From the NCBI GenBank assembly GCA_026874595.1, contig CM049316.1:13010839-13074838 (forward strand): a DNA stretch of 64,000 nucleotides. The letters run 5' to 3'. The position numbers were made by a program, and so were the translations under genes. This DNA is from Sipunculus nudus (taxonomy: Eukaryota > Annelida > Sipuncula > Golfingiida > Sipunculidae). The notes beneath the pieces were generated by a model. That model was given only the letters and a program-made list of their open reading frames with translations, made no database searches and was not told where the DNA came from. Shown here one piece after another: positions 1 through 64,000 of the stretch (positions are counted from its first letter, which is position 1; the number at the start of each line of letters is the position of its first letter).

Positions 1-115
1 AATGGTGTCGAAAAAGTGCCAGTCCTACGGACGGACATCCGGACGGCTGGACAGACAGATGGACGGACGACGGACAATGGACCACGACTATAGCTCAGAT
101 GACTTATAGTCGAAG
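1..115 (+). repeat. 3' end of a dispersed element with terminal hairpin
   Basis: A GGAC-rich stretch is followed by a block ending in the hairpin region around TAGCTCAG. It matches the 3' ends at 3121-3201, 17009-17110 and 28915-29005. Only the 3' part is inside the window. Confidence 0.6.
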
Positions 116-174
116 TCAATCTGCAAAATGCAAACTCGACCTGTAACGGGTCATTATCAAGCAATTGAAACATA

Positions 175-1305
175 AAAAAACAGGCCAGTATCTGCAGGTA
201 TTGTTAAAAATAGTCCATACATGTGCATTTTTCATTAAAATGTCTATTTTCATGAAATTTTCTATGTTCAGGATCTGTCATACAGTCAAAAATAGGTCAA
301 CTGGGACAAAATGCGAACTCGATCTGTAACTGGTCATTATCTACCCACACACAAAAAATCAGGCATTGCAAAACTAGAATAATCAGTTATAAATTTAAAT
401 TGGAGAGGTATGTACCATGTTTCATAACAATCCTCCAAATGCTTCCTGAGAAATAAGCTCCGCAGTTTTTTTTCTATTCTTAGCTCTGTTACTTGAAAAG
501 TAGGTCAAGATCACCCATCTTTAAACTTGACCAAGATCTTGTAAATATGCAATAGCACTGAAGAAATGTAGTTCCTGTGTTGAATACCTTTGGAGATATC
601 CTGCACAAAAGGCCAAAATTGAAAAATCGTATAAAAATTCATTAAAAAAAATCAGATATGTAGGTGATGCCATCAAAATCATGCAGCATGTACAGACCAT
701 CAGTCCAAATGACTATGGTAAGTTTTGTGAAAATCCACACAATGGTTCCTGAGATATAAGCTTCTATGTTTTTCTATAATCAGCTCTAAAAAAAAAGAAA
801 ATAGGTCAAAGTCACCCATCTTTGAACTTGGCCAAGATTTTGTTGATATACATCTTCACTGATGAAACAAAATTAAAACGTTGAATCCTTTAAGAGATAT
901 CCTGCTCATAAGTTTATAGTTAACGGACGGACGGACAACTTGGGTGACACCAAAAGCCCGTCAGCCTATGGGCTGAGGGCTAAAAAAGGCTGTACATGTA
1001 CATTTGTCATAAAAATATTTTTTTCCATGAAATTTTCATGTTCAGGCGTCATCAAACGGTAAAAAAAAGGTCAACCTGGACAAATCACAAACTTAATCTG
1101 TAACTGGTCATTATCTGCCCACATAAAAAGAATCAGGGCAGTATCTGCTGGCATTGTTAATAAAAGTCAGTACATATGCATTTGATATGAAAATTTCAAT
1201 TTTTCATGAAATTTTCTATGATCAGGAGCAGTCAAATGGTCAAAAGTAGGTCAACTGGGAAGAAATGTAAATTTTATCTTTAACTGGTCATTATCTGCCA
1301 ACAAA
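175..1305 (+). repeat. Dispersed repeats: 180 bp units and an element ending in a GGGCT hairpin
   Basis: Units of about 180 bp start near 180 and 1135 (core GTATCTGCAGGCATTG). Between them lies an element (about 372-981) that matches 41319-42431 in gene B intron 3. It starts near AACTAGAAT and ends in an imperfect hairpin at 955-981 (AGCCCGTCAGCC pairing with GGGCTGAGGGCT), followed by an A-run. No coding potential is seen. Confidence 0.6.
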
Positions 1306-3201
1306 CAAGGGACCCATGGGTCACGGCGCTCAGCTGAAGTTTGGAATTTTTGCAAATGCAAAATATGCAAAATATTCTATTGTAATGTTTTTTATTTATA
1401 TAAGCATATGAGAACCTTAGAGGAAAGTGGCCTTCCTACTTGGTTATAGTAAAGATCTAAATATATGTTTAGAAACTAATACTCTGACAAGACTGTCATG
1501 AGGAAAAACAGTAAAAGTGTTGAGATAATGTGATGCATATGAAAAATTTACGGATGGACAGGCAAGTGGACAGAATGGACTAATACCTTTATTTCACTTT
1601 CAAGGGAATAATGCATTTAAGTTTATATATAAGCCTATTTTTTTAAGCATATCAACTTTTTCCATTAACAGTTTTTATCTGATTCATTTTTTTTATTTAC
1701 AAGTTTTATAAATTTGTAATAAAAAAACTGAAAATATAAGTTAAAATATTAAAATTCTAAGTTGCAATCATTATTTATCCAGAGTGTAGCTCATATTGGG
1801 TCATATTATGCATACACATATATTTTATTATTTTAAAATCACAAATGTTTAAACTGAAATTAAAAGAAAATAATGCCACAGAATGGCATCTACAAGATTA
1901 TTCCTTTAATCACTATTTAAAAGTTTTGCACATTGGAGTTTTCAGTGCATGCTTAATTTTATTCACTGAAATAAAATAAAAGATTCAGTAAATTTGATAA
2001 AATAAAAACATCTTTTCAAATAAAATATACACACTGTTAGTTAAATGAGGGACAAACAAAATCATTGTGCTAATTACTATCTCGGCTATAATTTATTACT
2101 GGAATTAATAGTCAATATCACATCTGGTGAAGTTTTTACTCTTCTGAAGTAAGAATTTACTTATCTGATAAACATCCACACTTTCATAGCAATTCACCAC
2201 TTCGTGGACACAATTTAATATGCACTTTAATCATTGTAACCCTGGTGGTACAATTCAAAATCTAAAATGTAGCATAGCCAAGAATAAAAGAAAATACAGA
2301 AAATTATAACATTCATCTAGTTAATGCACCATCTGGAGGGGGGGGGGGAGTGCAGGGCTGAGTGGAAGCCTGCTAGTAGTGGCTAAGCTGGGCCAAGGCA
2401 AGCTGCTTGGGGTCGGTTACATAATGCAAGTGAAGGCTGTGTTACTAGGTGGGCTAGATGTAAACAACACTTGACATGGTGTATGAAAACTTGAATAAAA
2501 GCTATTCTTTTCAATCAATTCCTTTGAAATTTCAGATTTTAAAAGATTAAATCCTTATGTATATATGCTGTGAAAATTAAATCAACAGTGCTTACAGGGA
2601 AAAAATGTGCCATTGCCAAAGTTGGACAAAATTTAAGGTATTGATTTTTTAATTATGCTAAAAACTTGAAAAATTTGCAAAATTCAGATCTAATTTTGGG
2701 TAAACCATTGAACCTTGATTAAATAAAGTTATATTCCTGAAAAAAAAGTCTCCAGCTTCAGCAATTCTCATGTTAGGTGAGTAAATATATTTCCTGATTT
2801 AAAAAAAAAAAATTGCATTATATTTGGGCCAATAACTTCAAAATAATACCTAATACTGACTTAATTTTTGGTATTTTCATAGAAAATGTATGGAAGAATA
2901 TGAATACTAAATATGATCAAAAACAGATCAGTGGTTTTGACATTAGGCAGCCTTGAAGTGTTACAATGGCTTTTTTTTTTAAAACTGGAGGTTTTTCCTT
3001 AATATCTCGAAGGAACGAAGTCCTAATGACCCAATTTTCAGTATGGTAGGAGATTTTGGGGACATCTAATGGTATGCAAAATTTTGGATATGTAGGTCCA
3101 ATGGTTTTAAAACGTGCCCTGTTAACAGACGGATGACCGGACGGCCGGACAACAGACAAAGGACCACGACTATAGCTCAGATGACTTAGTCAGCTGAGCT
3201 A
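1306..3201 (+). mobile_element. 1.9 kb non-autonomous element with structured ends (family R1)
   Basis: The 5' end is CAAGGGACCCATGGGTCACG followed by GCTCAGCTGA. The 3' end is a hairpin at 3173-3201 built from TAGCTCAG and CTGAGCTA, then an A-run. The inner GACCCATGGGTC is palindromic, and GCTCAGCTGA at the 5' end is the inverse of TCAGCTGAGC at the 3' end. A second full copy is at 27101-29005. There is no transposase or replicase ORF. The superfamily is uncertain: the terminal hairpins recall Helentron-like non-autonomous elements, but short-TIR DNA elements are also possible. Confidence 0.6.
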
Positions 3202-3698
3202 AAAAAATCAGGCAGTATCTGCAGGAATTGTGAAAAAAAAGTCCGTACATATACATTTTTTATGAAAATTTGCTATTTTTTTCATGAAATTTTCTTTATT
3301 CAGGAGCAGTCATAAGGTCAAAAGTAGGTCAACTGGGATGTAACACGAACTCAATCTGTAACTGGTCATTATCTGCCAAAAAACAAAAAATCAGGCCAAT
3401 ATCTGCAGGCACTGCGAAAAAAAGTCTGTACAAGTGTATTTGTCATGAAAATTTCTATTGTTCATGAAATTTTGTTTGTTCAGGAGCCGTAAAACGGTCA
3501 AAGTAGGTCAACCTAGATGAAACGCGAACTCAATCTGTAACTGGTCATTATCTGTCCAAACACCAAAAATCAGGCCAATATCTGCAGGCATTCCGAAAAA
3601 AAGTCTGTAAAAATGTTTGATTTTGGAATGACGGAAGGATGGAATAACGGACATGGGTAAAACTATATGCCCCGGCCACTTTGTGGCGGAGGCATGAA
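3202..3698 (+). mobile_element. Insertion with 180 bp tandem units and terminal hairpin
   Basis: This is absent from the matching place in the right unit (29005), so it inserted after duplication or was lost from B. It contains units starting near 3208, 3390 and 3568 and ends in a hairpin at 3667-3695 (ATGCC-C-GGCCAC pairing with GTGGCGGAGGCAT) followed by AAAA. It sits directly against the terminal hairpin of the preceding R1 element. Confidence 0.6.
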
Positions 3699-3805
3699 AA
3701 ATAGGATCTAACTGAACAAATGTGTAAACTGCTTGATTGTCAACAGCTTATCAATATTTTTAACAGCTTATCATTTTTATAAAAAGGACTTGATTGTAGT
3801 ATGGT

Positions 3806-3960
3806 CGGGGGGGGGGGGGGGGTTGATTCAGATGGGATCTCTGTACCTCTGAATATATTTTCTTTATTTAATACATTTTATGCAGTTCCAATAAAACAAT
3901 GACCCAAGTGCTCATGGGGGGGGGGGGCGGGGGAGGGGGGAGTGAGGGGGGGGAGGGGGG
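3806..3960 (+). repeat. G-rich tract with G-quadruplex potential
   Basis: Poly-G runs at 3807-3822 and 3915-3960 contain many runs of four or more G. The paralogous place at 29259-29280 is a single G run. The short glycine-rich reading frame across it is a composition artefact. Confidence 0.6.
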
Positions 3961-4835
3961 AATTCTGGAAGTTTCATCACCTTTGCATATACATACAGGA
4001 TATGAAATTAAATTCAACAGTTGGTCCTGCTTAACTGTATATCATATAAGTGTATATCAAGTTCAATTGTATAAAATAATAAAAACCTAAATCTTTTCTA
4101 TGTTTTCTTATTAAAAGTTTGTTTTTATGAATATCTGATAAATGTATACATCTGTTAATTGTATAGTATAATACGTCAATCATGCACAACCATCCCGGAT
4201 ATTCATGTGCAACAATGATCTCACAGACTGCTGACTGCCTGTTTCAGTAAATAGTCTTTGATATTGCTTGCTCAATAGGCTCAAAAGTGGTTAACTCTTG
4301 GACCACTAACCACTCCTTCGTCTATATGCCTATATGCCAAACTTCAGAGAACAATCAAACCAGTTCATTTTGACGTAGGGGTGGCGGGTGACAGCACAGG
4401 TTTCATGGTTCAAGCAATGACTGAACTTTCGCATGGAAGCCTAGAACTCTTTGAAATGCTTTCTCAATTAGTGTATGCAGAGTTTTAACCAGTAAATTCA
4501 CATTTTAATTTTGCAAACTGTGAACTGATTGCACACAGCTGATACCAGTACGTCATCTATTTCAAGAAGCCCGATGAAAAGCCTTTGACCCAGTTAGATT
4601 TTCCAAACCTCCCCCTTGAATTACTGAACGCTTAGATTCTGACCTTTAATCACTCGGGGACGTAAAATGTCAATACACGACGGTTAATTCGGGTGCGAGA
4701 ATCATGCAGGCAGTAGTCTTGTGGATCGCAACAATAGAAAAATTGTGGTAATACCCAAGTGACTGAATAACAAGGGACCCATAGGTCATGGCGCTCAGAC
4801 AAACTTTGTTAAATTTTAGCAAATGCAGCATGTAC

Positions 4836-6592
4836 TCTGCCAAAACAGAGTTTTGCGGATACTATGTTTTCAGCTGCACGCCCCCGCCCCCGCCACCACC
4901 GCCGCCGCGGCCGCGTAGGTTTCCGGAGAACTCCTCCGTAACCACTGGGCAGAATTTTACGAAACCCGGGATTATGTTCGGGTCAAATGTGAACTGCTGC
5001 GCCCCGATTTTGTTTTGACCTCTGACCTTTCCTCTGCGCTCTGCGTCCGTTTGTGCGTCTGTTTCCACACATAAACCCACATATCTCGGGAACCGTTTGA
5101 CGGATCAGGAAAATTTTTTGCACAAATGTAGCCCTTGGAGAGCTTTATAACATACACAAAAAATGGTGGCGCCACCTGCAACCATGTTTGCACAGTGTCC
5201 ATCTGTTCGTCTGCCTTGGGTTAAAATCACTCATATCTCTGCAGTGACTTGACTAATTCACCTAAAATTTGGCATGCGTATACATCCTGGATAGCTTTTC
5301 TGATTTTGTGACAGGTGGCCCCACCTACATTCACGTTTACGCTGCAGACATCCAAGCTCATATCTCGGGAACCGTTTGACCGATCAGGAAAATTTTTTTG
5401 CACAAATGTAGCCCTTGAAGAGCTTTATAACATACACAAAAAAAATGGTGGCGCCACCTGCAACCATGTTTGCACAGTGTCCATCTGTTTGTCTGCCTTG
5501 GGTTAAAATCACTCATATCTCTGCTGTGACTTGACTAATTCACCTGAAATTTGGCATGCGTATACATCCTGGATAGCTTTTCTGATTTTGTGACAGGTGG
5601 TGCCACCTACATTCACGTTTACACTGCAGACATCCAAGCTCATATCTGGGGAACCGTTTGACCGATCAGGAAAATTTTTTTGCACAAATGTAGCCCTTGG
5701 AGAGCTTTATAACATACACAAAAAATGGTGGCGCCACCTGCAACCATGTTTGCACAGTGTCCATCTGTTTGTCTGCATTGGGTTAAAATCAATCATATCT
5801 CTGCAGTGACTTGACTAATTCACCTGAAATTCGGCATGCGTATACATCCTGGATAGCTTTTCTGATTTTATGACAGGTGGCGCCACCTACATTCACGTTT
5901 ACGCTGCAGACATCCAAGCTCATATCTCTGGAACCTTTTGACCGATCAGGAAAATTTTTTTGCACAAATGTAGCCCTTGGAGAGTTTTATAACATACGCA
6001 AAACTGGTGGCGCCACCTGCAGCCATTTTTGCACAGCTCCTGTCTGTTTGTCTGCCATGGGATAAAATCACTCATATCTCGGCAGTGGTTTGACATATCT
6101 GGCTAAAATTTTGCAGGTTTATACATCCCCGACAGCTCTCTTGATTTTATGACAGGTGGAGCCACCTGCATTCTAGTTTATGCAGCAGACATCCAAGCTT
6201 ATATCTTGGGAACCGTTTGACCAATTAGGCCAAAGTTTTGCATGTTTATAGTTCTCACATAACTCTTTATAATACGCAAAACTGGTGCCGTCACCTGCAA
6301 CCATTTTTGCTCAGCGTCCATCTGATTGTCTGCCACGGGCTAAAATCACTCATATACATGTTGTGGTTTGACTTATCTGCCTTAAATTTTGCATATGTAT
6401 ACAACTGGGACGGCTTTCTGGATTTTGTGGTAGGGGGGGCAACCTTCATACACAATTTGGCTGCAGACATCCATGCTAATATGCAACACTTCACTCTATT
6501 TCCCCTTGCCACTTAATCCATGCATCACTTCACCCGTTCCACTTTGATTTAGGCGGTTACACGTAGTCGCTTGTTGACTACCAGTATTCTAG
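4836..6592 (+). mobile_element. Non-autonomous Helitron-like element, copy 1
   Basis: It starts with TC and a subterminal hairpin (GCCAAAACAGAGTTTTGCGG). It ends with a hairpin at 6563-6581 (GTAGTCG, CTTGT loop, TGACTAC), a 7-base spacer and CTAG, immediately before a host T. These are canonical Helitron 3' features (hairpin plus CTRR, T target). Inside are about five tandem units of about 281 bp. The matching site in the right unit (about 35395) lacks it. There is no Rep/helicase ORF, so it is non-autonomous. The repeated short frames inside are copies of the unit, not genes. Confidence 0.8.
5060..6300 (+). repeat. 281 bp tandem repeat array (5 units)
   Basis: The anchor ACCGTTTGAC (or a variant) recurs at about 5092, 5371, 5654, 5935 and 6215. 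Most units carry the palindrome GGTGGCGCCACC once or twice. Later units are more diverged. The array lies wholly within the Helitron-like element. Confidence 0.85.
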
Positions 6593-6734
6593 TTTTCTAT
6601 TTTTTTTACATAAAGCATTTGAAAAGCTAAGAGGAAATGGCCTTGCTATTTGGTGATTATCAAATACAAAATATATGAAAGCCAGACAAATAGTCGATAT
6701 GCAGTTTTTGGACTACATTGTACATCTAATTGTA

Positions 6735-8447
6735 TCCGCCAAAACAGAGTTTTGCGGATACTATGTTTTCAGCTGCACGCCGCCGAGAACTCCTCCGTAA
6801 ACGCTGGGTGGAATTTTACGAAACCCGGATTTTGTTCGGGTCACATGTGAACTGCTGCGCCCCGATTTTGTTTTGACCTCTGACCTTTCCTCTGGGCTCT
6901 GCGTCCGTTTGTGCGTCTGTTTCCTCACATAAACCCACATATCTCGGGAACCGTTTGACGGGTCAGGAAATTTTTTTTGCACAAATGTAGCCCTTGGAGA
7001 GCTTTATAACATACACAAAAAATGGTGGCGCCACCTGCAACCTTGTTTGCACAGTGTCCATCTGTTCGTCTGCCTTGGGTTAAAATCACTCATATCTCTG
7101 CAGTGACTTGACTAATTCACCTGAAATTTGGCATGCGTATACATCCTGGATAGCTTTTCTGATTTTGTGACAGGTGGCCCCACCTACATTCACGTTTACG
7201 CTGCAGACATCCAAGCTCATATCTCGGGAACCGTTTGACCGATCAGGAAAATTTTTTTGCACAAATGTAGCCCTTGAAGAGCTTTATAACATACACAAAA
7301 AAAATGGTGGCGCCACCTGCAACCATGTTTGCACAGTGTCCATCTGTTTGTCTGCCTTGGGTTAAAATCACTCATATCTCTGCTGTGACTTGACTAATTC
7401 ACCTGAAATTTGGCATGCCTATACATCCTGGATAGCTTTTCTGATTTTGTGACAGGTGGCGCCACCTACATTCATGTTTATGCTGCAGACATCCAAGCTC
7501 ATATCTCGGGAACCTTTGACCGATCAGGAAAATTTTTTTTGCACAAATGTAGCCCTTGGAGAGCTTTATAACATACACAAAAATGGTGGCGCCATCTGCA
7601 ACCATGTTTGCACAGTGTCCATCTGTTTGTCTGCCTTGGTTTAAAATCACTCATATCTCTGCAGTGACTTGACTAATTCACCTGAAATTCGACATGTGTA
7701 TACATCCTGGATAGCTTTTCTGATTTTATGACAGGTGGCGCCACCTACATTCACGTTTATGCTGCAGACATCCAAGCTCATATCTTGGGAACCGTTTGAC
7801 CGATCAGGAAAATTTTTTTGCACAAATGTAGCCCTTGGAGAGCTTTATAACATACACAAAACTGGTGGCGCCACCTGCAGCCATTTTTGCACAGCTCCTG
7901 TCTGTTTGTCTGCCATGGGATAAAATCACTCATATCTCGGCAGTGGTTTGACATATCTGGCTAAAATTTTTCAGGTTTATACATCCCCGACAGCTCTCTT
8001 GATTTTATGACAGGTGGAGCCATCTGCATTCTAGTTTATGCAGCAGACATCGAAGCTTATATCTTGGGAACCGTTTGACCGATTAGGCCAAAGTTTTGCA
8101 TGTTTATAGTTCTCACATAGCTCTTTATCATACGCAAAACTAGTGCCGTCACCTGCAACCATTTTTGCTCAGCGTCCATCTGATTGTCTGCCACGGGCTA
8201 AAATCACTCATATACATGTAGTGGTTTGACTTATCTGCCTTAAATTTTGCATATGTATACAACTGGGACGGCTCTGGATTTTGTGGTGGGGGGGCAACCT
8301 TCATACACAATTACGCTGCAGACATCCATGCTAATATGCAACACTTCACTCTATTTCCCCTTGCCACTTAATCCATGCCTCACTTCACCCGTTCCACTCT
8401 GATTTAGGCGGATACACGTAGTCGCTTGTCGACTACCCGTATTCTAG
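6735..8447 (+). mobile_element. Non-autonomous Helitron-like element, copy 2
   Basis: Host A at 6734 precedes TCCGCC, and the 3' end is a perfect 7 bp hairpin at 8418-8436 (loop CTTGT), 7 bases, then CTAG at 8444-8447 followed by host T. It is the same family as 4836-6592, again with five 281 bp units (anchors near 6950, 7231, 7513, 7793, 8074). The right-unit counterpart (about 35530) is an empty site. Confidence 0.85.
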
Positions 8448-9660
8448 TTTAAGATGCAGGAGCCTCTCATGATCAAATATTTGTAACACTATCTGTATTT
8501 TAACTATGTGAAAGTAATACGTTTTTGAAATACCCACTAGGAATATATGAAATCCTGTAAAATATAGAATAAGGAAGAAAGTGAAGATCAGCTGTTGTAT
8601 AATAATACACCTTTAATTTATTGACATAAATAAAATACTGTAAAAAATTAGAATTGTACATCCTCAAATGAGCATAAAGTAAATCTAATAAGTATTTATT
8701 GTACTCTGTAATACATACCTGAAACCATTTAATCATGCAATAAGGGGAAAAGGTTATGGGCCTGAGAGTTATACTAAAGGATATATTTGATAAACATAAA
8801 ATGTTTAAATGTAATTAATAATTCTAAATACAGTTAAAAGATATGAAAAAAATTAGCTAAAGATTATATTTCAGGGAAGTGTGCCCTAATTCTTGATTGA
8901 GTGTACCAGTGGTATGCATGGCAAGAGATATTAATGGAATGCTCAACACTTTTATAGCAATATATCACTTGTTTTGGTACAGTTAAATGTGTACTTTAAT
9001 CATAGTAACACCTTGTAATGCAACACAAAATCCATAATGTAGCAAAAGTTAAGAATAATAATAATGAATTAAATAGGAAAAATTAAGTTGAAGCCAAGCA
9101 AAGATAAGTTGCCTGGAGTGAGGAGTGATTACCTAACATCACCACTGTTCAACTAAGGCAAGGGAATGATTTACAGAATTGTGCCTATTCGTTAATTTTT
9201 ATATCATAGGCCTACATTTTGATCAAACTAGTTTTTTACTGTTATTTTTGTGTCACATTCTCAGGGTCTTAAACTCACACTTGTGCACTTAGGTGTCCAT
9301 TAAAGGATAGACTATCTGACAAGTTTACAAGATGACACAATGTTTTATTTTTTAATAAATAATAAATTATAAAAAAATACCTTTGGCAACTGGTTGGCCT
9401 TAACTAAATGAACACACATACATATACACAATATATATATATAAATAAATATATATTTATATATATGTATATATATATATACTCTTATATTGAACAAAAA
9501 TTTAAAACAATAAATAAAATCCCTCCCTCCCTACTGGAAATATTTTCTCACCTGGTCAACAAGAAACAATTTTTTTTAATGATGGCCTCAGGTAGCGATC
9601 CACTAAACAAGAGTGGGATACCTGCAGCCACTAAAAAAAGAACATGTCAGGGCCCCTTGG
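8448..9660 (+). other. Gene-free upstream flank of gene A
   Basis: Collinear with 35531-36760 upstream of gene B. It contains a (TA)n microsatellite near 9429-9481. No coding potential is seen. The short frame ending near 9704 reads through the proximal promoter. Confidence 0.6.
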
Positions 9661-9665
9661 AAACA

Positions 9666-9750
9666 GTTGTTATGGTAGACCCAAACAAGTTGTTGCCATG
9701 GTAGCAATCTGAGTGGGTATAAATAAAGCCTTGTGTTTGTTAGTCATCCT
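9666..9750 (+). promoter_or_regulatory. Gene A core promoter: X-box-like sites, TATA box, initiator
   Basis: GTTGCCATGGTAGC at 9692-9705 closely fits the RFX X-box consensus (inverted GTTRCC half-sites). A weaker X-box-like sequence, GTTGTTATGGTAGAC, lies at 9666-9680. After exactly 12 bases comes TATAAATA at 9718-9725, and TCATCCT around A9746 fits an initiator 28 bases downstream. The order and spacing are repeated in genes B and C. The 5' UTR would be about 71 nt. Confidence 0.75.
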
Positions 9751-9816
9751 TTTAAGGTAGATAAGGATTGAGTGTGCCCACATCACAGTTAACCAGGGAA
9801 AGGATATAAAAGTGAC

Positions 9817-9831
9817 ATGGAAACTAAAATG
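9817..9831 (+). CDS. Gene A exon 1 (start codon, METKM)
   Basis: Only 15 coding bases: ATG GAA ACT AAA ATG, then donor gtatgt. The start is chosen because it is the first ATG downstream of the TATA/initiator and joins exon 2 in phase 0 to give a signal peptide. The same mini-exon is conserved in genes B and C. Confidence 0.85.
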
Positions 9832-12800
9832 GTATGTATTCTCTACTTTTTTAAACTGAGTGAAATATTACTTTTTATCTAACTTATGATATTCTTATGA
9901 GAATGTTGTGTTTAATCTTTTCATATCAATTGTTCAAATAGTCTGCCGGTAGTGATTAACAAATGCAGAATTTGAAGCTGGTGATCTCCTATTTTAAGTT
10001 AACTCCTATAAAACCCAAAAAGAATTTTACAAATCCTCTGTACTTGTTTGAGAGCCATTTTACATTTTGTAATATCAACAGGACACAATAATCTTTAACC
10101 TCTGAAACTGTTGAAAAATGATGAAAACATAGTGTATTTAGTTAAAATTTGGAAATTATAAATGCTGAGAACAACTTGTTACAATTAAGATAAAATATGA
10201 TTACACCCAAGGTGCAATGACTCGGGATTCAGTGAAGCATTAAAAATAGAGAAGAAATTTGAATAACAGGTACAAACGTATTACATGCACTTGAGCCCAG
10301 TGCTAATTTAGTCATCCAATTGTATCCAACTCTGGAATAGTAAGAGAACAGTGTGAATTAAAAAAAAATAGTTACTTAATTGGCATCAGTTCATACACAT
10401 TAGGCACTTTATAAAAAAAAAATATTTGGATTCAATATGACTAATTTACTGGTAATTATTGGTAATAACTGAGCTGTCTAATAAGACTACCTTTTAATCA
10501 AGACCACTATAGGCCAGTCCCATGAGTGGTCTTATTATACAGGTTTTACTGTAGTTGAATAAATATAGTCAAGTGATGGAGAACATAAACCATATCTCCT
10601 TAAGGCTGGTGTAGCACAATATTTAAACTTCTCACTTCAAGACAAGGGAATTTTCCTGATACAATGGAAATAACCCTTATTTTAATTTTGTCAAATTTGC
10701 ATATTATTTTGATCAAATTTTATTTTTAAGAAAAACCCATCAACTTGTATTCATAAATATAAAAAACCTTAAAATCATGAATTGGAATGAACTCTTATGA
10801 ATATTTTATTAATTAAAACTTTACATTATATATATAAATTACTTGCAGCGGAGTATGCAAAGTGGAGCAAACAAATTTATGAAAGTTCAAATTTTACCTG
10901 ATACCTAATTTCCAAAATAATATACTTTTAGGATGGTTTGAAAATAACAAGAAATAACAGCCTACAAAATTTTTTAAATTACCAACTCACACCTGTTGTC
11001 AAACTGTAATATTTAATATTTGAGGTTTACTATAAAGTTCAGCCCTATTTTGTAATACAACCAGGAATGCCACTTTCTTTGCTATTTTCATAAGAAAGCT
11101 ATACCCTTCCCTTCCCTTCCCCTCTCCCCACTAAGTATTTGTCATATTTTAAATATCCATTATAATCCTCAAATATGCATGACATATTTGCATATATATA
11201 CATGTATCACATATGTTAACAATCAAGGTAAAGATACTGAATATGGTCATTAATTATTAAATGCACAGTTATTTTTAATTAAGATCAATGTTACATTCAC
11301 TTAATTATGTTAACATTTCAGATCACCAGAATGAAATTTATATCCCCATACAGTCTTTGGTTACTTTCTTAAAACAGTATTTCATCAATTTCACCAGTAT
11401 TTCTTCAAGGTGATATACCCAATAATCATACATATCTGACTTAATTAATTCCTCTCAAATTTCTATTTTGCTCATATGTTTGGTTATGTGTAATGTGAAA
11501 TTTTTTTTACATTCTTTAATGTATGTTTTGTAGTAGTTACAGGACATTTTGATTAAACAATCACTTGTTAAATCATTCAGCATCATATAAGTGCAATAAA
11601 TAAAGTCTTGAGATATATGTATGTTTCTTGATATGATGGTATTTCTTCCCTGGAGATTATTTATACCTTCACTATCTTTTAGTTAAAATGTTAAAAATAA
11701 GAATTCATGTTGTAAAATAACAGTAAAAAGTATCTTGGAAAATGCCTAACAGGCAGTCCAAGAATACACATAATAATGGACCTGAAAACACATGTTAATT
11801 ACATTAATGGACCTGACAAGGGTACATTAAGTGCAGAAGCTTTTTCACCAAAGCCGTTTTAACGATCCAAAAAACCTAAGGCAAATTCACCTTGATGCTG
11901 CAATCCCCACCCCAATCCATCCCCCCACCCCATTTTTCCTCCATAAGGACCAATGCACACATCAGCAAAATCATTTTTTTCAAAATTCATGAATTATGAA
12001 CTCAAGGTACTGCTTTTAAGTCAAACATAATCATTACATTAGCTCACTATATTTGCGTATTCAATTTAAAATTCAACTTGTCTATCATATTTGACAGGGA
12101 AACTCCTTTAACAAACTGATATATCTTTATGAAAACAGTGACACTTCAATATTAATATTCTGGCCAATGTTAATTAATCCTATGTGATATATATAGTCAT
12201 ACTGACCAATTGAAACACTGCAAATGCACATATAAATTTGATATTTTATTCATGTGTCTGATATGAAACAATGCAATGCTGTTTTTAATATATAATACTG
12301 ACCAATTAAGGGACACCAAATGTACTTATAAATTTTATATTTTATTCATTTATATGTCTGTTACATATCTGTATGGTTTTGTCTTTTATTGATTTATTTT
12401 TATTTATTGAGCCAGCGGCTCACTTACCGAATTTATCAGCTGATTCATAGGATCGGCCGACTATGTACTGACGGGAGTACATTGTTGTGTAGTGTGACAC
12501 CCCAAGTGACACAATTTTGTCGGCGTGAGGAATTGCCGTCGCCAAGAGTCTGGCACTGTTTAAGAAAATCAGCCAATTTTGTCAAGCAATTAGCGAAATT
12601 ATGTAGTAAGCCAATGTTTGCAACAAAGTCGGCCGGTTTTGTTAATTTTTGTATGGTCAGAGTTCACTTTCTGTACGTTGCCACTATTAGTCATTATAAG
12701 TATATATTGTATAATGACATATTTCTGTATTTTAAAAAGAATTAAAGACCAATTTTGGTAAAGATTCAAATTTCATTTATTCCTTGTAAGACAACCTGCA

Positions 12801-15800
12801 ATTTATTAGTCATTATAAAGGAGTATGCATTCATATAATTACAATGGGCGAACATTTCTGTAAACATAAGACTGAACGAACTGGTCTATGTGTGCACACG
12901 CCTATTTATTGCTGGGCTGTTGAGCAATCCTTCCAAGTGTGTGACGAGCTACTCTGAACAATTAACTCAAGCTTATGTAAGGGTTTCCTGGAGAAAAATA
13001 TAACACAATTCAATATTTACAACTCATGGATGGCAATAATCAACTGTATATCTGCTTGTAATCTCTAACCATCATTATAAATTTATTTCCTTAAGGTAGA
13101 TTTTGTGTCCCATCACTTTTTTTTTGGTCCTATCACAAGTTCTCCTTACAGTCAGCAAAAACAAAGGTGCCAAAGAAGGAAGTGTATAAATAAAAGAAAA
13201 ATTAGCCCAAAGTAAGAGGAAATGAGAGAAGACATGAATGAATAGCCAAAAAATTTTGAGTGATGCAATATCTAGTCCAGTGCACGCAGCAATACCTGAT
13301 GTTTACAGGTAACCCAATAGGCAAAAGTGTTCATGTGAACAGATCTCTGGTAACTTTTTTTCACGGAGTCAGCAGCATTGTTGGCAATGCTGTACTTTTA
13401 TACATTTTAATATATCTAATCTGACAGATAACAGAGTCATAACTGATCATCACTTGCTCTGGGAATTAATAGTAAAAATTAAAACCTAACCACGCAACAT
13501 ATTTGCTGCTGCTGGCGTTTGTTGTGTCTAGCAGTCAAATAAAACAGGATGATAAAGTGTTTGCTGGTTTATACAGGATAGCAGAATTCATATCACTTAT
13601 TTGAATTTCTAGAGACAGGAAATCCTAGAAATCACACAAACATGCAAGTAGAATATTATTTTCTAAATAAGAGTTTGTGTCTGGTGAAATAGCCCTTCTG
13701 AATGTAATATCCTGATGCTGGATGTTTGGTTTTACCAAATCCTGCAGATCAGCCACCGCAATCGTTTTAAGGGTTTAAGACCAATCCTTTCGGACATTTT
13801 CTAGACCTTGGGACCTTTCTTTAGGTTGAGTTATAAGTGCTTCTGGGTTGAACCCCTCTTTTCTTAAAACCCTGGACCTGCCTCTGAGATATGCAGAGAA
13901 AATCATTAAAATCATGGAGGACAGTTCCACCCTCCTGTCTCAGTTCTCATACAAGTGAATTGTTTATATGCTTTTAGTTCCTCTCTTCTTTCAAGCCAAG
14001 GTTTAACTGACAGGTCATTCTTCTGACACAGTTTATTTCTTTGGACAAGCCACAAAACAAACAAATATTTTGTTTTAGTTTTTCTTCTAGAAAGCTCAGT
14101 ATCATATCACCATAATGAGACAGACTCCTTCACCGATAATCTAGAGGTGGGAACAAGCACGTTGGTAAATGTGACACTGAAAATTGGCCAACTAAACCCA
14201 GCTGATTTTCAGCCGATTTTGAGAAAATCTGCCCAAAAAATCATACGACAATGTCACTTGATAAAATCGGGTAGAGAGCACATGGCTTAAATCAAGCTTG
14301 CTCACTCGAAAAGTACCCTGTTCACCCTACTTAATTATAATACAGTCACCTTTTACTAGTACAACTGTGAGTGTGTAGAGCAACGTGGGCAGTTCAGATC
14401 AAAATGACAAAAAAAAGCTTACCCTATTTCCATGACTACCACAAAAGGACCATATTACTAAACTCATGGGAACAGATAAAGAATAATTAAAATATAAATG
14501 AAAAGAAAAATGGAGATACACTGGAATAAAATCAAGTTATCATAATATTATATATAATATCATATTGATATTTTTTTGTTCTTTATTTCAGATTGTTGCT
14601 GTCCTAGTGGCTTTGGTTCTGGAATCAGGTAAGATGACATGATTCATGCTGATTTAAGTGTCTGCTGTGATGTCATAATGGTTACCATAGTGATTAAGTC
14701 ACAAATAAGTTCAATCAGAGTTTGTGAATGAAGTAGTTTATGGAAATTTTCTGAAAATATCTAATTCACAATATCTCATATCACTTTTTTTCCAGAACTC
14801 TATATATCTGGAATTTGAGTATTTTACAGTTTATTAATTTTATTATTCTTAAATTGTTATTCCATTTGTGCCAGGTCTGAGTGAACTTTATTAAAAAGAG
14901 ATAAAAGCAGCCTTTTAAAAACTCTTCATTATCATATACTTTTAAATATAATACACTTTACAACTTTTTCAACATCTAGTTTACACATTGTTTATCTTGT
15001 GGTGAATAAATACTCCCATCCCATCAGCTATCAAAAAAACTGAAGGGAAAAATTAACTGAATTGATATAAATGAACTAAAAATTAATTGAAACTATGAGG
15101 AAAATTAAACTGAACTGATTTAAAATATAAATAATGAAATGAATTGGAATTGATGACCGAGTTAGATGGAGCTGAATTGACAAACCAAGTAACTATCCTG
15201 ACATTTTCCTATATATTAATTTCCCAACATCTGGGAAACACAAAAGCAGTCAAACCGAGCAAGGTAAGCAGCTGAAATGTTGCTTAACCCCTCGTATAAA
15301 CTTTTGTGCATCAGCATACTCATTTAGGATTTGTCCAGTTATCAAAAGATTTCAACATTTATTTTACTTCTGAACGGAATCTGAATTGATAAAACATTTA
15401 CTGAATTGGAATGGAAATGCATGATATTTCTCATAAACACAATGAACTGAGTTGTTGTGATTGGATTTTTTTAACTCTTGAATTGGAAACTGAATTGGGA
15501 TTGGAATTTTTGTAATTCTTTAACTGAATAATTAATCGGAATTGAAAAATCTTTACTGACCCCGAGTATGTTAATCATCATTACATCTAAAAGGAGTTAT
15601 GTTGTAAATACATTGTATCAAATTTATATATATGAATATATATATAATCAAAATAATACACATAGAAATTCAATACATCATAGTGAAAGAGCTCAACCAT
15701 GCAGGGGAGCATTAATAATGTATCATATACAGTTATAGTTTTACTTCATGTACTACGGAATTGTTTTGTGAGTACAGCTGACTAGTCTGCTCACTCTTCA

Positions 15801-18493
15801 GGTACTAAAAGAACTGATCAGATATGCAGGTATAGTTTGCCAGAATATGTAGGATTAATCTGGGGTTATTCCGTTCAGTGAGGTTGTCGTTGGGGCCCAG
15901 GTGGCTATTGTGTTGCACTGGGGATTTGTGTGATTACTTAAAGTTACAAAGAAGTTGTTAATTATATTGAAAAAAGTCTCTAGGTTCAGCAATTCTCATG
16001 TTAGGTAATTAAATATATTTCCTGATTTTTTTAAAAATTGCATTATGTTTTGGCCCATAATTTCAAAAAAATACCCAATACTGACCTAATTTTTGGTATG
16101 TTCATAGAAAATGTATGAAAGAATGTGAATACTAAATACGATCAAAAACAGATCAGTGGTTTATATTAGGCAGCCTTGAAGTGTAACAATGGCTTTTTTT
16201 ATGGAAAACGGAGTTTTTTTCCTTAATATCTCAAAAGAACGAAGTCCTAATGACCCAATTTTCGGTATGGTAGGAGATTTTGGGGACATCTAAAATTATG
16301 CCAACAGCCTGGGAAGCACAGAGATGTGCACTGAATGACCTACAGTCATCAAAGTGGACTGCTTGACAATGTAAGGGAATACAACAAGAGCCTCCAAAAA
16401 AATTCAATAACTAGCCTAATTTTGCAGCTTTTATTATCAAATTTCAGACTTTAACAGAATAAATCCTTATATATACATGCTGTGAAAATTAAATCCACAG
16501 TACTTACAGGAAAAAAATGTGCCGTGGCCAAAGTTGGGCAAAATTTAAGGTACCAATTTTATATTTTTGCCAATATTTAAAAAAATTTTAACAGATTTTG
16601 ATCTAATTTTTGGTATACAATTAAATTTTGATTAATTAAAGTTGTATTACTGGAAAAAAGTCCCTACCTTTAACACTTTTGGTCTTAAGTGACCAAATAT
16701 CTTCCTGATTTTTTTACAAAGTCCATTATGTTTGGGCCCATAACTTTTTTAAATTATACAATACTGACTTAATATCTGGCATGTACATAGGAACTATATA
16801 GAGGAATATTTATGGTAAATATGAAGAAAACCAGATGAGTGGTTTTGATATTAGGCAGTCCTGAAGTGTGAAAATAGATTTCTAATAAAAAATTGAGGTT
16901 TTTCCTTAATATCTCGAAGGAACGAAGTCCTATTGACCCAATTTTAGGCATGGTAGGAGATTTTGGGGACATCTAACTGTATGCCGAATTTCATATTCGT
17001 AAGTCCAATGGTGTCGAAATGTGCCAGTCTTACGGACTGCCATCCAGACGGACAGACGACGGACAATGGACCACGACTATAGCTCAGATGACTTATAGTC
17101 AGCTGAGCTGATAATATTGGAGAAAAGTTCCTGCCATTCCTGGCTAAGTATTTTCCCCCAGACCATAAGTTGCATAAAATACTGAAACACTGTGAAACTC
17201 AGCTACAGCTGCATGCCAAGCATGAAACAGATAATATCGGCACACAACCAAAGACTCCTCAGACATGAAAGAGAGAAAGAACTATGGAACCTGGGTCTCG
17301 ACGCTCAGCTACATTTGTCTATAAGGTTATATGTTTATGAGGTTTTCCAAAATATTGGTCCTGTGATCAGTTTGAAGCCAACCTGTCTACCCAAACTGGA
17401 ATTATCATCCATAAACTAATTTGTGAATGGATGGGCCCTGTGACCTTAACCTTTGACCTTGTGATCCCAAAATCAAAAGGAAACTTCCCCTATTGGCAGG
17501 TGCACAACATGTTAATAATGGAAAAATTGAGATGAAAAGTTTGGCTTAAAATGCATCCACAATCTTTCTAAAGTAGTGGGTCCTGTGACCTTGACCTTTG
17601 ATCCCATGACCCCAAAATCAACAGTTCTTACTTTAGTGGTGAGCCATATATAAGTCAAGTTTGAAACCAATATTTCAAACCAAACTGGCATTATTATCTG
17701 GAAACTAATATGTTGATTGATGGCCCCCATGACCTTGACCTTGTGACCCCAAAATCTATAAGTTACTTCCACTATTGGCAGGTGAGCAAAATCAGGAAGA
17801 TAGAATGTTTGGGACAGAAAGTTTGACTAAAGATACATCAACAACCTTTTTCAAGAAGTGGGTCCTGTGACCTTGACCTTTTGCCTTATGACCCCAAAAT
17901 CAAAAGGATTCTTTCATTATTGGTGGGTCATATATAAGTCAAAATTGAAACCAATATGTCAATCCAAACTGGATTATCATCCAGAAACAAATATGTGGAC
18001 AGATGGGCCCCTGTGACGATCACCTTTGACCTTGTGACCCCCAAATCAATCAGTTTCTTCCCCTATTGGCAGCTCAGCTATATGTGCAAGATGGAAGGTT
18101 TTGGATAAAAAGTTTGGCTTAAAATGCATCCACAATCTTTCTAAATAAGTGGACACTGTGACCTTGACCTTTGACCTCATTTTACCCACATATCTGATCA
18201 GTTCAGTTAGTACCTGAAGAGTGACCAGCTGGTCAGCTGTACTCACAAAACAGTTCTGTAGTACATGAAGTAAAACTAACTGTATATGATACACAGATAT
18301 GATACACAGAGGAAGTTGGGGATCCCTGTTAGCTCAGTGGTAGAGCAGATGACCGGCAATCAGAGGGTCATGGGTTCAATTCCCATAGGGGGTGATCTGA
18401 CTTTTTCTGTGTATTCTTGTTCTATATCTCTATGAGATGGACCAGCATGGACATTCAAACATCTCTCTGTATATGATACATTAAATATATAAT

Positions 18494-18539
<46 letters not shown>

Positions 18540-21500
18540 TATGATTATTGTATCCAGTGGATGCTAAGAGGTACTGCAGAGAAGATACTGACTGCAACAG
18601 CCTGGGAAATGATCTGATCTGTGTCAAAAGTTTTTGCGACTTTGGCATCTGCTCTTGCCCAAGAAGCACTGTTTCTCGTTGGCTTGGCTCAGAGCGGCTA
18701 TTCAAATGTGTACCATGTGAGTATTTATATAGCTGTTGATCATATATTCATTTTTTTTGTATCTACTGATTATCATATATATGTTGGATTTATTTAATTA
18801 AAACAAATTGATATACAATCATTTTATTGAATTTTGATATATTTTAGTCCTAAACCTATCTATGAAAGCAACATTAAGTGAGCAAATTAGAATCAGCTAA
18901 TTTTTTGCTGAGCTCTTTGTTAAGCCCCCTGACCTAGGTCTACAACACAAAGTTGCACCCTCTATACCAAGAAAAGAAGTGGTACTGGTTAATATTGACA
19001 TCAGCAAGCTGGTAAACAATACATCTTATATCAATATCTTATCAACTTGAACGTCTTGGCATGGCTGCATGGGTGGTAATTAAGTACTCCCCCCTCCCTC
19101 CAGTAAGACCTGAGATATACTACAGGAATGAATTAGAAATCTGCATTCTAATTAATGCAAGCCTCTGCCATTCACTTATTTGGCCCACATTCCCGGGTTC
19201 ATCCCAGAATAGTGAGTATTCCCTGATGACATTCCCTAATCCAGACCTGATGTTCTGGATCCAGACCTGATGTTCTGGATCCAAACCAAAATGTTATCAA
19301 TTCTTCATTGGGCCTCAAAAATTATTTTTCTGTATTTGATTAGAGATTATGTATGTATTTCAGTGAAGAAGATTGGAGAGTCTTGTTTGTATTTGATTAG
19401 AGATTATGTATGTATTTCAGTGAAGAAGATCGGAGAGTCTTGCTCCACTGACGGAGATGCAGGTGTGTGTGGTGCAACTGATTCAGAGTGTGTTGATGGT
19501 ACCTGTCGATGCCGAAATAACTACTACTCTATTTGGGGAGGGGAGCTCTGTGTAGATGGGACAAATGCTGCGAAGCACAATGGGTATGGAGAATCATGCA
19601 GTACCAGTATTGGAGAATGCAATCTTGGAGGAGGTGCTGGCACATGTGCATCTGGGATCACTGGTAGCAACAACTGGCATAATGAAATCACTGCTTTTGA
19701 TTACCCTACCTGTGCGTGTCCTAACTTTCAGGTTCTGGAGATCAGTAACGCATACGATTCATTTGAGTACATTGGCCGAAAAAAACCTAAGTGCAGGGAC
19801 AGTGAGTATTATTCAAATTATCATTCAGCTGAAAATGTTTGTGCATGTGTATGAAATATCATGTGTCCATGAGTTAATATGCATACAGTGCAACTGGACT
19901 TTCCAAGCAAGATGATGTCTGTCCAGTGTTTTTTAGATCACCTGTTAGACTCACTGAACCACTGTACACTCCTTTAAGTTCACACACATTTGCACACATG
20001 TTTTTGGAGTATTTCTCTCATATATATATGTACTAATTACACAAACTAGTCTTGCAGCATTTTTACACCCATGCATATACCATTACACAGTTTATACCCT
20101 CAGGGGTAAATGAAAAAACACCCAGTTACAGTGATCATCTTTCAATTAAATTTATAATCATTAATCAATCATCAGTAAGAGCTATAAATGCATATATCTG
20201 TTAAATACAAAAAACAGCTGATTACTTTTAACTTATTTAACTAATTTATAATTTTGTGAGAATCATCTTTCAGGGATGCAGATGAGACTATGTTAAGGTA
20301 TCATTATTGTGAAAAACCCTGTATCTAACTCAATCTAAAGGTTGTTTAAATAATTAATATTTAAAATTTTATTTTTCAACAAAAAAGAACACACAACAGA
20401 GGAAAAAAAATGTTTTTTTTTGTAATTGTCATGTACGAAGTAACGAAATGAAAATGGTCATTTTAATCTACTGAAATCTTTTTATGACTCGATTTTTTCA
20501 TGTGTTTGTAGGGCGAATTGGGGAGTTCTGCCTGACAGACAATGACTGCAGTCGAATTCCAACACCTGGCGGAGACCATGCTCAGTGCAGTAACAACAAG
20601 TGTGAATGCAGGTCTGGTGCCTTCCCGAACTATGCGGGGACCACATGTGAAAATGGCACTGGTAAATACCAAGTGAATCACTTGAAACCTATCTGAATAT
20701 CAGTGCTGAGTGCTTAACTATATTTTATGTAAATAGTTTAAATCTGTTGAAAAAAGCACTAAAAATGTCTGATAAAGAATTAAAAAAAATTATAATACTT
20801 GCTAAATAAATATGAAACATCTGAGGCATGAGAAGACCTGTTTCCTGTTAAAAATGTACCAAACTTTAAAAATGTAGTAACTTAAGCACTGTTCTCTGAC
20901 CCTTTCTCAGACAGCAGCAGTTGACTGGTCTCCTTTATCACCCATCACTGACTGAGACTAGCTGTCACAAAATGTACAGCATTCTCTTATTGAGGCTAGC
21001 TGTCACAAGATGTACAGCATGATCTTAAATTGTCACAAAATGTACAACATTCTCTAACTGAGACTGTCACCAAATGTACAGCATCATCTGATACTGACAC
21101 AAAATATGTAACATTATCTCACGGAGACTTCACAGAATGTACAGCATTAGCTTACTGAGAGTTCACAAAATGTACGTCATTGTCTGAAACTGTCACAACA
21201 TTATCTAACTGAGACTGTCACAAAATGTCCAGTATTAATCAACTGTCAAAAATGAATGTACAGTCAAAAAATGTACATTATTATCTTACTGAGACTCACA
21301 AAAGGTCTAGCATTATCTAACCTGGACTGTCACAAAATGTCCAACTTAACCTATCTGAGACTGTCACAAAATGTACAGCGATATTTAACTGAAATATTAT
21401 CTGTCACTTATATATCACCTTATCTTAGATTGTCACATATAGATATAAATATTTACTAAACAAACTATATACTTAACTGAGATTCTCACAAACCATAAAT

Positions 21501-23532
21501 AATTTCCTGCAAAAATATGTCAAAATAAGTAATACTAGTATGTTTTTTTTGTTTTTTTTTTGCAGCTCTCACCACTGTTGGAGCAAATTGTGCAGGAACT
21601 GGGCACACTTCTGGTACCTTCTGTGATGGGTCACTAGGTCTGATATGTGCTGCTCCCCTCTGTCAGATCTATGAGAGTGGTACTTATCCAGCTGATCTGA
21701 AATGCATCTGTGGGCCTGGTTATACTACCAATGGGAATTCATGTGAGAGAAGTATGTACAGAGACAAACCTGTTTTGGAGTTATCACATGACCAATACAC
21801 AATGATATAAGGGTCCCATTCTGATATCTGACATACAATGAATGCAGATAACCTTTTGAACCTTTTATATGATTAAGCCAAAACACACAAATCCAACAGC
21901 ACATAGGCTTACTGTTTTGTCTGTATATAACCAACGTTTTTATATTATGTGGGGGTTCTGCCATAAATGCCCATAATGACCTTCCATCATATTTACAAGG
22001 ACATCTAGTGCATGGCAAATCAGATGAGCAAGAGATTTGCAAATGACAAAAGATGCTGTCACCAACAACAGCTAGTGCACACTCAACTGATTTGTTTGTC
22101 AACATGGCCACATGTAGCCTTGTTTACTACCAGCATATAAAAAAACAAAGGCAGGAATCAGCCACAGGGGCATATTATAAGAATTTTTTTATTATATGAA
22201 ATAACTTAAGTAAGGCAGGAATCATATTAATTCAAGTGTATATATATAGCTGTCTTTAAATTCAAGTCACACTGAAAACATTCTGAAACCACATCTGGAT
22301 ATTCAAAATGATCACTACAGTTTGTCAAAATAAACGAAAACTTAGGCTAATTAGCAGTTCTTTTGCTCATTTTCTGAGAACCACAATGGTCACAATGTAC
22401 CAGTAATGAATTTTTATTATGTATTCAGTAAATATGTGTGCCAGGAATACCAGTTGACTTACTATGTTAACTCTTGCATCCAGAAGTATGGAAGTAATTA
22501 AACGGTGCAAGTTACAAAATACAGTGTTATTTTCCTATACAAAGTGGGTGTTATTCTATTTTCCATATTTTTAGCCCTACATATGGGGACAGTGCACCCC
22601 CTCTAAATTTGGTCCTGAAAATGCATGAAGGCTGCATGGATATTTATCTTACATCTTCTAAAATATTCCAAGTTAATAATCAGCAAATTAAAATTAATGT
22701 TTACGCAGTTTTCATAAAAAATTATATTCTCAACTACTAGATGTTCTAGCATGATAAACAGTCACATATCTGATGCATACAAAATTTGGTTTAATAACTG
22801 GTTTTGAACTGTTTTGTATTTGTATTGTAAAAAAATGAATATTTGTCTGACCCTCAAATGACATATATGGCTTTGTTGCAGGAGTTATTGGAAGTTCATG
22901 CCGTGGAGACAAAGATTGTGAAAAGGCAGGAACAAATGTGATATGCGTGGATGGTACATGCCAGTCAGGTCAGTTCTAATTCTAATCTTTGTCATATGTA
23001 CCTCCTGTATACATACAAGCTGCTAAAAAAATTTGTAAGACCACATATGCTCATGTCAAGCAGAATTACAAATATATCTTTAATCATACATATATCAATA
23101 TGCAAATTAAACTTTTACAATATTTGTAATTAAATTACATTGTAATAGTTAATGTGTAAGTTGGCTGATAGTGATTTATGATATATAAAAATATGATATA
23201 TCAAAATATTAAGTTATTTATGCATTTGCATGCCCTGTTGGATGTGTCTCAAAGTAAAATAAAGAAATCAGAAAGAACATAAGAGTACCACTTATTTGAC
23301 AAATATTTAACATCTAAGTTATCACTAGATGATAATTGTAGACTGCTTTAACTGTTTTATCAAGACTGGCTGTTAAACTTAATTATTCCACTGGAACTGA
23401 ATACATGTGGAACAAATGAAACTTATGACCAATTCAAGTATCTGTTGTATTTTCACTGCAGGTGCCAGTGCCCTGGCTGTTACCATGGTGATCCTTGTAG
23501 CCTCCTTCCTGCTCACAGTCTCCTTCAACTAG
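9817..23532 (+). CDS. Gene A: secreted, probably GPI-anchored cysteine-rich EB/EGF-like module protein
   Basis: Eight coding exons: 9817-9831, 14592-14628, 18558-18716, 19421-19801, 20512-20661, 21566-21751, 22882-22968 and 23462-23532 (361 codons plus stop). All junctions are GT-AG. Residues 1-20 form a signal peptide (hydrophobic core 6-15, V-D-A cleavage site). The 36 cysteines fall into modules: exon 3 (24-68), two six-cysteine modules in exon 4 (78-114 and 130-195), exon 5 (204-243), exon 6 (256-307) and a four-cysteine module in exon 7 (316-336). A sequon N-G-T lies at 245-247. Residues 343-359 are hydrophobic and the chain ends in FN, so a GPI signal with a site near S338-S341 is likely; a C-terminal transmembrane anchor is the alternative. 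The spacing resembles EB modules. Function is unknown. Confidence 0.88.
12410..14287 (+). mobile_element. 1.9 kb inverted-repeat DNA element in gene A intron 1
   Basis: The left end (AGCCAGCGGCTCACTTACCG) and the reverse complement of the right end (AGCCATGTGCTCTCTACCCG) match imperfectly over about 35 bp, and both continue into TTTATCA-like sequence. The block is missing from gene B intron 1, where AT-rich sequence near 39500 runs straight into AATCAAGC. No transposase ORF is seen. The short frame at its left end has no recognisable domain. Confidence 0.6.
14592..14628 (+). CDS. Gene A exon 2 (signal-peptide core)
   Basis: 37 bases encoding IVAVLVALVLES plus one base of the next codon. A pyrimidine-rich acceptor ends in ttcag and the donor is gtaagat. 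It supplies the hydrophobic h-region. Confidence 0.85.
14681..14694 (+). promoter_or_regulatory. X-box-like site in gene A intron 2
   Basis: GTTACCATAGTGAT lies 52 bases after exon 2. It is identical at the same place in gene B (39889-39902). It matches one full RFX half-site (GTTACC) and part of the other. Confidence 0.45.
17430..18185 (+). repeat. About 143 bp tandem array rich in TGACCTTGACC motifs
   Basis: Clusters of TGACCTTGACCTTTGACC type recur near 17441, 17587, 17730, 17869, 18014 and 18160. Alternate units resemble each other more closely, giving a dimeric period near 286 bp. The motif equals reverse-oriented AGGTCA half-sites. Short minus-strand frames here are shadows of the repeat. 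Confidence 0.75.
18294..18466 (+). mobile_element. tRNA-derived SINE with 14 bp target-site duplication
   Basis: A pol III A-box (TTAGCTCAGTGGTAGAGC) is followed by a B-box (GGGTTCAATTCCC) and a perfect 5 bp T-arm stem. The flanks CTGTATATGATACA at 18280-18293 and 18467-18480 are identical direct repeats, as expected for LINE-mediated insertion. The tRNA-like part is about 18326-18397. The anticodon stem pairs only in three positions and position 33 is C, so this is not a functional tRNA. It sits inside the right inverted repeat of the intron 2 element. Confidence 0.8.
18497..18542 (+). repeat. (TA)n microsatellite next to the exon 3 acceptor
   Basis: Pure TA dinucleotides end about 15 bases before the acceptor of gene A exon 3, replacing the usual polypyrimidine tract. 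Gene B has a TTTTGTTTCCAG acceptor instead. Confidence 0.8.
18558..18716 (+). CDS. Gene A exon 3 (first cysteine module)
   Basis: Encodes residues 18-70 with cysteines at 24, 30, 39, 44, 49, 51 and 68 and the conserved stretch RSTVSRWLGSER. The protein sequence is identical to gene B exon 3, with only three silent base differences. Phase 1 on both sides. Seven cysteines is an odd number, so one may pair outside the module. Confidence 0.9.
19364..19420 (+). repeat. 57 bp tandem duplication carrying a second splice acceptor for exon 4
   Basis: The segment at about 19331-19387 is repeated as 19388-19444. It includes TTTCAG and the first bases of exon 4. The upstream acceptor ends at 19363 and the downstream one at 19420. 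The offset is 57 bases (19 codons) with no stop in the exon 4 frame, so both are usable. Gene B has a single copy. Confidence 0.85.
19421..19801 (+). CDS. Gene A exon 4 (two six-cysteine modules)
   Basis: Encodes residues 71-197. Each half starts with G-E-S-C-S-T: cysteines 78, 87, 94, 99, 101, 114, then 130, 137, 146, 168, 170, 195. The first half is nearly identical to gene B at DNA level up to the VDG codons, while the second half differs at many residues. An upstream acceptor could extend it to 19364. Confidence 0.88.
20512..20661 (+). CDS. Gene A exon 5 (six-cysteine EB-like module)
   Basis: Residues 198-247 with cysteines 204, 210, 223, 228, 230 and 243. The pattern C-x5-C-x12-C-x4-C-x-C-x12-C is close to EB modules. 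It ends with sequon N-G-T, present in all three paralogues. Phase 1 on both sides. Confidence 0.88.
20930..21500 (+). repeat. Degenerate short tandem repeat in gene A intron 5
   Basis: A unit of roughly 35-40 bp with the core ACTGTCACAAAATGTACAGC recurs more than ten times. A shorter, more decayed array is at 45485-45730 in gene B. Confidence 0.7.
21566..21751 (+). CDS. Gene A exon 6 (seven-cysteine module)
   Basis: Residues 248-309. It begins with LTTVGANC, contains FCDGSLGLIC and ends with GYTTNGNSCER. The conserved CDG-x2-GL-x-C core is shared with genes B and C. Phase 1 on both sides. Confidence 0.88.
22882..22968 (+). CDS. Gene A exon 7 (short four-cysteine module)
   Basis: Residues 310-338 (GSSCRGDKDC then VICVDGTCQS), resembling the first half of an EB module. 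It directly precedes the anchor exon. Confidence 0.88.
23462..23532 (+). CDS. Gene A exon 8 (hydrophobic C-terminal anchor signal)
   Basis: Encodes ASALAVTMVILVASFLLTVS plus FN and stop TAG. A small-residue region (SGAS) followed by about 17 hydrophobic residues and no cytoplasmic tail fits a GPI-attachment signal. Confidence 0.88.
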
Positions 23533-23943
23533 GACGTATGTACCAGAAAGATGTGCAGATTTCTCAAAATCTCTATCAGTCTTTACATTACACAGGGTAA
23601 TGCAATATCTCAAACAGGAGTGACTTTCTAACACCAGTTAAAAAGGACCATCTCAATCAAATCTTTATTGTTAAGATTTTTTTCAGGGCTTTATTTTATA
23701 CATAAATATCAGGTATAAGGAATTCCTTAAATGTGTGACCCAGGCTCACCTGCAATAATTTTAAGGACTTTTTTTTGTCAAGTTGCTAGGTTGTGAACTT
23801 GGGGATAAAGTCTACATACTATACTTCACTAAAAGCTAATATACAGTTCTGTAATGTTACACAGTTTAATCATGGCCTGATATCCATTGGCCTTTGTCAT
23901 GGAAGTAGGAAACATTGAACTTTGAGGTTTGCTTCCTGTTGAT

Positions 23944-24000
23944 AATAAAGATAAAATTCTTAAGACTCACTAACTTTTATACATTTGTTAGGAAAATAAA
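23944..24000 (+). terminator. Candidate polyadenylation signals for gene A
   Basis: AATAAA occurs at 23944-23949 and 23995-24000, about 410-470 bases after the stop. The first is not conserved in gene B. A further AATAAA near 25372, inside a block strongly conserved in gene B, is an alternative distal site. Confidence 0.35.
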
Positions 24001-24159
24001 TCAACATAAATCACTGTTTTACAGTATCTTCTTTTATATCTATGTATATATGTACATACATATACTCACAAACACACACACATATATATAAATCACATAT
24101 ATATATATATATATAAATCAGATATGAATATATATATATCTATATATATGTCAGAGACA

Positions 24160-24460
24160 AGATTTAAATCCAGGCTGAATTTAACTTCACCTAGATGAGA
24201 TTGCGATTGTGATCTCACTTAGGCGAGATTGCCATTGTGATCTCACCTAGATGGATTTCAGACTTGCCTAAATGAGATCACATTCGCAATCTTGCATAGG
24301 TGAGATTTATATCAAGGTGAGATCAAAATCCATCAAGGAGAGGGCAAGGATTTTATTCTTACCTAGGCAAGTTTAAAATCTGTTTGGTATTATCCAGGCC
24401 AGTTTAAAATCCACCTGATATCACCTAGGTGAGTTAAAAATCTGCCTAGATTTGATAAAT
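24160..24460 (+). repeat. Self-complementary degenerate repeat, A-unit specific
   Basis: GAGATTGCGATTGTGATCTC-type units occur in both orientations (inverse GAGATCACATTCGCAATC near 24270) with CACCTAGGTGAG motifs. This should form extended hairpins. It is absent after gene B. Confidence 0.6.
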
Positions 24461-25190
24461 ATAATGACCTAATCTTATTTTCTAATATTTTATGCATTGT
24501 TATTGACATTTGAAAGATGTTTTCAGTAAGATTTTCAATATTTTATCACTGAATGGTTATATATAATTAATATTAACAGAATATTATAATATTAATGTAA
24601 TAATTAACATTATATATATATACATGTATATATATATATTAATCTAAGTAATCTAAGTGTGTAGGGTACACACAGTTCTGACCAATGTCTGTGATATAGC
24701 TACATACACTTTAAATGTCTTAAGAATAAATGCACTGATAATAACTAATACTGATATATATATGAAGAGACACAAACACATACACGCATGATTGATGACC
24801 AGCTCAGAAAGCATGGGAATGATCAAATGATATATATTTATCACACTACTCAAGGAACATTCAAGTGGTGATGCTTCATTACAGGATAAAGATTATATAT
24901 GTTTATATGTAAATTTAGAAAAGAACATTTTTTATGTGTTTATAATACCATATAATGTATCACATGAAAATTTTGTATTAGAAATTCCAGGCTTCACTTC
25001 TTATATATATATATATATATGTATATGATAGTTTACTTTGTTAAATAAGTAATGAGTTAAACATTAATGTATAATCCACATTGTATTAGAGTCAATGAGT
25101 TTACTTATCATATGTTATTGTTAATATTATAGTTAAGAAATATATTGTAATATGTTAATTGATAATATCTGTAAATTAGACCACCAGCTG

Positions 25191-25510
25191 TGCTAACTGC
25201 TAGATGTCATGCCAGGTTATCTGTGTTGTGTCTAGAAGTTGTTGACGAGTTCTGTGTGCCTCGATCTGTGGTGACATACAATCAGAATGGTATTTGGTAT
25301 CGTGATCCGCCTGGCTTTTTACACTCAACACTTTACCATTACTGATGCATTCCTGTGTATCTTTTATATCAGAATAAACTTGGTTTTTTTTCAATGTTAA
25401 GGACTGTTTCTGTACTTTTCAATACTGACAAATGTTTTGTTGGAGCTACAAAAACTTTCCCTGACTGTTTGATGTTTCAGTACAATTAAGTATGACCTTG
25501 ATGATGAAGA
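25191..25510 (-). other. Conserved block with antisense reading frame downstream of gene A
   Basis: Very similar to 48130-48500. On the minus strand the segment coding KVLSVKSQADHDTKYHSDCM is shared, and indels between copies are multiples of three. In A the frame is cut by a TGA just upstream of KVQKQSLTL, where B reads through. On the plus strand it contains AATAAA (25372). It could be an antisense gene remnant or a distal 3' UTR of gene A. No known domain is recognised. Confidence 0.4.
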
Positions 25511-25579
25511 CCAAGGTCATGAACGGTTTCCAAACTTCAATTTTATAAAATGTGAACACTTGCAATAAATTTTCCATTC

Positions 25580-27100
25580 CAGAGGTAGAGGACTTGATAG
25601 TGGGTGTGTTGGAGGGCAGTTACAACACTTCTGTAGCTCTGTATATATTTTCTTAATTTAATAAATTTTATGCAGTTGCAATAAAACTACTGTCACCAGT
25701 ACTTAGGTGGAAGGACTCAGTGGGGGGTGAGGGGGGTGGGGATGGTGGGGGTTGAGTAACAACGCTTTTGCGTTTAATTCAAGAGTGCTTACAGGAAAAA
25801 AAGGTTATTCATAATTATTCAATATTCAAAAACAGGCAGATAGGTGGAAAAACAAAGCAAATCACTTTTATTCCAATTCCACTGAGGCAAGAGAATAAGG
25901 AACAAATGTTTGCACCAGATTCTAATATTTTTTATTACATCAAATTTTTTTTCTTCAAAGTTTACTATACATTTACAGTATAAAAAATATATCAGAAAAC
26001 TTAAGTTGATTCAAAATTCTAAATTGCATCAGAATTAATCTGTAGCTGGTTGGTCAGGTGACATCACATTTTGCATGAGGATGTAGTATTTTTTTTATAA
26101 AATATATTTTTTGAATTTGCAAAACAATAAACATATCTGAAAACAACACTTGATTCAGAATCCACAATTCTAAATTGCACCTTTATATATCCATGATTTG
26201 GCTCATATATTAGCAAATTTTGCCTACTGATTTGTTCAATTATATTTTAATTGAATGATCTAAACAGAAATTATTTTCTTAAAATAATTTGTGATCTGAC
26301 CTAATGTTGAAACTGAAGCATGTAGGCAGTTTGTTAATATAAGATCTATCCTATTACAATGCTCATTGCTTGGCTCTTTGATAAGCTGTTTACAATTCAG
26401 CAGTTTATACATTTGTTAATTTAGATCTTATTTCTTTATTGAACCAATTATTTAATTTTTATTAAATGTTAACACAATTGGTTTAATAACAACAAGGGAC
26501 CCATGGGTCACGGCGCTCAGCTGTTATATATGATAAAAAAATATGATTTTGAAATGAGGCACATGCTGGCTTTGTGTGGAAATAAATATAAGCTGTATTA
26601 TGAGTTGTTGGTGTTTAGCTTATGTATGATTTTGATAGTTTCTTTGGAGACAGGGAAGAGATTGATTTAATTTATTTTATTAACAAATTGAGTGCTACTG
26701 TCATACAGATTTTGACTTGGCCATATAACTGATAAGCAGCACATATAAGATAAGAGTTTAACTATTTATTAAAATTTAATAACAAATATTGTGCCAAATA
26801 TAATTTTTATTAAAAATAATAAGAGAATCATATGATTTTTTTAATAAAATATAACTGAAATGATTATTAAAATAATATTATAGAATATATTCATGAATGC
26901 ATTCATGAATACATTTTGAAAGTATTTGCACTGGTATTCAAATACTTTCATTTTTACCTGAATTCCCATTCTTATGCAAGAAATTTTATAATGGAGTACA
27001 TATTCATATTCATATTATATACATTTGCCACGTATTCGCACCATGTCTTGTATTTATTCAGTTTTATCCAAACAATGATGTTGAGAATCCAGAATATAAA
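25580..27100 (+). other. Intergenic junction between duplication units, repeat fragments
   Basis: Contains a fragment related to 3780-3900 and 29120-29250, a G-rich tract at 25722-25760, a fragment like 31270-31340, and an isolated R1 5' end at 26493. No gene is seen. Confidence 0.5.
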
Positions 27101-29005
27101 CAAAGGACCCATGGGTCACGACAACCAGCTTAAGTTTGAAATTTTTGCAAATGCAAAATATGAAAAATATTCTATTGTAATGTTTTTCATTTATATAAGC
27201 ATATGAGAAGCTAAGAGGAAAGGGCCCTCCTACTTGGTTATAGTAAAGTTCTCAATATATGATTGCAAACTAATACTCTGACAAGACTGTCATGAAGAAA
27301 AACAGTAAAAGTTTTGAGATACTGTGATGCATATGAAAAATTTACAGATGGACAGGCAAGTGGACAGAATGGACTAATACCTTTATTTCACTTTCAAGGG
27401 AATAATGCATTTAGGTTTATATATAAGCCTATTTTTTTAGCATATCCACTTTTTTCATTAATAGTTTTTATCTGATTCATTATTTTTAATTACAAGTTTT
27501 ATAAATTTGTAATATAAAAACTGAAAATATAAGTTAAAATATTAGAATTCTAAGTTGCAATCATTATATATTCAGATTGTAGTTCATATTGGGTCATATT
27601 ATGCATACACATATATTTTATTATTTTTAAATCAAATGTTTAAACTGAATGTAAAAGAAAATAATGCCACAACATGGCATCTACAAAATTATTCCTTGAA
27701 TCCCTATTAAAAAGTTTTGCACATTGAAGTTTTCAGTACATGCTTAATTTTATTCACCGAAATAAAATAAAAGATTCAGTACATTTGATAAAATAAAAAC
27801 ATCTTTTCATATAAAGTATACACACTGTTGGTTGAAGGAGGGACAAACAATATCATTATGCTAATTACAATCTCAGCTGTAATTAATTACTGGAATTAAA
27901 AGTCAATTTCACACCTGGTGAAGTTTTACTCTTCTGAAGTAAAGCATTACTTATCTGATGAACATCCACACTTTTATAGCAATACATCACTTTCTGGACA
28001 CAATTAAATGTGCACTTTAATCATTGTAACCCTGTTGGCACAATACAAAATCTAAAATGTAGCATGCCCAAGAATAAAATAAAATACAGAAAATTATAAC
28101 ATTCATCTAGTTTATGCACCAGCTGGGGGGGAGGGGGGGGGGGGGGTGAGTGCAGGGCAGAGGGAAAGCCTACTAGTAGTGGCCAAGCTGGGCCAAGGTA
28201 AGCTGCCTGGGGTGGGTTACATAATGCAAGTGAAGGCTGTACTACCAGGTGGGCCAGATGTAAACAACACTTGACTTGGTGTATGAAAACTTGAATAAAA
28301 GCTACACTTTTCAAACAATTTCTGTGAAATTTCAGATTTTAAAAGATTAAATCCTTATGTATATATGCTGTGAAAATTAAATCAACAGTGCTTACAGGGA
28401 AAAAACGTGCCACTGCCAATTTTGGACAAAATTTAAGGTATTGATTTTTTATTAATGCTAATAACTTGAAAAATTTGCAAAATTCAGATCTAATTTTGGG
28501 TAAACAATTGAATCTTGATTAAATAAAGTTATATTCCTGAAAAAAAGTCTCCAGCTTCAGCAATTCTCATGTTAAATGAGCAAATATATTTCCTGATTTT
28601 TTAAAAATTGCATTATATTTGGGCCTATAACTTCAAAATAATACCTAATACTGACCTAATTTTTGGTATGTGCACAGAAAATGTATGGAAAAATATGAAT
28701 ACTAAATAAGATCAAAAACAGATCAGTGGTTTTTATATTAGATAGCCTTGAAGTGTAACAATGGCTTTTTCATGGAAAACGGAGGTTTTTCCTTAATATC
28801 TCGAAGGAACAAAGTTCTAATGACCCAATTTATGGTATGGTAGGAAATTTTGGGGACATCTAATGGTATGCAGAATTTTGGATTTGTAGGTCCAACAGTT
28901 TTAAAACGTGCCCTGTTAACGGCCGGATGGCCGGCTGGCCGGACGGACTGACGACGGACAAAGGACCACGACTATAGCTCAGATGACTTATAGTCAGCTG
29001 AGCTA
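27101..29005 (+). mobile_element. Family R1 element, second full copy
   Basis: Collinear along its length with 1306-3201. The 5' end is CAAAGGACCCATGGGTCACG and the 3' hairpin of TAGCTCAG with CTGAGCTA ends at 29005. It contains a G-rich run at 28125-28147. No coding capacity. Confidence 0.6.
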
Positions 29006-30624
29006 AAAATAGGATCTAACTGAACAAATGTGTAAACTGCTGAATTGTCAACAGCTTGTCAAAGTTGTCAACAACTTATCATTTTAAAAAATGTTAACAC
29101 TTGTAAAAAAAGTTTCCAGTCCACAGGTGGAAGGACTTGATTGTAGGTGTGGTGGGGGAGGGAGGGTTGATACAGATGGGAGTTGCAACACCTCTGAATA
29201 TATTTTCTTTATTTAATACATTTTATGCAGTTGCAATAGAACTATGACCCAAGTGCTCGGGGGGGGGGGGGGGGGGGGGGAAGCGGATGATGGAAGTAAC
29301 ATCACCTTTGCATATACATACAGGATAAGAAATTTAATTCAACATGGCTGAAAGGGAAAAAAGTACAGTTGGTCCTGCTTAACTGTATATCATATAATTG
29401 TATAAAATAATAAAAACCTAAACCTTTTCTTAGGGTTTCTTATAAAATTCTCTGTTTTCATAAATATCTGATAAATGTATTTATCTGTTAATTATATTAA
29501 AAAAACCGGAACAGAATAGAAGTTTATTTAGGAAAAAGGCCTCAGGCCCAAAGTTTCAAACATTTCAATAAATATTCAATTTTAATAATCAATCAAATGG
29601 AAGGTAGCAGTCTTATATTTTCTAATAAACACTGCCATTAACACAAGTAACAGAACTGCATATTTACCTACATACACTATAAATCTTGGACCACTGACCA
29701 TTCCATCCTCTATATGCCTCACCAGACTGGCTAAAATAGTCTACCTCCTTTCATAACATGCTTAATTAAATGTGTGTTGACAAGTTAACTCTAAAACAAT
29801 GGACATGGACATACCCTGTCACAGGGTATGTTCATAATAAACATAGGACACTCTATAAACACAGACTTTGATCTGAGTGCATCATGTAAACCATCAAACT
29901 ATGGATATGTTTTATGATTTTATGATAAAATTACTTCAGAAAACAGTATCCATTTGTTTGTATAGTTAATTCAAAGTACGAGTCTGCATTTACTGGCCTT
30001 ATGTGGCCTCTGACCTTATTGACCTTTGACACATTCACTTGATATGCATGCAGCCAGACATTCACACTGCATACTCACATTGGTTTTAAAGAGTAACAAT
30101 CTCTGGTTGACTTTCCTAGAATTTTTTTTTATACTACACTTGAACAGGTAACCTATACAAACAGATAAATGCAGAGTAATTCTCTATTTCTTTTGTTGAA
30201 ACAAATAAAATGGTTAATGGTAAATCAAAATCCTTTAAGAATTGTATAAAACCTTTTCACAAACTTTGAAATATTCATGTGATCAGTAAGCTGTCTGCCA
30301 TTTGCAGTATTTGGAAACAGGTTAATATTCAGTATTTTCCCCATAGAGAATGTAAAAATTATAAAAAAAAAATAAAATATATAAACTAATTAATTGAAAC
30401 ATCATTCAAAGAAAAATGTAATAACTCACTCTGAAAGCACTAAATGATACAGAAAACATGTACAAGCCATCCTATAACAACTCATGGTATCATAGTGACG
30501 GCTACAACCTTGAAGATTAGCTTCCCGCCTATTTTAATAGCCCGCTTAAATGAATATTATCAATTGACAAATGTGATATTCAATTAAATGGGATCAAATG
30601 TATTCATAATTATTAAATATTTGA

Positions 30625-31271
30625 CAAGTGAGCCAGTGGTCATGACCCTCAGCTGTTTTGAAAGACATTCACAAAAGAAATTTTATCATCTGAATGCCAA
30701 ATTTTGTAGGTGGTATCCCAATTCAAGTGAAGCATATAGTTAAATGATACGGATAACAGAGACCCAAGTTCAGGATTCAGAGGAGACTTTTTCATGGACC
30801 TCCAAGGATTTAAAGTTAGAAGTTTCTAAGTCAAATGGTTACAATTTGTGCCCTGTTAACAGATGACCACATCTTTGAATGTATCAAAAATAGAGAAAAA
30901 AAATTGTAAAAATTAAAAAAAAGTACAGGTGGCACTATTAGTCTGCATGAACTGATGTAACACTCTATGATGAATATGTATCCCAGGAATCATGATGATC
31001 AATGCATTAGTTGTTCAGATACTGGAGCTTTTGTATCAAATTTTAATAATTCTGGGTGGTACTACTAGGCCCCATAGCTCCAAGGATATGGGTAACAGAG
31101 ACCTAATATAAGGTTTCCTAGGAGATTTTTTTTATGGACCACCTTGGATGTCAATTTAGAAGATTCCAGGTCCAGCAGTTATGATTTGTGCCTGGTTAAC
31201 AGACAGACTGACAAAAGGACGACAGACAAGTACTAATCACTAGAGCTCAGATGGCTTTCAGTCAGCTGAGC
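30625..31271 (+). mobile_element. Short element with R1-type ends
   Basis: It starts CAAGTGAGCCAGTGGTCATG then CCTCAGCTG, and ends with a hairpin of GCTCAG and CTGAGC followed by AAAAAA. The 5' and 3' termini resemble R1 but the interior differs and is only about 650 bp. Related 5' ends occur near 31575, 54089 and 57635. Confidence 0.5.
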
Positions 31272-33846
31272 AAAAAACAGGCAGATAAATGGAAAAACAC
31301 AGCATATTCCAATGCCACTGAGGCAGGAGAATAATAAATGAATGTTTGCATTAGAACCTCATTTTTTATTACATCAATTTTTTCAAGTTAATAAATTTTA
31401 AAATACATTTACAGTATAACATATAAATTTGAACATTAAAGTTGATTTACAATTTCATCAGAATCTATAGATAATTTGGTCAGGTGACATCACATTATGC
31501 AAAAAGATGTATTAACTAAGGTTAACAGTGTTTTTCATATCAAGGCCCTGCAGTTTTTAGGAGTCTCAACAAAATAAGTGACCAATAGGTCATGATTTCA
31601 GCTGACAAGCATAATATAATCGGAGTATTCTTACAACTGTTGTCCTATTTAGAAGAAAATGATTGCAAATGTTGTGAAAATTTTGGGATGAGGCAGGAAG
31701 ATTTGCACAAAAGTTGGTGAGGCTAGCGCTTGTAGTTTCTGAGATTGTTATACTAGTATGCTTACTTGACTTATTGACTAAGTTCAAATTCCTGTAACCA
31801 GTCCAAAATTCATCAAACCCAAACTGTTTGAATAATTTTGAGAGAGCTTGTCTCTGGGATCATTTCTGTGAATCATTAAACAATTAGGCTGAATGATTTC
31901 AGAAAAGAAGATTTTCAAAGGTTGTTAGCTTTTTCCCTGTAAAATGTAAGTTAATGCAGGTGGAGCCACAAATAGCACCATATTGGTCCTCTGACATTAC
32001 AACCAGAACACTGGCTGCCAGATTGCTTTTACATCTAGATCTGAGGATCATATTATAAAGCCCCGTGTGGATGAAAATATTTTTGTTGTTTTTTATGATC
32101 CTTCATGGCCTACAGGTAAACTGTCAATTGACATAAACCAGACTAATTGTAACATTTTTGAGTGTACTTAAAAATAACACCCAACATTAGTGAGAAAAAT
32201 TTCTGTTTTAACTCAGCTTATTGGTGAGCCCCTCTGCATGTTTGTTAAACTTCTGATGGCATGAATACAGGCATGGCACAGGGTTCTATAGACACAGCCA
32301 CTTGTACATGATACAGGAAATGACGCATTACCATAGAGGTGGGGTTTCAGTTTAGGGTGCAAAGTTCATATGTTTTCTCTTGTGTTTATTCATCATTCGT
32401 AGCATAATGTTCAGATTATGGGCTGTTTACCACAATATGATTGCACCATGATGGAAGACCACTGTGATGCAATCCTCAATATTGCTTGTATCACGACTCA
32501 AGTAGGCTTAATAGTCTAATTATCACTGCCTACTGAGTCAGGTTGTCACGGCTACGCCACAAAAAGCTCAATCCCACAACATGTGATATGTGACACAGTT
32601 TTGCATATAATTTGGAGATGCTAGTTGCTGCCATTTCTGATAAAGAAATTATGGGTAAATGTACTGATGACAAATGACCCTTGTACAATAAAGGTTGATG
32701 CAGGTGGCACCACCAATACCTCAATTTCAAATATGAGTCATGTGACAAATATCTGCATAAAATTTGATGAAGATAGCTTCAGCCATTTATGATATTGTTA
32801 TTTTAGTGTCCTTTTTTGGCCAAAAGCCTGAGTTCATGCAGCTTCCTGTAACTCAACCAAATTTCACAAAACTGGAACAGTTCAAACAAACTTGATAGAG
32901 ATTGTTTCAGAGATAACCCCTGTGAAATATTGAACAATTTGGCCTGACAGTTTTGGAGATGAAGATTTTAAAGTATTTTTAGCTTTTTCCCCAATAAAAT
33001 CTCAGTAAATGCAGATCCCAAAAAAATTCGCAAAATCCAATAAAGATTTTCAGATGACTGATTTTTTGCATAAAATTTGATGATGCTAGCTCAAATGGTT
33101 TTTAAGATAGCATGGTTAAAGTACAGATGACAGTCAACAGCTGACAGACTACTCCACACCATCGCATAAGCTCAAAGGTTCGCTAAAAATACTGCTGGTG
33201 CCACCACCAGTCTTCATGAAATAATTAAACAAGTCATGACCAATATTAATGCAAGGTTTTCAAAGCAATCCATGTATTATGCTCCCGAGGCAGCAGAAAT
33301 CTTGCACTACTAAAGAAGCTACTGATTTTCCTACTGCCTGGTTTGACGCTTCTAAAGGAGCTACTGATTTTCCTGCTGCCTGGTTGGACGGTATATGATA
33401 CATTTAGACACCAGGGGGTGAGTCGTAGTCTGGCAGCCAACCAAATGTCAGTTAAAAAACACTTGGCAGGCATCATGGCTCAAGATCTGCCCAAAGCTGC
33501 CCTTCAAGTGCACTAAAGTGGTTACTCATAGTAAAAAAAGTCAATTTTAATTGCTCCCTCTACATTCTCGCATCATTGACTGATTTGATTATGATATTAC
33601 AACTATGTTAGGGTATTCATGTATCCTTTTGCCAGCAAAACGGAAACCAGCCACTTGGTGTGCACTGAACCTATGTTGTTTCATTTGGTTTGAATTACAG
33701 CTCAATGGCAAGGCATCCTTTGTACACAATGATCTGTGAAAACAAGGCTTGGGGCCATTCTCTCTGAGCCTGTGTGCTGTTAAATGGTTACCGGGTGATG
33801 AGATGTCACTCAAAACAAAATGAACAACACTGGCTCTGTGTATTCT

Positions 33847-34040
33847 GGCAGATCCAGAGGAGGGGTCCAGGGGGCCTGAACCCCTTCCTTTTGAGCTGCA
33901 TTTAAGTTTTTTTTCCAGGGATTTGTACCAATTTTTCTGGCCTGGACCCCTCACTTTCTGGGTCAGGGTGACATTTTTTAGGGTTTTCTTACTAATATTT
34001 CCTGGTTGGACCCTCCCCTTTCCAATTTACTGGATCTGCC
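33847..34040. mobile_element. MITE-like element, 194 bp, inverted repeats
   Basis: GGCAGATCCAG at the left is mirrored by CTGGATCTGCC at the right. Inner AGGGGTCCAG faces TTGGACCCTCCCC. The ends are reminiscent of hAT-type MITEs. No clear target-site duplication was identified. Confidence 0.6.
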
Positions 34041-36511
34041 CCTGTGATATAAGTTACACCCCTAATAGTGTGCCTGTGCACCTATAATTTTTATAAAACA
34101 CTGATTAGCAGGTGAATTGTAGCCTTAAAAACCTGCGATGGAGTCAACAGTATGGCCAAAAGTGACAAGTCTTTTTATAGTTGATTAATGTTATGTTTCT
34201 ATGCCAGGCCTGGTTCCCCTGTGCAACCTGTGATATCAGGAAAAAATATTTACTCAATTGATTATCAATCACGTAGCAGAAACTATGGTTGAAAAACACC
34301 TGCCTTGTGGCTTGGTGTAAAGGAGTATATATATATATGCGCAAATATAATCCTGATGACAAAAATGTTCATGCATGCACTGAAAGACCAACAATACAGA
34401 GGTGTCCTAAAAAGGTGTTAGCCAAACACTCTTAGCTCACTTATGATCAGGCCACCATAAAAAAACATTTTTGTTTGAGGTTGAGTGCTGGTTTTTTTTT
34501 TTGTTTTTTTTTTGCTACTTATCTGCCAGCAATTATGATTATATAGTTATTTTTTTACAGTAATCAGCCTGAACAGTTAACATGACATATAATACAATCC
34601 CATGAGTCAGCACATTCAAAAGATTCAACAGTCACAGTTAAACTGCAGGCTAAAACTGCATCAAAATGAGCATCTTAACTTTTAAATCAGTATCTGATAC
34701 TACTTTATAACATCAAAGTTCTGTTGAGTCCACACATAGCGCCACATAGTTTTTTTTGGGTAATGGGTCATGTTTAGCCAAAGAAAATATTACTATTTGC
34801 TATTGACAAAGGAAATGCATATTAGCAAAATATGCAAAGAAATCTGTTACATATTAACTTGTGATAAAATTTGCTCCCCTGAATTTTGTAAATGCTAATG
34901 CTCAAGATTGCACAGATCTGGGTGGCGGACAACAGCGCAGGTTTCATGGTTCAAATAATGATTGAACTTTCACATGGAGGCCTAGAATTCTCCAAAATGC
35001 TTTCTCAGTAGGTGTATGTAGAGTTTGAACTGTGAAATTCAGATTTTATTTTGTGAATTGTGAACTGATTGCATATGGCTGATACCAGTACGTCATCCAT
35101 TTCAAGAAGCCAAATGAAAAACCTTTGACCTAGTTAGATTTTCTAAACCTCCCCCTTGAATTTCTGAACGCTTGGATTCTGACCTTTAATCACTTGGGGA
35201 CACCTGCGATGTGTGCTGTAAAATGTCCATACATGACAAATAATTTAGGAGCCAGAATCATGCAGGCAGTAGTCTTGTGGATCGGAACAATAGAAAAATT
35301 GTGGTAATACCTGGGGGACTGAATATCAAGGCACTCATTGGTCATGGCGCTCAGACGAATTTTGTAAAATTTTAGCGAATGCAGCATGTACTTATTTCTA
35401 TTTTTTATATATTAGCATCTGAAAAGCTAAGAGGAAATGGCCTTGCTATTTGGTGATAATAAAATTCAAAATATATGAATGCACGACAAATAGTATATAT
35501 GCAGTTTTTGGACTACATTGTACATCTAATTTAAGGTACAGGAGCCTCTAATGATAAAATATTTGTAAAACTGTCTGTATATCTTAACTATTTGAAAGTA
35601 ATACATCATTAAAATACCCACTGGGAATGTATGAAACCCTGTAAAATATAGAATAAGGAAGAAAGTTGAGATCAACTCTTGCATAATAATACAACTTCAA
35701 TTTATTGACTTAAAAAAATACTGTAAAAAAATTGTACATCTTCAATTGAGCATAAACTAAATCTAATAAGTATTTATTGTACTCTGTTATATATACCTGA
35801 AACCATTTAATCATGCAATAAGGGGAAAAGGTTATGGGCCTGAGAGTTATTTTAAAGGATATATTTGATAAACATAAAATGTTTAAATGTAATTAATAAT
35901 TCTAAATACAGTTAAAAGATATGGCAAAAAGGAGCTAAAGATTATATTCCAGGGAAGTGTGCCCTAATTCTTGATTGAGTGTACCAGTGGTATGCATGGC
36001 AAGAGCAATTAATTGAATGCTCCACACTTTTATAGCAATAGATCACTTTGTTGGCACAATTAAATGTGTACTTTATTCATAGTAACCCCTTGTAATACAA
36101 ACAAAATATCCATAATGTAACAAAAGTGAAGAATAAAAATGACTTCAATAAGAAAATTATAATATTAATTTAGTTGATGCATTCTTTCTGTGTGTGTGTG
36201 TGTGTGGAGGGGGGGGGAGGAATTATAATATTCATCCAGTTTATGCATCCTGTTTAGGGAGGAGGGGTGCAGAGAGAAAGTCAAGCTAAGCTGGACCAAG
36301 TGGTAGCCCAGCAAAGCTTAGTTTTTTCTATTATTTTTGTGTCACATTCTCAGAGTCTTAAACTCACACTTGTGAACTTAGGTGTCCATTAAAGGATAGA
36401 CTATCTGACAAGTTTACAAGATGACACAATGTTTTATTTTTCTATAAATTATAAATTATAAAAAAAAAATACCTTTGGCAACTGGTTGGCCTTTACTATA
36501 TGAACACACAC

Positions 36512-36568
<57 letters not shown>

Positions 36569-36765
36569 ATATATATACTCTTATACTGAACAAAAATTTA
36601 AAACAATAAATAAAATTCCTCCCTCCCTCCCTACTGGAAATGTTTTCTCACCTGTTCAACAAGAAACATTTTTTTTTTATGATGGCCTCAGGTAAGGATC
36701 CACCAAACAAGAGTGGGATACCTTCAGCCACTAAAAAAAGAACATGTCAGGGCCCCTTGGAAACA

Positions 36766-36850
36766 GTCGTTATGGTAGACCCAAACAAGTTGTTGGCTTG
36801 GCAACAATCTGAGTGGGTATAAATACAGCCTTGCGTTTGTTAGTCATCCT
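36766..36850 (+). promoter_or_regulatory. Gene B core promoter: X-box-like sites, TATA box, initiator
   Basis: GTTGGCTTGGCAAC at 36792-36805, a weaker copy at 36766-36780, TATAAATA at 36818-36825 after 12 bases, and initiator TCATCCT around A36846. The left half-site differs from gene A but the right half (GGCAAC) is closer to consensus. Confidence 0.72.
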
Positions 36851-36918
36851 TTCAAGTTAGATAAGGACTAAGTGAGCCCCACATCACAGTTAACCAGGGA
36901 AAGGATTTAAAGGTGACA

Positions 36919-36933
36919 TGGAAACTAAAATGG
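36919..36933 (+). CDS. Gene B exon 1
   Basis: ATG GAA ACT AAA ATG then donor gtatgt, identical to gene A exon 1. Confidence 0.85.
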
Positions 36934-39900
36934 TATGTATTCTCTACTTTTTTAAACTGAGTGAAATATTACTTTTCGTCTAACTTATGATATTCTTATG
37001 AGAATGTTATATCTAATCTTTTCATATAAATTGTTCAAATAGTCTGCCGGTAGTGATTAACAAATGCAGAATTTGAAGCTGGTGATCTCCTATTTAAAGT
37101 TAACTCCTATAAAACCCAAAAAGAATTTTACAAATACCCTGTTCTTGTTTGAGAGCCATTTTACCTTTTATAATATCAACAGGACATAATAATCTTTAAC
37201 TTCTGAAACCGTTGAAAAATGATGAAAACATAGTTTATTTAGTAAAAATTTGGAAATTATAAATGCTGAGAACAACTTGTTACAATTAAGATAAAATATA
37301 AGACACAATCACTGAGGGTTCAGTGAAGCAGTAAAAATAGAGAAGGAATTTGATTAACAGGTACAAACGTATTACATGCACTTGAGCCCAGTGCTTAACT
37401 TAGCCATCCAATTGTTTTCAGCTCTGGATTAGTAACCTAACAGTCTGAATTTTAAAAATATTTACTTAATTGGCATCAGTTCATACTCATAAAGCAATTT
37501 ATAAACAAAAATATTTGGATTCCATATGACTAATTTACTGGTAATTATTGGTAATCACTGAGCTGTCTAATAAGACTACCTGTTAATCAAGACCACTTTA
37601 GGCCTGTCCGATGAGTGGTCTTATTGCACAGGTTTTACTGTAGTTGAATAAATATAGTCCAGTGAAGGAAGGAAAACATAAAACATATCTCCTTAAGGCT
37701 GGTGTAGCACAATATTTAAACTTAATTCTCACTTCAAGACCAGGGAATTTTCCTGTTACAATTGAAATCACCCTTATTTTAATTTTCTCAAATTTGCATA
37801 TTATTTTGTGTGAATTTAATTTGTAAGAAAAAAAAACACCAACTTGTCTTCATTAATATCAAAATCCTTAACAACATGAGTTGGAATGAACACTTATTAA
37901 TAATTTATTAATTAAAACTTTACATTATATATATGTTAATCACTTGCAGCTGAGTATGCAAAGTGGAGCAAACATATTTATGAAAGTTCAAATTATACCT
38001 GATACCTAATTTTTTATATACTTTTTTGCTGGTTTGAAAATATCAAGAAATATCAGCCTACAAAATTTTCTAAATTACCAACTGGCAACTGTTGTAAAAC
38101 TATGTTTAATATCTGAGGTTTACTATAAAGTTCAGCTCTGTTTTGTAATACAACCAGGAATGCCATTTTCTTTGCTATTTTTATAAGAAAGCTATACCCC
38201 TCCCTCCCCCTCTCCCCACTAAGTATTTGTCAAATTTTAAATATCCATTATAATCCTAAAATATGCATGACATATTTGCATTAATATGTATCACATACGT
38301 TCAAAATCAAAGATACAGATACAGAATATGGTCATTTATTTTTAAATGCATATTAATAATATCTGTCAGTTATTTTTTATATAGATCAATGTTACATGAC
38401 TGTCACTTAATTATGTCCACCTTTCAGAAAACCAGAATGAAATTAATTTCCCCATACAGTTTTTGGTCACTTTCTTAAAAGTATTTCATCTATTATCTGC
38501 AAGGTGTATGATATACCTCATAATCATATAATTTTGAATTAATTAATAAATTCTTAGCAAATTCTTATTTTGCTCATATGTTTGGAGATGTATTCTGAAA
38601 TCATTTTTTTTCAGTTACAGGCCATTTTGAATAAACAATCATTTGTTAAATCATTCAGCATCATAACAGTACAATTAATAAAGCCTTAAGATATATGTAA
38701 TATGTATCCTAATGTGATGGTATTTCTTCTCTGTAGATTATTTACATTTTCACTATCTTTTAGTTAAAAATGTAACAAATATGAATTCATTTTGTTGAAT
38801 AACAGTAAAAAGTATCTTGGAAAATGCCTAACAGGCAGTCAAAGAATACATATAATAATGGACCTGAAAACACGTTTATTACATTAATGCACCTGATGAG
38901 GGTACATTTAGTGAGGAAGCTATTGATCAAAGCCATAATGATCCAATAATCCTACGGCAAACTCCCCTAGATGTTGTCCCACCTCCCCACTCCAAAAGGA
39001 CCAATGTGCACATCAGCAATTTTTTTTTTTAATTTCATGAAATATATCATCTCAGGTTACTGCTGTAAAGTCAAATATACCACTATATTAACTTGCTTAG
39101 GGTATTTAATTTAAATTTCAACTTATCTTTCTTATATGATAGGGAAATGTCCATATAACATTCTGATATATAGGTCTGAAAACAGTGATACTTCCAATCT
39201 AATAATCTAGCCAATGTGAATTAACCCTATGAGATAAAGTCCTCCAGATTTTTTGTAAAAAATATCAAGGCCCTGTTTTAAAAATATCATAATGACCAAT
39301 TTAAACACTGCAAACGCACTAATAAAAATTGATATTTTATTCATGTATATGTCTTATATAAAACAATGCAAAGCCCTGTTTTCAATTAATAATAGAGACC
39401 AATTAAAGCACACCAAATATACTTATAAATTTTTATTTAATTAATTTATATGTTTGTTACTAATTTGTATTGTATAGTTTCAGCTTTTATTTATTTATTA
39501 AAATATTACGGATTAATCAAGCTTCCCTCTTGGCAAGTACCCTGTTTACCCTACTTATAACATAGTCAATTTGTATTAGTACAAATGCATGTCAGTGTGT
39601 GAACTGAATGTTTAATTCAAAAGATCCCCAAAAAAACTTAAAAACCTATTTTCATGATTACCACAAAAAATCATACATCTAAAGTTAAGTGGACAGATAA
39701 GGAATCATATTAAATATAAATGAAAAGAAAAATGGAGATGCATTGGAATATCATCCAGTAATCATAATATTGACTATGTTTTTTTTTTCTTTGTTTCAGT
39801 TTCTTGCTGTCCTGGTAGTTTTTGTTTTGGCATCAGGTAAGATGACATGATTGATGCTGATTTAAGTGACTGCTGTGATGTTGTAATGGTTACCATAGTG

Positions 39901-42900
39901 ATTAAGTCAGAAATGTAAATTCAATCAGAATTTGTGAATGAATTAGTCTATAGAAATTTTCTGAAAACATCTGATTCACAGTATCTAATATCACTTTTTT
40001 TGCAGAACTAAATTCTTGGAATTCTTGAAAGTTTATTTATTTAATTATTCTTTAATTGTTATCCAATTTTTAAAGGTCTGTGTGAACTTTATTATGAAGA
40101 GATAAAAGCAGCAATCTAAAAACTGTTGATTACCACATATTCTTTTCAAGTTTTTCAACATTTAGTTTACATATTGTTTATCTAGTTGTGAATAAATACT
40201 CCAATCCCATCAACTAGAAGAACTGAAGTGGAAATTGAATTGAATTGATATAATTGAACTTAAACTGAATTGAAACTGAAGGAAAAGTTTAACTGAATGG
40301 ATATAAATTTCAATGAAATGAATTAGAACTGAAGGGAAAGTTAAACTGAATTGATATAAATTATAATGAAATGAGCTGGAATTGAAGGGAAAATTAAACT
40401 GATTGATATAAATGGTAATAAAATGAAATGGAAGTTAAGGGAAAATCAAGCTGAATTGATATAAATGATAATAAAATGAACTGAAACTTAAGGGAAAATC
40501 AAGCTGAATTGGTATAGATTATAATTGAATGAATTGGAATTTAATTGAAATTGATGATTCAGATGGATGGAGCTGTATTGATGAACAAAGCCCTGGCATT
40601 TTTACTATATATTAATTTTCCAACATTTGACTAGTGTCAAACACAAAAGGATTCATAAGGAGCAGGATGAGTAACTAAAAATGTGGCTTAACCCTTCATT
40701 TTTATATTTTGTGCATCAGCTTACCCATTCAGGATTTGTCCAATGATTAAAAGATTTCAAAATTTTTTATTGCTCCTGAATTGTATCTGAACTTTCTATA
40801 CATCATTTGTACTGAAGTGGAACTGATATTTTTCATAAACACATTAAAATGAGTTGTGATTGGATTTTGTTTAATTCCTGAATTTGAAACTGAATTAGAT
40901 TTTGTATGTTTCTAATTCTTGATTTTAAAAATTAATTGGATTAGAAAAATCCAAGTCTGTTAATCATCTGAGAGGATAAAAACCTCTTAATAACCTCAAA
41001 TAACCTCTTGTGTCACCTTGTATATTATATAAAGTATCATCTGACTTTTGTTTCCAGTGGATGCTAAGAGGTACTGCAGAGAAGATACGGACTGCAACAG
41101 CCTGGGAAATGATCTGATCTGTGTCAAAAGTTTTTGTGACTTTGGCATCTGCTCTTGCCCAAGAAGCACTGTTTCTCGTTGGCTTGGCTCAGAGCGGTTA
41201 TTCAAATGTGTACCATGTGAGTATTTGTATTACAAGTGATGATATGTTCAATTTTTTTTTATATCTACTGATTCTCATAGATACATTGGATTTATTTAAT
41301 TAAAAGATTTTAATATATAACTAGAATATCAGTTAACCTGACAAAAGCATTCAGCCAAAGGAACAGTATTTATGGGTGGTAACAGTAACACGTATGAAAA
41401 ATTTGTTTTTACATGGATGTTCTGTACATACGTCTCTTGTTCAAGTCATAAATTTGAAGTAGGGAGGTATGTAGTACCTTTGCAAGTTTGGCACCCCCAA
41501 ACGCATGCAGCACTTAGAAATCATCAAAGGGCAAAAGGCCATACTATGTTTCAAAACAATCCACCCAGTGGTTAATAGCTCAGAAATAAGTATTTTTCTA
41601 TTATAAGCTCTATGACTTTGAAAAGTAGGTTAAGGTGACCCATCTTCAAACTGTTGTGTCGACGTCGGCAGCTATATTCAAACCTGACCAAGATTATGTT
41701 TATATGCATCAGCACTGAAACAGGGAAGTTCCTGTGTTGAATACTTTTGAAGATATCCTGCTCATGAGGCAAAAATTGAAAAACGACAATAAATTCATTA
41801 AAAATCAGAAACTGTTGGTGATGCCCCTTAACTTGTACAGCACTTCAGTAAATTGACTGTAAAATGTTTCATAACAATCTACCCAGTAGCTCTTGAGAAA
41901 AAAGCTCCTAAGTTTTTTTCTATTATAAGCTCTGTGACCTTAAAAAGTAGATCAAGGTCACCCATCTTTGAACTTGACCGAGATTATTTTATATGCATCA
42001 GCACTGAGGAAATGAAGTTCCTGTTATGATTACTTTTGGAGATATCCTGCTCACAATGCCAAAGTTGAAAAATCTGATAAAAATTCTTTAAAAAATATGA
42101 AATTTTAGGTGGTGCCCCCAAACTGTGCAGCATTTACAGACCATTAGTCTCACTGATCATAGCATGTTTTATAACAATCTATCCATTGGTTTATAAGAAA
42201 CAAGCTTGTAAGTATTTTTCTATAATAAGCTCTGAAATGTTGAAATATATATGTCAAGGTCACCCATCCTTGAATTGACTGAGATTTGTCAAAATACATC
42301 TGGACCGAAGAAATAAAATTCCCACGCTAAATCCCTATAGAGATATCCTGCTCACAAGGTAAGACAGCCGGATGGCAAGACTGCCTGACAGAGGGCTTGG
42401 GTGACAACAGTAGCCCATCAGCCTAAGGGCTTTAAATGTTATTGATTTTTAATATTTTATAAATCATAAACCTTTCCTTTGAAAGCCACACTTTAAAATC
42501 ATAAAGTGAGAAAATTAGAATCTTTTAATTGTTTGCTGAGCTATTAGATAAGCCCCCTGACCAAGGTCTCTAACACAAAGTTGCACTCTCAACACCAAGA
42601 AGTGAAGTGGTACTGGTTTAGTGTCTGGGCACAGCTGCTGAGGGGTTAGTACCCCCTCCCCCTGTGAGACCTGAGATATACCACAGAAATGAACTAGAAA
42701 TCTGCATTCTAATAAATGCAAGCCTCTTCCATTCACTTATTTGGCCCACATTCCCCGGTTCATTCCAGAATAGTGAGTATTCCTTGATGACTCTCCTTGA
42801 TCCAGACCTGATGTTCTGGATCCACACCAAAATGTAATCAGTTCTTCATTGGGCATCAACAATTATTTTTCTGTATTTGATTAGAGATTTTGTATGTATT

Positions 42901-45900
42901 TCAGTGAAGAAGATCGGAGAGTCTTGCTCCACTGACGGAGATGCAGGTGTGTGTGGTGCAACCGATTCAGAGTGTGTTGATGGTACCTGTCGATGCCGAA
43001 ATAACTACTACTCTATTTGGGGAGGGGAGCTCTGTGTAGATGGATCTAGCGCTCAGAAGTACACTGGGCCTGGGGAATCATGCAGCACCAGTATTGGAAG
43101 TTGTACTCTTGGAGGAGGTGGCAGCACATGTGCAGCTGGATCCAGTGGTGGCAACAACTGGCATAATGAAATCACTGGTTTTGATTACCCCACCTGTGCG
43201 TGTCCTAACACCCAAGTTCTGGAAATCAGTAATGCTTATGCTTCATTTGAGTACCTCGGCCGAAAAGAACCTAAGTGCAGGAACAGTATGTATTATTCAA
43301 ATTTTCATTCTGCTGAAAATGTTTGTGCATGTGTGTGAAAAATCACTTATGTATCCATCAGTATACATGCATAAGGCAACTGGAGATTCCCCGCAAAATA
43401 ACGTCATTCAAGTGTCTTTAGATCACCTGTTAGATCCATTGTTATGCTTCCGTAAGGTCACATATATATTATCACACATGCTTTTTGAAGTATTTCTCTC
43501 ATATATGTGCACTGATTACACACATGGGTTTTTTGGAACATTTTTTCCACCCATATACAACAGGGATAGTAATACTGAGCCATTAATACAGGTTTGCCTT
43601 TCTGCAAAAATATTTGCCTTTCCACTAAAGATGCATCTTACCATCAAACCAAACTTTTAGTCACACTTTGCTCTGTGTAAACCTGATTCTGCCATCTTAC
43701 ATGTACACTTGCATGCAAAAAGAACTGAATGTTCCCAATAGTGACCTTGTTATATCAGAAATATGATTGTGCAGTGAAAAAACGAAACATCTAGGAGATG
43801 AGGGTATAAATGCTGGAAAGTATAAGACATTTTAGACCTTTTTTTATAGGAAAGTATAGGATATATAGACTGTTGATGGAATGCTACCTGTCAAATATAT
43901 TGTTTTTGTGTCATGTTTCTTACTACTTATCATATACTAATGTGGAAAACATCTAGAGGTTCACCTTCCAAATGGATTGGTACAAAAAGAAAATGCCTTT
44001 CCATGCACATATTTGCCTGTCAGAGACAGGCGGAAAGGCGTTTCTTCAATAATCAATCATCTATGATTAAAATATATCTGTTAAATACAAAAACAGCAGA
44101 TTACTTTAATTTTTTTTCATTAATTTATTTTTTGCAAGGATCATCCTTCAGGGAAGCAGATGATGATCTGTTAAGGTATCATTATTGTGAAAAACCTTAT
44201 ATCTAAAATAAATCCAAAAGTTGTTTTGACTTCATATTAGACCCCATAAAGTATATACATTATTTTAAACCTGGTACAGTGATGTTTCTGGTGGTAAACA
44301 TACTTTTGAACTTTTCATTTATTTTCACATGATTTTGTAACATTCTAAAACTTTCTAAAAGGTATGCAATTTTAAGCAACCAGTAACAGTGAGTTACTTT
44401 AAAGTGTACCAATACTAGTAATATTAAATGATAAGATAATATCTCAGAAAAGTTTTTTTTATTTTCCTCTTTCGTGTTTCTATCTACCCTAAAACTGAAG
44501 TTTTAAATGTTGAATCAATCAAATATTTATAATATAATTTTTCAACAAAAAGGATCAACACACAGCAGGGGAAAACAAACAACATTTTTGTAATTGTCAT
44601 TTATTGAAATAAAAAAGGTCATATAATTAATCTACTGAAATCCTTTTATGACTGATTTTTTTTCATGTGTTTGTAGGGATACTTGGGGAGTTCTGCTTGA
44701 CAGATAATGACTGCGCTGCAATTACAACATTTCCAGCAGGCGACCATGCTCAGTGTACTGACAACAAGTGTGAATGCAGGTCTGGTGCCTTCCCAAACTA
44801 CGAGGGGACCAGATGCTTCAACGGCACAAGTAAATACTTAGTGAATCTTTTGAAACCAATAGACTTTATGTAGATATGGTAAAATATGTTGAAAAGGTAG
44901 TAAAAATGTCTAATGAAGTATGAACTGTTGATAAAAATATGAAACATCTGAGGCATGAGAAGACATGTTTCTTGGAAAAAAAGTACTGAACTTCAAAAAT
45001 GTATCAACTCAAGCACTGTTATCTGACACTGAAAAAAATTACTGGCGGTACTTGACCCTGACTGGTGGTTATTAACCCTGACTGGCTGCACTGGTCCCCC
45101 AACTGTTGGCTGCATGGCTGGTTACTGGACATAGAAGACTTCCCAACTGCGTCTGCCCACACTATGTATGCAGCCCTCTTAAATACTCTTCTTTCCTTGA
45201 GGCTCATCTACATTCATAAATTTAATACAAAGCCTGGACTGCTTTGCTTCTAAGGCTCATCTATATTCATGAGCACGCTGAATACTAAATAGGCTGGAGA
45301 CAATGTCCCAACTACAATGGCATACCTCAAAGCAGTGCACTAGGTGACCGCTCTGAATACCCCTATAGTCTCATGACACAATGACTTGACCAGCAACCCT
45401 GGCCTACTTTCAACACATACAAAGATAAGGCAAACCTGAGAAAAAAACATGTTTAAACAAAATAACACAATTTATTTTGTGATGCTGAGACCTTCACAAA
45501 ATGTACAGCATTATCTGACTGAGACTGTCATAAAATGTGTAACATTATATGAGATTGTCACAATTATATACCTTTTGCTGAGATTGTCACAATTATACCT
45601 TATTATCTTACTGGAAGTCTTAACAAACTGTGTAGCATGACCTGACTGAGAGTATAACAACCATACAACATTATCCTACCAAAAATTTATAAGAATAACC
45701 CTGCAGCATGACTTAACTCAGATTCTCGAATCATTTACTGCCAAGAGATGTCAATATTAGTAATACTGGTATGTATATTTTCTCCCAGAGCTCACCAGTG
45801 TTGGAGCAACTTGTCAAGGAACTGGATACACTGCTGATACCTACTGTGATGGGTCAGTAGGTCTGACATGTGCTGATCCATACTGTCAGGTCTTTGAGAC

Positions 45901-46937
45901 TGCGCCAGCTAGTAAGAGCTGCATCTGTGGATATGGTTACACTACCAATGGAAACTCATGTGAGAGAAGTAAGTACACAGAACTGTTTTGGAGTAATCAC
46001 ATGAACAATACAATGGTCAATTGGTAAATGGCTAAAGAGGTCTATTCTGATATCTGACACGCACTGTATCAAAATAATCTTCTGAACCTTTAACATAAAT
46101 AAGCCAAAAAGCATCAACCCCACATTGCTATGGCTCACCATTTTGATACCTTATATTCATGAGCAGATTAAAATAATCCTGATATGGTTGTCACAAAATT
46201 TTAATTTCATAAACTAATTTATACCATGATAAACAGTCACATATCTGATGCACACAAAATTTAGTTTAAATTACACTGGTGTCAAATTGTTTTGTAGTTG
46301 TATTGTAAAAAAATGAATATTTGTCTGACCCTCAAATGACATATATGGCTTTGTTGCAGGAGTTATTGGAAGTGCGTGCCGTGGAGACAAAGATTGCGAA
46401 AAGGCAGGCCCAAATGCGATATGTGTGGATGGTACTTGCCAGTCAGGTCAGTTCTAATACTGATCTTTATCATATGTACCTCCTGTATACATATAAGCTG
46501 CTCAAAAGACTTTGTGAGACCACATTTGCTCATTATAAATAAAACTTTTATCGTAAATATATCAATATGCAATTTTAAACTTTAACAATATTTGTAATTA
46601 AATTATAATATTATAACCAATGTGTCAGTGGGCTGACAGTGATTTATGATATATAAAAATATGAAATACCAAACTATTAAGTTATTTATGCATTTGCATG
46701 CCATATACAGTTATGTGAGAATAAAGAAAACAGAAAGAAAAATAACACTTTCACTTATTTGACAAATATTTAACATTCAAGTTATCACTAAATGATAATT
46801 GTGCTGTTTTTGGACTGTTTAAAATGCTTACGACTAATTCAAGTATGTATTGTATTTTCACTGCAGGTGCCAGTGCCCTGGCTGTTACCATGGTGATCCT
46901 TGTAGCCTCATTCCTACTCACAATTTCCTTCAACTAG
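36919..46937 (+). CDS. Gene B: secreted, probably GPI-anchored cysteine-rich EB/EGF-like module protein
   Basis: Exons: 36919-36933, 39800-39836, 41058-41216, 42905-43285, 44677-44829, 45789-45968, 46360-46446 and 46867-46937 (360 codons plus stop, frame open throughout, GT-AG junctions). It has the same modules, phases and cysteine plan as gene A. The signal peptide core is FLAVLVVFVLAS with V-D-A cleavage. Exon 5 is one codon longer and exon 6 two codons shorter than in A. The anchor exon differs from A by a single residue (I for V near the end). No frameshift or lost splice site is seen, so both copies look intact. Role unknown. Confidence 0.88.
39800..39836 (+). CDS. Gene B exon 2 (signal-peptide core)
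   Basis: 37 bases encoding FLAVLVVFVLAS plus one base. The acceptor follows a T-rich tract and ends in tttcag. Confidence 0.85.
39889..39902 (+). promoter_or_regulatory. X-box-like site in gene B intron 2
   Basis: GTTACCATAGTGAT, identical to 14681-14694 in gene A and at the same distance after exon 2. Confidence 0.45.
40225..40570 (+). repeat. Degenerate tandem repeat in gene B intron 2
   Basis: A unit of about 55-60 bp with the core AACTGAATTGATATAAAT and AAGGGAAAAT recurs about six times. Gene A (15040-15180) has fewer copies. Confidence 0.65.
41058..41216 (+). CDS. Gene B exon 3 (first cysteine module)
   Basis: Same protein sequence as gene A exon 3, seven cysteines, phase 1 on both sides. 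Confidence 0.9.
41319..42431 (+). mobile_element. Element in gene B intron 3 with terminal GGGCT hairpin
   Basis: Absent from gene A intron 3 (about 700 bp against 1.7 kb). It starts AACTAGAATATCAGTTA and ends AGCCCATCAGCCTAAGGGCT (hairpin). It contains about 270 bp internal repeats around AGATATCCTGCTCA. Related to 372-981. Contains reverse-oriented AGGTCA motifs (AAGGTCACCCATC). Confidence 0.65.
42905..43285 (+). CDS. Gene B exon 4 (two six-cysteine modules)
   Basis: Same length and cysteine positions as gene A. The second half (TGPGESCSTSIGSCTL) is closer to gene C than gene A is. A single acceptor is present. Confidence 0.88.
43996..44046 (+). other. Compact nested hairpin in gene B intron 4
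   Basis: AAATGCCTTTCC and GGAAAGGCGTTT flank an inner perfect GCCTGTC-AGA-GACAGGC stem. There is no equivalent in gene A intron 4. Its role is unknown. Confidence 0.45.
44677..44829 (+). CDS. Gene B exon 5 (six-cysteine EB-like module)
   Basis: 51 codons with cysteine spacing as in gene A plus one residue between cysteines 2 and 3. Sequon N-G-T retained. Confidence 0.88.
45789..45968 (+). CDS. Gene B exon 6 (seven-cysteine module)
   Basis: 60 codons. It keeps the CDG-x2-GL-x-C core and the GYTTNGNSCER end. The loop FETAPASKSC resembles gene C (YETAPTQSLC), not gene A. Confidence 0.88.
46360..46446 (+). CDS. Gene B exon 7 (short four-cysteine module)
   Basis: 29 codons, differing from gene A at only a few residues (GSACRGDKDC, AICVDGTCQS). 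Confidence 0.88.
46867..46937 (+). CDS. Gene B exon 8 (hydrophobic C-terminal anchor signal)
   Basis: Encodes the same anchor as gene A with T-I-S-F-N at the end, then TAG. No clear proximal AATAAA follows; candidates are near 47716 and within the conserved block near 48330. Confidence 0.88.
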
Positions 46938-47530
46938 GAAGTATGAACCAGAAGGATGTGCAGATTTCTCAAAATCTCTATCAGTCTTTACAGTACACAG
47001 GGTAATGTAATATCTCAAACAGGAGTGACTTTCTAGCTAACACTAGTTAAAAAGGATCTTCACAAACAAATCTTTATTGTTAAGATTCAGTATTCTATTT
47101 TATGTATAACTATCAGGAAATGAGGAATTCCTGAAAGTCATGTGACTTAGGCTAACCTGCAATAATTTTTAAGGAAACAGAAACAGGGCCTTTTATATCC
47201 TGATAATGTCTAGTTGCTAGATCTTGATTTTGTGGATAAATTTTACAAACTGTACATAATTCATTACAAGGTAATATAGAGTTCTGAAATGTTACATACT
47301 TTATTCATGGCTTGAAATCCACAGGCCTTTGTCATGAAGTTAGAAACACTGAAATTGGAGGTTTACTTCCAGGAGATTATTATTAAGACTCGCTGACTTA
47401 ACATGGTGTATGCATTTGTTATGAACTGAAATCAACATAAATCAGTTTTACAGTTAAGTCTTTTATATCTATTTATAAATGTACATACATATACACACAA
47501 ACACACATAAATATATGAATATAATCATAA

Positions 47531-47563
<33 letters not shown>

Positions 47564-48129
47564 GGTCATTATGTATAGTTGTACATATATATATATATGT
47601 ATATATATATAAATCTATGTATATATATTTATCTACTTAATCTAAGTGTGTTAATTGGGTACACACAATTCTGGCAAATATCTGTGATAGCTACATACAT
47701 TTTGAAAATCTTAAGAATAAAATGTGTTGATAACAACTACTATTGATATGTATATGGAGAGACACAAACACATACACGCATGATTGATGACCAGCTAAGG
47801 AAGCAAGGGAATGATCAAACGATGAAAATTAATCACACCACTCATGTAATATTCCAGTGGTAATGCTTCATTACATAATAACAATTATAAATGTTATATG
47901 TACATCTTGAAGTATTTTTTTCATGACTTTAAAAATAACATATAATGTAACACCTGAAACTTCATATTAGAAGTTTCAGGCTTTATTTTATATATATAAC
48001 ACTTTATTATATAATATTAATATATAATCCTGATTGTAAAGGTAAATGATTTTACTTATCATATCATATTTTATTGTTTTAATATAATTAAAAAATATAA
48101 TGTAATATCATAATTGATAATATCTGTAA

Positions 48130-48506
48130 ATTAGACCACCAACTGTGCTAGCTGCTAGATGTCATGCCAGGGTATGTGTTGTGTCTGGAAGCAAAAGTTG
48201 ATGACAAGTTCTGTGTGCCTCGATCTGTGATGACATACAATCAGAATGGTATTTGGTATCGTGATCTGCCTGGCTTTTTACACTCAACACTTTACCACTG
48301 CTGATGCATTCCTGTGTATCTTTTATATTTGAATAAACTTGTTTTTTCAATGTTAGGGATTGTTTCTGTACTTTTCCATACTCACAGTGGTATTGTTGAA
48401 GATAAAGGAGGATTTTTTTCCGCACAGAATCAAATGGACGACTTGTCCTCCTGCCTGTTTGATGTTTGAGTGCAAGTATGACCTTGATGATGATGACCAA
48501 GGTCAC
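48130..48506 (-). other. Conserved block with antisense ORF downstream of gene B
   Basis: A minus-strand frame of 114 codons runs from 48506 to 48162 and shares its central part with the gene A copy at 25191-25510. A near-palindrome, TGACCTTG...CAAGGTCA, lies at its upstream end in both copies. No recognised domain. It could be an unannotated antisense exon, a pseudogene or UTR conserved through recent duplication. Confidence 0.4.
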
Positions 48507-48880
48507 TGTTAACTACCCTAAGAATTTGGCTGAAGCAAATTCATACATCAAAATTGCAAGGATAAATTGTTCAAGGCGTTGCATGTACACCCAAAATCAG
48601 ACACACAAATATGGACAATGACTTACAAAACTCAAGTCTCACCCCAGGAACGGAGATATATCATTTCTTCTATTTATTTCACAAGAAATACTATTAATTT
48701 TGCATCATTGCTAGCCAGTCCATTACAGCTATCATTGATTTATAGTAATTAACTACCATTCACTTCCTAGAAATTTTTTTTTTTCATTTCATAAGAATTA
48801 CCAATGGTTTTGCATCATTACTAGCCATTACTTAGGATAGACAGCCAGTCTTTACAATGGAGCACACTGCCATATATAAG

Positions 48881-48884
<4 letters not shown>

Positions 48885-48940
<56 letters not shown>

Positions 48941-48993
48941 CCACACAGTTTAGGACTTAAACACACTTAAGTTCAACAGTTCTTTTTCATAAG

Positions 48994-49037
<44 letters not shown>

Positions 49038-49273
49038 CCACACAGTTTAGGACTTAAACACACTTAAGTTCAACAGTTCTTTTTCATAAGGGCCCTTGTG
49101 GGTCCAAACTCATAACAAAAACTAACTCAAGTGTTCCTAACACGGGGACCCACAAGGGCCCTTAGGAAACAGAACTGTCGGACACATTAGTAAGTGTGTT
49201 GAAGTCCTAAACAGTGTGGATATATTACAGCTCCATTTATTAGTTGAGCACTTGGTTTTTACACAAGCTCGTT

Positions 49274-49329
<56 letters not shown>

Positions 49330-49330
49330 A
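48885..49330. mobile_element. TA-flanked large inverted repeat (hairpin MITE-like)
   Basis: The arms 49036-49105 and 49146-49222 are near-complementary over about 70 bp (CACACAGTTTAGGACTTAA and its inverse; inner GGGCCCTTGTGGGTCC and its inverse) with a 40-base loop. An extra direct copy of the left arm is at 48935-48998. Long (TA)n tracts flank and separate the copies. Confidence 0.65.
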
Positions 49331-49339
49331 AATTGATAA

Positions 49340-52300
49340 TATAATTCAGTCCATATTCCAAGGTTCATTCATGCATAAGTGACTATGCATTTGTGAATAC
49401 TCTTTGAGGATGTTCCTGGATCAGGATCATGTACCAGATCCACATCAAAATCTAACTGATTCTTCATTTGTCCATTCCTGTAATGCTCTGAAAATTTCAT
49501 GAGCTTCTATTCATGATTGTATGAGTTAATGTCATAAACAAACACAGGCACATGAATGGAAATGTACTTATTCCCTCCTTGCCAAGGACATTGGTAAGTA
49601 TTTTTATTCACACCCATACTTCTGTGTCACTGACTATGACTGCACCTGGACTAATGCTAGGTCCAGCCCCCATATATGTATGGTGTACATACAGTTTATT
49701 CACTCATTTTTTCATCACTATTAAAACTGGGAAACGTTAACAGTATGTTAAGGGCCTTCTAATAAAATTAAAAGTATTTAGGAAGGGCATGCAGCTTAAC
49801 CCCTGGTGAATGGCACAAGAGAGAAGACTGGTTATCCCATGTGGAACCCTGACCCCAAATTTGTGCATGCGCAGTGGAGAACTAACAAAGTGTGATAAAT
49901 TGATAACCAATCAGATTCCGATCTCTCTCCACCTTCTGTATATGATAGATTACAAAATATATGTGATATATAAGAAATCCCGAATGCATGTGTGGTCCTA
50001 AATAAATACTTTAATGGTCCTTCAACCCAGAAAGGTCAATAATTAAACAAGCGTCTCATATTTTTGTGACTTCTTATTATAAAACATATAAATCATGTAG
50101 ACTGTGAAAGAAAACATACACAGAGGCCCTGCTGAACTATGATACAAAACCAGTAGTTACTCAAATGGGCATGTCTGCATTTGTGATACCCAATGTGAGT
50201 GAAGTTGGTACACTCTACTTTATTTGGGTGTTGTTGGTACTGTCTACCTTATCTGGGTGTTGTTATGGCTGTCTACTTTATCCAGCTCATGTTGGTACTG
50301 TCTACTTTATCAGAGTGTAACTGGTACTGTCTTCTTTATCTGGGTGATGTAGGTACTGTCTACTTTATCAAGGTGAAACTGAGTGATGTTGGAACCACAT
50401 ACCTTATCTGGATGAAGCTTTTACAGTTTACCTTATGTGATGTTTTTACTGTCAACTCTATCTAGCTTACATTGTTACTGTCTACTTTATGCAGGTGAAA
50501 CAAACCTTCTTAACATGATCATCTGTATATAAATAAATCATGTATAATTTCACGCAGAAATTTATTAACACAAATGTTTTTGGATTACTGAAATAAAAAT
50601 ATTTTCTTGCAAAATACTGCTTTACACTTCTAAAAAGACCATGAAAGCTGGCAAGCAATTTCATATCAAACAGGGACCCTGCACATCCTAAATCAAAGGT
50701 TGATTAAGACCTTTATACCCAAAACAAATTACTGCTGAGTTCACCTTTTTCCCATCAATAATAAATCCTTTAAACCCTGCAGTCCAACTGGCCTGCCATT
50801 AATTTACCAGTGGTTATAATCGCGTGACATCTCACCGTGAAAGGTTATATCTGGATTCAATTCACTGAGCACAGTTTAAGTAGGCGATTAACAAGGCACT
50901 CCCTTCATCCCCGCACACTGAGTCTGTACGCCAGGCTACACAGTGCACTCTGGTCAGTGTATTATTTCCGCTCCGTGCTACATAAACCATATTTACTCCA
51001 TCCTCAGGGGCTGGGTTATATTCAAATACCTTTATTCAAACCCCTTATTATTATTTGGATCTGATGTTTAAGTTTCATTGTGAATATCAGTCTGTCTGAG
51101 GTTTTACACAATGTTATATACATTTCAGAAGGTTATAAGGATAGGGGTATAATTCATTGTATCTTTAGACTGAAGATACCAGTATAGAACCACATAATCA
51201 AGATTACCGAGTTTTTTCTTAAATAGAGATGACAAGAGTGCTAAACTCTTCAAGTGTCTATGGACTTGCAACATCCCTGCCCCTCCCCCAGCCACCTACC
51301 AAGTAAGTTTATATATTATAACCAAATGGTGTAATTTGATAATGCCTTTGACAAAAAAATCCAATTCATATATAAATATAATAGGGCTGGGTATTGCATA
51401 CCCTCCTGGGGGATTCAATAATTAATATATATTATGACCATATTTGGTACTTCTTTCTTTTTAAGTGCAAAACTATTTTGGTTCTAATAAGTCATCAAGC
51501 AGACTTTCAAATTTCCTGGGATGCAGTTATGCTCATATGGTCCATCAAGCTTACTTCAACATCACCTTGCAGGTTCTAACTTCAGCCTTTCATAAATCCT
51601 AAATAATTAAGATGTATAATTTTGTATCATAGCTGTTATTTATACCACAATGAATCAGTTTCTGTCATATTTGACAAAATATCTATAAATATCAGAATTT
51701 GAAAAAAAAATTGAAGTAAGTAATACACAAATGGCTGTATCAAGATATACTAATATAGCAATAATATTGCACATACCTAATATACACATATATCTATTAA
51801 GAGAGTGAGATCGAGACAGAAAGAGATACAAATATACATCAATGATGTAAATGAGAAAATGAATTCGAGATTATATATGTCAGAATTTAAATTTAAGGCT
51901 CCTGATAAAGAACTAAGGCTTGATCATACATTCCCTTTTTTGTAATATTCTGTTAGTAGTTTCACACATGAACATGAGGTCACAGTATTTGAAAGAGCTT
52001 TTTCTACTGGACTTGAGATGGACTGTGCGTGATTTCTCGAGTCCTAACCTGCAAGTTCCAGTATGTCACTGGGTATGCGAGTATAGAGCAAGGGATAATT
52101 ATCTTGTCCAGTCTTTTTCTCAAAGTATTACACTTACTGGTAAGTACAATGGATTGTCTGTATTCAGTTTATGAGTTTCCTTCTAGTTTTCTATAAAAGA
52201 GGCGAGGAATATATGAATATATGACTAAGAATTTAGATACACATTTTAGAAGCTATGATGAAATTTCATAAATTTCCCCTGAGCTAGCTATGAATGAGAA

Positions 52301-52900
52301 AAAATTTCAATGACCTAAAAAAAAGACTGCACATGGCGAGTCTTAATTATGATGTGGCTTCAAGCTGAAGATATTGCAGAAAGTTTGAAATTTTACTGAC
52401 TAATATCTGTGCATATGCAAACATTAAAAGTAATTTGGCCAAAAAATATTTAGTTGTATTTCCCACATTTATAAGGTTCAGACTGTTCAGTGTACCTGAC
52501 ATTTGACTGAAGCCAGGACCCCTACTGTCTGTTTTATAGGTAAAATTTATTTTGAGATTTTTATTGTGAAATCCAATTCAAGGGCAATCCATCCACCCAA
52601 GTCTTAAGACTAATATTTTGTGTGATTTTTCCCCCAAAATTTACCAAATCAAGTTCAAGGTCACTCTTATAATGAAGGTCATGAACTTTTCTTTTAAAGA
52701 GCTTTATTCATTTGTTGGTCTTCAAGGCCAATACCTCAGCACATACAAAATCATTTTTTTTTCAAGGACTGTCCATGGTGGCAGTTGTGCAGCAGCAATG
52801 AAATCATGATATCACCAACCTAGGATAAAACTGAATACCCGGGATACAATTATGATAGCAATTTACTACATTAAAGCAGGAAATAATTATAACGTAAATG
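49340..52900 (+). other. Intergenic, no supported gene
   Basis: Contains a repeat fragment near 49400-49470 similar to 42780-42860 and 19230-19320 (GATCCA...CACCAAAATGTAATC type), a degenerate 29-30 bp array at 50185-50490 (GGTACTGTCTACTTTATC), and several short frames without domain, start context or splice-site support. Confidence 0.5.
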
Positions 52901-53020
52901 TTAAATATCAAAGGTAGAAACCTTTATAATATTTATGTGAAATATTAAAGGTAGAAACCTTTATGATATCAATGTGAATGGTAATGTAAGACAATAATAA
53001 CAGTACAATTGTAATTTATA

Positions 53021-53299
53021 AGGCAAAAAAAAAGGTATGGTTCTCAGGCACTTTTTCAGAAATCAGTGCAGGCGGGCGGTATTTTATTTTTACCTTTTTT
53101 TTGTATGTTTCAATAAAAATGTCATAATCAGAGAAAAGCATGAAAATAACAATTTTTTGGGGGAAACAGGTAAAAGCACTACATAAATTGTATTATTTAT
53201 CTTCTTGAAAGATAAAAATCAAAATCAAAATTTTTAATGCGGGGGGTTAAATTTGACACGGGTGGTGCCTGAAAACCAAACCTTTTATTTTTTTGGCCT
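53021..53299. mobile_element. MITE-like element, 279 bp, about 35 bp inverted repeats
   Basis: The left end AGGCAAAAAAAAAGGTATGG plus TTCTCAGGCAC matches the reverse complement of the right end (AGGCCAAAAAAATAAAAGG then TTTGGTTTTCAGGCAC). It lies in a repeated stretch with AAGACAATAATAA on both sides. Confidence 0.65.
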
Positions 53300-55312
53300 A
53301 AAAGCAAGACAATAATAATAATGTCAGTGTGAAATATTACAGATAGAAACCTTTAAAATATCAATGTGAAATAATAAGCAAAAATAAAATATAGCAACTA
53401 TTTTATGAAGGAGAGTATCTCATATGTAAGACTTAAAACAACCCAAGGTGACACTGACATTGAAATTATCCGAACACACAGCATAGCAAACAAGGTGTTT
53501 AAAAGGCTCATGGTTATAACCATTCAGCTCAACACACTGAACCAAGTGTAGTGACCCCAGGGGAACAAATATTCCTCAAGTCATGGACAGGTCAATAGCA
53601 CGAATATTAGTGTCCGAAGTGATTTATTCATTGAGTGGGTTATTTTTGTGCTCACACTTTGTGCAAGCACATAAGATGAATATGTAATTAACATATAGAC
53701 TGGCTCTGGGCTCATATCAATACTTCTGGGCTGACCAAGACGTTGGTACCGTTACACACATTTAGTATATGCTTAGATCAGCTTGTAATGTTTGTCATCA
53801 AAACTGTAGTAATTTTTTTTAATAAATATGATTCTGTACCGGTGTCAACTCATTGGATCAAAATTTATTTTCTTATTGTTCAAGTAAACATTCTGATATG
53901 TTGGTTATATGACCACTGGTATATGATTTCAATGTACCTGATCCTGTATATCATTGGAAAATTCTTTTTTATATAATAAATTCATAGAGGTGTCATGAAC
54001 ATTTAATTAAGGTACTATGTCACATTATGCCAACTTTCAGATAATACTGGTTTCTTCATAAGGACAAACCAAAACTTTCCTTAAAATAAGTGACCCACAG
54101 GTCATAATGCTGAGCTGACAAGCAATACGTTAAATATGTCCTAACATTCACAACAGGAATTTATAATCTGGATACCAAACTGAGAATTACTTAATGTGTT
54201 CTGGGTCTTTGACTGTCTGACACCAATTTCAACATGTTGTTCCTTAAGTGATGGGTCACAGGTATGAAAAGTCTAAATCAAGTCATGCCTGCAGGTTATA
54301 TGCAGATTGTATCAGAAAGGAATAAGATTTCTCAAGAATTAGTGGATCAATTTTGTTCAAATTTTGCATGTTGACTGTGATACATGTGTTAACTAGATTG
54401 TCTTTTTGTTGCAGTCTCAAAAACCAGCAGACTTTTTTTTACCCATTACATAACTTTGCAGATAAATTTCCATGGGAACCTTAAAATCTGAATATAAATA
54501 TGAAATTACTATACAGAGTTGTATACAGAGCTGTTTGCATCAAAACTGTTCTTAATATATTTTCTGGACCATGTTATCATGTTTTTCTTTGCTCTGCAAC
54601 AGGAAGAAGGGATGTAACAATGCACAGAATGATCAATGCATTTAACAATAACCCCATGATTAAATTGTTATCAATTCTTAATTAACCTCATTACTGATTT
54701 GTCTCATTTATTTATTCATTTTTTTTTTGTATTTACCATGTACCCCAGCCCCAGAGCCCTCTGTGAGCTGTCAAATTTAAGGGAAGATGCCACGTTGTTA
54801 ATCATACTTAATATCATATCATATTTGTATGCAAACGATATTTAGATTCAATGTACACTTGCAGGTAGATCACTTAACCTGCACAAAAACAAAATGGTGG
54901 GGATAAAGAGTGCGGGAGTTACATTGTTCCTTCTTTTTTTTTAATCGATCAGATTAATTAACAGTTATCTGATAAAATGTTTGCCTTTATTTAAAAGATA
55001 TGTACTACTACAGTAATTATTGAATCAAGAAATAAATCTATGATAGAAAATCCATAATCAATTAGATTCTAAGGTATCCCCAAATTCAAAGGCCTTAAAT
55101 AAATTAACAAAAATTTAACCCCTACTTGAGTTTATCTGAGTCTATAGTTCATACCAGTTTTTACATAATGTTTTATACTAGTGAGCCATGTGGCTTATGA
55201 ATTTCTGATCCACAGGTTTTCTGAGAGGTATGCATCCTGCAAACTGCCTGAGCTAAAAATAATGTTTAACACTGAACTAGTAGAACACAAATACAGTGGA
55301 ACCAGTCTGAAA

Positions 55313-55637
55313 GACCACCTGTCTAATAAGGCCACCTGTCTGATAAGGCCACCTGTCTGATAAGGCCACCTGTCTAATAAGGCCACCTGTCTGATATGGC
55401 CACCTGTCTGATAAGGCCACCTGTCTGATAAGCCACCTGTCTAATAAGGCCACCTGTCTGATAAGGCCACCTGTCTGATAAGGCCACCTGTCTGATAAGG
55501 CCACCTGTCTCATAAGGCCACCTGTCTGATGTGCCACCTGTCTAATAAGGCCACCTGTCTGATAAGGCCACCTGTCTCATAAGGCCACCTGTCTGATAAG
55601 GCCACCTGTCTGATAAAGCCACCTGTCTGATAAGGCC
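55313..55637 (+). repeat. 17 bp minisatellite, about 19 copies, one E-box per unit
   Basis: Unit AAGGCCACCTGTCTGAT with a few single-base variants. Each unit carries CACCTG. The neighbouring sequence to 55770 and segments at 10470-10560 and 37560-37640 in gene A and B intron 1 hold single related units, so the array looks like a local expansion of a dispersed repeat. Confidence 0.9.
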
Positions 55638-55769
55638 TACTGTGTACTAAGACCACCCTCGAGAGAACCGAATGTACTCACATTGGTTATAAGTGAACTT
55701 ATCTTATATGACCACTTAATTGTGAAATAAGACCACTTTAGCCAGTTCCATGGGTAGTCTTATCTTTAC

Positions 55770-56850
55770 AAAAGCTCTCACACAGGTCCTGCCCAGCTCT
55801 ACTGCCAAGATGTATTTCACTCTATCCATTGAGATTAACAAATTAACCCAGTTGCCAAAAAAAAACCTTTTACATGATCAGATATTACTCAACACAATAC
55901 TGACTTGTAGTGTATGTGACAGTTAATGCAGTATATCGATGACTGGTGATTTTCTTTTATATTCCATTACATAGGTTGTATTTTTGCATAATCTATGACA
56001 AAAGATTATATGTAGCACATTCAACTAAGTTATGTTATACAGATAGAATATTCTTATTCTATCAGAGATATAAGAAAGATGGGGCACAAAACATTGAACA
56101 GCATTTAAAACTGAATCTACCCTTGTGCAATGTAAAAGTGTCAACAGTGCCGTCCATTACTTGATTCGTCCTTGAATTTTGAGAGTGATGAAATGTTGAG
56201 GTCATACTTGATTTACATGGTCAACATTTTAGGTATAATTCTATTCATCAGATTTCATGGTTGTAAAGAAATTAAGGTACCTTAAATAACTGATGATAAT
56301 TGATCACCGGTGGTTTTTTATCTTTGAATCATTAAGTATGACTTTACCCTCAATTCCTACCACTAATATTGAAGAAGCATCTACAGGTGTACTTCATCTG
56401 GCTAGAAATGATTTATCACAAATAATCATTAAACGATTATCAATCAAACACCCTTACATTTGGTATTTAAATGGACTACAGGTCTGTTTCAGGCAAATTG
56501 AAATAAAGATAACTTTTAAAAGTGATTTGATCAAAACTGATAAAGGAAACTAGCAAATTTCACCCCTGAATTTCTAAACATTATATATATTTATGAAGTT
56601 TCATTTTACACATGATTTGTATGGTGGACATTTTACTGTCACTGTTTGATAGCAGCAGGGGGTCAATCCTTGCATACTACACCAAATAAACACACTGGTT
56701 TCCATCTGAACTGTACAAATACGCTAGTCAATGAAATGGGCACTAGGTACATAGTCACCATTGAAGGACAAAACAAAATGCAGTGAGACTGGACAGTGGT
56801 GGCCTGGCAGTGTCATATCCCAGCAGGTCCATGCCAGTCAATAAACACTC
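55770..56850 (+). other. Upstream flank of gene C, no gene seen
   Basis: AT-rich non-coding DNA. Frames at 55946-56164 and 56293-56553 have no recognisable motif. Confidence 0.5.
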
Positions 56851-56892
56851 TCTCAGCTAGTTACCGTTACTGTGCTTGACCATAACAATATG

Positions 56893-56957
56893 GTTTCCAA
56901 GGCAGCAGGATAGGATGGTATATATACAGGCTGGTCCTCTGGTTATGTTCACTTTAA
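56893..56957 (+). promoter_or_regulatory. Gene C core promoter: X-box-like site, TATA box, initiator
   Basis: GTTTCCAAGGCAGC at 56893-56906, then exactly 12 bases, TATATATA at 56919-56926, and an initiator-like TTCACTTT around A56951. The surrounding sequence is diverged from genes A and B, so shared order and spacing suggest constraint. The 5' UTR would be about 70 nt. Confidence 0.65.
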
Positions 56958-57020
56958 GCAGGGAAAGCTAACCAGAAGCAGGATAGGTCACAGAAAACAG
57001 GGAATATTACAACAAGAATA

Positions 57021-57035
57021 ATGGATACCAAACTG
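57021..57035 (+). CDS. Gene C exon 1
   Basis: ATG GAT ACC AAA CTG then donor gtaagag, the counterpart of METKM in A and B. Confidence 0.82.
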
Positions 57036-60000
57036 GTAAGAGGAATTACTTTGACCAAACTCTCTTAAAACTAACCCCATAATATATTATGCATCCATGG
57101 GAATTAAACCATTAGCTGTAGGTACAGTGATGATATAAATATATATATATAATTATAAAAATAATAAATAATACTTATGTGTAACTTATCAGGATACCTC
57201 AACATGTATCATTCCTCATCATATTATCAGGTGTACAACATTGGTTTATGAGCAAAAAACTCCATAATTTTATTAACCTAGACTGAGGTTGCTGAGTAAG
57301 ATAATTATAATTACAACACCCTGATAAACATTTCAGATTTTTCCTAACATATTTATTAACCTCAAGCATTTACTGTTATTATAAATATTTGCATTGCCCT
57401 TGACAACAAAAACTACTGGTCTATAAGGTAACCAAGGAAGCAACAGCACATAAGCAAGTTTACTTTAGATACACATATGTAATATTTGTACTCTAATATA
57501 TAGCAATCATATAGCTAGAATATGACATTTTTTTTAAACAGTTTTTTAATAAAGCAGAATTCAAGATATGTTCTAAATGACACTTAAACTGCAACTAAGC
57601 TCAGCATATGCAGGACAACACTGAAATATTCTAAAATAAGTGACCCATGGGTCATGATGCTCAATTTATTGACCTTTGACATTCAGGCCAAAGGAGAGCT
57701 GAGTTTGATCTGACTGAACACTGACTGGGATAATGTGGCTCCCTGAATTGTCTATCTAAATACATTATAGCAAACCTTTAATTATTTTCTAACTAATAGA
57801 CACTACACCTTTAATTATCTACAAAGGTTATAGAGCACTTTCCCTTATAATGGTAGCCATTCCATATGTTAGTATGCAGTATATATGTAGCATCATTAGT
57901 TTGGCTGCGGTAGGGATCCAAAATGCAGACACAAGGGCACTAATTGGGGATGTTCCACACCTAAAAGTCAGTGATCAGATATTCTTCCTCACTTGGGGAA
58001 ATAATATTTTTATGTGTTGTTTTTTTTTTCCTAAATTGTTTTGGCTGCACTCCCCATCCCTCTTCCTGCAGTTGTGGACATTTTTAGGGTACTAGTAAAT
58101 GGTCAACTCCTACCTTCTCCATGCTCTGGATTAGCCCCTGCCTTTTTAGCCAAAACTTTCATGAGATCTCGATGAAACTATTTGTTATAAACATCAGACT
58201 TTCAATTATATGTATCCTTTGTGTGTATGCTTAGATTTCAGACATAGGTATGTTAAAAAAGAACCAAGAAATATTCTATAATATTATAGGACATCATCAG
58301 GATTACAAACTGGGCATTAACAACCATATCGTACAGAAGACTCCACTGGGTTGGGGGGGGGGGGGTGGTAGGGATACTAAAATATCCATACAAGCAGAAA
58401 ATTATTATCTGACAAGAAGCAGTCAGAGACTACAATCTTTGCAAGAACTCTCATCAAATTTGCTGCATACACAGCTGTCACAGGTCAACAACTCCATCCC
58501 TGGTCTCCTCCAGAACAAAGCCACCTTTAATACCAATCAATACCATCTTGCACTCAGCCAAATTCAAGAGATAACCCTGTGTCACAAAGGAATGGAATCA
58601 TTTGATTAAAAACATAATGTGGTGATTAAGGCTGTCTCCAAAATTTAAGATTCTCCTTGGGTGTTATCATAACCCTACAAAAAATTCATCAAAATTTTTC
58701 CAGAACTGTGAAGTTGCTAACAGACAAACCATTCAACCAATGGGAATACAACACTTTTCTCTGCCTGAAAATACCACTGAAATACTGAAAACACTGAAGA
58801 TACCAAATAGTAATACATGATACAAGAGTATACACTGTAGAATAACTACCTTAACTGTAATATTTAACTGTGAATACTGTAATTATGTAAACACAGAGAA
58901 AGTAATTCATAATTGTCCAAGTAGCTGTAACATGAAGAAGAAAATTATTTACTTAGGGGAGGGGAAATACTGAAATTATCTATTTGGAGAGAAATTAATG
59001 AATTAATTATACCAGTTAATTAATATTAACTAGCTTATTAATTGGCACATTACTGAATAGATTTTGTATGGACTGGAATTTATTTGAATATCTTTTTTTT
59101 TGTTTCAGATTGTGGCTATTGCAATCTGCATTTTTGCAACAGGTAAGTCATGCATTAAATGCTTTAACAGATTTCTCTCAGCTTGTTAAATTTACTATAT
59201 GATTTAATATTGAAAATGTTGTTTTAGCCAAAATTTCCTTAGAAAAACATGACCACTGTAGCATAAAGACTTTGAATGATGTTATATTACTGTTTAGTGA
59301 CCGCTTTATGTTCATAAAGAGATTCTTTGTTACTTAAAAATTAAGTCTGTAAGTCAAAGGGTTAAATGCATAGCTGAAACAACCACATTTCAGCACATCT
59401 GTTTCTATAACAAAGTTTATGAATATGATTATGAATATGTATGTTAATATCCTTAAAAACAGATAATAAAGGAGAATGTTAATTCATTTTTTTTCCCAAC
59501 AAAAATAACACCAGTCAAAATAATTTTTAAAACATGAGGCCCAGTCATACAAAAATTCATTTGTGATTATTAGTCTTGATTAAGATTAAAAAAGAAAAAT
59601 TTTTTGTACAGTCATTAGACTATCCCATAACCACAAATGACTACCGGTAGTTGTGTGACAATGGTGGAAAGTCACTGTCTGTATGGCAAGTCCTTATACA
59701 AATCACAGGTCGCTGGGACTTGTGTCTTATCACAAATGTAACCATAAAGGGGCCCAATCACCTATCTGACCATTATAAACTAAAGTCAATCGCTTACAGC
59801 TTTCATACATGTAGTATGTCCGTATTCAAAAAGTTTAACGAGACATGGCCTCACAGACAACATAACACGTTGAATGCATACTTCCGCAGTGGCGCCCTCT
59901 ATCTTTATTCATACAAACTAAACATAGACTGGCATCTGCCATTAATATATTACACTACTCCCCCTTTGAAGAGAATGGCAACAGCATTATTCAGTTTTTA

Positions 60001-63000
60001 CATCACATAATACTCTGGACATTGTAACAACACTTATAAATGAGACAAACATAATATACCAGTATAGCACATACAGGTAACACATATGATCTTGGTTCAT
60101 CATTACAGATTTAACTTCTGCACTGGTTTTCTTATTCTCTCAGATCTTCGCAATGGTACAAGTTCAGGTTTATCAACATTTAAAGATACAGCTTCATTTT
60201 GCAAGTCATCCATAACATCATCAGTGGTCACATCACTGGTTGGATTTACCCTTAGATCAAAAGCATTAATATCAGTCTGACCATCAACATTTTCATACTT
60301 CCGCAGTGGCGCCCTCTATCTTTATTCATACAAACTAAACATAGACTGGCATCTGCCATTAATATATTACAATACAAATAGGCCAGAATTGTGGATATCA
60401 CTGCACACAGGCTGCTTGTTTTGTTTATACCAATGTGTTTATAATATGTGGGGGCCCGCCAAAATAATCAAAACAAATCCAACAAGGACATCTGGCAGCA
60501 AGTCAGATAAGCCAGAGCGATTGGCATTTTGCTACAAGTGACCTTCCCACCTCCTTCGCATATATGCAAACTACCATCTTAGATTACATGTTTTTCCCGT
60601 TTGTCAACATTGCTGTGTTTACAAACATGTTGTTGTCGATAAACAAGTTCACGCATCCTTCACGAAGGCCTTATAAGAACTTTTCACAACCACAATTACC
60701 CATAGATCATTAATATATACACAGAGGAGGCCAGCAATCACATAGATTCTTTTGCAAAAGTTAGGTGATTGGGCACCTTTAACATATTTACTAGATAACT
60801 GTTACTAGGTAACTGTTGCCATGGCATATGGTCATTGCTCAGAGGTGACTGTATTTTTTGTTTATTAGTTATCTTTGGCCTTTGTAGTGCAAGCTAAGAA
60901 ATACTGTTCACAAGATTCTGACTGCTCTGAACTTGGAGGACTCTTCTGCATCAAGAGCTCATGTAACTGGGGTATCTGCGCCTGTCCACGATCAACAGTT
61001 GCTCGCTGGCTGGGCTCAGAGCGGCTGTACCAATGTGTGCCTTGTAAGTCTGAACTATATAAATATTTCTGATAAAAATATATTTTTTAATTTATAACAG
61101 AAAAAAACTGATATAAAATTCTACATTTTTTCCCATATGTAAATGTACAAATCTGATGTTAAATTAAAATGCAGAACACTTGTTTTACATATGTAATGTA
61201 AAACTTCTGCTTTGGTTGCTGATGCCTGCATCTGATAACACACAGAAGGTGAAACCTGCAATTTTTTACCTGCATTACCAAAAATGTTTTATAACCACTG
61301 TTTATGATGAAATAGGAGCCACCAGTTAAACAGAAGTAAAAAATATTACACTGAACAACAATTAGATTTATTTGTGTAATATTGCGCAAATTGCACTGAG
61401 ATGTCCCCAAAGTTACATACACTATTTCTACTCTCTAGTGAAAAAGGTGGGAGAGAGTTGTTCCACAGACGGTGATAGTGGTGTCTGCGGTGCTCCAAAT
61501 TCTCGTTGTAACTCTGGAACTTGTGAGTGTAGCACCGGTGTCTCCATCTGGGGAGGAGAATACTGTGCCACTGACTCTCAGAAGACAGGCCCTGGAGAAT
61601 CCTGCAGTAGTAGCATCGGAAGCTGTACTTTGTCCTCTGGCGGCAGCACCTGCATGTCAACAACCGGCGCCAACTGGCATGACGAAGTGATCAGTTTCGA
61701 TTACCCAACTTGCTCCTGTCCCAACAACCAGCAGCTCGTCATTTCTAACTGGTACAACGCCTTTGACTACATTGGCCGCAAACTTCCCACCTGTGTCCAG
61801 AGTAAGTAGCATTTTTTTTTTAATTTTACAGTGGGGGAGGGGGAGGAGATTGGGCCAGGGTTGTGACCCACCTTTCATAAGGCAAATGCAAAAAGGGTTT
61901 CAAACCAATTTGGCTGAAACATTTTAAACCCAGCTCGGGAGTTGGTTTCAAACTGTTCTCTGCAAATTTAATTATCCGCTCTGCTAATGTGTCTTGTGAA
62001 GACCTAGTTTTAAAGCAGCAACTAAGTCACAGCACAAGTACTAATGTTTTGGGCGGCATGTTGTTACATTATTCAACAGGCGAAATGTACGGCATTAGTG
62101 CATACATGCCATTGTGAACACACAATGCGGTAATAAAATGGATTTGACAAATATGCTTTGAACAAAACATTTTAAAACCATTTTGTGTGTGAAAGGGGTA
62201 TATGAAGAGAGTGTGGCGGGGGGGGGGGGGGGGGGGAAGGTGCAGGTTATCATTTGCAACAAGTACTTATCTACAAAAAGAAAGAAATTTGGTCCACCAG
62301 CTCCTTAACAATGTCACAGGAGTAAGATCGTTCATGGCTCAAACTATTTAAAACAGATAAATGGAGAAACAGAGTTGTACATAATGTTTGTGATATAGCC
62401 TCATTGTTCGATTCTTGACATGTATGCAACCTTATTAATTTTCTCCCCAGCAATGCTTTAAGCAGTGACTGAGAAACCTTTTATACTGAAAGCAATACAC
62501 ATACAAAGTATTAAGTTAAGACCTTGGTATTGTGAAACAAAATTATCATTTTCATTTATTCTGTAAAAAAATGTTTTCATCACAGCGTTTTGTTAAAGAA
62601 CATTTTTACTATTACTTGTTATTGTATGGGATCAATTTATTTTCAGAGGTTGTTGGTAGTTTTTGTTTGAAGAACTCTGACTGCGACCAGATTGGTGGTA
62701 CCAGTACTGCCGTTTGTGTCAACAATGCATGCGCTTGCCCTTCAGGTTCAGTAACTGACTATTTAGGCGCAAACTGCAACAATGGAACAGGTAATGATTC
62801 AGTTTTCTTTAAATGCGATAACTTCTCTTAAAGAAATATTGATTTACAAGGAGATGAAGGTCCTATTTTCATATGCAAATATTTCTCCAAAAGGAAACTT
62901 CTTATTTGCAATTCAAAAAATAATTTCTGCTTATAAGCAAGAAATTCCTAAAACACATTCTTTTTACACATGCTGCATAATGTCAGCTTTAAATTTTTTT

Positions 63001-63470
63001 TCAGAAATGGGATCACAGAAATATTGTTAATGTTAAAAAAAAGGAATGTGAAGTTAAATGTCTAAAAAGTGTTTTGACCACATTATTAGGTGACACTGAA
63101 GAGGAAATTGTACATTTTACATGATCAGCCCTGCAACATCAATATTACAAACAACGAGAAATTTTAAATTATTAAAAAATATTAAATGTACATGTAAATA
63201 ATTGATTTTATGGTGTCAAATATAATTTGTGGATCTTTATGGTTTGTAAATAATTTTGGCTTATACTACTTGACTTGATCTATATATGTTTTACAGCACT
63301 TGGCTTTGGAGGTGTCTGCAGTGGAACAAACTACCAAGCATTCACATTCTGTGATGGGGCTGCTGGCCTTGTTTGTGGAGATACATGCACAATCTATGAG
63401 ACTGCTCCCACACAGTCACTCTGCAGATGTGGTCACCGCCATACTGTCTCTGGCACTACTTGTAATGCCA
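57021..63470 (+). CDS. Gene C (partial): secreted cysteine-rich EB/EGF-like module protein
   Basis: Exons 1-6: 57021-57035, 59109-59142, 60888-61043, 61439-61801, 62647-62790 and 63297-63470. The donor at 63471 (gtaagt) shows that the gene continues beyond the window, where exons equivalent to 7 and 8 are expected. Signal peptide MDTKLIVAIAICIFAT with V-Q-A cleavage. Module order, phases and cysteine positions match genes A and B, with shorter loops: exon 3 has 51 full codons instead of 52, exon 4 is 121 codons instead of 127, exon 5 is 48 and exon 6 is 58. RSTVARWLGSER and the N-G-T sequon are retained. It is the oldest branch of the three by divergence. Confidence 0.86.
59109..59142 (+). 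CDS. Gene C exon 2 (signal-peptide core)
   Basis: 34 bases encoding IVAIAICIFAT plus one base, one codon shorter than in A and B. Acceptor ttgtttcag, donor gtaagtc. Confidence 0.84.
59747..60779. mobile_element. 1.03 kb TIR element with TA target duplication in gene C intron 2
   Basis: Left AAGGGGCCCAATCACCTA and right (reverse complement) AAGGTGCCCAATCACCTA, each flanked by TA (59745-59746 and 60780-60781), as in Tc1/mariner-type MITEs. Inside, a 76 bp block around CGCAGTGGCGCCCTCTATC is directly repeated at 59878-59953 and 60294-60369. No transposase ORF. Confidence 0.75.
60801..60826 (+). promoter_or_regulatory. Paired X-box-like motifs before gene C exon 3
   Basis: GTTACTAGGTAAC at 60801-60813 (palindromic) and GTTGCCATGGCA at 60815-60826. 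They lie just after the TA-flanked element and 60 bases before the exon 3 acceptor. Confidence 0.4.
60888..61043 (+). CDS. Gene C exon 3 (first cysteine module)
   Basis: Seven cysteines as in A and B, beginning VQAKKYCSQDSDC. Phase 1 on both sides. Confidence 0.87.
61439..61801 (+). CDS. Gene C exon 4 (two six-cysteine modules)
   Basis: Begins LKKVGESCSTDG; the second module begins TGPGESCSSSIGSC. Loops are shorter but all twelve cysteines are kept. The exon is noticeably GC-richer than its introns. Confidence 0.87.
62218..62236 (+). repeat. Poly-G run in gene C intron 4
   Basis: An unbroken run of about 18 G, with G-quadruplex or slippage potential. Confidence 0.7.
62647..62790 (+). CDS. 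Gene C exon 5 (six-cysteine EB-like module)
   Basis: KVVGSFCLKNSDC, then VCVNNACAC and the sequon N-G-T. 48 codons, phase 1 on both sides. Confidence 0.86.
63297..63470 (+). CDS. Gene C exon 6 (seven-cysteine module)
   Basis: ALGFGGVCSG, the FCDGAAGLVC core and IYETAPTQSLC. The downstream intron is cut by the window edge. Confidence 0.86.
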
Positions 63471-63510
63471 GTAAGTAAAGCCCACCATCTCTCATTCCAT
63501 ATAAAGAGAT

Positions 63511-63930
63511 GTTAAGTACATCCTACCATCTTGCTGGTTCCAAATATAGAGACGTTAAGTACATCCTACCATCTTGCTGGTTCCAAATATAGAGACTTTA
63601 AGTACATCCTACCATCTTGCTGGTTCCAAATATAGAGACATTAAGTTCATCCTACCATCTTGCTGGTTCCAAATATAGAGATGTTAAGTTCAGCCTACCA
63701 TCTTGCTGGTTCCAAATATAGAGACGTTAAGTTCATCCTACCATCTTGCTGGTTCCGAATATAGAAACGTTAAGTTTATCCTACCATCTTGCTGGTTCCA
63801 AATATAGAGATGTTAAGTACAGCCTACCATCTTGCTGGCGCCAAATATAATTAATTGGTGCATCCTGCTATCTTTCAGGTTCCAAATATATAGGAATGTT
63901 ACTCACATCCTACCATCTATCTGGTTCAAA
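63511..63930 (+). repeat. 43 bp minisatellite in gene C intron 6
   Basis: Unit starting GTTAAGTACATCCTACCATC at 63511, 63554, 63597, 63640, 63683, 63726, 63769 and 63812, followed by degraded units to about 63930. Confidence 0.9.
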
Positions 63931-64000
63931 ATATATATACATTATCCTATGTATCATCTCTTTTACCAACATTCAACTGTGTCTTTTCTTTCTCATGAAG

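Follow-up and report, generated by a model that had tools for sequence, protein, structure and literature searches.

Putative RFX-type X-boxes in proximal promoters of several members of a tandem EB-module gene family of Sipunculus nudus

Genes and promoter sites in the window

The window, a stretch of 64 kb from contig CM049316.1 of the Sipunculus nudus assembly, contains three paralogous genes, which we call A, B, and C (Table 1). All three share one layout, consisting of a five-codon exon 1, a hydrophobic exon 2, and a series of cysteine-rich exons, and their intron phases agree. Because the exon structure is consistent across exon 1, the signal peptide, and the EB exons, A, B, and C were taken as real gene starts. 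A Pfam scan of predicted proteins A and C placed the EB domain (PF01683) above its cut-off of 24.3 bits in both (35.4 and 30.1 bits, respectively), a feature that they share with EB-module secreted proteins. No relative of predicted protein A was found among solved structures at E 1. The genes form a tandem array and encode predicted secreted, cysteine-rich EB-module proteins, not recognised ciliary parts.

Several further features were observed in and around gene A. Upstream of it, two arrays of a ~280-bp unit (5080-6482 and 6938-8213) lie within a larger duplication. In an intron of the gene, ARAGORN, run with the bacterial code, calls a tRNA-Ala (18322-18394), which may be a pseudogene or a repeat. 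A 57-bp tandem duplication (19331-19442, 98%) copies the exon 4 splice acceptor together with the first codons and gives a possible second 3' splice site; none is reported at the matching place in gene B. A hydrophobic tail, ASALAVTMVILVASFLLTVSFN, lies ahead of the stop (23422-23529), is kept in A and B, and looks like a putative GPI-anchor signal or membrane anchor.

Table 1. Promoter elements and exons of the X-box paralogues, in window coordinates (Z and D lie outside the window)
Feature	Coordinates	Strand	Remarks
Paralogue Z promoter	-18665		X-box GTTGCCACGGCAGC, 12 bases, TATA box TATAAATA
Gene A proximal promoter to exon 1	9663..9834	+	still alignable with C (60%)
Gene A X-box, GTTGCCATGGTAGC	9692..9705	+	1 mismatch to GTTRCCNNGGYAAC; full GYTRYYNNRRHRAC match on - strand
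Gene A TATA box, TATAAATA	9718..9725	+	gap of 12 from X-box
Gene A exon 1, coding part	9817..9831	+	METKM, then GT donor
Gene A exon 2	14592..14628	+	signal-peptide core
Gene A exons 3-7	18558-18716, 19421-19801, 20512-20661, 21566-21751, 22882-22968 (span 18558..22968)	+	EB modules
Gene B X-box, GTTGGCTTGGCAAC	36792..36805	+	1 mismatch to GTTRCCNNGGYAAC, 1 to GYTRYYNNRRHRAC
Gene B TATA box, TATAAATA	36818..36825	+	gap 12
Gene B exon 1, coding part	36918..36932	+	METKM
Gene B further exons	39800-39836, 41058-41216, 42905-43285, 44677-44829, 45789-45968, 46360-46446	+	
Gene C X-box, GTTTCCAAGGCAGC	56893..56906	+	2 mismatches to GTTRCCNNGGYAAC; full GYTRYYNNRRHRAC match on - strand
Gene C TATA box, TATATATA	56919..56926	+	gap 12
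Gene C exon 1, coding part	57021..57035	+	MDTKL
Gene C further exons	59109-59142, 60888-61043, 61439-61801, 62647-62790, 63297-63470	+	
Paralogue D promoter	73356		X-box GTTGCCAAGGCAAT (1 mismatch), then GGTCATAAAG replacing TATA box

An earlier reading of the letters alone (the sequence-only reading) had placed an imperfect palindrome of the X-box type 12 bases ahead of a TATA box at each of the three genes, and the three 14-mers, the TATA boxes, and the intervening 12 bases lie exactly as it described. The palindromes are indeed imperfect, with complementary pairs at 5/7 (A), 5/7 (B), and 4/7 (C) positions, and the distance from X-box to start codon is 125-128 bp in the three genes. The same reading had also placed initiator-like sequence 28-32 bases past the TATA start. 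This part of it held for C, in which both YYANWYY and BBCABW occur there, as they also do in paralogue Z outside the window; at A and B neither motif lies in that interval, and an initiator was rejected. Two other candidates were discarded. The palindrome at 9666-9679, with which the range of the earlier reading began, has 4 mismatches to GTTRCCNNGGYAAC. A dyad preceding the X-box has perfectly matched arms only in paralogue D (7/7 arm bases, a score equalled by 83 of 4000 random 34-mers); in Z, A, B, and C it is ordinary, and it is thus no shared element.

The X-box matches were compared with chance by using the consensus GTTRCCNNGGYAAC; both this consensus and the mismatch cut-offs were our choice. 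Within the 64 kb, at most 1 mismatch occurs at A and B and nowhere else, while a second-order Markov null gives 0.47 such matches over both strands, or ~0.23 places. Exactly 2 mismatches occur at 7 places in the window (C and 6 others), against ~2.7 under the null; the match of C alone is therefore unexceptional, and its position is what counts. The window holds 497 TATAWAWR sites (254 on the + strand and 243 on the - strand), and just three of them, those of A, B, and C, have an X-box match (at most 2 mismatches) 0-40 bp upstream, every one at a gap of 12. The rarity of A and B, together with these sole X-box/TATA pairings, indicates that the X-box sites are not due to chance. When 100 kb on either side of the window was included (264 kb in total, from an assembly of 1.43 Gb), 6 places had at most 1 mismatch to GTTRCCNNGGYAAC, in comparison with 0-2 (mean 0.7) in ten shuffles. 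Four of the 6 belong to the Z, A, B, and D promoters, and the other two lie at 65297 and 139512. For D, the chance of finding the 14-mer GTTGCCAAGGCAAT at the matching promoter place is ~3e-4 over 13 positions.

Family members beyond the window

When the whole genome was searched at the protein level with exon 4 of gene A, a family of at least 10 members emerged, at least 9 in the array and at least 1 on contig C5. Five of them (Z, A, B, C, and D) have an X-box promoter, in which the X-box always starts 124-128 bp ahead of the ATG. The 12-base gap is the same in four of these five (Z, A, B, and C). In D, the X-box is followed at ~14-15 bases by CATAAA only, which appears to be a weak or decayed TATA box; exon 2 of D was not found in the filtered exon search.

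For the other five of the ten members (P1, P2, P3, E, and C5), no X-box promoter was found in the sequence examined. The likely exon 1 of P3, at window coordinate -52454, has no X-box (best candidate, 4 mismatches), and its nearest TATAWA lies 209 bp before the ATG. Exon 1 of P1, P2, E, and C5 was not found in the sequence examined, so the absence of an X-box is weaker evidence for these four. A promoter profile found nothing beyond its five promoters in the 264 kb (next best E 0.85), a circular recovery in so far as the profile was built from the same Z, A, B, C, and D, and it gave no match in 20 kb upstream of C5 or in 11 kb around P1. The C5 member itself lies at C5:4461774-4462136 on the minus strand; its likely exon 2 was found, and neither an exon 1 nor an X-box promoter was detected in the 20 kb upstream.

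In the protein tree, Z, A, and B are grouped (94/96), as are C and D (95/96), and C5 is placed next to them. The remaining members, P1, E, P2, and P3, lie outside these groups on long branches under a midpoint root. C5, whose examined sequence gave no such promoter, is thus placed among the X-box genes, and two changes are required to map the X-box label onto this tree; a single branch separates labelled from unlabelled genes in 4% of the bootstrap trees.

Conservation of the X-box and of its distance to the TATA box

Genes A and B belong to a single large duplication, with 83.6% identity over 3.3 kb and 90% over 1396 columns around the promoter. They therefore count as one case for the spacing, with the gap inherited, and the three sites in the window represent two lineages. 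The flanks of gene C had been described as otherwise diverged, which is correct in part: a promoter stretch of 179 columns (A 9663-9834 with C 56863-57038) remains alignable at 60% (E 1e-5).

These relationships raise the explanation that the promoters are alike only through gene copying, the X-box likeness being incidental and free of special constraint. Consistent with this, A, B, and Z are recent duplicates, identical among themselves at 10-12/14 positions of the X-box and at 11-12/12 of the gap, and the A and C promoters still align throughout. Moreover, the X-box is a hot spot of difference between A and B, being their most diverged 14-mer by substitutions (4/14 vs 18/297 in the flanks, p 0.012, in a test chosen after the divergence had been seen). 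With Z as the outgroup, three of these changes fall on B (3/14 vs 4/212, p 0.006; p 0.065 for any lineage). Against it, when Z, A, and B are compared with C and D, and C with D, the X-box is identical at 9-12/14 positions and the following 12 bases at 3-5/12, in a comparison made without gaps, in which the indel of D lowers its 12-base figure. D also retains its X-box despite a decayed TATA box. Furthermore, the four A/B differences preserve the consensus match: B, at 4/14 positions off A, still has 1 mismatch, which random sets of four changes achieve (at most 1 mismatch) in ~0.9% of trials. The left half-site of B is no longer perfect, and its right half-site is. We read the A/B change as probable turnover with retention, and it might also fit relaxed constraint. 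Altogether, we regard copying without constraint as unlikely.

Another explanation is a true grammar of X-box, gap, and TATA box, in which RFX would contact TBP over a fixed distance and the gap of 12 bases would be under selection. The gap is exactly 12 in Z, A, B, and C although its sequence changed between the clades, and the X-box centre is ~19 bp away from the TATA start, a distance close to two helical turns. D, by contrast, has another gap and only CATAAA, and the spacing is shared by just two independent lineages. A genome-wide search for a perfect GTTNCCNNGGNAAC followed by TATAWA at gaps of 6-20, with a reversed control, returned 235 places (control 127), or ~16 per gap on average. 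A gap of 12 was not enriched, with 12 places (control 6). Among the first 100 of the 235 places, 58 were left after exact duplicates and places containing at least one of four repeat strings had been dropped, and 5 of the 58 were at gap 12; many of the GTTNCCNNGGNAAC/TATAWA places listed are dispersed repeats.

A permissive pattern derived from the family had 8 exact matches in the 1.43 Gb, namely Z, A, C, four running into AT repeats, and one on C13. This pattern is circular, so its exact matches, three of them family promoters, say no more than that the combination seldom occurs elsewhere. With at most 1 mismatch allowed, it matched 131 places (reversed control 73), B among them with many unrelated ones. 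Among the titles and abstract openings listed by the literature searches, none concerned a fixed X-box/TATA gap. The shared grammar with a fixed gap, which the sequence-only reading had proposed, was not borne out by D or by the genome, and we consider selection on the gap very unlikely. Z, A, B, and C have the 12-base gap in common by descent, mostly through gene duplication, and it does not hold as a rule across this genome.

Assignment to RFX and the proposed promoter

PMC2375033 gives a restricted RFX consensus for Drosophila targets, GYTRYY N1-3 RRHRAC, and a degenerate one, RYYNYY N1-3 RRNRAC. The restricted form is matched in full by Z, A, and C (minus strand) and with 1 mismatch by B and D, in agreement with the proposal that RFX-type X-boxes stand at real gene starts. 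The degenerate form is matched in full by Z, A, C, and D (minus strand) and with 1 mismatch by B. The restricted consensus with a spacer of 2 is itself not rare, with 21 matches in the 264 kb and 3-16 in ten shuffles. The RFX DNA-binding domain (PF02257) was found above its cut-off at 14 places in the genome (best E 4e-22), 4 of them with internal stops; these places are exons and do not give a gene count. MHC class II promoters have a proximal RFX-type X-box, with S and Y boxes. They resemble the promoters described here in the proximal RFX-type site, and the gene family differs.

The position of the X-boxes agrees with that in fly and human targets, which also lie near the ATG or the start site: for D. 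melanogaster, 11 of 20 tabulated rows of conserved X-boxes in PMC2375033 place them 60-141 bp before the ATG, and human X-boxes generally lie no more than 500 bp from the start site (PMC5838959). The mere presence of an X-box ahead of an ATG does not predict control by RFX, as the same Drosophila source states (PMC2375033). Rfx motifs are strongly enriched in the promoters of multiciliated-cell genes of Xenopus (PMC5245798). The sites here share with the ciliary X-box promoters of Drosophila dRFX targets (PMC2375033) and Xenopus (PMC5245798) the imperfect inverted repeat, the fit to GYTRYY N1-3 RRHRAC, the proximal position, and preservation across gene lineages. They differ from those ciliary targets in that the genes encode predicted secreted EB-module proteins, that a TATA box follows in 4/5, and that conservation is seen here among the paralogues of one genome only. 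A literature search on the RFX X-box motif in molluscs returned no paper.

The palindrome might instead be bound by another dyad-reading factor, as the departure of B from the restricted consensus would allow, but Z, A, and C match the published RFX consensus in full (PMC2375033) and the genome encodes RFX DNA-binding domains, which makes this explanation improbable.

We conclude that the sites are probably X-boxes of the RFX type, located in the proximal promoters of some members of a tandem EB-module family and inherited with the genes. The most likely account of the promoter sequences is a real inherited X-box promoter, an element of a known kind, in part of the tandem family. An arrangement with the X-box ~125 bp before the ATG and the TATA box 12 bases further on most likely predates the split between Z/A/B and C/D. 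In the proposed mechanism, an RFX protein would bind the X-box ~41-58 bp before the expected start site and would help to recruit the transcription machinery set by TBP on the TATA box. The promoter would have been copied along with the genes during duplication, from an ancestral state that we infer.

A more far-reaching version would be a dedicated X-box core promoter, with RFX docked at a fixed two helical turns upstream of TBP, which would co-drive the EB-module family in a single cell type, whether ciliated, sensory, or gland. As the anchor of this promoter, the X-box could persist after the TATA box has decayed, for which D would be an example, and could re-form its strong half-site on the opposite side, for which B would be one. 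We regard this version as quite unlikely, and expression of the EB-module genes in ciliated, sensory, or gland cells is put forward as a hypothesis only.

If RFX drives these genes, an expanded family of cysteine-rich, secreted proteins would be among the RFX targets of this animal. The array also forms a natural series in which the X-box, the gap, and the TATA box vary separately: Z, A, B, and C have both elements, D has an X-box without a proper TATA box, and P3 has neither at the corresponding place. The contribution of each part could therefore be tested with reporters. At several of the places listed in the genome-wide search, a perfect GTTGCCATGGCAAC palindrome lies next to an AT run within a dispersed repeat, and this repeat, if bound by RFX, would spread X-boxes.
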